Part shown: positions 1-64,000 of the stretch, in pieces
Layout of the letters: each line of letters starts with the position of its first letter
Position numbering within the stretch: position 1 is the stretch's first letter
NCBI RefSeq assembly: GCF_025698545.1
Contig: NC_068569.1
Coordinates: forward strand, 7,998,001-8,062,000
Source: Gossypium raimondii
Lineage: Eukaryota > Streptophyta > Magnoliopsida > Malvales > Malvaceae
Direction: 5' to 3'
Length of the DNA stretch: 64,000 nt
Translations under genes and position numbers: made by a program
Notes under the pieces: generated by a model
What the model was told of the DNA's origin: nothing
What the model saw: only the letters and a program-made list of their open reading frames with translations
The model's database searches: none

Positions 1-1
1 T

Positions 2-1495
2 CCAGAGATTGCTTGTGGAGTGTTCGAAGGGTTATTGAAATCCTTAACGCTGCTCCAGGAAAACCCATCTCAAGGGACTGATGTTGAGACTGGTGTTAAG
101 CTTGATGTTCCTTTGAGATGTGCCTGTCCTGGTGGTTTTGCTCGTTTTAATGGAGTGAAATATCTTGTAACATACCCTATCCTGGAAGGAGATGGAATAA
201 CCCCATTAAGCATGAAGTTTAGCATCGCTCCTGAAGATTTATTGGCGGCTAACCATTTGGAACCCAAGTCGACTGTTTATCCCAACACAACTGTTTTAGT
301 TCCTTTGAAATCAGATCCTGTAATAAACCTCAACGTACCAGATTCTCCACCTCCAACTCCAGGTTTTCTTCCCACCATCACAGTTGAAAAAACAAAGAAT
401 ACAAAATTGAGGAAATTGTATATTGCAGGATCAGTTGTTGGGTTTTTCCTGATTGTTGTAGCATTGCTTGCTTGTGGGTTTTATGTGAAGGCCGTAAAGA
501 AATGGAAGGGAGAGAGACTACAGTCTTTTACAGATAGAAACTCTGTACTCTCTTGCTCAACAGCCCGAAGCTCTCCTCGATCCGGACAAACTGGTAGAAG
601 CTCTACAAATTCTTGTTTATCACCTGATCTTCTAGCCGGGATTAAATTTTCTTTGTACAACTATGGCATAGAAGATATAAAAAGAGCTACAAATGACTTC
701 AATGAAGATACCAATAAGATTGGAGAGCAAGTCTACAAGGGATTGATTGACAATGAAAGTGTAATGATCAAGCAGATGAGATTTGAAGACACCCGCCAGG
801 TTATAGATATGCATTCTAAGATAAATCACGTTAATATTGTGAGCCTCCATGGTGTTTGTTATGGTGAAAATGACTTTGCCTGGTCATATCTGATTTTTGA
901 ACTCCCTACCAATGGCTGCTTAAAGAACTGTTTGTCGAATCAGGCTAATCGTCTCAGCTGGCATCGAAGGACTCAAATAGCTTTTGATGTAGCAACCATT
1001 TTGCATTACTTACATTATTGTATTTTCCCTTCGTACGCTCATATGAGTGTAAATAGCAGGAATATTTACGTGACATCGAAATGGAGGGCAAAGCTAGCAA
1101 ATATCGGATCGACTCTTGCTATCAGCGCATCGACAATGAATGACAAGGTTTTTACTGTCAATGGGTTGGTTGCACCACAGAATCCCATGAATGAAGCGGC
1201 ATCAGTGAAAGTGGATGTTTTTGCATTTGGGGTTGTTTTGCTTGAGCTCATCTCAGGGAAAGAGGCCGCTCAAGGAACTTTCCTTAAAGATTCAATTCGA
1301 TTTTTGGGAGGGGGAGCCAATGAAGGAGGTTGTTTTGAGCAATTGAGGAGTTTCATCGATCCATGTCTGAAAAATGAATATCTGATAGCTGAAGCTTTAT
1401 GTTTAGCAATTTTAGCCAAGGCTTGCATAGAGGATGACCCTCTCAGAAGGCCATCCATGGATGATATCCTCAAAGTTCTTGGAAGAATGGTGTAA
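2..1495 (+). CDS. LysM receptor-like pseudokinase (LYK4/LYK5 type), 5' truncated by window edge
   Basis: The frame is open from base 2 to the TAA at 1493-1495, about 497 residues, with no intron; the true start lies outside the window. The fragment holds a Cys-X-Cys motif near 118 and a last LysM-like ectodomain, then a membrane span at about 415-490 (hydrophobic run after KLRKLYIAGS), a Ser-rich juxtamembrane segment and a kinase-like domain from about 650. The VAIK lysine is kept (VMIK, Lys codon 770-772). The HRD motif is HMS (1040-1048), so the catalytic Asp is lost, and DFG is NIG (1100-1108), so the metal-binding Asp is lost. Family knowledge: LYK4 and LYK5 are intronless chitin co-receptors with inactive kinase domains that work with an active partner such as CERK1. 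It sits tail-to-tail with the carbonic anhydrase gene at 2041. The family call is strong; LYK4 versus LYK5 is undecided. Confidence 0.9.
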   Translation, partial: PEIACGVFEGLLKSLTLLQENPSQGTDVETGVKLDVPLRCACPGGFARFNGVKYLVTYPILEGDGITPLSMKFSIAPEDLLAANHLEPKSTVYPNTTVLVPLKSDPVINLNVPDSPPPTPGFLPTITVEKTKNTKLRKLYIAGSVVGFFLIVVALLACGFYVKAVKKWKGERLQSFTDRNSVLSCSTARSSPRSGQTGRSSTNSCLSPDLLAGIKFSLYNYGIEDIKRATNDFNEDTNKIGEQVYKGLIDNESVMIKQMRFEDTRQVIDMHSKINHVNIVSLHGVCYGENDFAWSYLIFELPTNGCLKNCLSNQANRLSWHRRTQIAFDVATILHYLHYCIFPSYAHMSVNSRNIYVTSKWRAKLANIGSTLAISASTMNDKVFTVNGLVAPQNPMNEAASVKVDVFAFGVVLLELISGKEAAQGTFLKDSIRFLGGGANEGGCFEQLRSFIDPCLKNEYLIAEALCLAILAKACIEDDPLRRPSMDDILKVLGRMV

Positions 1496-2040
1496 TAATT
1501 TGTAAGCAAATATGGTAGAAAACATCAGAAATATTATATTTTCTACCAGGAATTTAATTTTGACTAGTCTTCTTGATGGTAGCTTGTATATGGGATAATT
1601 AAAAATTTCCCCCAGAAAGCTTAATTGGCGAATGAATTCCTGAAATGTTGAGCATCTTTCTATTTTAGCTAAGATTCTTTTATTACATTTACATCTAGAA
1701 ATCTTATATATATACATGTATATGTATTCCTAAAATTATTTCAACATTTTGTACTTTTGAACTTGGTTACTGTCCTCAGCAGGAAGCATATATCTTGTAG
1801 ATGTAGAGTCATGGAAGAAGAATTATCGTGAACATACAATTACGGTAAATTATTATTAATGACCTTGCAAGTTACAATAAGAAGAAATACAGAAAACAAT
1901 AAATAAAGAAGAAATAAAAATCTTTTAAAAAAAGAGTTGGGAAACTCAGATTATTTACCCCTAAACATATAATCTGCATAGTTCCTCAAATCCTCAAACC
2001 GTGACATGCACATATGTTTGTTTAATATAAGATTGATCTT

Positions 2041-3722
2041 CTAATTCTCAACCTTATCGTCTGGTCTAAAGAGTTGAATTGATCGCTTATTTATTGATTG
2101 AAGCGGTCTTGCATTACTATCCCACTCCTGCAAAACCAAGATTGAATACATCAGAACCGGCTTCTCCATAAATATTATTGATGCAGATCATATAAATTTG
2201 TTCTGACAATTTATCTGGGAAATTCAAGTAGATTGAATGGAAATAAACTCACATCATGAACAGCCACACGAAGAAATCTCACTTGCTCCCTGGTTACAGT
2301 CCTCACCTGATAACGGATGGTTAATTAATGAGCATTAGCCAAGTTATAACGTATAGCTACACACTTCATATTTAAATTAAGAAAGATCACGTAGAGAGCA
2401 GGTTAATCGAACAAACCTTTCTGACAATGCTCCACACCACGTTTTCAGTACAAGGAGGAATTGTAAGAGAGCCGATGTATCTGTAATATTTTCTACTGCC
2501 AAATTTAATGTGCCTTGGATCGATCACCCCCACCGCTCTCTCTCTGTCTGTGATATCAGTAATGGCTTCTAAATGATCCATCAACTGGTAATCCACAAGT
2601 CCATAAGCAATTAGTCTTACAGTATTAGATTAAATTAGGAAAAAAGAAGTTCAGATATCAAAGCACCCAAACTCCTTTTCGTTTCAACTTACTAGTGACA
2701 GGAAAGAATCTTGTCTTCCAATCTTGTACATGATACCTATTACAGCAACCTTGCCATCTGCACTTTCATGAACCATGTGTAGCTCTAAATCATACCTGAA
2801 AAAATTATAATAGATGCCTATATCATATATTATTAAGACAAAATACAGTTTTCTCATTATGGATATGGGATCGATGCACAACATGCATGATTATGTTCTT
2901 AGCTTAATGTACATCCGCCCCAAAAAAAGCGTAACTTAATCCTCGTCTGTATTATTACCTCCTTCCGTTGATAGTGTGCTCGGAAGGTGAGTGCCAATGG
3001 CACTGGTGCAGTACATACTCTGTACCCTTTATCTCTATAGCTCCTGCTTCATCTTCCCATCTCAACTGCATACACAAATTGGGTTCAGATCATTGGAAAA
3101 CTTTGATAATTTAGTAATATGATCTTTAGCTGTAAATGACAGAGAAAATAGGCAGATTTTGCACCATGAAGCATCAACATCTCACCTAATACAACTTTTT
3201 TCAAATCATACTTAACAATGATTATATATGAAAAGAGAACCATAGCCTTTTAACAACATCTGATTAAACAACGACTATGGGAAGAGAAAGGGGGTAGTTG
3301 AAAATTTTGAGAGTTCAATTTACCATCATATCATGGCCCCTGTTTCGTAAAGTGGCATTGCTGGGCTTGTAGCTTTTCTTAAGCCTCCCTAAATGGGAAA
3401 CAATGTTAACTCTTTCGTTGGACATATCAATGGGAGATTGCATGGTCCCATTGCTACAAGCACCCCATTCTGCATGAATCTCTCCCCATCTTGCTGGCCC
3501 TTTTGTACTATTTGCTCCATAATCAAACTCACTTTCATCCTCTGCAACAACAACAAGAGTTCAAATGAAAACTTAGTCTGGTTCTGATGTAAATGTGGGA
3601 ATCAGAAACGAAACGCCAAAGTTGCCTCACGTACCGACTTCTTGAGATCTTACCGAGAATGGATGCAAGGCAAGAAGAATGAAGAAACTGCAAACAAAGA
3701 ACTGGGTTGGTAGCTTTTCCAT
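2041..3722 (-). CDS. Alpha-type carbonic anhydrase, copy 1 (7 exons, 274 aa)
   Basis: I assembled exons by splice sites and frame: 3635-3722, 3324-3541, 2959-3065, 2693-2795, 2417-2584, 2253-2306 and 2041-2127. They total 825 nt, with all junctions GT-AG and in frame. Residues 1 to about 25 form a secretory signal ([20 protein letters not shown]). The alpha-CA core follows: SPIDMS in exon 2, the zinc ligands in CHWHSPSEH (exon 3) and ELHMVH (exon 4), and SLTIPPCTE plus VVWSIV in exon 5. Alpha-CAs interconvert CO2 and bicarbonate; the signal peptide points to the apoplast or secretory route. It resembles the ACA7/nectarin-3-like subgroup. A TATA box lies about 50 bp upstream. The length is normal for the family and nothing appears broken. 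A near-identical paralogue lies at 16839-18482. Confidence 0.93.
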
Positions 3723-3772
3723 CACCCAAGAGAAATGATTTGTGGTTAAAGAATGAAAGGGGGGAGACTGCT

Positions 3773-3780
3773 TTATATAG
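3773..3780 (-). promoter_or_regulatory. TATA box of carbonic anhydrase copy 1
   Basis: On the minus strand the sequence reads CTATATAAAG, about 50 bp upstream of the ATG at 3722. The same box and its flanks are conserved upstream of copy 2. Confidence 0.7.
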
Positions 3781-3809
3781 GTTGAAGTTAATTCATATCG
3801 TTTGGGGGG

Positions 3810-4620
3810 ATTAATTAAGTGCACTTCTTCTTTTTTAATAACAATTACTACTTTTTAATCGTACTTGTATTACGCATAAAAAAAGTTGGAGCTGCCAATT
3901 CCCAACTCCAATACTTAAATTACACTATAATTAATACGACAGATACTTTTTTTAAAGTATTAACATGTCTTGGATTCCCAATATATATATTACCAAAGTC
4001 TCGATTTTAACATTTACATCTTTGTAATATTTTATAACCAAAGTAATTATCAACTCCCCTCTCTCCGAACATTTAAATTATTTTAGTTTTTGTTTAATTT
4101 TTCGTCTATTTTAATTTTTAAATTTATATTTTTATTAAATCACTTTAAAATAGATGAAAAGTTAACATTTGTTAAGTGATATGACATACACGTGGACTAC
4201 ATATCAAGATTTAATGAATTTTTAAATTATAAAAATTTAAAAAGTTATAAAAAATATTTCTTTAATATTTTAAAATTTTAAGTAAATGTTTATGTATCAT
4301 TCATGTGGCAATCCACATATCTCGCCATGTCAAGAATGTTAAAAAACATTAAATATTTTCATCCATTTTAAGATAATTCGACAACAAATGCAAATTCAAT
4401 AAAAATAAATAAAAGACTAAAAATATTCTATAAAATTGAATGACCAAATAAACTATTAAATACTCATTTATTTAAGTAATAATATAGATTAAAAACATTC
4501 ATCGATGTATAAAAGACAAATTCCGCACATTTATTTTTGAAGTCTAACATGGGTGTTTCTTAAAATGATTATTATTTGGTAAAAACGTTACCTATATTTA
4601 TATATTTATTTTTTATAATT
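3810..4620. other. Diverged flank shared with the duplicate near 18.6-19.4 kb
   Basis: Beyond the promoter the two copies drift apart, but patches still align in the same order. GGAGCTGCCAA occurs near 3890 and near 19148. A segment around 4505 (GATGTATAAAAGAC) matches one around 19360 (GATGTGTAAAAGAC). This suggests the duplicated block once extended at least this far. No gene is seen here. Confidence 0.5.
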
Positions 4621-7600
4621 TTAAATATATCTTCATAAACACACGTCAAGTATGAAATTTTATATTTTCGCTTATAATGTATTTGATAATAATCCTTAAA
4701 TCTTAAATAATTAAAAGATAATAACAAATTTTACCTTCCAATATTTATATATTTTATTTTAATTCTAGAAAATTTAATTTTAACTTTATATATCCTATTA
4801 ATTTAATCACAAATCTAAAAATTAAAATAAACCCCTACCGCATGTTAATATTTTATTGTGGTTAAAATTCTTACAGCATAATTTATGTATTTTTATCGAA
4901 AAGGAAGTTTTAAATATTTTTATTTTTATCAATTTTCTAAATTTTAAAAACTATGACTAATTTGAAAGAATATACAAATATTGGAGAGCCAAATTTATTA
5001 TTATGTCAATAAAAAGACCACATCAGCAATCCATTACTAATTTAGCGGAGGAGTAACCAAAATATCAAAGATCGATAACGTTATATAACCGGTCATGTTT
5101 TATTTATACATTAAGTATTTAACTAACTTGATACCACGAGTCACTTGAGTAATAATAAAATACTCTTATTTTACAAAGTAAATTATATTATTTTGAATAC
5201 TTTCAAAAAAAATATTATTATGAGGGTTTTTACTTTGTGTATCTTTCAAATAGAAAAATAGAAAATACACGCACAAAATAATAAATATACCATCAGAACA
5301 AAGCTTAATTTATTAGTTATATCAATCTTTTAAAATATAATTGTTATATAAATTTGTTTTTCACCCATATTGTGGGTGCCCGCAATCTAGTATTCTATTT
5401 CTTGTTTGGAATAAATTAAAGCTACTATTTAACACTTAGATAATATAGTTCAAGATTTTTTTTTCAATATTATAATGATTAAAAACTAAATATACCATCA
5501 CCATCCAACTTTTTTTTCAATATCCCAACTTTTTATGTAAAAATATCTTCTAAAATATTAAAATATACTTCAAGTTCTTGTACTTTTCATATGTTTAAAA
5601 TTTAATCCTCTTATTTTTATTTTAAAGAATCTAGTCATTTTATTTTTAAATTTAAAAATAAAAATTTAATTGTTAACACCAATAAAATTATTTTGTTTAA
5701 TTTAAATTTATTACATTATAATTTTTTAGAATATAATTAATAGTGTTAATAATTAAATTCAAAATTTAAAATATGAAAGACATATAACCTAAATTCTTAA
5801 ATATAGAAAGGTGTTGTAAAATATTATAAAGCTATAAAGTCAATGTGGGATGGATGGTCTGAAGGAAGCAACGGTGGAAAGAGGCCTTACCATATATAAT
5901 TTATTGTGCAGAATTATTAGAATTAGGAAATAGGGACAATACAAGTATTTTAAGATTTATCCACTGCTGAGGTATCTACAAATACGACAGATGTTTATTT
6001 TAGGCCAAATACATAGGATAGAAATCCATTATTACTATATATCGGTTGAGTTTTAACTTGATTGGTATGAATATTATTGTTAGAAAAACATGTAGTTGAG
6101 TGTGCTACAAATAATTCTAGGTATTGTATTAAAAAATAAGTATAATGAAATTATTTAAAAAATCATTATTAGATGCACCATATCTACATTATAATTTTTG
6201 TTGAGATATCAAATAAACAAATATATTGTTTAATGAAGTCAAACAGGATGAAATTTAAGGATGTCACACCATTGTTTATTTGAGTTTGAAGGAATAGATT
6301 TTTATTTAATGCTCATTTTTTAATTTATACATATTTATTAATTTTAAAATACATATTTACGCGTTTGTTTATTTAAATTAATTTATAAATATTAAATAAA
6401 TATATTTATAAACATATAATTAAATATATTCGTGTCAACCAACAATAAACAAATTGTTTTCCATAGAATAAATAAATAAACTCAAACAAAAAAATCACAT
6501 ACAAACAAAATTTTAGATAAAAAAATAAAACATAAATATTATTAATTATATAATAATCTATCAATAAATAAGTTTTAAACAAGGTTTAAAAACATGTTTT
6601 AAATTAACCTTAAACAAGCTTATCATATCATATATATTATATAAAAGAAGAAACGAAATTAAGCATATATATAAAAACATTGAATCAAGTTTTATTTTTA
6701 TACTTAAAGTGGATGTTGATTTTAAAATTAAGTTTTAAATATTGTTTTTTTCTGTCATCAGTAATAATGATGTTTTATTACATTAATTATAAATTTCAAA
6801 TTATTAAGCATTCTTAATAACTCCTCAATAATTTTTTGTATTTGCATTATACTCTAATTTGATTTGCAATTTACTACTAACACAATTTATAACTAAGTCG
6901 ATTAATTACCATAATAATAGATAGGGAATATATTTATTACTACTTATAGTGTGAACAATTCTTTTCATATTAAACCTTAATTGCTGCTATCTTTGTATTT
7001 GAAAACAGTCAAATATTTTTAAAATAAATTAATGTCATATACAATAATAAATACATTAAAATACATATCTATTACCCTAAAAAATAATTACTTTTAAATG
7101 CAAATGTGAAAAGGTAATACAAAATCCTTAATATCGACTATGAAAATTAAGGTAAAATTTACGGAAATAAAACCACAACAATTAAGAAATAATTTATATC
7201 AAACAAAAATAAGTATTCGATTCACTCCGCTTCCATTTTATGCATGTATAAAGGCTTATAAATAGGATTTGTGTAGAGATGATGAAACGCATAATAAACA
7301 ATTATAATAACCTAATTAAATATTATTGTTCATGATATTGATCCGATTCAAATCTTATTTTACTTTATACCTTTTAACTCTATTTTACCTAATTAATTTT
7401 AATATTATTTATTCTCTAATTTTTTAGATTAAGGTCATGGACGGGGATTTGAATAATGAATTCAATGAGAGAGTGATCGACTAACTACAGGACTAGGTTG
7501 AGATATACGGGACATTATATACAAGCAACTTAAAATTAATGAAAAAAATTGTTAAAAAGCTTGAAATGAACAAGAACATTATGAAAATTTATCAAGAAGA

Positions 7601-8900
7601 TTTCATTGATTCACCCAACTTGTGGATTGAACAATATACTATATTATTTCATATTATTTGTGAAAATATATTATTTTTAAAAATTTAAAATAAATCGAAT
7701 GGATTGTATATTTTTGAGAATTAATACACATGAAATAAGAAACTAGTTCATAAATATAAAGTAATTAAAAATGTCTTATTTATGATTTGATTCATTTCTT
7801 TAGCGGCGAAAAATTGAACATTGTTTCCATTTACGATCCAAATATTGGTTGATTTTTCTACTCGTGCCCATATTAGTGAGTATCTAATTGGAAAAGAAAC
7901 TCCATGTTTATCTGTTTTAGAATTAAACTATTTATTAATTTATTACCTAAAATTCAAACAAAACATAATTTATAAAAACCAATTGAAATTAAAAATAAAA
8001 CAACTTTTACAATTAAATACAAAAAAAAAAGAATTATAAATGTTCAACAAATAAATTTCATAAAAGAATAACGAAAAGACAAATTTCTCTATAATCTTTA
8101 TAATTTTTATTTCATAGTTGAGAATTTATGTTATTTACATAATCGAATATTGCCACTTGTTTTATTTAACTCATCATTTTATTATTAATGGATGGAATGA
8201 TATAACTTAAATATGTTTTGTGTTGTTGTTGGCCATGGGGTTGAAAGTTGTGGCTGCTTGAACCTGAAATTTTGACTCTGCCCAAAAGTATTCACAAACA
8301 ACTTAGTTTGGCTCTTTCCATACTAATATGTTTTAATGATATTGGATAATGTTTATACATAGTGGCAGAGTGAGGAACAATATTTTGGGGTTAAAATTAA
8401 AATTTATATTTTTATGATAGTTAAAATGTAATTTTATCATTTTAATAATTTATATTTTATAATTTTAAAAAGTTAAATTAATTTTTATCATTTTGAAAGA
8501 CAAAAATATAATTATACCATTACTAATTTAAAATTTTATAAATTATAAATAACAAGGGCCCGCCACTGTTTATATGGTGATGTATATGCCTCTATCGATG
8601 ATGTTTTATATACATCATTATGAATACATTTTCTTACTAAATATATTATTAGGCTAATTTATTTTATTCAGGGTTTGGAGTTTACTTCTTATGATAACTC
8701 TTTTCATATTTAAGAAGATACTAAATATGCAATTAAAATAATATACATCAAAATCACGATAACTATTTTTCGCTGTTTAGCATTAAATAACAATTATTCG
8801 CTTCCTTTAATTATCTATAAATTTGTCTAAGTCAATGGAATGGAATGAGATTCTAAATGAAATTTCAATATAACTATATATATAAAATGATCCTACACCC
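4620..8900. other. AT-rich intergenic DNA, no gene recognised
   Basis: Very AT-rich sequence with homopolymer and short AT runs. The only longer open frame (7821-8039) is low complexity, rich in Lys, Leu and Ile, and looks like chance. I recognise no transposon ends, RNA gene or conserved domain. Confidence 0.6.
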
Positions 8901-10411
8901 ATGCTCTTTTATTTTTCATTTTATAAAATAGTTTGATTTTAGTTTTTTATTATATTTAATTTTGAAATTTAATCATTATACTTTAATTCCTACCATAATT
9001 CAGTCCTATAATTTTTATAATATTATTAGTTAGTCTAAACAGTTAATATAGTTAAAATTTCGATTAAAATAATACATGATTATGTATAATTTGAATACTT
9101 TAAGGGTCTTAGGTACAAACACATCTTTTGAGTTTGCCTTGCTTCTTTTCTTCTTTTTTTTTCACATTACAAGACAATGATAATTTTTAATTTTGGCCCC
9201 TATGCTATGCTAAAACTTGGATTAAATCCATATACTTTAAAATTTGACATAATTTAGTCATTCTATTTTTATAATGTCATTAATTAGTCTAAATAGTTAA
9301 TATTATTAACTATTTTAGTTACATTGTCTGTAGTCTTTTTTAAGAACACTATTCTAACAAAAATATTCTATCATGACGAGTTTGCATGTGTGTTTTAAGA
9401 AAAAATTCACATAAGCATTTTCGACATGAATTTTATATTACATCACTATTGAGTGATTTTTTAAATTTTAAAATGTGACACTATTGAATTTAATGAAGAA
9501 CTTTAATGGTAGTAACAATTGAACTTGAATTTTAATTTTGAAAAATAGATGAACTAAATTCTGAAGAACAAAATAAGGAGACTAAATTTAATTTAAATGT
9601 ATGAAGTGTATAAGGACTTAAATCATATTTTAACTCTATAAATTGATACAAACAAATAATCAACCTATTTTAAAATATCACACGAGTGAATTTAATAAGA
9701 GAATTTTAACAATGACAACAATTAAACCTAATTTTAAAACTCAAAACTAGAGAGTCTAAATCTTTAAAGATAAAAGTACGATTAGAATATATTTTAACTT
9801 TTAAATTTTCACTTCATAATTTAATACAAATATATCATACTAATACCTATATATTTTGACCTTCCTTCTGCCGACTCGTGGCTCTCTCACCATACTTCTT
9901 TCTTTTTTTCATTTTAAAAGAATTGATTAAATTTTACATTTGGTCCCTCTAATATCTATATAAAAGGGTGGTCATCTCGCGGCTCTCTTTTTTATTTTAT
10001 AAAAATAATTAATTTTCAGTTTTACTCCCTCTAATATATTTAAAATTTATATTTAATATATACTTTATTTTTTAATAAAATTTAGTCTTTATATTTTTAT
10101 AATATTATTAATTAGCTTAAATAGTTAATATTGTTAATTTTTGGTTAAAACATTATGTGGTTATATATAATTTGAACACCTAAAAATCTTAGAGACTAGC
10201 AAGTGACTTCTTTTTTTTTTTAGATTGTTGCCGGTGCTTACAGTTCTCTTTTTGCAGTTTTAGAAAAATGACTAAATTTCAATTTTGGTCCTTCTATTAT
10301 GCCTAAATTTAAGATTTAACTACTAAACTTTAATTTCTAATTTAATTTGGTCACTGTAGTTCTATAATGTTATTAATTAGTCTGAATGCCCTAAAAGTTT
10401 TAGACACAGGT

Positions 10412-11039
10412 TAGACATGTCCATGGGCCGAGCGGCCCGCCCGAAATATGGGAGGGTTTGGGTAAAAATATAGGCCCGAAATATGGGCTTGGGCGGAAAA
10501 TATTAAATATATATATTTTTATTTTTAAAATATAATAGTTTTTATTTTAAGTTTATTTACTTTCATTTCCTTGACTAGTGTTACAAAATAATAATAATAA
10601 AACATCAAGTTTGTTTTACTAATCAAATGTTAGATTTTGTTACAACAATTAATACAATTAATAATTTGAAAAATTTACTAATCAAATGTTAGATTTTATT
10701 ACAACAATTAATACAATTAATACAATTAATAATTTGATAAATTTACTAATCAAATGTTAGATTTTATTACAACAATTAATACAATTAACAATTAATAATT
10801 TGATAATTTTACTAACAATTAATTTTAATAACAATTAGTTTTAATTTTATTAAAAAATAACTTTAATTTTAATTAAAAACGGGCCGGGCCGGGCTGGGCT
10901 CGGGCCCCATATTTTTTTCTCCGGGCCGGGCCTTGGCAAAATCTCAAGCCCATATTTCGGGCCGGTCCCGGGCCTAGTAAACGGGCTGAAATTTTTTGTG
11001 GGCCTGGCCCGAACACGGCCCGGCCCATGGACAGGTCTA
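10412..11039. mobile_element. Non-autonomous hAT-like DNA transposon (628 bp)
   Basis: The left end reads TAGACATGTCCATGGGCCG and the reverse complement of the right end reads TAGACCTGTCCATGGGCCG, a 19-bp terminal inverted repeat with one mismatch. The 8-bp direct repeat ACACAGGT flanks it at 10404-10411 and 11040-11047. A TAG...CTA terminus plus an exact 8-bp target duplication is the hAT signature. The ends are very rich in GGGCC/GGCCC while the core is AT-rich and carries a tandem repeat. No transposase frame is present, so it needs a helper. Confidence 0.88.
10616..10810. repeat. About 60-68-bp tandem repeat inside the hAT-like element
   Basis: Three units begin TTACTAATCAAATGTTAG near 10616, 10675 and 10743. 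They differ by the number of short ACAATTAAT blocks. A fourth, shorter start follows near 10808. Confidence 0.8.
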
Positions 11040-11051
11040 ACACAGGTACAT

Positions 11052-13478
11052 TGTAATATCCCGAAAATCTTTACAGTAAGATATTATCTTTGATATAATT
11101 TAATAAGAAAATAAAGCGTCAAAAAAGGGAAATTTTGGAGTTATGTCAACATTGGGTCGTATATTATGACATATTAGTTCAAGAAAGGATTAAATCGTAA
11201 AAGTGAGAAAAGTTTTGTGGCCCAAGAGTAAATACTCAAAAATTAAGGGGTGTTATATTATGACATATTAGTTCAAGAAAGGATTAAATCGTAAAAGTGA
11301 GAAAAGTTTTGTTGCCCAAGAGTAAATACTCAAAAATTAAGGGGTTAAAGTGTAAATATGAAAAGTTGAAGGACCAATGGTGTAAATATTTTAAGGGTGG
11401 AATGATCTAGAAATTAAGAAAAATGGATGGATTAGGACCAAATTGAAAAAGGTGAATAAGTTTGAGTGACTAAATCATAATTTTACCAAACTAAGTGATG
11501 ACTCAAGATGGAATTTTAAAAGATCATGAAGGGCAAAATGGTCAATTAGAAGAGAGAGAAATCTAGAAGATAATGATGATGTTGGAGATATTTTAGATTA
11601 ATTAAATAAATAAATATTAGTTTATTAATATTTTGATTTGATTTTTAAATGATATGTTGTTATTTTATTATTTTAATATTTAGTATATATATATGTGGAA
11701 AGAAAGATGAGAAGGATAAAACCCACCATCTTTTCCATGCAATTCACGTTAGAAGAGAAGAGAAGAAAGAAAGTTTTACTTTCTTTACAATTTAGTCCTT
11801 CCACCAAAAATTCATCATTTTATCTAGAAATCAAAAGAATTTCCATATCCATCAAGAGAGAAAGATAACAAGGAGACTATGGGGAGCTAGAATATCAAGT
11901 TAGATTCAAGAAATAGAAGCTGGAGGAGAGAAAATCAAGTTAAAGATTGAAATCAATATGACAAGGTAAGTACATCAAGATTTTAATATATTTTTAAGTT
12001 TGATATTATTGAAAAGCATGGAAATGATGTTAATGTAAAGTTTTGTATATATGGTCCTATGTACTTGATATGTTAGTGAAGAGAAAATAAGAGAAAGTGA
12101 TGAGAAATAGTGTAGAGAAAGAAAATAAGGGTGTTATAAACATGGTAATAAACATCTTGCACTAAAATGGTTTTGGACAGTAACAGTGGGCTCACTTTGA
12201 AAAATCACCATAAATTATGAAAATCGAATTAGAGTATGAATAAAATATGGAATTAAAGCTTATTGAGTCTAGTTTCTCATAAAAGAAACGGTGTAAGTAA
12301 TGAAATTATAAATTATGAGATATAATAAATTTTGTGAGACAAGGTCAGAATGAATTCGGGTTCCCCTGTTCTGACTTGGAAAAATAATTAAAAATTGTAA
12401 AAAAATAGTTATGGGTTAAAATTTATATGTTTAAAATCCTTAATGAGTCTATTTTCAATAGAAACAAATGGGGACATCATCCAAATTCTGAACAAATAGA
12501 TAATTAATTTTTAGTGAAGAAGGGTCGGAATTGTCAGACAGCAGAACAAAGGTGACTTTAAAGAATAAACTGTACTTATTGGCTGAACCAAAAATTCTGA
12601 AAATTTTATGGTAAGAAGGTATGTGAGTCTAGTTTCAGGTAAAATTAGAGGATCCTAATTTGGAGTTCTGTAGCTCAAGATAAAAATAATTTAGTGGCTA
12701 TGACTCAAATGGACAGCTTTGAATAAATTTACAAGTAAATTGTGAAATCATAGATAATGTTACTTATAAGCATGTATTATAAATTAAGGATGTGGAATGG
12801 AGAGGAGGAGGAGGAAAATATATATATGAATATTCAGTTAGCATGGATAACTTGCACGTTTTAGACTCAAGGACTAAATTGAATAAAAGGAAAACTTTAA
12901 GGGTAAATTTGTAAAAATGTCAAAAAGTGACCAAATTGCATGAAATGAATTGTTTTATTATTTAAATTAGTAAATGGAATGAAATATTAATTTAGATCAA
13001 GATTGGGTGAAAATTTGAGAAAATAGAAAACTTCCAAAATATCCACAATTTTGATATTTCGCAATTTAGTCTGGTAAGCTCAAATGAGCTATATTCTGTA
13101 ATAATTTTAATTGAGGTGAATGCTATTTGGTAATGAAAATTATATATGTGTGTATTATTATTGGAATTAAATTATTAATGGTAATATGTATAATTATTTG
13201 ATACATTTAGCTGATTATCGGAAGCTAAATTGAGTTGGAAGCTTGTTGGAGATATATCACAGTATCCATTGGTTCTATCGGTAATTTTGGATGATTTGAT
13301 TCTGGTTATAATGGCATGTATAAGTTAAATTGGTTAACGTTAGCTCATTAATGTATTGATTTTGATTGGTTATAAATATGAATGCTAGATAAAAATGAAA
13401 TGTCTGAAAATTAATTAATAAACTCCGGTAATGCCTCGTTCCCTATTTTGGTGTCGAATACGGGTAAAGGGTGTTACA
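11052..13478. mobile_element. Solo LTR of an LTR retrotransposon (2427 bp)
   Basis: It starts TGTAATATCCCG and ends GGGTGTTACA, so the termini are TGTAA...TTACA. The 5-bp repeat TACAT flanks it exactly at 11047-11051 and 13479-13483. There is no internal coding region, which fits LTR-LTR recombination leaving a solo LTR. The end resembles the other LTRs in this window (CGGTAATGCCTCGT... then GGTGTTACA). The superfamily is not certain; Gypsy is my guess. It contains a 94-bp direct repeat near 11164-11345. Confidence 0.88.
11164..11345. repeat. 94-bp tandem duplication in the solo LTR
   Basis: The block beginning TTATGACATATTAGTTC at 11164 recurs at 11258 almost unchanged (the only difference I see is TTTTGTGG versus TTTTGTTG). 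Near-identity implies a recent duplication inside the LTR. Confidence 0.85.
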
Positions 13479-13899
13479 TACATGGCTTTTTATTTCTTTT
13501 AGGTTTGCCTTTTTTTTTTTTTGGTATATAGTAAGGCAATGATCAGACCTCAGTTTTAGCTCTTACATTATGCTGAAATTTAGAATTTAATGTATATACC
13601 TTATTTTTTTTGCATAATTTGATCTTTCTACTTTTATAATTTCATTAGTTAGTCTAATTATTTAACATTGTTAACTATTTTAATCAAAACGTTGACGCCA
13701 TTTTTATTTACTGAACACTATTCCAACAAATTTTTTTATCATTACGAGTTTGAACGAATTATTAAGAAAAAATCTATAAACATTTTCAATGTTGTTTTTA
13801 TGTTCATGATGTCACACCAATGAATTAAAAGAATTAATAGTGGTAATAATGGAACCAGACAGTATACTCCATGGTTTAACATAAATAAAAGTCAGTATA

Positions 13900-15190
13900 A
13901 TAAGAAAATCGAGAAGGTAATTGAAAATTTGATGTACAGTTAAAATGATTGTATTGAAAAGTCAAATGTAGGGAAATAAATTTATAATAGTAACTTAAAA
14001 TTAATATTTTTGATTTCTAGAAAAACCAATTGTAACAAATTTGTTTTAAATAATATTATAGAATTTATCCTAATTCGAGTCTTTCAGGGAATAAATAGTA
14101 AATTTGTATTTGAAAGAAATATATACGTGTGTGGTATAAATATTAACTTTTAAATTATATCGTAAAAAATTAATATTTTGATTTTCCATTAAAATCAATT
14201 AGTCATTTTAATGTTTTTTCATGTTGAAATTTCAAATTTTTTACATGTGTAATGATTTTAATGGCTACGATTTCAAACGTTTAATTAAATCAGTATAAAT
14301 TATAACCTAATTTTAGGTTCAATATTATCTCCTGAAATCTTTATATATTACTTTGAATTTAATTTGTTAAAATTACACATGAATTTTAGTGCAATGTTTA
14401 TTTTATTTTGGGGATATTTTATATTAATTTCTTCATATATATAATTTTACTTGGCCTTAATTTAATCTATGCATTTAGATAATCATTATATTTCCAGGGT
14501 ATGTCTTAGTCAAATCTTAATATTAATTTGTATTATGTCAGTTATTCTAGATTGTTTTTGGGGTTTTGAGATATTGTATTATAATAAATTAATAATTGAT
14601 GGTTGAGGAAACACGCATTAAAATGGAGGGTTCTACTTACCACTTAGGGAACCTGCTTTATTGTTAGACTTGGACTTTTTAAATTAAATTATGTCCTTTT
14701 GTTTCAATCACTTTGGCTTCATCAATTTCATACCATTTTTTAGTTTTGTTTGAAACTTTTTTACCATTAAATCTCAATCTGATTATTTAGTGTTTGGGAG
14801 CACTATTACAATTATTTTAAAATATGTTAACATTATTAAATTTAGAATATATATTAACTATACTAAAATTCTATCACACGTGGAAACTATGTACTTAGAA
14901 CACATATGCTAGTTTTAAAAATAACATACAATAAAAATGAAACGTATACTTTGAATCTAATTAATAATAACACATAAAATATATACGATATTAATATAAA
15001 AATAGATTAAATTGTGAATAAAAATACACTATAATTGTAAATGTATACGATATTAATATAAAAATACACTATAATTGTTAATATCGAATTCACTTGTTGC
15101 ATAAACTCAATAAAACAATATTATCGATACATACAATTAATGGAGGTAATAAAGTGTGCATAATAAAATTAAAATGTACAAAATATTTCA
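13900..15190. other. AT-rich intergenic DNA with a small local duplication
   Basis: No gene is seen. A short stretch around 14985-15030 is repeated around 15045-15080 (TACGATATTAATATAAAAAT in both). The rest is AT-rich with no recognisable element ends. Confidence 0.5.
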
Positions 15191-15198
15191 ATATAAAA

Positions 15199-15352
15199 CA
15201 TTGGTTGAGCGGTAAAATTAAAATTTTATTATCAATGCAAATGTCATGGGTTCAAATCTTATCATAAATATAATTTTTTAAAATAAAATAGAGTTTTGGT
15301 TTAGTGGTAAAATTAGTGTTTTATTGATGTAAGCATGGATTCAAATCTCACC
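15199..15352 (+). repeat. Two SINE-like tRNA-derived heads
   Basis: Two adjacent segments (about 15199-15262 and 15288-15352) pair a box-A-like word (GGTTGAGCGGTAAAAT; GGTTTAGTGGTAAAAT) with a box-B-like word (GGGTTCAAATCT; GGATTCAAATCT) about 30-45 bp downstream, as in tRNA-derived RNA polymerase III promoters. Neither folds convincingly as a complete tRNA, so a SINE-like origin is inferred. Confidence 0.5.
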
Positions 15353-15569
15353 AACGCACATTTTTATTAGTTCTTTTAAATAAAAAATTATAGTACCCCA
15401 AATATTATAACTTATTTTAATTATAAAAATATATTTTTGCAATTTTTCTAATTAAGTTGATGCCCGATTGACTTATGACACCAACTCGTTAGGAGTTTAA
15501 TAATAGTAAATATATAGAATTAATGGAGACAATTAAGTATGCATAATACAATTAAAATGTATGTATATA

Positions 15570-16140
15570 ATAAAATAGAGCTTTGGTTTAGTGGTAAAAT
15601 TAATGTTTTATCGATGTAATACCACATGTAAATTTTTTAGGTTTTAAAATAAAAATAAAAAGGCTAAACAACCCTCAAATAATATAACATATTTTAATTA
15701 TAAAGGAATATTTTCGTAACTTTTCTAACTAAGTTGATGCTCGATTGACTCATGACACTAACTTATTAAAACTTAAATAATAATATATCAATTTAATATA
15801 TCTCAACTTAACTAACATTTTATAAAATCTATCAATTTAATTATTTTAACATAATTTTATACTTTTACCTCTTATATAAAAATATCAAAGTTAAAATCAA
15901 TAGCAAATAGGAAAAATATACAATATATCTATTGTTCTATACAATTATATAAATTCCTAATTGAGTTGGTTTCACAAATTAATCGTTTACCAACTCGATT
16001 AAGAAAATTACGAAAAATGACATTCCATAATTAAAATAAGTTAGATTATTTGAGGGTATTTTAAATTTTTATTTTAAAAATCCAATAAAATTTACATATG
16101 ATATACAATTGTAACAAATACTAGCCCTTAGATTATTCAA
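15570..16140. repeat. Inverted pair of a SINE-like/MITE-like repeat
   Basis: A copy at about 15572-15780 reads box-A-like GGTTTAGTGGTAAAAT, then CCCTCAAATAATATAAC, then AAGTTGATGCTCGATTGAC. A reverse-complement copy lies at about 15955-16140 (GAGTTGG... then TTATTTGAGGGTATTTT). A direct copy also lies at about 15288-15490. The two arms are about 175 bp apart and could form a long hairpin if transcribed. Confidence 0.6.
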
Positions 16141-16303
16141 TGATTTTTAATTTTTTTCTTAATACATTGGGTTGACAAGTGTCCTATAAGAATATAGTAA
16201 AATATTAAAAAGTTATATTAAAAAAGAGACATATGACAATTTCCTATAATAAAAATATATACTAATCCTTATACTATATTCATATAAGACACTTGTAAAC
16301 CTG

Positions 16304-16440
16304 TTTTAACCAAGGCTTGCATTGAGGGTGACCCTATCAGAATGGTGTAATAACTGTAAGCAGATATGGTAGCTTGTATACGGGATAAATAAAATATTCC
16401 CAAAAAGCTTAATTGGCGAGTGAAATCTTGGAATTTGGTT
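16304..16440 (+). pseudogene. Remnant of the LYK pseudokinase 3' end
   Basis: This matches 1411-1640 of the complete LYK tail. It keeps the last coding stretch (CCAAGGCTTGCATTGAG, then GACCCTATCAG), but 39 bp corresponding to about 1447-1485 are missing in frame, so codons run straight into ATGGTGTAA. A second gap of 64 bp in the 3'UTR falls between two copies of ATGGTAG present at 1512 and 1576 in the intact gene. Everything upstream of about 1410 is absent. It is the edge of the duplicated block that also carries carbonic anhydrase copy 2. Confidence 0.85.
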
Positions 16441-16838
16441 GGTTGCTATCCAATTTAATTTAATCAAAAGTAACCTTACAATTTGGTTGTCTCTACATGT
16501 AGGACTGCTACCAACATATCATTTTGCTAATTTTTGTGATCGTATATAAAGTGGTTATGTACCCATAATTTCTTTATTAATTGAATGATTATGTATATTT
16601 AAAAAGAAAAAACACAGAAGAAGAATATTTATCATTAACATTCAGCACCACGATACAATTAAATCTAAAAAAAATGTTGGGAAACTCAGAACACATGCTC
16701 CTAAAATATAAATTGAAGAATACAATATATGGTACCTCAGCCTAAGCTTATTAATCCGTCAGTATATAATCTGCATAGTTCCTCAAAATAATCAAATGGT
16801 GACATGCACCTATGTTTGTTTAATACATGATTCATCTT

Positions 16839-18482
16839 TTAATTTTCTTCTTTATCATCTGGTCTATAAAGTTGAATAGGTCGATTATTTATTGACTGAA
16901 GTGGTCTCGCATTCGTATCCGAATCCTGTAAAATGAAGATATATAAAATTTCTGTTCTGATAATTTATCTGGAAAATTCAAGTAGATTAAATGGAAATAA
17001 ACTCACATCATGTACAGCCACACGAAGCAAACTCATTTGCTCCCTGGTTACAGTCCTCACCTGATAAAGGATGGTTAATTAATGAACATTAGCCAAGTTG
17101 TAACGTATATCTACAGACATCATATTTAAATTAAGAAAAATCACGTAGAGAGCAGGTTAATCGAACAAACCTTTCTGACAATGCTCCACACCACATTTTC
17201 AGTACAAGGAGGAACAGTAAGAGAGCCGATGTATCTGTAATATTTTCTACTGCCAAATTTAATGTGCCTTGGATCGATCACCCCCACCGCTCTCTCTCCG
17301 TCTGTGATATCAGTAATGGCTTCTAAATGATCCATCAGCTGGTAATCCACAAGTCCATAAGCAATTAGTCTTACAGTATTAGATTAAATTAGGAAAAAAG
17401 AAGTTCAGATATCAAAGCACCAAAACTCCTTTTCGTTTCAACTTACCGATGATAGGAAAGAATCTGGTCTTCCAGTCTTGTACATGATACCTATTACAGC
17501 AACCTTGCCATCTTCACTTTCATGAACCATGTGTAGCTCTAAATCATACCTGAAAATATTATAATTGATGCCTATATCTTATATCAACAAGACAAAAATA
17601 CAGTTTTCTCATTATAGATATGGGATCGATGCACAACATGCACGATTATGTTCTTAGCTTAACGTACATCCCCCCCCCCCCCCAAAAAAAAAGTGCAACT
17701 TGATCCTCGTCTGTATTATTACCTCCTCCCGTTGATAGTGTGCTCGGAAGGTGAGTGCCAATGGCACTGGTGGAGTACATACTCCGTACCATTTATCTCT
17801 ATAGCTCCTGCTTCATCTTCCCATCTCAACTGCATACGCAAATTGGGTTCAGATCATTGGAAAACTTTGATAATTTAGTAATATGATCTATAGCTGTAAA
17901 TGACGGAGAAAATAGGCAGATTTCCATATAACATCAACATCTCACCTAATACAACTTTTTTCAAGTCATACTTAACAATGATTAAATATGAAAAGTGAAC
18001 CATAGTCTTTTAACAGCATCTGATTAAACAACGACTACGGGAAGAGAAAGGGAGTAGTTGAAAATTTTGAGAGTTCAATTACCATCATATCATGGCCCCT
18101 GTTTCGTAAAGTGGCATTGCTGGGCTTGTAGCTTTTCTTAAGCCTCCCTAAATGGGAAACAATGTTAACTCTTTCATTGGACATATCAATGGGAGATTGC
18201 ATGGTCCCATTGCTACAAGCACCCCATTCTGCATGAATCTCTCCCCATCTTGCTGGCCCTTTTGTACTATTTGCTCCATAATCAAATTCACTTTCATCCT
18301 CTGCAACAACAACAAGAGTTCAAATGAAAACTTAGTCTGGTTTCTGATGTAAATATGGGAATCGGAAACCGAACGCCAAAGTTGCCTCACGTACCGACTT
18401 CCTGGGATCTTACCGAGAACGAATGCAAGGCAAGAAGAAGGAAGAAACTGCAAACCAAGAACTGGGTTGGTAGCTTTGCCAT
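16839..18482 (-). CDS. Alpha-type carbonic anhydrase, copy 2 (7 exons, 274 aa)
   Basis: Exons are 18395-18482, 18083-18300, 17723-17829, 17447-17549, 17171-17338, 17007-17060 and 16839-16925. Their lengths equal those of copy 1 (825 nt), all with GT-AG borders. The signal peptide starts [20 protein letters not shown]. The zinc ligands ([15 protein letters not shown]) and SLTVPPCTE are intact, so it should be active. By eye there are about 21 substitutions from copy 1. None fall in exon 2; most are in exon 4 (I to T and Q to P in the KIGRQD segment) and at the C-terminus (for example EWDSNA to DSDTNA). The 5' leader has about 26 extra bp right before the ATG. It lies about 14.8 kb from copy 1 in the same orientation. 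Confidence 0.93.
17670..17692. repeat. C14-A9 homopolymer in intron 3 of carbonic anhydrase copy 2
   Basis: A run of 14 C followed by 9 A. Copy 1 has only CCGCCCCAAAAAAA at the same place. The length is likely variable or prone to sequencing error. Confidence 0.8.
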
Positions 18483-18556
18483 CTTTGTGAAGGTACGTAG
18501 CTTACAATGTCCAAGAGAAATGATTTGTGGTTAAAGAATGAAAGTGGGGAGACTGC

Positions 18557-18565
18557 TTTATATAG
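18557..18565 (-). promoter_or_regulatory. TATA box of carbonic anhydrase copy 2
   Basis: On the minus strand the sequence reads CTATATAAAG, about 75 bp upstream of the ATG at 18482. It is conserved with copy 1 but further away because of the leader insertion. Confidence 0.7.
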
Positions 18566-18599
18566 GTTGAGTTTTACTTCATATCGTTTGGAAATGTTG

Positions 18600-20985
18600 A
18601 AAAAAGGGGGTTTCTTGGGGGTGGGTTTAATTTCTTTCTAGAATTGTGCCGTATGAACACAAGAAATCAACAAGCTGATAGCAAGGCCACCCCTGTTAGA
18701 TTAGACAGTCATACTACAAAATGGAATTCAATTTTGAAGTAAACTCAGGTGGTTTTTGGCTGTTTGCGTGGTACCTGCCTTTTTCTTCTGTTTTGTCTTA
18801 AAAAACATATTATATCTTTCGGTTGACGTGTTGGATGACGGTTGAACCCACATGGGTTTTCTAATCCATAAATCCTTTCTTGGTCGTTTAAAATTAAATG
18901 ATGGCCTAACAAGTACAAAGTTTGAGCAAAACTTTTGATTTGAGGCTTTATGCGTTGAGGTGGAAGTTTCATCCTATACAAATATCATATATCAAATTTT
19001 CTTTTAGATTATTTTTTATTCAAAATTTGTTATGCGTAAATTTTATCTAAATTTATTATGGTTTGAATTGAAATATAATCAATTTTCAATATATTAATAA
19101 ATTTTTATTTTTAATTGTAGTAACTTTATGGGTCAAAAAGAAGTAGGAGCTGCCAACAACAAATATAAAAATTTGAATTTAATTTCAAACAACATTATTT
19201 GTCATCTCTGGATCTCAACCTTTTGTATATTTTGATTGCTAAAGTCATTACCTACTGCAATTATCGCATGTATTTAATCTAATTGTATACCATAATATAG
19301 TGTAGAAACATTCACCTTCTATCAGTTAATATATTAGACATGGAGAAATATGACAGCGATGTGTAAAAGACGGATTCGTTGTGTTTATTTTAAACTCTTC
19401 GAATATTTCATTTTAAAATAAAGTAATATCTGGTAAGCTGCAAGTAAAAAATAAAATAAAAATAGATTGAAAGAGCAAAAATAATCACGTGTTTTTATAT
19501 ATTTAGTCCTTCTGAAGCTTTTTATTTACGTTTGCAATGCATCTTATGCCAACATTTTGGGTCAAATAATGCTCTTTCAACACCGGATGCTGCAAATTCT
19601 TTACCTATTAATAAATCAATACCCTGTTATAACATTTTGAATGAATCGTGGTAAATATCATATCCTCAAGAATAATCCTAAAATTCTGCTTATTTCAATA
19701 TCAATTAGCTTTCCCCATTGTACGAATTCAAATACGGTGTGTTGTATACATCAGCATTAAATAGTCAACAAAATTGTATTTTTGCATAAAATTTATATGT
19801 AATTATAATAAAATAGTTTATTGAGATAAGTTACATCAATGTTTGTCTGAGATCGGTATTGTTGTCAGTATAGGAGTAAGTACTTTGTCTTCCTATTTAA
19901 GGGTTAAGAAGAAATAAAATTACAAAATGATGTGTCAATGGTATAAAAAAATTTAAAATAGCATTAAATAATTAGTAAGAGATACAAAATGATGTGACGA
20001 ATCTGCTTGTTATTAACCACCAAACTTGGAATGATAATATAGTATGATGAACAAATCCGATTATTTATGACAAAAATGGTGGATTCAAAACCCTTAAATT
20101 TAGCGATTCCTGAAATCTTTTAGTGAATGCCGGATTTATTTGAAAAAAAAGTGGTGATGATGTTATAGGAAAAGGTGTTAATATTTAAATACCTCATTAA
20201 TGAATTCTTCTTGTGAGTGCAGGTAAATGACATCAGGTTTGGAAAGCAAAATGGGATTCGCCTTTGACGTTAATCCAGTCATTGCACACGTTTCAAACAT
20301 TGGGGTTGGAGCATTCACCTTCAAAGTTTCTGAAATAACTACCCCACTTTTTCTCTCTCTAAACAAGAAAATAGTTTATCTATTTTTCCTGAATTTGAAG
20401 ATTTCTAATAAAATTTCTAGTCGTCGACTAAGTCTGCTTCAAATCCCTTCATTCATATATAATATGCCAAGTTTCCTGCAAAGAAACTACATCTTTATCT
20501 ACCAAAAGCTACTTCTTTTTTTTGGATTATAATGGTGACAATGTCGCAGGTTTATATTAAAAAAAAATGACTGGTTAAAAATAATTAAAAAAAATTTAAC
20601 TACTTGTCTTCACAACCGCCTTAACCAAACAATTGCTGAGACAGTAAAAGAAAAATAAAATATTAGTTTGAAAATTACAACATTGCCTTCCTCATGCTTT
20701 TGACTTTTATATATAGACATATTCTATCATGTAATATTGAGTTCTTGTATGATGATTGTGTTACAACAGTAAAACATTGACATAAAAGTTAATAAATAAA
20801 ACTTTTCACATCATTAATAGCAAAATTAAATGTGGAAATGTACTTGAATTCATGGATATGTTAAAATCTTCAGAGATTGTAATTTTGATATTTAAAATTT
20901 ACACGCAAGTATTTTGAAGTCATTGACTCTCTTTTCTGAAGATGAGACGTTAGAAAAAAGTTACTTATGTGTAATTTAGAGACCA
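18600..20985. other. Intergenic DNA following the duplicated block
   Basis: The first part retains patches of the copy 1 flank up to about 19440. The rest is AT-rich. A moderately complex open frame on the minus strand at 20178-20366 (62 aa) is noted but not assigned. No RNA gene is seen. Confidence 0.5.
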
Positions 20986-20987
20986 TA

Positions 20988-21117
20988 TGTAACACCCCTC
21001 ACTTGATCCAATAACAGATCCGAGCAAGAGATGTTACATTTAAGCACAATTATATTTTGAAATCACATTCATACATTTGCTTTATAACATTTCTAATATA
21101 CATTTAAAGGTCATATT
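20988..21117 (-). mobile_element. Truncated LTR terminus
   Basis: The sequence TGTAACACCCCTCACTTG at 20988 is the typical end of the LTR family in this window read in reverse, and a GATGTTACA follows at 21030-21038. The fragment is cut off at 21118, where another LTR begins, suggesting nested insertion. Confidence 0.5.
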
Positions 21118-23926
21118 TGTAACAACTTAATTTTTAGTGGTGTCGGAAACAGTAATTCGAGATCACTAAATCCGACCAGTGAATTTTAAAATTTAATAAA
21201 TTAATAACTATGGGTTAAGTGTGAATTTAGAAGAATTTTTGAATTAGTGAATTTTGTGATTTAAAAAGAATTTAATAGGTAAATTGGGTCTAAAACGAGG
21301 TATCAAGACCTTGAATTCATAAGTCGAACCATAAATATTTTTATAAATATTTATGGAGTGTCATTGAGTTAGTATAAAAGTTTCATTATAAAATTTTAAC
21401 GTTTGGATGGTCAATTAACTAAAAAGGACTAAATTGAAAATAGTGTAAAATTTGTTAAATTGTGATTAAATAGCTTAAGTGACTAATAAGGAGGGATTTA
21501 AAAGGAAATTAGACCCAAATTATATTGGCTGGACGGTTTGGGCAAGAAAAATCAGCAAGAAAGTAAGGAAAAACAAGGGCAAAATTGGAAATTTTGCAAA
21601 TTAAATATATAAAACAAAGACAAAAGTAAAAAATCTAGAGATTTCTTCATAATTCATCATAAAAAATTCCATAGGAGTTCTGAAGCAAGCTGGTTTCTCA
21701 TATGTTTATACCATGTGAGTTCAATTCTTGCTTTTTCTTTGAAAATTTTTATGTTTTGTGACTTTTACAACTAGGTCCAACTATTGAATTCATTAGTTTT
21801 TGATTCCATGGATGATTTTGTAAGTCACCATGAATAATTTCTGGAATTTTATGATGAATTATCATATATTTTAAGCTTTAATTTCATTATATTATGATTT
21901 TATTAAGTGATTTTAGTAGAAAATGATTTTAGGACCTAATTGTGAAAAAGCTAGGAATTGGGGTTTTATACTGAAATTATGAATACCAAAGGCTGTATAA
22001 TAGCCTAAAATGATTAGATAAAATATTATTTGAGTAAAAAATTGTTCAATTGAAGTGTTAATTGAGTAGGGACTAAATTGTAAAAAATTATAAAGTTTGG
22101 GGGTAAATGTGTAATTTTGAAAATTGAAGGACATAAATTGCGAAGTGAATTAGTATTGAAATAGATGCTAATGAATGGAAAAAAAATTATATTATATATC
22201 GGGAATCCGAAGATAAACGTGGAAAAGAGAATATCAAACTAGTCTCTGAACTTTTACAACTCCTACAAATTGGCCCAGGTAAGTTCATACGGCTGAACTT
22301 TTATGATTAATTGTTAATGTGAGAATGATATATTGTATCAATCAGTATATTGTTGTTGAAATATGATTATGGTAAAAATGAGAAAAAAAATGAGATTATT
22401 AGTTCGAATTAAGGGATATGCAGGATTAAATACATACGTTCAGTAACCAGTGATGAATTGACGAATAAGTCCATGGTGGATCCATGGAAAAGTGTGGAAC
22501 GTAGGTATGGTATTTCAGTAAATAAAACTATACTGAGTTGTGAAAAGTAGGTATGATATTTCAATAAAGAAAACCATACTGAGTTGTGAGAAGTAGGTAT
22601 GGTATTTCAGTAACGAAAATCATACTGAGTTGTGAAAAGTAGTATGGTATTTCAGTGAAGAAAACCATACTGAGTTATAGCATTGTAAAAGATTCAAGCA
22701 AATCGTGGCACTGGGCAAACGATGTACTTAAATCCGTAAGACGATCCTCAATTTGACAAGTATTTGTAAGTGCAATTGAAGCTAAATGTTGGAAATAAGT
22801 TGATATCTGATATTGAGCTCGATTGAGTAAATTCATTGTTTGAGATTGTGGTTGGTAAGAAATCTTGAATTATACTTGTTTATTAATATTGTTAGTGAAA
22901 TCTTGATAAGATTTTATTATAAGCTTTCTGTAAGCTTACTCCTGTGTGTTTAATGTTCTTTGTAGATTGATGCGAAATCGGTGGATCGAATCAACACATC
23001 AGGGCACACTATCCATATTACTTCAGTAAACTTTATTGTTCATCAGAAGGTTTATATGACATGTATAGGGTTTAATTGAAAGGAAGTGAAGGTGTTATAA
23101 ACTTGGTTATTAACATTTTTTTTACAGTGGTTTTGGACAGTAGCAGTAGTTCAATTTTTAAAAATCACCAAAATAGAGGAAATTGAATTAGAACCTGAGT
23201 GAGATACGAAATTAAAGATAAAATAGTCTATTTTCACATGAAAGAAATAGAGTAAGCAACAAAGTTATATATTTTAGATATTTGAATTTTTGTGAGACAG
23301 AGTAAGAATGGTTTTTGAAGTCCCCTATTCTGACTTTAGAAAATCATTAAAATTTGTACAGAAATAATTATAAGTTATAATTTATATGAATAGATTCCTT
23401 AGTGAGTTTATTTTCAATAGAAACAAGCAAAAGCACTATATGAAATCTGTACAATGAGATAATTGATTTTTAGTGAACAGAGGTCAGAACCGTCGAATAG
23501 TGAAATATGAGAGAATTTAATGAATAAAATGTACTAATTGGCTAACCCAAAAATTATGGAAATTTTATGGTAAGAAGATATATGAGTCTAGTTTCAGGGA
23601 AAATTTATGGATCTAAATTTTGAGTTTCGTAACTCGATTTATAATTAAATTAGTGATAGTTATGCAGGTGGACAGTTTTATTGTGAATGGTGAAATAAAT
23701 TATTTTGATATGTATAAGTATTCGAAAAATTTTTAATGTTCCCAGTTTGGACCCGAATCATTTCCGTTGTATGTTTTAGGGTCTCGAATACTCTTTCTAG
23801 GGGCATATTGATTAAACGCGAGCGAATTAATTTTAAAAGTAAATTTTTATGCTCCGAACTGGTACGTTAAGTCAGGTAACGCCTCGTGCCCGACTCCGGC
23901 AAAGGTCTCGGGTAAGGGGTGTTACA
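21118..23926 (+). mobile_element. Solo LTR, second copy of the same broad family (2.8 kb)
   Basis: It starts TGTAACAACTTAATTT and ends GGTAACGCCTCGTGCCCG... GGGGTGTTACA. The flanks are ATATT on the left and AGATT on the right, a 4 of 5 match to a target duplication. Internal text near 23090-23640 aligns with 12120-12650 of the first solo LTR (for example TGGTTTTGGACAGTA). No coding domain is seen. A 46-47-bp minisatellite lies at 22500-22678. Confidence 0.75.
22500..22678. repeat. 46-47-bp minisatellite, four units, inside the LTR
   Basis: The repeated unit reads GGTATGGTATTTCAGTAA then AAACCATACTGAGTTGTG. GGTATGG and CCATACT in each unit are mutually complementary, so each unit can form a small hairpin. 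Confidence 0.85.
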
Positions 23927-24129
23927 AGATTTACACTACCAACCTAAGCACATATCATCTCTAAAGTCCAAAATCATATATCAAAAGATTTTGAAACTTT
24001 AAGAGTTGATGTGATTCTTGTGAAGCACTTCTCGTATCTTTAATATACTTTCTCGTACAATTAAAACTCAGTTTGTACTTTTACATCACCCTGTATTGCT
24101 CAACAATGATGACTTCTAATCATTATACC

Positions 24130-25310
24130 TGTAACACCCCTAACCCGAATTCGTTGCTAGAACAGGGTCACAGAGCATTACCAGAGTTTACAAATCAAAT
24201 AGACAGAAAATACAAACATTTCATATCATATAGCATTCATGTCAATAACCAATCAAAAACATTCTTATTGTCCCTTATACGAGCCCTCGGGGCCCAAAAT
24301 ACACATTAAAAACAAAATCGAGACTAGATCGGGTACTCAAAGAATTTTTCAAAAAGTATTGAATTTTTTTCAAAACTGCAGGGGACACACGACCGTGTGT
24401 CACACACGGCTGAGACACACGCCCATGGCTCTGCCCGTGTGCATGGAAATAGGCAATTTTACAAACCATAATTCTCACCCAATTTGGTTTCAACCTACAA
24501 TCAACATTGTATATATAAACAAATCATATTATAGTATCTAAAATCAATCCCTAACCAATACAATTATGTTTAACCATATAATCCATGTAACCAAGTAATC
24601 AACCAACTTTTATGTCTAATCGCATTAATACAAAACATGTAAATCATTTACTAAAACTTAACATTTGGTACCAGTTGTACCACTTATTCAATAGCATAAA
24701 ATACATATACACTTACTATAACATGGTACCAAATCACACCAAGTTATAAAACATACCTCATATGCATTTTCAACTACTATTTTATCTTTCATCTTTCTAC
24801 ACATCAACATTATAAGGCAAATTATGCACATACCAAAATACCAAAACACAAACCACATATATGACTAATCTCAACAACACATATAGACCAACATTGAGCC
24901 AAAATAACCTATACATGCCATTATAACCAAAATCAAAACATTCAAAAGTACCGATAGAACCGATGGATAGTGTGATATAGCTCAAACAAGTTTCCAACCC
25001 GATCGAGCTTCCGATAATCTGAAAAGTAAAAGAAAATAACTATGTAAGCAATAAATGCTTAGTAAGCTCGTGTAAACTTTAATCATATTATTTTATTTCA
25101 ATATCAAATTTATACATATCAAGAATAATTCAATATCGATACCGCAATACTTGTGTAGCTTTTAGTTCTACTCAATTTGACCTTTTAGTTCTTTTTTTTC
25201 TTTTTTCTTTTCACATACTTGAGTATCGTTTTCAACATTATCGAAATTAGCTCAGTTGAGAAAGCATTCCTGTTTATGAGTAAAACAAATCTCACCAGAG
25301 TCGAGAGATA
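24130..25310 (-). mobile_element. LTR in reverse orientation (3' end at 24130)
   Basis: The plus strand starts TGTAACACCCCTAACCCG, the reverse complement of an LTR end. On the minus strand near 24900-25030 it reads GATTATCGGAAGCT and TATAATGGCATGTATA, which also occur in the solo LTR near 13214 and 13308. The upstream boundary is unclear. A pyrimidine-rich stretch at 25190-25213 (purine-rich on the minus strand) could be a polypurine tract. Confidence 0.6.
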
Positions 25311-25393
25311 TCACACTATCACAGGTTATATAATGGCATGTATTTCCAAACTTCACATATGCTACGTTTGGCCCGAGAACTGACTAAACCGTA

Positions 25394-25405
25394 GCTCTGA
25401 TACCA
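25394..25405 (-). other. Retrotransposon primer binding site (initiator tRNA-Met type)
   Basis: On the minus strand the sequence reads TGGTATCAGAGC, the standard plant PBS complementary to the 3' end of initiator tRNA-Met. It lies five bases (TTTAG) after the LTR end GTTGTTACA at 25411. It shows that the LTR at 25411-29650 is a 5' LTR on the minus strand whose internal region is truncated. Confidence 0.85.
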
Positions 25406-26087
25406 CTAAATGTAACAACCCTTACCCGTATCCAACACCGAAATAGGGTGCGAGGCATTACCAAAACACATACACTTGTAAACGTATTTAACTGAGTTAT
25501 AAAATTTCATCTTAATTAAAACTTTCAAAATTATTAACATGCTTTTATAACTCTTCACAATATATCCTCAAAATATTATAATCTTAATAAATAGGGCCTA
25601 CGAGACCCGATACATACTCATGCAATTCAATGCTTCATTTCCATTTCATTCAATTCGCAATGTCTCATGCTCACAATTTAAATCATATCACTAGCAATTT
25701 CCATTTAATTCGCGTACAATTCAATGTCACTAAGTTTAACACTAATACGTATTTACCATTTAACTCAACGTTTATCGATTATACCATTCATTAGCACATT
25801 TATGAAATTCTCAATTTTGCAATGAAAATATCACTTTAGCTTAAATAACAACATCATCCTGGTATAAGCACACTACCACTTATCCATTTACTTTAATTCT
25901 TTTGGGCCCATTTGTCACTTTCATCCTTAATCAAATTAGGGAATGGTTATGGAAAATTGAGTACTTCACTTCCACTTTGCTACAGTATAACTATGGTCTT
26001 GCATATGATCACTTATCACTTTCCGAAGCCATAGCACTGCCACGGTCTTACATGGATCACATTTCTCACTTGTCACTTGTCCCTGAT

Positions 26088-26185
26088 CAGATAAGTGTAG
26101 CTAAAGCTACCACTTATCACTTGTTACTTGTCACTGATTAGATAAGTGTAGCTAAAGCTACCACTTATCACTTGTGACTGATTAG
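26088..26185. repeat. 51-bp tandem repeat containing a perfect short palindrome
   Basis: The stem GATAAGTG pairs with CACTTATC around TAGCTAAAGCTAC. The unit occurs twice, at about 26090 and 26141. Confidence 0.8.
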
Positions 26186-27254
26186 AAGTACTCAAATCCG
26201 ACGTTTCGCTCAATTTGATCATTTATTTGGTTTTTCGTACTGTTATTTTATTCTCAATCCATCAACAAATATATATCATCATATACTATATAATTTGTGA
26301 AATTAACATTTAATCATTAAATTTCAGCCATATGAATTTACTATTTCATTATCTTTCCACACTCGTGGCCAGCCATAGGGACAAAGAAAAGATTTGGTCA
26401 ATTGGCTAGGTAAAAATTTGGTGACTAAATTGATTTTTATCATAAAATAAAGAAAAGAGTGATATCATCTTTTCTTCTCCACCTTCACCACCGAAAATTA
26501 GCAGCAAAATAGGAGTTTGAGAGCTCAAAAATTTTAGCAAGCTTTTCTCCTTACAAGTAATTGTTTTGATGACCATTCTTTGATAATTTTTATACTTTTG
26601 GAACCCTTATAGCTTGAGCTAGCTAATGAGGGGACTATTTTGAAAAATGGTTGGAAGTATAGGGTTTTTCCATGTGAGGTTGCTGCATTTTTATGGAAGA
26701 AAATGAGTCTTAGTTGTTAAATAAACAACTTTTGTGAAAGGTGTGACCATGAAAACACCTAAAAGGATCATTTTGTAAAGGTTATAAAATAGGTATTAAA
26801 TATGTGAAATAAATGACATGTATGGACTTATATGAGTCTAGGGAATATCTGGCCAAGCTATAGTGTGGTCAAATTTGGAATATTTTGTATTTTGTGAAAT
26901 AGGGACTAAATTGTGAAAAATGTGAAATGTTAGGTGCAAAAGTGAAATTTACTTATTTATGAGTTTTTGACTGAATTGAATGTAATTATGTTTGAATGAG
27001 TTTAATTTGAATATGTTTAGATCAAGAATTAAAGAAATCAAACTTGGATCAGGGGAAAACAAAAGACGTCGATTAATCGTTCCGTTTCGGTTTATCGTTG
27101 TCCGAGGTAAGTTTATAAGCAAATAGATGATATAAATTCTAAATAAACATTAGTTATATATATGCTGAAATGAAAACATGCAAATATATATATGTAGCTG
27201 AATGTGTTTAAGTTCGAGTAACAGAAATAGACGTGGATGTGATTTACCGATATT

Positions 27255-27488
27255 TAGCACTAAGTGTGCGAGTATGGAATAGCTATGGCTATACGAATGG
27301 CACTAAGTGTGTGAAATTAAAATGACAATGTTGAATAAAGGGCACTAAGTGTGCGAAACAAAAATAACGATGTCGAATAACGGGCACTAAGTGTGCGATA
27401 CCAAGATCAATTTGGTTAAATAAGAGAGAGCACTAATTGTGCAACGTCATTATAGCTTCGACAAATTATTTAGCACAAATTGTGCGGA
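27255..27488. repeat. Minisatellite with the core GCACTAAGTGTGCG
   Basis: The core recurs about six times (near 27257, 27300, 27342, 27383, 27430 and 27471) with 41-47-bp spacing, degenerating to CACTAATTGTGC. The core is itself partly palindromic (GCAC...GTGC). Confidence 0.8.
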
Positions 27489-28272
27489 TCCAATGAATGA
27501 TGAATGTGACATATAAGTACATGATATTACAAGTATGTAATAGTTAAATAATATATGATATCAAGGAAAGTTGGTTATTTCATTTGTGATACAAATTAGA
27601 TGATGGAAATGAAAGTATGTGTGTGTGTATTAAAGACTATATTTGGCCAAATGGTAAGGGTATGTGATATCACAATTATGTTTTTTTTATGCTTATATAT
27701 ATATATATGAATATGAATTGAATAATTTGTTTATGTGATATTGAACTATTAAAAACATTGAATTGTTTATTTGCTTATGACTTACTAAGCTTTGATAGCT
27801 TACCGTGCATATGTGTTTGCCTCGATTTTATAGATTTTAGAAGTTAGTTGCGGGATCGGGGATCGTCAACGAAATCAATCACACTATCGTCCGTTATCAG
27901 TATCTATAAAAGTTAAAACTTAAACTTATGGCATGTATAGTCTATACTACTTTTTGGAATATATTTTGAATGATGTATATATATATATATAATGAGCCAT
28001 GCAAAAATGGCTTGTTTATTTTGATATGCATGGTTTCATGCTTGATTAAATAACATGGTTAATTGTTTGGATTGTGTTTCGAAAAAGGTTGAAATAGGGA
28101 AGTAAAGTGTTATGTATGTTTAGTGCTAATTAAGAATATGTTTAGTGTTATGTATGCCTAAATGCTAGTTAATACAAAGAAATTATGAAAGAGTAAAAAT
28201 TTTTTTGCAATGGAATAGTTTTTTTTTCTTGGACAGCAGCAGTGATGTGATTTTGAAAAATTCACCGAGCAT

Positions 28273-28330
28273 ATAAGTGCCTGATCAGTAAGAGTAACAG
28301 TAGTCGGCACATAAGTGCCTGATCAGTAAG
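28273..28330. repeat. 20-bp direct repeat
   Basis: ATAAGTGCCTGATCAGTAAG occurs at 28273-28292 and exactly again at 28311-28330. It lies at the border between plus-oriented and minus-oriented LTR text. Confidence 0.85.
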
Positions 28331-29252
28331 CCGGCAAAAACTCGTACTCTTCTAAATCCTATGGCATGCCAACTATATTCGACTAGTCCGACTAGTTAAT
28401 AGGATTTTTAATTCACTTTTCAGTATAATTTTCGTCTTATTTCAGTATTAATTATAATTCCTTATTTCAATCAGTTTCACAGTATTGCAGTAATTTGTTA
28501 CTTCAGTAATTTCACAGTTCAATGCATTACACATAACAATATTCAATAACTTCACAATTCAAGTCAGTACTCAGAACAATATTCAGTATTCCATAATTCT
28601 GTTTGAATTATAGTGATACAAACCAGAATTCTCTTCGGATTTAATCCTCGACAATCTTTTCTTTTCCTTTTTGGGCCGATGCTTCAAACTCGATATTAGC
28701 AACGAACAATTAAAATAATTTCACAATCATTAGCACAGCACAATTTAATTGCTGAAATTTTTATCTAACTTTTACTTTAATTTCAATTTAAACCTAACTA
28801 AACCTATATAATTTTCTTTCTCAATTCATACCTTTTTGCTACTCAATTTCTTGCCAGACTCACATTTAACCATCTAATTTTTATCATATTTTCATAATTT
28901 CGAATTTTTCCTCAATTTAGTCCATAAAACATGAAACTTATAGCTTACTTCACAATTTATTCTATCTCCCACTTCTAATTAGAAATTCTATTAATTCAAT
29001 CCCCAATTCACACTTTTATTCAATAAAATTTAATGTCTAAAAATCTAATATCTTCCAAAATTTCAGCACATACTTAATAGTATTTTGTTCTAGTTTCATA
29101 AAACTCAAAATTACAAGAAAATGACTTAATTTGACTTACCAATTTAAAATTGAACCTTGAAAACCCTAAATTTCTTCTTTTCTTTTCTTTCTTTCTTTCT
29201 CCCTGTTTCTTCTTTGTTTCATTTTAATTTCATTATGTTTCTTTACCTATTT

Positions 29253-29319
29253 ATATAATATAATATAATATAATATAATATAATATAATATAATATAATA
29301 TAATATAATATAATATAAT
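29253..29319. repeat. (TAATA)n microsatellite
   Basis: About thirteen pentanucleotide repeats, TATAATATAATATAA-like, within LTR sequence. Confidence 0.9.
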
Positions 29320-29650
29320 CTTATTTATTAAGTAAACATATATATTTTAATCATAAAAATCTTTGATATTTATTTTTTATACGTATACCACCTCAACTAT
29401 AAAGAATGGTATAATTTCCTTTTTAGTCACTTTAGCTTTTATTTTAATATATAATTAGACTTTCACTCTTTATTCAATATGATCCTTTGTCCTAATTACT
29501 TTAAATTATACTAAATTCACTAAATAAAAATTCAATTAAACACACTATTAGACTCATAATTACTCCTAATAATTATTTACTAACTCGGTTTACTAAGACG
29601 GGGGCCCGATAACACACTTTTTCGGTGCCCACGAATTTTGGGTCGTTACA

Positions 29651-32260
29651 ATAAGTCATTTCATAAGAAATTTTATAAATTAAACCTTACCACTCTTTCA
29701 TGAGCACTAGCATATTTTCATTTGAGTACTTACCATTTCAATGCATCATATAAATAAACATATTATCATTCAACCAATAGCTTGGCACTTGCCTAAGCAT
29801 CAAACAACAACACTTGTTAGTGTACTTAAAACATATTTCATACAAATTCAACATTGATAAACTTATTTCTCAACATGTCACACTTGAGTTTATTACTCGT
29901 CTCAACTTACATAATTTCCATGTATCAACATATCAAAGTTATTCATATATGTACATGTCATGATACATATCATTTTCTTATCGTTTCTTCATATACATAT
30001 ATCATCCGATTCATTATATCAATATATCATGTACCATCATTTTTCATAAATTTCATATATATGTATACCTGTATTAGTTTGTATCGAACTCATATCGTCA
30101 CTTAACAGAACATTTCCCGTTGAACCATTTAGAATATTGTTGGATAACTTTCAAATTAATTAAATAAATCACTTTACCAAGACTTTCCCAAATCGAAGAA
30201 CGACTTACGTATAAGAGTACATCGTTAACGGAAGCTCATAAGAGCTGGGCCTTCCAAATACGCCAATAGAAGCTCGAAAGCTGAACAGAAGCTCATAAGA
30301 GTTGAACAGAAGCTCGTAAGAGTTTAAAAGAAGCTCGTAAGAGCTGAGCAGAAGCTCGAAAGAGCTAAACCGAAAGTAAAACATGAGAGTTCGCAACAAA
30401 TGTTGAACCCCGATTTACTTGGGCAATTTGTCGATATCTTCCTTCAATAGCGTCATACGCCAAATAACGAATGTACCCAGATCCCGTGTTCCATTCAACC
30501 CGAATATTCAATTCAATATTATAATTCCAACAATAATTCATTTTCAACAATAAAATAACTGCATAATACCATTCATCAAATTAATACAAATATTAATTTT
30601 TAACCGTACGAACTTACCTAGATAAATTACAGAAATACAAAGATTCAGGGATATTTTAGTAATTTTTTATTTTCCTCGATTTTCCACTCGATCTTGATAT
30701 GAAGTAAAAATATTAAAAACTAGCTTGAGCTCTCTCCCTTGTCTGTTTCTTTTAAAAAAATCATATTTAACTCGTAAATATTAAATAATAAAATTTACGA
30801 GCTTACTCACTGGATTTGGTGGCCTCAAACCACTGTTTCCGATACCACTGAAAATCGGGTTGTTACTATACTGATGACCCTATGGTATACAACTATACCC
30901 AACTCTGCCCGAGACACTTTATAGGGTAACAATGAATCAATACACACCATAATCACATAACATAGGTTATATCATGCTCGTTTTTAACTATATTCAATTC
31001 AATTCTCGACACTTGATATCATCATGTATAAACCGAGACATGCATTACTAATACGCTTACCTTGGTAGGTAGTTTTGCAACAATCGTATATGTATGTATA
31101 CATATGTTTATGTGTTAATGTATTGAACTCGAATCATAAAAATACATATCAAATTTTTTCGTTAATTGTTTACAACTCTCGTTTTTCTTTTCTCTTGAGA
31201 CAACCCAATGTCGTATTTAGCTACGTTCGATAATTCAATCATAAAAACGATATTAGTTCATATTCAAATCATATTCAACACATAATCACATATGTTACTT
31301 TTATTCATTTTAGCCTCTATACTCGAGGTACACACATTTTTCCATATCTAACATCCAATTAAAATTCGATTTCACATCTTTTCATGAGAGACCTCATACT
31401 TTCTATATATACTATTATTTCATAATAATTTTTAATTTATTCAATTTAATCTCTAATGTCTTAAAATCTTTCAACAAGTTTAACTTAATCCTTAACATAA
31501 TTTAAGTTCACTATCTAATAATCTCTTCAATTTCATTCTAATGGTTACTTGTTAAAATTTAACAATTCAAGAAATTGATACATGGATTAGCTAAATCAAA
31601 CTTCCATGATCAAGGATCTATAAAAATTTCAAAGAAATTGGTCATTTACCTTAGCTAATGTTGAACCTAAAATTGAAATGGAGACAGTTTTCTTCTTTAG
31701 CTTGGACGGTTGGAAGGAAGAAAATGATATATTTTCACATTTCATTCCACTAATTTTTCTATTTACATTATAATTAAGAGAATTGATTAACTTAATTAAT
31801 CATAGTTTATTCTTTAATTAATCATCTTTATAATTCTTAATTGCAATTCCATCCACTAATTGACTTTCATAATCATTTCCCAATAGCTCATAAAAGAAAA
31901 ATAGTTTAATAACCATTTTGGCCCTTTGAATAATTGTTAACTAAGCCCTCAAGCATTTACTAAATTAAAACTTAATAGCGAATGGACTTTTACAATTTAG
32001 TCATTGAGCTTTAATTAACGATTTTCTCGATTAAATTACTTAAACGATCATCAATATATTTTCATATGAACTTCGTTCATCTTCCTATTTTATCTTTACG
32101 GGCTCGGTTTACGAAAATGAGATTCCAAAATCGCATTTTTTGGTCCCTATACTACAATTTTTCATTGTTTCAATTTTCTTCTCACTCTAACAAAGCCTTA
32201 AAGTCTTGACATTCTCGTTTATATAAATATATTATTCTAATAAAAGCCCTTCTATTATGT
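29651..32260 (-). mobile_element. LTR fragments in reverse orientation
   Basis: Near 30873 the minus strand reads GTAACAACCCGATTTTC followed by AGTGGTATCGGAAACAG, matching the start of the LTR at 21118. Around 32098-32150 the minus strand reads ACCGAGCCCG after CATTTTCGTAA, another LTR-start-like phrase. The order suggests at least two truncated minus-oriented LTRs. Boundaries are not resolvable by eye. Confidence 0.5.
30230..30366. repeat. About 21-bp minisatellite in an LTR fragment
   Basis: GAAGCTC recurs at 30231, 30269, 30288, 30309, 30330 and 30351; the last five are spaced 19-21 bp with the unit GAAGCTCGTAAGAGTTGAAC. The reverse strand stays open and encodes a periodic SSYELLLNSYELL-like peptide, which is most likely a repeat artefact. 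Confidence 0.85.
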
Positions 32261-35230
32261 AACACTTTGCGCTGAGCTGATTATTTGTTTGCATCAAATT
32301 ATAGAGTGCTCTAGGCAAGGTTTTCAGAATCGGACTAACAGATCAATCTAACCATCGGTTCGTACGTTTCAATTAAATAATTCATTAAATTTCATAAAAA
32401 TAAAAAAAACTCGATTTAATTGGTTTTTGCCCCAATTCAAACGGTTCGTACTAGTTCACGAGTCAATCGGATTGATGCCTCTCCAGATCGACACCCTGAT
32501 GGATTCTCAATCCAAATGTTCCAATTGTCTTTTTCGATCCGGTCTGATTGAAACAATTCTCTATACACTTTGTACAATTAAAATTTAGTCCTACTTTTAA
32601 TTTCAAAAATGGAATGCCTCTACTTTTCATATTTGAAATTCTACTTTCAAATTATATATAACCACATAACATTTTAATCGAAAAGTTAATGAAATTAACT
32701 ATTTCGGCTATAAAAATATAGAGATCAAATTACGTTAGAAATTAGAGTATAAATATTAAAGCACAAATTTAGGCATAATAGAATGACCAAAATTGAAATT
32801 AACCATTATAAAAAAAAAAGCGCACCACGAGGTGCCATGTATTGAGATAGTTCTTGGGTTTAAAGTATGGGTTATGTAAATCGTGTTAGACCCAAAAATA
32901 TGGTCTGATCTCCCTCTATTTAATACCAATACACGATTGGTGCAAGGCTAGGAGCGAGGGCGGGTTAGAGCCTGCATTGCCCCTTTGGCTGAGTTCGGCC
33001 GAAAAGTTTGGGCTAGGCCTAGGTTTAGATTTTGATCCTCAATCCTCTCATCTAATTATAAGCATCTTTTTCGATAGAAGATTTTACTAAGTTTATAACT
33101 TCCAATCAAGTTATTTTCTTATTTATAGGATTTTAGTTATATTTTCAACTATTAAGATTATAGAAAGATTAGAAATTTGGTGGACTAACTTGTTCTTTAG
33201 CTCAATTATTTGGTTAATGAGTACATATTTTATAACAAGAATAATATAGTAAAATTGCTTTTAGATAATCTTATATTCATCACCATAATACTTGAAAATT
33301 ACATTATAACCAAATGAACCAAACATGATTATCTCACATTCTATCCGTAATCTTATATTCCCATAATATCTAAAATTCAATGAATCAAATGCCCTTTAAT
33401 GTTTGCGTTTGAAGTGAATTCATTAAACTATAAACTATAACATCCTTGCGAATTCTATTTCATAATCAAATAAATTGATTAATTCTCCATATCACTTTTT
33501 TTCATTATTCACCTCATCTTCTTTTTCATTATTTTTATATTGCATACAATCTACTACTTAACAAATACAAACCCAAATATGTTCAAAGAAAAGAAAAGAA
33601 AATTGGTTAAACGTATTTTTTACTTAAAAAATATAGACCCATACACCTTTGAAGAGGGGAAAGTGGTGTCCAGTATAGTCATGAGAATTAAAATTACCGT
33701 TAAATAAGGATAAATGATTAATTTTGAGCTTTAATGGTTTGCGTTTGTTTGAAGAAGAAAACACTTAACATTAAAAATGATGTATTTAGTATTATTTATA
33801 ACTTAAAAAAAAAATTCAAAGGCAAAGTTCAATTTGGTGATTGAACTACTACCACATTACCAGAGTCATTCTTGCTAGTGCATATCAACATTGGAGAAGA
33901 AGTAATCCATTCTGATCAACAAAAATCAAAATAGATCCAATCTAATTAGCCTACGAGTGGTAAGAGTAGAGGCATAATAATTGCCCGAGGATAAAATCAA
34001 CATTGTCGATCATTATTACAGGAGTGATATAACAGTAGTTCACTTTAATTAATTACTGGAATTGCCATTTACCAATCCTTGGATTTGCCAGCTAAGGGCA
34101 ACTAGGTAACATCAACTCGACCAATAGACAAGTTAAAGTGGAAAAGGCGCTGCTTAGCGGATCCGGCCACGTGTCAGAACCACATACTCCCACACACCAC
34201 AGAAAACAAGCTAATCTTTCTTGCTTCTTGATTATGCAGTTTTCTCCTACTGGTGCAAATCCCTAATTGAAAGATAAAAAGTTTAATGACAATAGAATGA
34301 TGGAGAGCTGAGAATGTTTTGTTTGTTTTTGCGCTGTCTTTTTTTTAATTTTAAGTTAACAGTATCAAATCTTACAAAGTTCTTAAAGGTCATTGATTAA
34401 GTAACTACAGCATTGCAATTGGCTGCAATAATTCAGCCCATTTCACTTTATAGAAATCTTTTATGACTTTAAAGTGATAATTTTATTTAATATATCAGTT
34501 GTGGATGATATTAATTAATAAAATGAAAACTTCGAGAACTAACTTATGATATGATCCCGCCATGCTTGCAGTGAGCACTGAACTTCAGCACAATTTGCAG
34601 ATAACATTTTTTTCTTTTAATTTAATTTGGGGAATGGAAGTCGGACCCTACTGTTTTATCTGGGTGATATATAAAACTAGCTCATGTAATTTCTCAGTTG
34701 AAGCCTGGAAATAAGAGAAGATTGTAGTTACAGGCAATATTGATGATGAGGAAAGCTATATATATATGTTGCACATAAGGCTGCCTGATGGTCAGATTGA
34801 TACTCAGATATGTAAATAATAGATGGTTTTAAAACCGACTAGTTATCAAGTTTAATCCAAGCTTCTCTCCCGAATTAGACCTAGGCTCAACTTTTTCAAG
34901 CTTCAAGAAACTTCAGGGTTACTGTTTTTTAGGTCGCTACGCTAAATTTGACATCACCATTCAGCGGGCAATAGAACACCCACTGCTTATCGTGCTTCAT
35001 TGACTTTTTGCAACCAAATAAATCCACTCCTAATGTGGAATTTTCCTATTTATGGCTAGTGCCAATGTGGACAAAAAGTTTCTTTCAATCTCATCATTTT
35101 CATCTATTTTTCTAAAAACTAGAATGAGACAATAGGGTCATCCCACTTAATGTTGCCTCATCTGGTGGACATCCCATCACCAAATTTATATGAATTCTCT
35201 CAAATATCAATGACATGAACCTACCTTGTC
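32260..35230. other. Intergenic transition from repeats to the genic region
   Basis: An inverted copy of the AT-rich array unit lies at about 32570-32810 (AATTTAGTCC, TTAACTATTTCGG, AATTTAGGCATAATAG). From about 33.8 kb the sequence is less repetitive. A G-box/ABRE-type word, CCACGTGTC, is at 34167-34175, about 1.1 kb upstream of the peptide gene TATA box. No gene is seen. Confidence 0.5.
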
Positions 35231-35234
35231 TCCA

Positions 35235-35243
35235 TATATAAAG
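35235..35243 (+). promoter_or_regulatory. TATA box of the small secreted peptide gene
   Basis: TATATAAAG stands about 75-80 bp before the 5'UTR donor site. It is the only clear core promoter word upstream of the ATG at 35457. Confidence 0.65.
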
Positions 35244-35317
35244 CTTAGCTTTTCTCCTCTCCTCCAGGCTCCCCCCAAGCTGATCAACTAAATTCTTCTT
35301 TCATTTTCTCTACTTGG

Positions 35318-35369
35318 GTAAGTAATCGTCTCTCTAAATTAATCGATCCCATTAAAACATTTCGAACTT

Positions 35370-35407
<38 letters not shown>

Positions 35408-35442
35408 CTGATTTGGATATCTCAGTTGAATTTAATTTGTAG
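35318..35442 (+). other. 5'UTR intron with an (AT)n microsatellite
   Basis: A donor GTAAGTAA at 35318 and an acceptor TTTGTAG ending at 35442 frame a 125-bp intron just before the ATG. An alternative acceptor is GCAG at 35443-35446. The intron holds an AT dinucleotide run at 35372-35406. Confidence 0.6.
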
Positions 35443-35456
35443 GCAGGAAAACAGCA

Positions 35457-35720
35457 ATGGCAAGAATGAAACTTATGGCACTTGCTTTAGTAATTTTGAT
35501 GATGGGGAATTGCTGCTTGGCAACAAATAGGAAAGTTATAAAAGTAGAAGGTGATGGGCTCAGGCATGAACAAATCAGTGTCCATGGCCGTCAGCTGCTT
35601 GATGACAGTGGCAGTGACAGAGCCAGCTATCCATCGAGCAGTATAAACAACCATCATTTCCGGCCTAGGCAGGATTTCCCCGGTGGTGGTACTGGAGATG
35701 GAAGCGGTTCAAATAATTAG
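35457..35720 (+). CDS. Small secreted peptide precursor (87 aa), family uncertain
   Basis: The frame runs from ATG 35457 to TAG 35718-35720. Residues 1-22 form a clear secretory signal (ALALVILMMGN), likely cut near CLA-TN. The mature part is short, hydrophilic and without cysteines after position 20. The C-terminal region carries NNHHFRPRQDFPGGG (residues 64-78) followed by a Gly/Ser/Asn tail. The layout (signal, variable middle, short conserved-looking C-terminal motif) is that of plant peptide-hormone precursors. From memory, a similar NHHxxPRQ motif occurs in uncharacterised small plant proteins, but I cannot confirm it. It does not match the CLE, PSK, RGF or CEP motifs. Function unknown; a signalling role is inferred. 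Confidence 0.8.
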   Translation: MARMKLMALALVILMMGNCCLATNRKVIKVEGDGLRHEQISVHGRQLLDDSGSDRASYPSSSINNHHFRPRQDFPGGGTGDGSGSNN

Positions 35721-36750
35721 ATCAGTATTGCTACGCCTATATGGTCATGTTTTATGGAATAATTATCGACAATGATACTACGACGCTGTTTCATGTTTAA
35801 TTAGGTTTTCTACATATATGTGTGTGATCTAATTAGCTTCTCTTTGTAGCTTTGTACTATTGTTCTCTTTTGCTATTATATACGAGTTGTTATAGTATGT
35901 AGAATTTGCTAAATATTGCATGCATGCATGGCTAGCTGCACTGCATTGCAATTTGCATGAGATGACCAAATTTACATCAACTACCAAAAGAGGGTCGGAG
36001 AAAGAAGGGTTTGCTAGGGCCGCTTTCATGCTTGGGCCTCATTACTTCGATGATCTGCCATATATGATTGGATAGGTACAAGATTGCTTCAATTACGAGC
36101 CATTTTGTCAGGCCCATAATATCAAGCAGCAACAAGAAGCCTAAATATCAGCTGGTCTAAAAGCCTAAGAAAATCCCCCCGCTCTCAAAATATTCGTCTA
36201 AAAATAACTGATTTATATATATATATCTCAAAGGCATTTTCCCACACCTTTTACAAGTTTACATGCAGCGAAAACCACAATTTCATCACCCAAAAATAAA
36301 CCACAGTTTCGGCTCAAAAATCGAAACTCGGGTCACTTTTGTTAGCAACAGTTCTCTTCAGGGCGTCTGGTTTACCAGGCAAAAGACAAGTCCAAGTTGA
36401 TTGCCAGTAAAATCATAATTTCTAGAGAGACGAATCAGGGAAGTCGAAACCATATGACCCTGGAAATTAAAATTCTATACATTTGTGCTTTAACTAAATC
36501 CTACTAACACAAATCCAAACAGAATCTCACAACAAACCACCACCATACGTTTATTCCCAATTACTCTTGCCATGTAAATACCAAGCAGTAAGGACGGTGT
36601 TGTGCCATCACTTTAATTCAACATTGAACGTGACAAAGAAAATCTGTTAAGGTGACCCGCATAGCAGGATTTTTCGTCTAAAACATTGTGTCACAAAGAA
36701 CAGCTACCTCATCACATGCTCATTTCAACTTCAATAAAATCAATATAATC
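35721..36750. other. Convergent 3' regions of the peptide gene and the BEL1-like gene
   Basis: This lies between the stop codons of two convergent genes and presumably holds both 3'UTRs. No further gene is recognised; the short minus-strand frame at 35829-36029 is not supported. Confidence 0.5.
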
Positions 36751-39700
36751 TCAACCGGCAAAGTCATGAATCAAATGACCTCCAAATTGCCGCCTCGAAT
36801 GATGCTCCTGCTGTTGATATTGTTGTTGTTGTTGTCGCTGCTGCTGCTGTGCACTTTCTACACCATGCATAAGTCCTAAGGTCAGTGAGACGGCTCCAAG
36901 CCCCCCATTCTCAAGCCTGCTTTGCTGGTAGGGTGCAAATCCCATCAACGAACCCTCCATACTAGTTGGGATATGAAAATCCATGCTTGAACGTTTCTCA
37001 TGATTCCAGTGTTCCAAATCATGTGCATCAGCTACGAGCATATCAGCGCAGGCCAATTGCTTGTCAGACAATGCATTTACACATGACCTGTTGATAGATT
37101 GGCCATCGTTAGGACAACTAATACGTCCTTCACTAGTAGACTTTCCCTCACTTTTGCTCAAGTTTTGGTTGCCTTCTGCCAAGCATTTGCTTTCAAGCAT
37201 ATGTATTTCTTCCACCATCGGTTTCCAAACCCGAACACGTGCATTTATGAACCAGTTAGACACCTACGTTAACAAATAAAAAATGTTCACATAAACTTGA
37301 TATTTGCAAGATATATTAATTGCAAATTTAAGGAAAGATGCTTCAATCAAGGCATTAACTGTACTACATTCGAGTCGAATCACATAAACAGTGTCGATCT
37401 AAATAATTAGACAACAATCAAAGAATTAGATAGAGATAGCTCACCTGATTTCGAGAGAGACCAGTTTGAGTGGCCAACATGTGCTTATCCGTGTCTGTCG
37501 GGTACCTATACAGAAAAAATCACATCAGATTACACATTTAATGAAAGGAAACAAAAGTAGAAAGAAGGCCAGGTGACTTACGGATGAAGAAAATGCTCAA
37601 AGAGCCAAGCTCTAAGAATAGCCACCGAACGTTCTGGTAGGCCTCTCTGGGGCCTCCAGCTATGTTGTTGGGGTTCAAGGAACCCCATGTTAACCCCACC
37701 AGATTTCTGACCAAAACACTTTAGCCTAGACATATTTATATCACCTTTACTGCCGCTAGTACCGGTAGTTGGGGACAGTAAGTCCTCCCCAAGAGCTCTA
37801 GATACGTGCTTAATCTGGTCTAGTATAGCAATCCGTAGGCACCGAAAGTCCCTAGCCACTGTCTTGAGAGCCAAGGGAACGTAGGGAGTCGCAGCTCCAA
37901 GTCCAGCTACCGACTCAAATGAAGAAACCACCATTTGCATCTGCTGATGGTATAGCTTGTATCTTCTGCAAACCTTTCCATGGCAAGAGCCAGACAAGTC
38001 AATCCTCAGTTTGGACTTAAAATAATATTACCCATCAACAAAAAATACAACACACATAGACAACTTTCTGATAATTGAGAAGATTATTCACAAATTTTAA
38101 TTTACCATGATGAAAACTGATGCTTTTTGGAGTAAGACCAATAACAATAATGATTCAGAACAAGGAAAACATGGTGGGAGTTATTGGAGAACAGCAACAT
38201 TACTGTAGTCTTCATTATCTGATCATGCAGCTTGGCCAAATTAGGTAAATCAATAGTAACAAAGATACAAAACACGAGTGTTTCGGCAACTGCGCAACTT
38301 ATTGTTTAGACATATGATTGGGACCCTCGCGCAAAGCAAGGAACAATCTATTGGTGCTGAAACTTTTTTACAAAGTAGCTTTGAAAGAGTGGTCTGCACT
38401 GTTAACTGAAATGTAACTTGATTTGAAATGGCAAGATGATTATTGTATTGACATCCAACAATTAACTGTCGTTCCTAAATTAGGACAAACATCCTTGGAA
38501 TTTATTGGACAGTAAATGAAAGCATAGGCTCCCGCATTCATTGTCTGTCCTTGCCTGCGGCTAAACTCCAGCTTCAGGGTTATTCTTTGGAAACAAAAAA
38601 AAAAAAAAACCTGTAAGTTATTCAATGCGGACTACTTTTATTGTTTCAAATTCCAACCCTTGTATAGCAGCCTGACACAAGATATTTAAGAAAACAGCGG
38701 CACTATGCCAACAACTAACAGCAGTAGCAACACCAGTCCTCTTCACTATTCTAGTGCGGATTAGAGGTTAGATACTTTGCACATATCATCAACCCTTACT
38801 TGCATGAACTTAGTTTCCTACCAGAAAGGGAAAAAAACTAATAGCAAGCTAGAAAACACCCTTAAAAAATATAAGCACAAAAGGTGAACTTTTTTGATAA
38901 AAGTAGCAGCATTTGAGATTGCATTAGAAAAACCAAACAAGCAAATCACCAAAACGGAGAAGAAAAGAACATAACATTTATGCACCAGACAGCAGAAGTA
39001 AAACTATGTAAAGGAGTAGCATGTAGCTTTGACCATTTCACCTCCCAAATATCAGTTAGCATTACATTGCACTAGCATTATTAGTTTATGCGGGCAAACA
39101 TCAGAAGCATGAATTATTTACATACTTTTGGCACCAAATCCAAAAAAAGTTCGATACTCTTTACCAGGCGACATTCGTCAAACAAGAAACAAACAAAAAA
39201 ACCAGTATTTCAAAGACAATTCTATTAAGGGTTGGTCACTAAATTTTCGTGGGCAAATAGAAGCATGACTCACCAATCCTTAAATAATTAGACATTACAC
39301 GAAGGCTTTCCTATATCAAGTTCTTGGTCTGTACCGTGTTTGCATTCTGAACTTGCTTCTAATTAATTAAAGTTTTATCGCAAAGAGGATACAATACAAT
39401 CTATTTATTCTGAAGGTCCAGATGTGGGGGTACAAAAGTAGAGGATAGGTATATACCTAGAGATCTTCAAATACAAGGACCAATACTCGCCTAAAACAAA
39501 ATAACACCAATCTTGACAAACACCTAATTGGACAACACCGATACTCGCCTAGCCACTTTATTTGTATATACATATATCTGCACGTATTTTGTTCTCATAT
39601 CGATAAGATTTACCTTTCCATATATAGAGAGAGTGAGAAAGAAAGAATAATGAGTCAATTCAACTTCCAAATTCATGATGCATTTTCTTTTTACAGACAT

Positions 39701-42556
39701 TTACACGAAGTATACGCAAACATGCATTTTATATATCATATCCCCAAAATACAAAATACATATCTAACCATGCTTAGGGACATATTTTCCAAAACAAGAA
39801 AAACTAAATACTACCTCTAAGTGATAATTGCGTAAACTTGCACGAATACAAATCCTTAGCAAGTAGAAAAGGCAACTACAGTGCTTGGGTGTAGGGGTCA
39901 AACTACATGCAATATCAGCAACTTCACTGAAAAGGCAACAAGCTATGCACAGCCCTATACGTGTTTGAAAAGACAATGCCTAGCTATATGATATTTATAC
40001 AAATCCCAAGACCCTACTTGCGTTATTAGTGGACAAAACTTTGTGACCAAATCTTAGCGAAATGTGAAACAAATACAATTATAAAAAACCATTCATTTCA
40101 AACAAGCTTGGGAAAAAAAATGCAATATGTGTTGCAAGGTTTTTGACAGGACTTGTAGTTAGAACAAACGCCACACAAGAGAAATGGAAGAAAATAGATA
40201 TCATGGAACAACAGAAATTAAAACTTCATAGAAGAGGAAATTAGAGATAAAACAAATATGGGAGAGCTAAAGGTTCATAATAAACAATATTAATTGCCAG
40301 TGGGACAGCACTACACCAATAAAAGGACATCATAACCTGTCCACAACAAATTGAAAAGATAATTGCTGATTAGACAAATAAATATTGTGGGAAATGACTA
40401 ATGTGGTGATTTTAAAGACCCATTCATAGGTAAGAAGTTAACGGTTCACCCAATTATGGCACCCTACAATTCTCTCTCTATAATCTCCACCATACCAATC
40501 TCGAAACATGAGTTATGATTTCACTTACTACATCATTAAGTTTTTTTTTTATTTTCGAAGGTATTGAGTTTAAAGTTTTACTAAAGTATAATAATTTATT
40601 TGTGATGATTTACCTCTATCATTTCAATTGGCCGGTGACATGATCAAACATTTAAGGTTTTTCACCTTCCACATGAATTTTTAGTGGTATGTATATAGGC
40701 ATTGTAATCAATACAAACAAAGACCTTACCTTATGTTGGAGGAAAAATGGAAGAATATAGTAAGAGAGTAAAAACAAATTGAAAAGGAAAAGAAATCTAT
40801 TATAAAATCATACATTTCAAATTAAAATGATAAGATGAGAAAATAATAAGAGAGATAAGTTAGCTCAACATTATGCGACTTTTAAAAATTCCATTTTCTT
40901 TCGTCTTATTTTCTAACTCTACAAAAAAATGGAAAGAAAATTACTCATATTTTCTTTTAATTTTTCTATCTTTCAATTTTCTTCCAATCTACAAAGCTTT
41001 ATGTTAAATTGCGTATAATAAACCTAAGTCATAGCATCCCTAATTAACATTCATTAAAATGCACATAAAATTAACTACAATACAAATTAATTAGAAATGG
41101 AAAAGGAGAGACAATTACCAACCTCCTCATGCATGTATACAAGCTTTGCCTTCTTTTGTTGGTACTCGTGCTTACAAGATTCATTAGAACTGTAAAAAGT
41201 AGCGGAAACCCCTGAATTACTTTCCTTGCAAGCACTGACTTCGCCAGGGTTCCCCTCGGATGTGTCACAAACTTTAACAGGCTTTGAGTTGGATAAATGG
41301 CAGAATTCATCCAAAAGTTCTTGTGCGGGCTTCAGGAATCTTGAATTCTTAAGAATAGTTGCATATCCAGTAAACGGGCCAAGGGGAATCGTTTGACGAT
41401 GAACGTAAGCTGAAGTTCCACCCGCATCCTGAAGGGACTTTCCGTCAGCCTTACTTGTTGAAGATGATTTTTGCATCGAAAAGAAATGACCCAGATTTGA
41501 AGTTTTAGAATCTCTAAGTTCCTTGAATTCACCAGGCTTAGAGTGAAAGCCATCAGAATAATACTGACTCCCCGTGAATTGAACCGGATCTGCACCACAA
41601 ATTTTTGGTGTGGGGTGCGATGAAAGAGAAAGAGATAGCCCGTGAGTAGTTGCATCACTCGCAGCAGCACCTAGTTCTACGCTACTCTTACTAGCCAAAA
41701 ACCCCAACTCAGCACCCAACTGTTGAGACTGCTCCCCCAGTGGCGTATTCATCCAGGTACCGGTGTTACCAAAATGCAAAGGGTTTGCTTCATTCCCGCA
41801 GTAATCAATCCTTGAACCTCTGGCAGCCTCTCTAACATTTTGAGGCTCATGAGAACCAACTTCAAGTCCCTGAGCTGTAGTAACAACATCCTGTAGAGAA
41901 TTCTGATAAAGTGAAGGTGACACAAAATGCAAATTCCTCTCCAGACAATAAATTTCACTCCCTGGATTGGGGTGAGTAGACTGAACATCTTGGTACGCAC
42001 TGTTGAGAATCCTTGCATTATTTGATATGACTTCCCCAACAAACCTAGGGTCCTGATTACTCTCACTACCAGCTAATCCACTTGCATAACCCACCATCCA
42101 ATCACAATTATGCTGTGAATCAACACCCCTCCAATTACCACAATCATGTGGATCACCGGAGACCTTAGATGAAGCATCGAATTTAGATAAATTTGATTGT
42201 GACATACCGGGAAACGAGGACTCCTCGGCAAGCAATTGCCTGTTTTCTGGAGCTGTTTGCATTTCCTGATGTAGAATTGGATCTCTTTGCGAAGGTAAAA
42301 CAGAAGAGTTTGATGAGACGTGGATGATGTCTGAAGAGAAAACATCTGGATCGTATAACAAATTATCATTTCGAACATTTCGAACATGAACAAGACCTGG
42401 GTTTAGGGCCGGATGAACTGAGGAACACCCGTCTTCCAAATTGTTAGGAAAGTCCTCTAATTGCTGAACCAGTTTGGAGCTTTGCTGAACCCTCAACTTA
42501 TCTCGTAGGCGTTGCTGGGCTACATGCGATTCAGGTCTGAACTTACTCATATCCAT
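36751..42556 (-). CDS. BEL1-like homeodomain (TALE) transcription factor, 4 coding exons, 799 aa
   Basis: Exons are 41123-42556, 37582-37973, 37445-37505 and 36751-37263 (2400 nt, in frame, GT-AG). Exon 1 carries the long N-terminus with a [13 protein letters not shown]-like motif, the SKY box ([20 protein letters not shown]) and the start of the BELL domain. Exon 2 continues BELL ([19 protein letters not shown]) and starts the homeodomain ([12 protein letters not shown]). The 61-bp exon 3 and exon 4 complete it with the TALE loop ([10 protein letters not shown]) and recognition helix ([15 protein letters not shown]). The C-terminus has VSLTLGL and a Gln-rich run. BELL proteins act as nuclear heterodimers with KNOX partners in meristem and organ patterning. 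The ATG at 42556 gives [10 protein letters not shown]; the next in-frame ATG, two codons on, is equally possible. Subgroup within BLH is unassigned. The E-V junction donor (GAG-GTTGGT) is slightly weak. Confidence 0.92.
36800..36852 (-). repeat. Gln-rich codon repeat at the C-terminus of the BEL1-like protein
   Basis: The repeat encodes [14 protein letters not shown] using mostly CAG and CAA codons. It is a likely site of length polymorphism. Confidence 0.85.
37974..41122 (-). other. Long intron (3149 bp) of the BEL1-like gene
   Basis: It splits the BELL domain. I find no coding exon or clear transposon in it. It carries short A-rich and AT runs (for example the A tract near 38592). Confidence 0.75.
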
Positions 42557-42758
42557 AACGATGATAACAGTTGCTCCTTTGATTTAACTAAGATAACAAG
42601 GAGCACACGGTAAGCATCTCTGAAATCATCAGACAAGTAGATGAGGCCTTTTCAAGGATTTGCCTACCCTAGAAATTAACTTGGGCAACGCTAGCTTTTT
42701 CAGAAGAAAAACGACGCAATTCATCGAGCTTAATAATATTCCATTTCAAGATCAATGA

Positions 42759-43270
42759 CCTGCGAAAGAATGACACATTTTTTATACGTACAAATAATTG
42801 TCAAAGCAGAAGGCCACACATTTCAGACAAAAAACTAAGCTAGCCCTCGACGCTATGGGGGGGAGAGAGAGAGAGAGCTTGGATGCTCGAAAAGAAGTAC
42901 CCGCAACATGAACAGAAATTCATGTGAAGTTATAGAAACAGTGCAGACAAAGTTTTACTGACGAAACCAGAAAATAAATAGTATCAACAAAAGGCATTGA
43001 AAGCGAAATCTATGGTTTATCTATCAAATTTACTTCACTTCTCTACCATTCCTCAGATTTTAACATACTTACATTTCTTTGGGTGATTATGCTTTTTGAA
43101 AGCAATCTTCAGAATTAAAGAAGCCAACGCTTAATTGTTTCCATTGCTTCACATGAAGCAACTAAACAAAACTTAGCCATCCCGAAATAGGAGAAAAAGA
43201 CTAAGTAAATACTTAAATAAATAAATAAAACACAAACAAAGCTAACTCAGAGACTAGATCGGAGACTTAC
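42759..43270 (-). other. Probable 5'UTR with intron of the BEL1-like gene
   Basis: A donor CTCC-GTAAGTCTCC at 43270 and an acceptor TTTCGCAG-GTC with exon start at 42759 suggest a 5'UTR intron of about 511 bp, as is common in BELL genes. A G8 then (GA)n run lies inside it at about 42858-42878. The transcription start was not located. Confidence 0.5.
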
Positions 43271-46200
43271 GGAGCAGCACAGTAATCAAAGCAAGCTATA
43301 TATGCTTTTTTTACAAAACCAGCTAAAGCTTACACCCCAAAAGTACATGTTTATAGCAATCATAAGCTTCACGTCAACCTCACTGGAAACCCTAAAATTT
43401 CAAAGTTGACGAACCCAGAACCCTAGCCTCCTGTCAGTTTCAACTTTCAAGCTACTTAGAACACCCAACGTATAAAACTTAGCTTTGATAAAATAAGATC
43501 AAGAGAAGCTTCCTACATGGCATATTTCAGTTCTGTATAATTTTTTATTTTTTATTTGGTAGGAAGGACACTGTCTCATGTGGGACAATAACAAAAGTTC
43601 AAGAAACACTAATAATAATGTTTGTTTATATAAAAATAATGAAAAATATTAATTCATATTGTTAAAGGTTTCGATATATGTCATGATTCAGTAGGTTCAA
43701 CTTGAAAAAAAAAAGAGTTTTAACTCAAGCTTCACCAACCAAGAAAAAGAACCAACAGCTCCCCTAACTTGAAAGTATTAAAAAAAAAACTATGTAAAAT
43801 TTTTGATTATGTTCATAAAAAAATTAGGTTACCTCTTATAAAATATCTTTTTGAGTAGCTGTACAAAGATCTCAAATATGAAACGAAAATTTCTCAAAGT
43901 TTGGAGAGTATTACAGCAAGAGAATGGTGAACATGGGTAGTTTTAAGCATGGCTTTTTAGGGTTTATAAGGGAAGGTTAGATCTAACAGAGAAAGGTGAA
44001 GGTGATAAATTGTATGTGTCCCCTCACAGGGTCCCTTGGAACCTAATTTTCCCAGCTTAAAGCTAAATACGTGGGGGCGGGTTTAGAAGGAACAGCCTTG
44101 ACTTAATCAGTTTAATTACCAATCAAATCATTGTTTCGAGAGTCAGATCTCACCTTCAATAATGCATGCAACCTTTTACAACTTTTTCTTTTTTTACCAA
44201 TTTTTTTTATTTAGTGAAAAGATACATAAAACACATTAAAAATACCCCACCCCTGCAGTTGCAAGTCGTCTTCCTTCCCATTGTTTTTTTTTTTTTTTTG
44301 GTTATAAACACTGAACTGTAATCACCTGGATTATATGAACCGGTAAAAAGCTCTTCACAGTGTGTATACAAATTTCTATATATAGCAAACTTAACAGCCA
44401 ATGGTTGTGTCTATATTGAGTCAATGATAGCCACTAAACTAGAATAAAAGCACAAACAACACTTTCCTCCTCATAAATGGACAAGACTATTTGTAGACTT
44501 CTTTTCAATGAATTCATATTTTAAAATAGCCCATATTGAACTCTTACTTTCCACACTTAAACATTAGGTTTCAACATACTCACGGAAAGGTTATCATTTT
44601 TCTCATTCAAAATGTAGTGGCATTTTAAGTTGAAATCTCCCATTCATCGTGGTCTATGCATGGTAAAGCATAAAAAATGATACATAAAATAAGAAAATTT
44701 TCCTTCTTTAAAAGATTCAAGGACAAAAATCTATATTTATGACATTAAGTTATGAGCATTTATGTAAATTTATTCGTGACACGTACGTAAAACAGTCATG
44801 TATTACCCAAAAATGATTTTATTAAATTTAATTTCATAACCTTCACATAACATTAGTCTTAGATTTTATCCCGAGCTTCATTAAAAATTAAACAAAATAG
44901 TCGGAAAAGAAGCCATTGATTGGATAGGAATTCATTGAATAGAGTTCAATTATCTGTACGGAATACTGGAGATGATATCAGCAACCGGTGTTTCTCCTAG
45001 GAACTGCCGCCACTGTCCGCCCTTTTTCCCTCTCCCCTCCCGCTTTCGATGCCGACCACTACACATATCTTTTGCTTATAAACTCTTCCCTCTTACCGAT
45101 TACCGATAAAAGCAGTCAGTAATTGAAGGGAGGAAAAAAAAGCCCACCCCTAAATCACAGCCCCTCCTAGTACGGCAATAGTGAGCCCCTTTCAGTCTAC
45201 TCTCTCTGTTGCACATGCGTCAGCATTCTAATCAGATTATAGAAGCCATATCGGCCGTCTGATTTTAATGCCGATATTGAGTGATATCAGTGGACGGTCG
45301 TGATGCCATGGTTGATTGAAGTTTACGGCCATAGCTTTTCTCTGGATAACGGTCTAATCAAAATCAAAGAGATTAACAGGGTTGCCCATTTTGGGTCTAA
45401 ATTATTTATTTAATTTAGCAGCAACACCTTTTTAAAAGACTGCTTCACAGATTGACATCCCAAGGATAGAACCGTCATTTCGCGTGGAACCCTCAAGAAA
45501 AACAATTTTTACGAATAAGAATTAACCACAACTAAATTTATTCGTATTAAAATATATGTATACAATTGGACAAAGTAAGCCTAAGATTTCATGTCATGTA
45601 ATCTAAACTGCAAACATTACTGCGTCGGTGTTCATGAAGTGATATATAATGTATTCACTCAAATATGGAATATACCTATCGACTTGCAACTGATCCATAT
45701 AATGAAAAACACAAAAGGCAGAAAGAGTTCAATCATAAAAAGAAAATAAAATACAAGAAGAAAAACTTACGACATTGAAGGAAATATATCTGTGATTTGA
45801 TTTATAATTAAAAATCCCAATCAAATCTTCTGCCATTTCTGTCTGGTATTTAGACACTCTCAGCAGAACAGGGACACTTTATATTATGGTTTATCATATG
45901 AAGTATAAACAGTTGAGTTACATAAAATCTTTCTCATTTAGAAACAACTGTCATGTTTTTGTTTCCAAGTTTTCCACCATATATACATATTGGAACCAAA
46001 CAATACTCCGGCGACCGCGAAGCCCGAGTTACGGCTCGATTCTCCATAAATATCTTAAGTTTTTTAGTGAATGAAATATATATCAAAATAATAATATAAG
46101 GATAGAGAAAAAGCAAGTGCGAAAGGAACAATCGGCAGCTTGACGATAGCCCTTGAAGATTGACATCAGCCTGACCTAGGCGGTCAGTGCACAGAAACTG

Positions 46201-48929
46201 GTTTTTAGGGTCCCTAGGTTTCTTTTCCTTGTTGCTTTTTTTTCTGTTGTAAGGGTTGTCTCCTCTTCATTTATGGCGGTCACATCATTTGATGCCCTAC
46301 AGCTTTGTTTTTATCTTTGTGGGGGAATAATAACATAGCTGCCCTGCCCCTTCTCTCTTGTTCCTCAGTAAAACTCAGTTGCCCACTATTTTCTCGGACT
46401 GCTTTCAATTGACTCAACTGCCCTCTACGTGCGACTCTCTGCCTTTCATGGAAACTACTCAACTACCATGTGTTGCCCCTGTGTGATCATGTGCCTCCTC
46501 TGTGTAAATCATTCAACCATTTATCTAATTCAATTGCTGGCCCGCTAACCTATTTCTTTTCTTTCCTTTTTTTTACCTTGATATGAAGATTCATTGTTCA
46601 ATATAGCTGAAAATTCAGTGCAGTTGCTCAGTCGCAAGAGACAATACTAATTGCGGGGATGCAACGAAGAAAATGATGAGGTCTAAGTACATGAATTATT
46701 TCAATGTTCAGAACAATGAAAAATATGTAAAAATTAATTAAATAGCCTAAGTACCATGAAATTAGAAGAGTTCAGATTCAAATTTTAACGCTGGCTTTTT
46801 CTTTTCTTTTGGGGGGGGGGGCTACTTTTCAGTCATTATTTTAGGCTTTGTACATTAGGTCAAAGGAGTAATATATTGATCTTACAGATCAATCATAGTT
46901 TATCTTTTTATCATCAAAAAAAGGAATGTTTAGTGTTCCCCTTTTCTTGGTACGGATCAATAGTAGTTAATTTATCTATGAACAGTATGAATAAATTACC
47001 TTGAATAATCATAATTGTCCTTGCGGAGCATCTAAGCTGATCATGATGATAGTTATTTCATTTCATTGTATGGTTTGGGGAATCAAATACTATTCTGATT
47101 CAAGCATTTTGTCACTGTGCTTTCGACTTTTTTACTGGTTTCCCCGTGAAAGGAAAAAAGATTTGATTCCGTAATCACATGATAGAAATCTGTTAACTTT
47201 GTAACCACAAAGATATGTAAACTTGAAATTTCTTTTTTTAATGATTGATTCTAAATTTTAATTATAGCATAATTCAATTTCTGCACCCACCTGGGTTACT
47301 ATAGAAAGTTAAATTGCTGGTTTTAGATTTAAAAGAAGTAGAATATTCTATGTTGTGAAAGTATAATTTCAGTTGCAATTATAGGGCATTAAGAGGTCAC
47401 AAGTCAGATTGACCATTCATGTGCTTGATGATATTGGTATGCGAGGATCGCAAAAAGGAAATGAGAAAGTCCCTAACAAATTAAAAATGGACAACCACAT
47501 ACTAAATTCAGCAAAGTGATGATATAAAATCCAAGAGGGATAGTGAAAGTGTGGGTTTGGGGAGGAATGAGGCACACATTTGGTAGTTAAAGAGAGAAAG
47601 AGGATGAAAATACAGGTCCTATCCCATCTTGGTCTGCGTGGGGAACAAGATGGAGAATCAAATATATAATGAAGAAATTTGCATTTGCACGCTCCAAATG
47701 AAGGGAAAGGGTGGGCTATGGCCCCACCCTAATGCCCTTTTTTTCTTATTAATGGAATGACAAAATAATGAGGTGCTGGTTGTGGGGGAAAGCTAAGGGG
47801 GTTGGGCTGACTGGCTGGCAAGCGTGAAGTGAAATAGGATCTGATGATAGTTTTGATTGGCTATAAGGTTTTGCCCCAGAATTATGAGATGTGCACCTAA
47901 CGGGAGAAACAAAAAGAATAGGAGTAGAAGGTAACGAAGCCACTAGTCATTAAACGGGTTCATTAGTTTAATTAAAATATTATAACACCTGTTGGTTTTA
48001 ACCCCAGGAGGAATCTCATGTTTGTAGTTGACTGTAAAATTCATCAACCTCCCATCCATTACTTTTGTCTCCATTCTTTGATTAATATAATTTAAGTTTG
48101 ATTTTAACATTTCATAAATGAGTCTTGCGCATTTGAATGTGTTGGAAAGCAATGAATAAATAATATTAAATAATATTTCATCCTGCTTGAAATTTAATTA
48201 AAATATTATGTTTGTATTATGATCATAATCATAATCAATGCGTGTCACTTTATGTTGTTTTACCTAATTTCAAGTTGTAATTCTAAAAATGCACTAAAAT
48301 TTAGACACATTTTCAGAAGGCCAATTTTTTCTATACACAAACTTTTGAATTAATCAATATTATTGATTTATCATATTTATAAATAATATTTTTATTTTAT
48401 AAAAATACTTTAAATAAATTTATATCATAAGTTCCTAACACATCAAAGGGTTAAACTATTTTATTTATAAAATGTTGGTTTCATTTAGCAGTAAGTAAGA
48501 AAAATGATATTGTTATAGTTTTAAATATCAAATTTTATTTATATAATAATTTTATATTCAGTGTGTAAAACTTTATAGATAATGCATTTATCTATTTCAA
48601 TATAATATATTATATTATTCAAGGTTAAATTTTAAAACTACACATGAACTTTGGTTTAATGTGCCAAACTATACATGAACTTTTATTTTGTGCAATTATA
48701 AACATGAAATATTAATTTAATTCAATTTTTACGAACTACTAACACAATAATATTATGGCACCATTTCTAAGTATACATATTACAATATAAATAATTATAT
48801 ATATCTTATATAGAAATATTTGATGTATTTATTTAAATGTGTACATTTGAACCACGATCAAAGTTTCATGTTTATTAATTGCACTAAATCAAATTTCATA
48901 TCTAATTTTGAGATTTATCAAAGTTCCAT

Positions 48930-49025
48930 GTGATGGCTTGAGGGTGTTCACCGCCTCAAGTGTGACTTGGGTTTGAGTTACGCTAGTCGCGCTTGTTGTT
49001 CGGGCTTTGCCCTATTATTGTAATT
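48930..49025 (+). repeat. Possible SINE-like element
   Basis: GCTTGAGGGTGTTCACC and GGGTTTGAGTTACGC are arranged as box-A-like and box-B-like words about 30 bp apart. They are followed by CGGGCTTTGCCC and an AT-rich tail. Ends and target duplications were not found. Confidence 0.4.
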
Positions 49026-49654
49026 CACCGAAAAGAAAAGAAAGAAAAATGAAATAAGAAGATAAACACAATTTAACGTGCTTGAACTCACATCCTTTTA
49101 AAAATATAATTGCACTGTAAAAATATTTAATTAACAATTAGGAGTACTTCTTTTACTATAATATTTAAATTATTAAAGTATTAATTAGTAAACTACTAAA
49201 CTTAAACACATCAAAATGCGTGTGACACTAAAAGCTGGTTGTAACAAAATAAAATTAGTAGCAGCAAAAGACGTGAGTTGAAATCATAATTCTGGTTAGT
49301 ACCAAATTCATGGTTGAAATTTTGGATAATTACTTTTCTTATTGGATGGGTTTATTAGGATCCAAAAAGTAAATCTAACTCCACTTATTATCTATAATCC
49401 AATTGGGTTTGGGCTGTTTCAGTTCTGCCTAGGTTTGAAAAGTTTCTTGGCCCTACATGAGAAAGAAGTTTGTTTTTACCTTTTTCTTATTTTCTCCATC
49501 ATAAATCACCCATTCCCTATTCAACCTAAATTTTAGCCTACAGATCAGATAATTTCATCAGAACGGCCACTTCTAGCTACTTGGTCAGTCTTACATTTAT
49601 CACAAATAATGGCCTAAACAAGGTGTCAAAAGATTTCATAAGAAAGGCAATTAA

Positions 49655-49761
49655 TGACGAATTAGGCGTGAGTCATTTCATAAGAAACGCAGTTTGCGGC
49701 AACATTTTGCATCCCAAGTTCAATTGAGAGTGGGGAGACTTGACGAATTAGGCGTGAGTCA
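49655..49761. repeat. 21-bp exact direct repeat upstream of the kiwellin gene
   Basis: TGACGAATTAGGCGTGAGTC plus one more A occurs at 49655-49675 and 49741-49761. The word TTTCATAAGAAA is also duplicated (near 49634 and 49677). They lie about 80-190 bp upstream of the TATA box. Confidence 0.85.
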
Positions 49762-49840
49762 ACCATTTTAATTTTGTCCAACTTCAAATTTTCATTCTGT
49801 TTCAAAGTAGGTTGTTCAAATCCTTTTATTCCAAACCCTC

Positions 49841-49847
49841 TATATAA
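49841..49847 (+). promoter_or_regulatory. TATA box of the intact kiwellin gene
   Basis: CCCTCTATATAA lies about 66-72 bp before the ATG at 49913. The same ACCCTCTATATA word precedes the second copy at 51421. Confidence 0.75.
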
Positions 49848-49912
49848 CACAAAATTGTCCAATTTGTCTTCCATGTAAATCAACAATAAACTATTTAGCT
49901 TTCTTAATTTAC

Positions 49913-50560
49913 ATGGCAAACATTTTACGTTTAGCCTCTCTTTCTGTTTTCTTCTTTTTTATAATTTATTCTCCCTTATTTTCTAATGCTCTCTCCGATT
50001 GCAATGGTCCATGTCGAGACTTGAACGATTGCTCTGGTCAGCTCATTTGCATCGACGGCAAATGCAATGATGACCCTGATGTGGGGACTCATATCTGTCG
50101 AGGAAGTAGCCCCTCACCTCCGACTGGGAACTGCCAGCCCTCTGGTTCTCTTCAATGCCAAGGCCAAATTTATCCTACTTATAAATGCTCACCTCCAGTT
50201 ACATCCTCCACCAAAGCTAAATTAACAAACAATGATTTTAGTCAAGGTGGTGCTGGAGGGGGTCCGTCTGAATGTGATGAGCAATACCATAGCAACTCCG
50301 AGCGTATAGTGGCGCTTTCCACTGGGTGGTATAATGGTGGGTCAAGTTGCGAGAAGATGATACGGATCAAAGCGAGCAATGGGAAAAATGTGACAGCTAA
50401 GGTGGTTGACGAATGTGACTCCATGCGTGGTTGTGATGAAGAACATGCATACCAACCTCCTTGTAAGAATAACATTGTTGATGCGTCTGATGCAGTGTGG
50501 AGTGCTTTGGAGCTCAATAAAGATGTGGGAATTGTAGATGTTACATGGTCCATGGCCTAA
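49913..50560 (+). CDS. Kiwellin-family secreted Cys-rich protein (215 aa), intact
   Basis: It is a single exon with ATG 49913 and stop TAA 50558-50560. Residues 1 to about 27 form a signal peptide ([18 protein letters not shown]). The N-terminal Cys-rich module follows ([25 protein letters not shown]), then a proline-rich linker, then a double-psi beta-barrel (RlpA-like) domain from about residue 100 with [16 protein letters not shown] and the closing VDVTWSM. I count 14 cysteines, an even number suiting disulfides. Kiwellins (ripening-related proteins) are apoplastic; some family members bind secreted fungal chorismate mutases and dampen their virulence effect. The role of this copy is inferred from the family. 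It is the only intact member of a three-member tandem cluster. Confidence 0.95.
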
Positions 50561-51425
50561 GGTTTAAAAATATGTTCTTGAAGAATTTCTTTAACTTTGA
50601 AATACTATTGTTATTATGGTAAAAAACTAAGGGGTTAGATTGAGAAAAATAGGGTGGTATATGGTCCTTGGCCATGGCATCCGTATGACATGAATCTTGC
50701 TCTTTGATCTCATAAAATATATCAATAAATAATGATGATAAAATTTCCAAATATGCTAATTCAATTTATTTGTAAAACATTAAAAGTTAAAAAATTTTAA
50801 AAAAAACTTCATAATTAATAAAAAGTCATGGTCCTGCCTAACCCTATCACAAGTCGTTTAGATCCCCAAAAGATGGTACAAAAGTTAACGAGTTGGTACA
50901 AAAAACAAATACAAAATAGCACCACCCTCCCAATCCTGGTCAAGTCTGTATAAACTTAAGATTCTTTAATCTTCGTTAAAACCTTAACCCAGATTAACGT
51001 AAACAATGAAACTATGTCAACCCATATTACAGAGTCTGGTTCATCATATTTGGAATTTTATTTTTCTAGAATTTTTATATAAAAATTTCTATTCTTTAAA
51101 TAATTTTTATTATTAAAATTTTTATATAAAAATATAAAAATTGAGGATTAAATTATTGTTATTATACCAAATAAAAAACTACAATTGTTGGTAAGTAACC
51201 TTACACATGACTAAAGATAACTTTATAGAAAAAAGTTTATTTGTGAGGCACTAATGGGAGCACCGAGTGGGGCACATCCAAAGACTTTGTTGCTCCAAAA
51301 AGGACATTGAATTACCCCCTCAAAAAAAAAACTTATTTGTGCTTAGCAGAAAAAAGGACTTCGTTTAGTTTTAAAAAAAGGTCTTCATTTAAATCTCCTT
51401 TATAACATCTTTTCTTCGCAACCCT

Positions 51426-51434
51426 CTATATATA
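51426..51434 (+). promoter_or_regulatory. TATA box retained in front of the broken kiwellin copy
   Basis: CTATATATA lies about 55-60 bp before the old ATG at 51489, within a promoter similar to that of the intact gene. The pseudogene may still be transcribed. Confidence 0.65.
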
Positions 51435-51488
51435 CCAATGGCCAATTTGTTTTCTCTAACAAGCAGGTCTTTGGCTTTGCTAATTAGC

Positions 51489-52128
51489 ATGGAAAACATT
51501 TTGATATCAGTCTCTCTTTCCTTTCTCTTCTCTATAATCTCCTTTACTTTCTGATGCTCTCTCCGGCTGCAACGGTCCAAGTCAAAACCTGAATGATTGC
51601 TCTAGTCAGCTCATTTGCACCAATAGCAAGTGCAATGATGATCCCGATGTGGGGACTCATATCCGCCGAAGAAGTAGCCCTGCACCTCTACGAGGAAACT
51701 GCCAGCCCTCATGCCCTCTTCGGTGCGAAATCAAAACTTATACCACTTACAAATGCTCACCCCCAGTCATATCCTCAACGAAAGCTAAATTAACAATCAG
51801 TGATTTCAACCAAGGTGGCGATGGAGGAGATCGATCTAAATGTGATGAGCAATCCCATGACAACTTTGAGCGTATAGTGGCACTTTCCATTGGGTGGTAT
51901 GATGGCGGGTCAAGGTGTGGAAAGATGATAAGGATAATGGTGAGCAATGGGAAAAGTGTTACAGCTAAGGTGGTTGACGAGTGTGACTCAATGCATGGTT
52001 GTGATGAAGCGCATGCATACCAACGACCTTGTAATAATAAAATTATTGATGGATCTAATGCAGTATGGAGTGCTTTGGAGCTCAATAAAGAGAAAGGGAT
52101 TGAAGATGTTACCTGGTCAATGGCATAA
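51489..52128 (+). pseudogene. Kiwellin copy 2, disabled by a 5-bp deletion in the signal peptide
   Basis: The original ATG is at 51489 (MENILISVSLSF). Compared with the intact neighbour, five bases are missing after ATAAT near 51535, and the shifted frame stops at TGA 51552-51554. From 51553 the kiwellin frame is open to TAA 52126-52128: DALSGCNGPS..., then the full linker and barrel domain (IVALSIGWY, VVDECDS, EDVTWSM). In-frame ATGs at or near 51649 could yield only a leaderless protein. Two cysteines of the N-terminal module are also lost (GPC to GPS, HIC to HIR), leaving 12. A sequencing error is possible, but the cysteine losses support real decay. Confidence 0.85.
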
Positions 52129-53218
52129 GGTTTAAGAAAACTTGAACAACTTAAACTTTTAAAATACTACCATTATTATGATAATAAAGTAGGGGGGTTA
52201 GATTAGGGTCTAAGAATTTGGTAGGCATATGGTCCTTGTTTGTGGCCTTGATTTGTAATCTGTAGGACATTAACCTTGCGATTTGATCTGATTAATGAAA
52301 AATATATCAAGGAATGACGATGTTAAAATTTGCATATATGCTTAATGCATCTCTTTTATTCCAGCGTAGGAATGAGGTATGTTAATTCTTCATTCATTAA
52401 AATGGAAAATATCAGCGCAACGTTTTATTCCACGCACGAAGGGGGCCATGGCAACCCAAGCCATGAAGCCATAAACAAAGTGTAGTTTACAAGTCAACAG
52501 ATCAACCATTGAGTGATATAGAATACAAAAAGTCTCCCGTGTAGAAAAAAAGAATTATATAAAATCAATGTAAAAAATGATTAAATTTTAAAAAATGAAA
52601 ATAATAAATGCTTGGAACATGGTGATATTTATTCAAGTAATTAATGAAAAGTTGTGTTCCTATCTAACTGTCCTACGAAACGAATTAATGACCAATTTAG
52701 CACTTTTTTTTTAAGAAGCATTTTTAAAAGAAAAAAAAAATTTAATGAGAAGTTAAAATTTTATGTTTCTCTTTTAGGTTAATTTTTGGAGTTTAAAAAT
52801 CACATTTTTTTTCAAAAAATATCTTATTCAATAATAATGTTAAATTCATCCTCCAACATTTGAAAATAAAACAACAGCCAATTGCAAAGACTAGACAAGT
52901 CAACAACCTGGTACAAATAATAAAAAAGGACCACCACAGTTTGCATTAATTTCCTAGCTATGAGTTGTGTGGCCCAGGTCTGTGACTTAAAATTCCTTAA
53001 AACCCAACCCAAACCAAGGTGATCTACCCATATGAAGCCTTGTTACGAACATGACGATCGAAAATGGAGAAATATCTCTTCAAATACAACTGTTGAGATT
53101 GAGATCGATTTTCGTCCAGGGCGTTGCGGCAATTTACTCTCTTGGGAACCTTATTAATGGTTATATAGTATATAGCTACAGTAAAATGTACTAAAGAGCA
53201 TTCTTATCTGCCATCTTA

Positions 53219-53326
53219 TCTTGTAAGAACATTGATGCTGATGGGTCTGATGTAGTGCGGACAGTTCAGAGATTAGATAAAAAATGCAAGGATTGCGAAC
53301 GTTACTCGGGCCATAGTCTCAGGTTT
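53219..53326 (+). pseudogene. 3' fragment of a third kiwellin copy
   Basis: CTTGTAAGAACATTGATG, then GGGTCTGATGTAGTGCGG, then CGTTACTCGGGCCATAG, match the end of the intact gene (50458-50565) in order. It has substitutions and a small gap after the first cysteine codon. The coding frame is lost; nothing 5' of this survives. Confidence 0.75.
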
Positions 53327-53339
53327 AATTTTAGCCTGA

Positions 53340-54560
53340 AAAAAGTGACTTGTTTTATGCCAGTGAAAAGTTTTCTGTAACAATTATTCATGTATCTTGT
53401 GTAAGTTTTTTTATAATTAAAAGTACAATACAATCATAAATATATGTTTAAACAGTTATAATATAAGATCAAATTAATATAAAACACAAACAAATAAAAA
53501 ATCGGACAAAATTTACTCATAATAATTACTCATGGTGAGATTAAATACACATGACAATTATAAATTGTAAAACTCGAGCAATAATTGCCTAACAAATGCT
53601 GCAGAATCATATTCTCCATACTCACTTTACTAGATTAGCATAATACAACATGACATGACTTTATAGAGGGGCAGGGGCAGGGGCAGGGGCAGCGACAGGG
53701 CAGAAGATTTGCGTTCTATTTTGTGTCTTGCAAAAAAGGTGTTGTGGGAGAATCACATATTTGTAGTGGAAATATCAAGTATTATTTGAATGGGACAAGA
53801 ATAAAATGAAAGGTTTAAAAACTATGGAAGATCACATATTAGATTAGCGTATGAGCAGAAACAGAGACGCGTTACTGTTAGAGCCTGCAATGGGCAGGAA
53901 GAGCCCACTTTATTGAAAATTAAGGGAGATTGAAAATGATTTGGGTAGTGGCATCGAGAGCCTATCTTTTGCAAAATTGTTTTCCAACATTCCAAGGCAA
54001 GGGTTTAGTGTCCCCACTCAAGCAAAGAGCATAAAATTGCAGCTACTGTGTGTCGCATATAACAAAAAACGCCTTTCTCCATTTATTGACCTCCATGTAT
54101 GAAAGCACTGCATGGTAGTTAACTGTCACATTGAAACAAGTTGCAACTCATTTGTCAAAAGGATCATCGGTAGCTACAGTTTCTTCGCATAAATGAATCT
54201 AATTTATCCGCCAAGATGAAGCTTTTGGTCAAACTTGTCACTTCAAGGCTTCTAGCTCATGCCTCCTGTCTTGTCCACACACTTGCGCATTCAAACCGAT
54301 TTAGTAAAACTGTAGTCTAGTTGGAGATTTTACCTTTTCAGATTGTGATTAGCGCAACAAAAATTGTAATGATGTAAAGTAAGACACTTGTGATTTTACA
54401 AGATAAGGTTGGGTCATAAACCTAACCAAATCATTGTCAAGTTGATTCTAAGGTTCAAATAAACATACTGCCTTAATTTTTTGTTCAGGAAACCCGTCAA
54501 ATAATTTTTATGCATTCAAACTTTTGTTCTTAACATCCTTGTTCCCATTTCCCTCATTTG

Positions 54561-54594
<34 letters not shown>

Positions 54595-56040
54595 CAACTT
54601 TGCTTTCTGACCACAAAGTTCTAAATGCTGAAACTAATCTCCTTCTAAACAATATCAGACTTTGATTAATATGGTCTTGAAAAGATATTGAAATAGTAAT
54701 AGCCATTATCGAAGCTTTTGAATTCGCTTACTAAAAGCCCCAACTGCATTTTCTAACCAACTCGACATTAAATGAGACGATGATTTGGAGTAAAAATATC
54801 ATAAAAGTTTTGTACTATATTTTAGATTGTATTTTGTATTTTTATTAGAAAATTAGGTAAATTAGTCTCTATAGATTAGATCATAAAGTAAATTAGTTTT
54901 TTTTTAAAAATTCATCTATTTCTACTGCTAATGACAGAATAATCAAACAATGACACGTGACTTGCCCATGTACCTTATGCTGGCTTATAAAGACCAATTT
55001 TTAATAGTAAAAACGGATTTATTAGAAAAAAGACTAATTTATTTTTTTAATCTAGTGCATAGAGACTAATTTATCTATTTTTTAATAAAATGAGCAAAAG
55101 ATAATTTGACTTTTAGTATAAGGGCATCCATGATATTTTTATTGTAAGATGACATGTTTACTCAAAGAGAAAAAAGAAAAAGGGGGGGGGATGTTCCTTC
55201 ATACGGGAAGTAGAATCTAGATGTGCTCATGGGTAGAGTTCATGTAATATATTTAGATTAATTTTTCAAGTACGTGCTCAGCCCAATTCAATTTAAGAAA
55301 TTAAGGTAAACTTGAATCGAACCCAACTCGCCCTGCCCATATTTGATTTTTTAGATTAGTTTTTATTTAAAAACAAATTTTTTAAAATATATAATGCAAT
55401 AAATAAACGCTAAAATAAAAATTTTCTAACACATTAAAAACTTTTATATTAAAAAAATACCACCACAAATATAATAAATATTTTATTATATTAAAATGCA
55501 CAAATAACTATAATATATTTTATTGTACTAAATATAATATTTAAAATTTTATAGTTTGAATTAAGTTATTTAGTTGGATAATTTTTTTAAGTTTTGGAGA
55601 ATGATTTAATTATTATCAAGTTAATAATTTAATATAAATATAATTATTACTTAATATATAATTAATATAATCATGTTTTATAATATAATATATTTAAGTC
55701 GAGTTGGGTTTAAACAAAAAATTATTGTCTAAGACTTAACCCATATAAAACGACCTTAAATTTTATCCAAACTCATTTTTTAAACTTAGTATTTTTATCT
55801 AAACTCTCTATTTTTTGAGTGAGCCATCGGACTTCATAGGTAGTCGAATAGTATCTACAAGCTATCATGCGCCTTTTGCACATGCGTAGGTTAGCAGCAG
55901 GCCGACCTCATTCATGCCTTTTGGTCTGGCTGATATCACAAATAAGTAACCATAGTCCATTCTGCTTGCTTTTGACCAAATTTTCATTTATTATTATCCA
56001 AGAACAACGCCCTTTTTTGCTTTGTTGAATTTTCAATTTC
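53340..56040. other. Intergenic region with simple repeats
   Basis: No gene is seen. It contains a GGGGCA hexamer repeat (about four units) at 53668-53691, an AT dinucleotide run at 54563-54591 and AT-rich DNA from 54.8 to 55.8 kb. The promoter of the pseudokinase at 56071 must lie at the right end; no convincing TATA box was found. Confidence 0.5.
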
Positions 56041-56070
56041 GTCCTCGTCTCTTTAGAAGCAGAACCAAAT

Positions 56071-57369
56071 ATGGGAGCCAACACGTCGGAACCTACCTCA
56101 TCCCGAACTCCACGAACTCGCTCGACTCAGTCCCCTCGAACTCCAGCGAGTCACCTGAGCCCATCTCCCTCCACTTCTGAATCTAATCCCACCACCGCAG
56201 CCTACACTAACACTTCATCTTACACGAAAGATACGTCGTGGGATACCTCGCTGTCATGTCAATCTTCTCTTTCAAGCCTCCGCGAATCCCTCTCCGAAAA
56301 TCCTCACATCTACGACATAACCGAAATCCGAACTGCCACCAACAACTTCTTAGCCAAGCGCTACTCCTCCACTTCCTCCTCTGCCGCTGCTTGCTGGCGC
56401 TGCAACCTCAGGGGCCGTGATACTGTCGTTTTCCAACGCAAGTTTCGCCGTAAAATCCAGACGTCTCAACTGAAAGAACGACTGTCCATCATTTGTAGAA
56501 GCAATCACATGAGTATAATCAAACTCCTCGGCGCTTCCATATCCGGCGATCATATTTACCTTGTTTATGAGTTCATACAAGGATCAAATCTCGTTGAGTG
56601 CTTGAGAAACCCTAGAAACCCGAACTATACTGTTCTCTCGACGTGGATTTCGCGAATGCAAATCGCTACGGACCTCGCTCACGGTCTCGACTATGTTCAC
56701 AATAACACCGGATTAAATCTCAGCATCGTTCATAATCACATTAAGAGCAGTAGCATTATTGTCACAGAGCCTTTTTTCAATGCCAAGATTTGCCATTTTG
56801 GAACGACACAGCTTCGTAGCGAAACGGACGCCATCGAAACGCTAGAAACCGGCTCTTCGAAACGAGAAACAGAAATCGAAGAAAGTAACGCGAGTTTTAG
56901 GGGATTGAAGAGATGTGATAGTGGAGATAGGCATTTCGAAGGGTTGAGAGATTACATGTCGCCGGAATTCAGATCCAGCGGCAGCGTGACACAGAAATCT
57001 GATGTTTTCGCCTTCGGAGTAGTGATTTTGGAGCTACTATCCGGGGAGGAACCGTTGAAATACCGATACGACAAAGAAACCGGTGATTTTCTAAGGACAT
57101 CTGTGATAGATACTGCTACGGCAGCCATGGCGGAGGGAAGGGAAGGGTTGAGGCAGTGGGTTGATAGGAGGATGAATGATTCGTTTCCAGTTGAGGTGGC
57201 GGAGAAGTTGATAAGACTAGCGTTGGATTGCGTACACGTGGATCCTGATAACCGGCCTGATATGGGACGCGTGGCAGGGAAGATATCCAAACTTTATCTT
57301 GAGTCGAGGATTTGGTTGGATAATGTAAAAGTTCCAACAGGCATTTCGGTCTCCTTGGCACCCAGATGA
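56071..57369 (+). CDS. Cytoplasmic LysM-RLK-like pseudokinase, predicted N-myristoylated (432 aa)
   Basis: It is intronless, ATG 56071 to TGA 57367-57369. The N-terminus MGANTSEPTS fits an N-myristoylation signal (Gly2, Ser6), followed by a Ser/Thr/Pro-rich region to about residue 75. There is no signal peptide or membrane span. The kinase-like domain starts near IYDITEIRTATNNF. The VAIK region reads VVFQRKF (residues 119-125). HRD is HNH (221-223), so catalytic Arg and Asp are missing; the Asn of the catalytic loop is Ser (KSSS); DFG is HFG (242-244). SPE (297-299) and SDVFAFGVVILELLSG are kept. It resembles proteins annotated as lysM receptor-like kinase 3-like that lack the ectodomain (from memory). 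It is probably a membrane-tethered scaffold rather than an enzyme. It lies tail-to-tail with the DUF547 gene. Confidence 0.88.
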   Translation: MGANTSEPTSSRTPRTRSTQSPRTPASHLSPSPSTSESNPTTAAYTNTSSYTKDTSWDTSLSCQSSLSSLRESLSENPHIYDITEIRTATNNFLAKRYSSTSSSAAACWRCNLRGRDTVVFQRKFRRKIQTSQLKERLSIICRSNHMSIIKLLGASISGDHIYLVYEFIQGSNLVECLRNPRNPNYTVLSTWISRMQIATDLAHGLDYVHNNTGLNLSIVHNHIKSSSIIVTEPFFNAKICHFGTTQLRSETDAIETLETGSSKRETEIEESNASFRGLKRCDSGDRHFEGLRDYMSPEFRSSGSVTQKSDVFAFGVVILELLSGEEPLKYRYDKETGDFLRTSVIDTATAAMAEGREGLRQWVDRRMNDSFPVEVAEKLIRLALDCVHVDPDNRPDMGRVAGKISKLYLESRIWLDNVKVPTGISVSLAPR

Positions 57370-57812
57370 GTTGGATATATGGCGGCTCATTCTTTAATTC
57401 ATACTCTTTTTCTAATGGCATAAGAAATTTTTTCCAAATTAAAATGATTTTTTTAAAAAAAATTTAGAGGACTTTGTTAATTATTCGCCTTAGATATTGA
57501 CAGAAGTGGGAGAAAACGAAGATACAGATTTTGATTTGCTTGTTGGGTTGAAAATTGAAATCTCAATAGTTTAATATTAGGAAAACAGAATAATTGTCCC
57601 GTAGGCAGCACGTAACTGCAAATTAGGTCAATCTTAGAAAATGTTACTGCGAATTTGCTTTGTTAAAGAGAAATATGGACCTACAAGTATGGGAAGATGT
57701 AAAGAAATTGATTCTCTTTTTTCTTATTATTTAAGCTGTTTGTTCATTTTCTCTTATTTAATTTCATATTTTCTTTCATGACAAACAAAGGAAAATTGGA
57801 AAACAATCTTGT

Positions 57813-60800
57813 TTACATTGCCAACAGATATTGGAATTCGAAGTCATATGGTATTTTCTCCACAGTGATGGATACCTTGCCACTATTGTGGCTCCTGAAG
57901 CAGTCCACCATTGATTTCCTTAGTGAACCAGATGTGGGTAACTGCTGACAAACCCACTGGACCAATGAGGTCATATCAACTGAAAAATCAAACATGTTTC
58001 GAAGCAGAAGCTCAGGGAGTGCAATCTTTTTTGTGTTGGTCACCGCAATTGAAGCTTGCAAGTATTCTAATTTTGATTTCTCCAGTTCAGCTGCAACTCC
58101 ATCAGCCGTGTATATTCTCACCTGCCACGGAAATTTATTCAAGAGTTTCTTTGGATCAGGTACATCTGCCACAGAAAGAGTTCCAAAATTAATACCCAAA
58201 CTTACTGCAGGAGAAGACCGAGTTCCGCAGCTCAGGGCAAATGTGACATTCGGATCCATCAATTGGAGTCCATAAAGTTTGCGGACAATGGCTTCTTGAT
58301 CATCCTTGTCATCCTTCTGATAAGCCTTAGAGAAATCATGGTTTTAGTATAACTAGGACAAACTCTCAAGCAGAAGCAGAACAGTGTTAAAAATGTACCT
58401 CTTTCATGTTTGAAGATGCTGGTTTCCTCAGAATATAGTGCTCCATTGCTTGCGCACTTATTGTGTTGCCTCCAACGTTGAGAGTTGCCTGAAACTCATT
58501 GTCATGTTGCTATTTTGGCGAAAGATTTGATATACATGCAGAAGCACTTAGGAAACTAACTAGGAATGTACCTTGTTCATCAGTGTCAAAAACTTTTCTG
58601 GGGTATTAGGCACACCATATTGGAGATATCCCTGTAACTAGTAATGTCAACCCACAGATACAAAAGAAGGGGGCTTAAATAAAAAGAAAGCAGCACAACA
58701 TTTAATGTAAGGTTAAGCACAAACCAAGCAAAGACCCCCACTCAAGAGAAATAAACAAAAGGAAATGTAAATTCTTTTCCATACTATACATGCATGATGC
58801 AGGCATTGTACATGTTGATCCAGAATGCTAATTTTTGCTGGTAAGTCAACGATCTCAGGTCCACTTTCTGGAGATTGCTCATCAGCACCCTGAAGATGGA
58901 AAACAGAGAAATGGATCAGAAATTGCCTTTCTTCATTCTGTTGCTTCTGAAATTTTTATAATAATTTCTATAAGAACTTGACTTGTATCCAGATTATGCA
59001 GCAGACCTTAGCTTTTTAAGTAAAGGAATAGAACTTGAAATGCATTTGGGGTCCATAGAGTTTGATGCGAATATGACCAGGTTCTTGTAAGGGCCAATGT
59101 CCCTTGGAATAGACTCTTCCATGTCGAAGATACCATAGGGGTCTTGTTGCCTCGATTCTTTCTGTGACCCAAGGCTTGACTTTGGATTTAGAGTACTTTC
59201 CACCCTAAAGCTTCTTGAGCTTAAGGGAGTGCTCATAAACCTGGTAATAGGGCCTGATTTCTCCAGTTCCATTGCTCTTGATGTTCTAAGTAGCCTGACA
59301 AAAATAAAGTTCAAACATTTCATGATATTCTCAGATAGCTTGTTGGGATGCCAATTCTGGTTGCTCTCTTCTGAAAGCAGTGTACTCGATAGAGATTTCG
59401 GCGGGAGGTCCCAGTTCGACTCTGGAATACGTTCCCTTAGCTGGAAATTGAAAGAAAAAAAAATCTCAGTATACACAAAATATAATTCAAAAACCTTCAT
59501 ATCAGGTTCAGCGGAATCTGTGGGAAATAGAATAACTAGGGCCATACCTTGGGCGATGGATGCCGAGGGTCTCGTAAAGGCGAAGCTGCCTTCAACAAAC
59601 TGCTTTTCCTAGGAACCCTCTCTTGAAATTTAACCTCTCCCTGGAACTGGTTTTCTTTCTGCTCAGAAAGTAATCTTGAGTCCATTCTCTCGTTCAGACT
59701 GAAGTCGCTAAGAGTATAATCCCCTTTAATAGCTTTGCTAATGAAATGCAAAGCTTTTGTCTCAAAAACCACCTTTTCCTGACCACCTTGCTTAATGGGG
59801 TTTGGGTTAGATGTAGTGGATGGATGGCCTTGAAGGTAAGACATTAGACTCCCAGGTTGCCATTGTTTTGCCTTGGTAGCTTCCTTTTCCTGTTTTAGAT
59901 CAAGTCGAAGTTGGCTTATTTGGCTTTCTAAACGAGCTATCTCACCCTCAACCATAGCCAGCTCTGCTAACAGCTCCTTCGTCTGTAAAATTTTAAACAT
60001 GGATAATGGATTTGATCACTCAGCTGTTTACTAAATGCTTCTTTTGTCTAATGTTTCTTCCTACCATACATTAATGATATGAAGAGAACTTAAGAAGTCA
60101 AGTCAAATATGCCCTCAAAGCATGCATGCAAGGAATAGGGAAAGAACAGCCTTGCCTTTGGAGGGAGGAAATTGGGGATGGAGATGGAAGAGCCAGCCTC
60201 TTGATGATGTACTCGTGTTAGAATCTCATGCATCTTTTCTTCTTGATTTAGCATTTTCTGAAGCATAGAGATCTATAAATATAAAAGAAACATCATTTAC
60301 ATTAGCATTTCATTCATATTTTAGATGTGCCAACCGAAAGAAAACTTGACACCAACGATAAGTATTCTCTACATCTTTAAATCATAACATGTCATGATTT
60401 GCGTTAACAACCATGCACTTCTAATTACTCAACTAGATATATCGAATCATTTGCAGCGCTGTAAAGTAATTGAAAATACCATTTCTTGGATAGTTAAATA
60501 AAAGTTACCTGCAGCTGAAACTGGTCTAAAACCATATCTTCAAAATTTATAGGCCATACGCAAGGGCATAAAAAGGGTATAGAATAGTTGATCCTCCCTT
60601 ACAACTGCCCTTTCTGGACAAGAGACAAAGCCACTCTGATCCGGTGCTTGCTAATTGCAATCCAGATGTTGGCAAATGGGTTTTGCCCGTGCATACTCAA
60701 ATATAGTAATATGGTGTGACTGGTGTCTCACATTTTCTTTTTTAGTGTATAAATTTCATACTTTAACTACATGAAAATACTTGGTGTTAAATATTTCATA

Positions 60801-61649
60801 TTAATTATATCATGTTTATTATATTATTTTCTGTATTTATTTTTGGCATCATGTGCAAAATTGGTAAGTGTACTCAACATCCACATTCTGGTGTGTAACC
60901 TTGTTAAATAAGTGAAAGCCTAATTCTGAAAATAAATCCGTAAGCTAATATTGCGTTTTAGGAGAAAGGAATGATAATGCCTGCAATACCTTTGAGTATT
61001 TGAGAAGAAACTCATTATAGGGAGTTCCCAGGGAGAACTGGTTGTTTAAAAGTGAAATATTAATAAACCATGATTCTCTCTCTCTCTCTCATTTTCATTA
61101 ATCAAGTAAAGGAAAATGATCAACGTGTTGTGCTATCAATAATAATGTATTTATTGCACACATTGCAGTCAAACATTTATGGAAACGGATGTCTGTCTTT
61201 TAAACATGGATGATGATGGATCAGAATCATATCGATTCATTTTTATTGTTGAAAATCCATGGTAATCATAGAATATCTACATATAAGAAAAATGAGAGAT
61301 GATTTATTCCCATACCTCTCTTTCAAGCACCTCTTTCTTTTGCTGTCCACTGAGCTTCTTTTTCCTCTGGAATTCCAAGGTGAAATCAAATGAAGCAGCA
61401 GGCAAAATGAATGAACAAATTTAAAAAAAAAAAAAAAAAAGGCCAAAAATCAAACCCCATAAGTAACATGAAGGAGATCACAAAAACATGTTATATAAAG
61501 TGGTTGAATAAAAGTGTATATTTCCACATTCAAGAATCATAGATATAGTAGTCTTATACCGAACCAACGAAAGAGGCATTAAATTAAGAAGCCAAACTTA
61601 CAATCTCCAAGGACATGTTATTAACAGACAAGTCTGCTTGACTGGCCAT
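57813..61649 (-). CDS. MIP1-type leucine zipper / DUF547 protein, 10 exons, 587 aa
   Basis: Exons are 61602-61649, 61316-61366, 60156-60272, 59548-59982, 59007-59440, 58790-58889, 58572-58631, 58399-58488, 58206-58325 and 57813-58121 (1764 nt, in frame). The N-terminal coiled coil spans exons 2-4 (KKLSGQQKKEVLEREISMLQ; TKELLAELAMVEGEIARLES). A basic/Ser-rich middle follows. DUF547 spans exons 5-10 (LTYQQKLAFWINMYNACIMH, TLNVGGNTISAQAMEHYIL, FALSCGTRSSPA, VRIYTADG). The family (ternary complex factor MIP1 zipper plus DUF547) is widespread in plants and poorly characterised. The intron between exons 3 and 4 has a GC donor (AAAG-GCAAGG). The intron between exons 9 and 10 is 84 nt with no stop in frame. 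The start ATG opens MASQADLSVN. Confidence 0.9.
58122..58205 (-). other. 84-nt in-frame (exitron-like) intron in the DUF547 gene
   Basis: It starts GTAAGTTTGGG and ends TTTCCGTGGCAG. Its length is a multiple of three and it has no stop, so retention would insert 28 residues (VSLGINFGTLSV...) between SSPA and VRIYTADG. The family consensus joins these directly, so splicing is the expected default. Confidence 0.8.
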
Positions 61650-64000
61650 GAATACCTTCAATTTTCAACCCGACCAACCAATGGGTGGATACGAAACATT
61701 AATTACAAAGAAGAAAGGGGTGAGCAGGTTTTGATGAAGGCAGGGGGGGTTGGGGGGAAGACCAAAGCTTAAACTCAAAGAAAGAGTGGCTGGTTGGTGT
61801 TGAGGTATTATTATTTGAAACATAGAATCAAGAGAAGTATGGAAAGAACTGTGGAGGTGAAGATGAACTGGAGCTTTCAGGAATTGGGCTAACCGTCTCA
61901 CTTGTGAGTGGGACATCGTGCAGATTGTAAAGCACACAATGGCGGTAAGTGGGTTTTTTTTAACTTGCTTTGACGTAGCTTGCAATCGTGGTCTTTTCGA
62001 GGATAACTTCGTTGTTATACCTTCTATTTGAGATTTTCCTTTTTAGGGTCTACAAGTAATGTAGAATATCGAATATAATTTCTTTATGATAAAACTAAAA
62101 TATAAAATTAATTAAATTTTAAATTATTAAAATAATTTGTCCTTATTTTCTATCAATCACATGAGGACAACATAATTAATATGCCAAAATAACATATTTT
62201 AACAAAAAATACTTACGTTTTTAATGCCTAAATTAAGATTTTAAATCAAAACAATCTTTAACCATTTTAAATAATTTTTATCGAAATACAATCACTAACC
62301 ATACATTTTAATTTTAATTTATTTAACTGGGGTTATTCTTCTTGTCATTTTCATTCTCTTTTGGTTTCAACTTTAAATGGGAATTACATCTTTTCAAATT
62401 AGTGGAACCGCAACTATCAAAAGCTTACTTAATTTCGTGCTTTGTCTAAATATAGGGTTAAAATTACTTAAATTTTATTACACTGTGTGTACCAAAATAT
62501 TTTATATTAAAAATATATTTATAAAATTATTTTTATACATAATTAATAATAGAGTGACAATATTACTCATGTGTTGAATTTTCAAATGTTTTTTAGATTA
62601 TATAAAATATGAAAAGATAAAAATTCGTATAATAATATTAATTACCTTTAAAAGTAAAGTATTTTAATAATTTTATAACTAGATTTATTATATTAACTTA
62701 GTAAACTATTTATTGTAATATAAATGTGATGTTGCTAACTGTGTACAAAAATTATTTGATACTAAATTATTGTATGCTCATTATGTGAGTGAAAAATTTT
62801 GTATAATAATTATATTTATAAAAAATATTATTAAAAACAAGAGTTAATTGTATTTAACATCTCCAAATTATGACTCTTATTCTAAATGTTCTACTTATAT
62901 CTCGAACTATCGATTTCATATCAATCATGTCATTCCATTATTGAAATCGTTAATTTACCCGTTAATGACACATAAAATCTTATATGACATAATAAAAGTT
63001 GAAAATTTTAAATTAAAATAAAAGGTTGTTGCATAACTTTTAAAATTAAAACTAAAGATAAAGTAAGATCGAAAAAGAAGAGAGTGAACAATAGTTTTTG
63101 TAATCGTTCGAAAACCTCAAAACCATTATTTTTACAACATCATTTCTACGATATTCATTTATTTTTAAAAATCATTTAAATTATGCCACATAAGATTTGA
63201 CGTTTCATTTAATGGTTAAATTAATGATTTTAGTAATGGAAGGACTTTATTGATATAACATTGACAATTTAATGATGTAATTAGAATGTTTTAAAATTTG
63301 GAAACCAATTTAAAATGAGTGTCATAACTTGGGATGTTTAGTGCAATTAATTCTAAAACAAATGAGAGTTTAGCTAAATTGGTTAAGTTAGGCTATAGGT
63401 TTGTGTTCAAATTCCATTACTTTCCATGTTAGTTTAATTTTTTAAAATTTTTTATATAAAATATAAAATGAGTGTCCAATCAAAATTTAAATTGATTTTT
63501 ATATATTTTATATAAACATAATAATAAAATTAATCCTCAACATTTAATTTTTTTATTAAATCAGCCTTTATTTTTTTAGTTAATTTTGGCCATTAATCTT
63601 TCAAAATAGTCAAATGAATTTTTAAATGTAAATGTTAATTAAAATATTAATTTTTTAATAATGTTGGCTGTCAACCTACATGATAGTCCATAAAATTTTA
63701 TATTGACGTGACACTATTTATCTTTTATCTTTGTGCTAATGATTAATTTAAATTTTATAAAATATTTAAAAATTTAAAATTTAAAAAATTTAAAAAAAGA
63801 ATGAAGTATATGTGAATTGCTCGCTATAAAATTTAAAAATTTAACATTTTAATTAGTATTTTCATTAAAAATAACAATTTAATACTTTTGAAAGATTGAA
63901 GGTAAAATTTAGTTTTTTTTTCTAAAATTAAGAGCCAAATTTAATTTTAAAAAGTAAATGTCAAATTTAAAAGATGTAAAACTTTATAAATTTTATATAA
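61650..64000. other. Upstream region of the DUF547 gene and AT-rich spacer
   Basis: The first about 300 bp likely hold the promoter and 5'UTR of the minus-strand gene. From 62.0 kb on the sequence is AT-rich with no gene. The short frame at 62377-62577 is not supported. Confidence 0.5.
63361..63421 (+). repeat. tRNA-like SINE head
   Basis: GTTTAGCTAAATTGGTTAAG (box-A-like) is followed about 25 bp later by GTGTTCAAATTCCAT (box-B-like). The middle cannot form a normal anticodon arm, so it is not a functional tRNA. A tRNA-derived SINE or relic is inferred. Confidence 0.5.

Follow-up and report, generated by a model that had tools for sequence, protein, structure and literature searches.

A tandem pair of alpha-carbonic anhydrase genes with mosaic divergence between the copies

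The DNA analysed here is a 64-kb window (C5:7998001-8062000), and the genome searched for relatives of its genes comprises 750,779,957 bases in 281 contigs. The window opens within a gene for a LYK4/5-type LysM receptor-like kinase (LYK), which is followed by two alpha-carbonic anhydrase genes, copy A and copy B, whose exon limits are models from reading frame and splice signals alone:

2..1495, plus strand: LYK4/5-type LysM receptor-like kinase, 3' part of the open frame (Pfam PF23472, PF23473, PF07714)
2041..3722, minus strand: copy A, alpha-carbonic anhydrase, 274 aa, seven exons, GT..AG introns
3722-3635, 3541-3324, 3065-2959, 2795-2693, 2584-2417, 2306-2253, 2127-2041, minus strand: exons 1 to 7 of copy A
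16839..18482, minus strand: copy B, alpha-carbonic anhydrase, 274 aa, seven exons, GT..AG introns
18482-18395, 18300-18083, 17829-17723, 17549-17447, 17338-17171, 17060-17007, 16925-16839, minus strand: exons 1 to 7 of copy B

Both anhydrase genes lie on the minus strand and are convergent with LYK on the plus strand, which corrects the preliminary description of this DNA. That the second anhydrase gene is complete, as stated there, holds: copy B is open over all seven exons and its 274 residues. Each product matches the anhydrase profile PF00194 far above the cut-off of 27 bits (copy A, 140.6 bits, E 9e-41; copy B, 143 bits, E 1.7e-41), and the solved chain nearest to copy A by sequence is dioscorin 5 (4twl; E 8.9e-66, residues 32-266), a member of the same family that has glutamine where copy A has histidine in ELHMVH. 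In copy A the motifs HWH and ELH line up with HFH and EAH in the solved anhydrase 6eki, which we take to be the motif positions of the three zinc-binding histidines. Copies A and B are identical at these positions. Human CAII has three zinc-binding histidines (PMC5226100). On sequence grounds both copies belong to the alpha-carbonic anhydrase family, and by family membership they are predicted to be CO2 hydration enzymes.

The LYK frame is 629 aa long and starts upstream of the window; Pfam profiles place LysM2, LysM3 and kinase domains in the 497 aa that fall inside it, an arrangement shared with the LysM receptor kinases LYK4 and LYK5. Copy A adjoins this gene, whose body was found once: the match that ranks next after LYK itself has 35% identity, and no other entry in the list of 88 matches from the whole genome (86 of 1165 candidates scored) is above 39%.

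When the window was compared with itself, four stretches recurred from copy A to copy B in the same order and in direct orientation, and the more sensitive comparisons extended the correspondence:

1410-1448 with 16304-16342, direct: 90% identity, self-comparison
1484-1518 with 16339-16372, direct: added by a more sensitive comparison
1576-1650 with 16366-16437, direct: 84% identity, self-comparison
1848-1965 with 16584-16705, direct: score above 200 of 200 shuffles
1967-2142 with 16764-16940, direct: 83% identity, self-comparison
2181-3805 with 16933-18591, direct: longest piece, 92.8% over 1665 columns, E = 0
4424-4582 with 19271-19436, in register: weak trace beyond the strong block, 64%

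Introns and flanks match, order and orientation are conserved, and the segmental (tandem) duplication proposed in the preliminary description is thus borne out. The introns are part of the block, as had been claimed, since introns 1-5 differ at 38/727 aligned sites; the match is therefore not limited to exons. The extent given for the block (1411 to about 4600, recurring at 16304 to about 19440) needs qualification: in the global alignment strong homology stops at 3805/18591, and the rest is the weak 64% trace, the score of which was equalled in 1/200 shuffles. Farther out, the comparison of 4590-6600 with 19440-21500 revealed no homology above chance (53/100 shuffles scored as well), and none of the remaining weak matches of the sensitive self-comparison is in register with the duplication. 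The copies are separated by about 12.5 kb counted from 3806, or 11.7 kb from 4600, instead of the roughly 10 kb reported at first.

The two edges of the block differ in character: the right one fades into the weak trace, and the left one, in copy B, adjoins an inverted-repeat element.

16170..16301, no strand assigned: inverted-repeat element of 132 bp next to the LYK remnant of copy B, arms 88% complementary
16304..16437, plus strand: LYK remnant of copy B with its 3' flank, from alignment with A and the sensitive self-comparison

Homology in copy B begins at 16304, two bases past this element, a relative of which is present in the C13 locus L015. The remnant reads LTKACIEGDPIRMV-stop, i.e., 14 LYK codons plus the stop, in agreement with the earlier estimate of about 40 bp of LYK coding sequence. 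Two deletions distinguish it and its 3' flank from copy A: 39 bp of the coding part are missing, in frame, between AGA motifs, and 64 bp of the flank between ATGGTAG repeats, of which A has two (1512 and 1576) and B one (16366). A longer LYK remnant to the left of the element was not found when 1-1409 was compared with 14900-16303 (85/100 shuffles were as good). With this element directly beside the homology in copy B, the duplication did not necessarily break at 1410 within the LYK coding sequence, and copy B may at first have carried more of LYK that was truncated later.

On the promoter side the duplication reaches only slightly beyond the gene.

3771..3779, minus strand: TATA-like box (TATATAAAG) in copy A, 48 bp upstream of the ATG

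The box is also present in copy B, where it lies 73 bp before the ATG because the leader differs by 25 bp in length. Beyond the box, strong homology continues for only about 25 bp upstream, and the two genes therefore have just the core promoter in common, with no control sequence visibly shared farther out; of the promoter that was initially included in the duplication, this part stands and anything farther does not. About 25 bp of leader just before the ATG (18484-18508) occur in copy B alone, being absent from A, and this sequence is not recognisable in the C13 gene described below.

Between 4000 and 16300 the longest stop-to-stop frame is 79 aa, and the sequence includes several repeats:

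4097..4424, no strand assigned: self-complementary (inverted-repeat) stretch, 67% over 346 columns
10581-10879 and 11160-11345: tandem repeats
12117..12773, no strand assigned: dispersed repeat, partner at 23078-23721 (73%)

The self-complementary stretch lies beyond the strong block and ends where the weak trace 4424-4582 starts. The pair 12117-12773/23078-23721 was at first a candidate for a distant part of the duplication but was rejected: the sequence is also present in the C4 locus L010 (86% over 449 bp), and it is accordingly taken as a dispersed repeat. Rfam, at gathering thresholds, yielded no match within the 64-kb window. Elsewhere in the window there is a second direct pair, of kiwellin-type (KWL1) frames at 49894-50670 and 51470-52238, which are 80% identical; the second frame, read stop to stop, is without the signal-peptide-like start of the first. 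A small open frame at 35454-35717 also has a signal-peptide-like start; it has no Pfam match, and from its sequence it could be a secreted peptide precursor.

Divergence between copies A and B is not uniform along the block. Counted over aligned sites, the differences are distributed as follows:

3' flank: 8/74
exon 7: 18/87
intron 6: 13/81
exon 6: 4/54
intron 5: 7/110
exon 5: 5/168
intron 4: 1/108
exon 4: 7/103
intron 3: 13/163
exon 3: 4/107
intron 2: 13/253
exon 2: 2/218
intron 1: 4/93
exon 1: 7/88
5' flank: 6/83

A change-point test of our own, applied to the 1790 aligned sites of 1967-3805 with their 112 differences, placed the best change-point after 2207 (2-unit support interval 2152-2283), with 37/197 differences to its left and 75/1593 to its right. 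The gain in log-likelihood was 21.3, against a maximum of 9.9 among 2000 permutations, so that 0/2000 were as strong, under the assumption of the permutation test that sites are independent. The block is thus divided as follows:

1967..2206, no strand assigned: more diverged part, from the 3' flank through exon 7 into intron 6
2207..3805, no strand assigned: tract of low divergence in copy A, spanning the core promoter, exons 1-6 and introns 1-5 (left edge is an estimate)
16961..18591, no strand assigned: low-divergence tract in copy B, left edge approximate, from alignment

The sharp change is seen at the left edge of the tract only; no step occurs at the right edge because that edge coincides with the end of alignable sequence. 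A sub-tract within the tract was considered and rejected, its longest identical run (122) having been equalled in 295/2000 permutations.

Within the tract, exons 1-6 are about 96% identical and introns 1-5 about 95% (94.8%), and exons 1-6 have a Ks of 0.10 and a Ka of 0.025. For exon 7, which is short and offers 17 synonymous sites, Ks is 0.90 and Ka 0.13; the whole coding sequence gives intermediate values (Ks 0.15, Ka 0.035). An assembly artefact, with two haplotypes of one locus set side by side, would agree with the high identity of the central part of the block. It is exceedingly unlikely, however: the flanks differ on both sides, Ks is about 0.9 in exon 7, and the body of LYK occurs once. 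The same values bear on the idea that exon 7, which encodes the C-terminal 28 residues, was spared because the tails of the two proteins do different work, i.e., that a shared catalytic core is combined with two tails, each maintained separately. This we consider quite improbable: a Ka of 0.13 against a Ks of 0.90 is what ordinary constraint would give, and nothing favours the functional reading.

Higher divergence than in the introns is also seen on the LYK side of the block. In three patches there, 15/127 aligned sites differ, as against 38/727 in introns 1-5 (p = 0.0085), and the count becomes 23/201 when the anhydrase 3' flank is added (p = 0.0033); that flank alone, at 8/74, is not significantly different from the introns (p = 0.063). 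A fourth LYK-side patch, with 20/104 differences, was aligned and left out of the pool, which consists of well-aligning patches and differs at 11-12%, below the Ks level of exon 7.

To place these differences relative to an outgroup, we drew on the anhydrase family in the whole genome, where 18 matches (22/22 candidates scored) were grouped into 10 places. The closest paralogue among the 8 places compared is an open gene of 274 aa on the minus strand of C13 (58441837-58439771). A whole-genome DNA search with the block (5/5 first-look candidates scored) returned 9 matches, all of which fall in copies A and B, the C13 gene, a distant gene on C1 or a broken copy on C4. The C13 paralogue served as sole outgroup (O), and exon 1 was left out of the outgroup Ks. 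The C4 copy at 47.89 Mb was rejected as a second outgroup, being a broken relative of the C13 gene with no match to exon 7; this anhydrase (C4:47888000-47896999, locus L032) aligns with that gene at 87% identity over 512 columns, has a stop in exon 3, and its other pieces are scattered.

The surroundings of the C13 gene resemble those of the window. Along C13:58439771-58473241 (loci L015, L018, L020 and L021), anhydrase, partial kiwellin and MIP1-type matches follow in the order of the window, the kiwellin match at 39% over 66 aa and the MIP1-type match at 51% over 136, with orientations that differ from those of the window. The stretch has one anhydrase gene, and no LYK was detected at E 1e-3 within 55 kb. 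Gene content and order suggest that it is likely to be a paralogous segment of the window, which perhaps arose by polyploidy. Six of the 10 anhydrase places form three more same-contig pairs:

C4:21.41 and 21.54 Mb: pair about 129 kb apart
C9:37.91 and 37.94 Mb: pair about 28 kb apart
C1:50.663 and 50.670 Mb: pair about 6 kb apart

The aligned pieces of these pairs show 62-75% DNA identity, and they therefore look far older than A/B.

Over exons 2-6 the two copies are much closer to each other (Ks 0.09) than either is to the outgroup (A-O 0.68, B-O 0.73). Over the first 24 codons of exon 7 the three values are 0.61 for A-B, 0.74 for A-O and 0.63 for B-O, with very wide bootstrap intervals (0.33 to infinity, 0.22 to infinity and 0.20 to 2.17, respectively); here the two copies stand about as far from each other as each does from the outgroup. 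The patterns at variable sites point the same way: A equals B against O at 104/126 such sites in exons 2-6 and at 7/20 in the first 72 bases of exon 7 (Fisher p = 2.7e-5). Judged by this small exon, the pair may be about as old as its split from the C13 paralogue.

If exons 1-6 had remained alike since a single old duplication through strong selection, with no conversion, the close similarity of exons 2 and 5 (2/218 and 5/168) would be accounted for. Selection on the protein does not, however, hold introns and silent sites, and introns 1-5 are 94.8% identical, silent sites in exons 2-6 have a Ks of 0.09 as against about 0.7 to the C13 gene, and the introns of A and B align poorly with those of C13. 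We therefore regard this explanation as very improbable.

Another possibility is that the whole block was duplicated once and recently, and that one of the copies then either acquired a new exon 7 and 3' side from another anhydrase gene or evolved unusually fast there. A Ks of 0.09-0.10 over most of the gene accords with recency, exon 7 is the most diverged exon, and the anhydrase 3' flank by itself shows no clear excess of divergence over the introns. But the excess divergence extends to the LYK-side flank, which also has several indels and which cannot derive from another anhydrase gene, and this counts against replacement. In addition, where A and B differ in exon 7, the outgroup matches A at 5 sites, B at 5 and neither at 3, so that neither copy alone is the odd one. 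A single recent event is, in our judgement, rather unlikely.

The step implies that the exon 1-6 part of the block was homogenised later than the rest, and the initial view of a single event, with a single age for the whole block, does not hold. Gene conversion is the most likely source of the step, and we consider it probable that an old tandem duplication was followed by conversion of a tract of about 1.6 kb. The duplicated unit would have included the convergent alpha-carbonic anhydrase gene together with at least the 3' end of LYK. Ectopic gene conversion would have followed much later and replaced about 1.6 kb of one anhydrase copy by the sequence of the other, from the core promoter through exon 6, introns 1-5 included. 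Divergence would have fallen in this tract and stayed at its old level in the LYK tail, the 3' flank and exon 7. Repeat insertions and small deletions between short direct repeats would then have eroded the flanks of copy B, and repeat insertions would also have filled the space between the copies. On this history, the locus would be a compact example of an old duplicate pair that appears young through a conversion tract, and dating the pair by its whole coding sequence (Ks 0.15) would mislead.

Tandem duplicate pairs are of a common kind in plant genomes, and the A/B pair is a real, ordinary tandem duplication of mosaic age. Like other such pairs, its members are neighbours in the same orientation, with a truncated piece of a neighbouring gene beside one copy; nothing in A/B is different in kind, and mosaic divergence is its sole notable feature. 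A duplication with such divergence is ordinary plant genome evolution and nothing new in kind. Gene conversion among plant paralogues is documented, a rice survey (PMC2277409) giving 377 events with a mean length of 130 nt and a range of 4-1237 nt. Against that range, which was obtained by another method from other data, with its mean of 130 and maximum of 1237 nt, the A/B tract of about 1.6 kb would be long. In both cases the pattern is one of local homogenisation inside paralogues that are diverged elsewhere.
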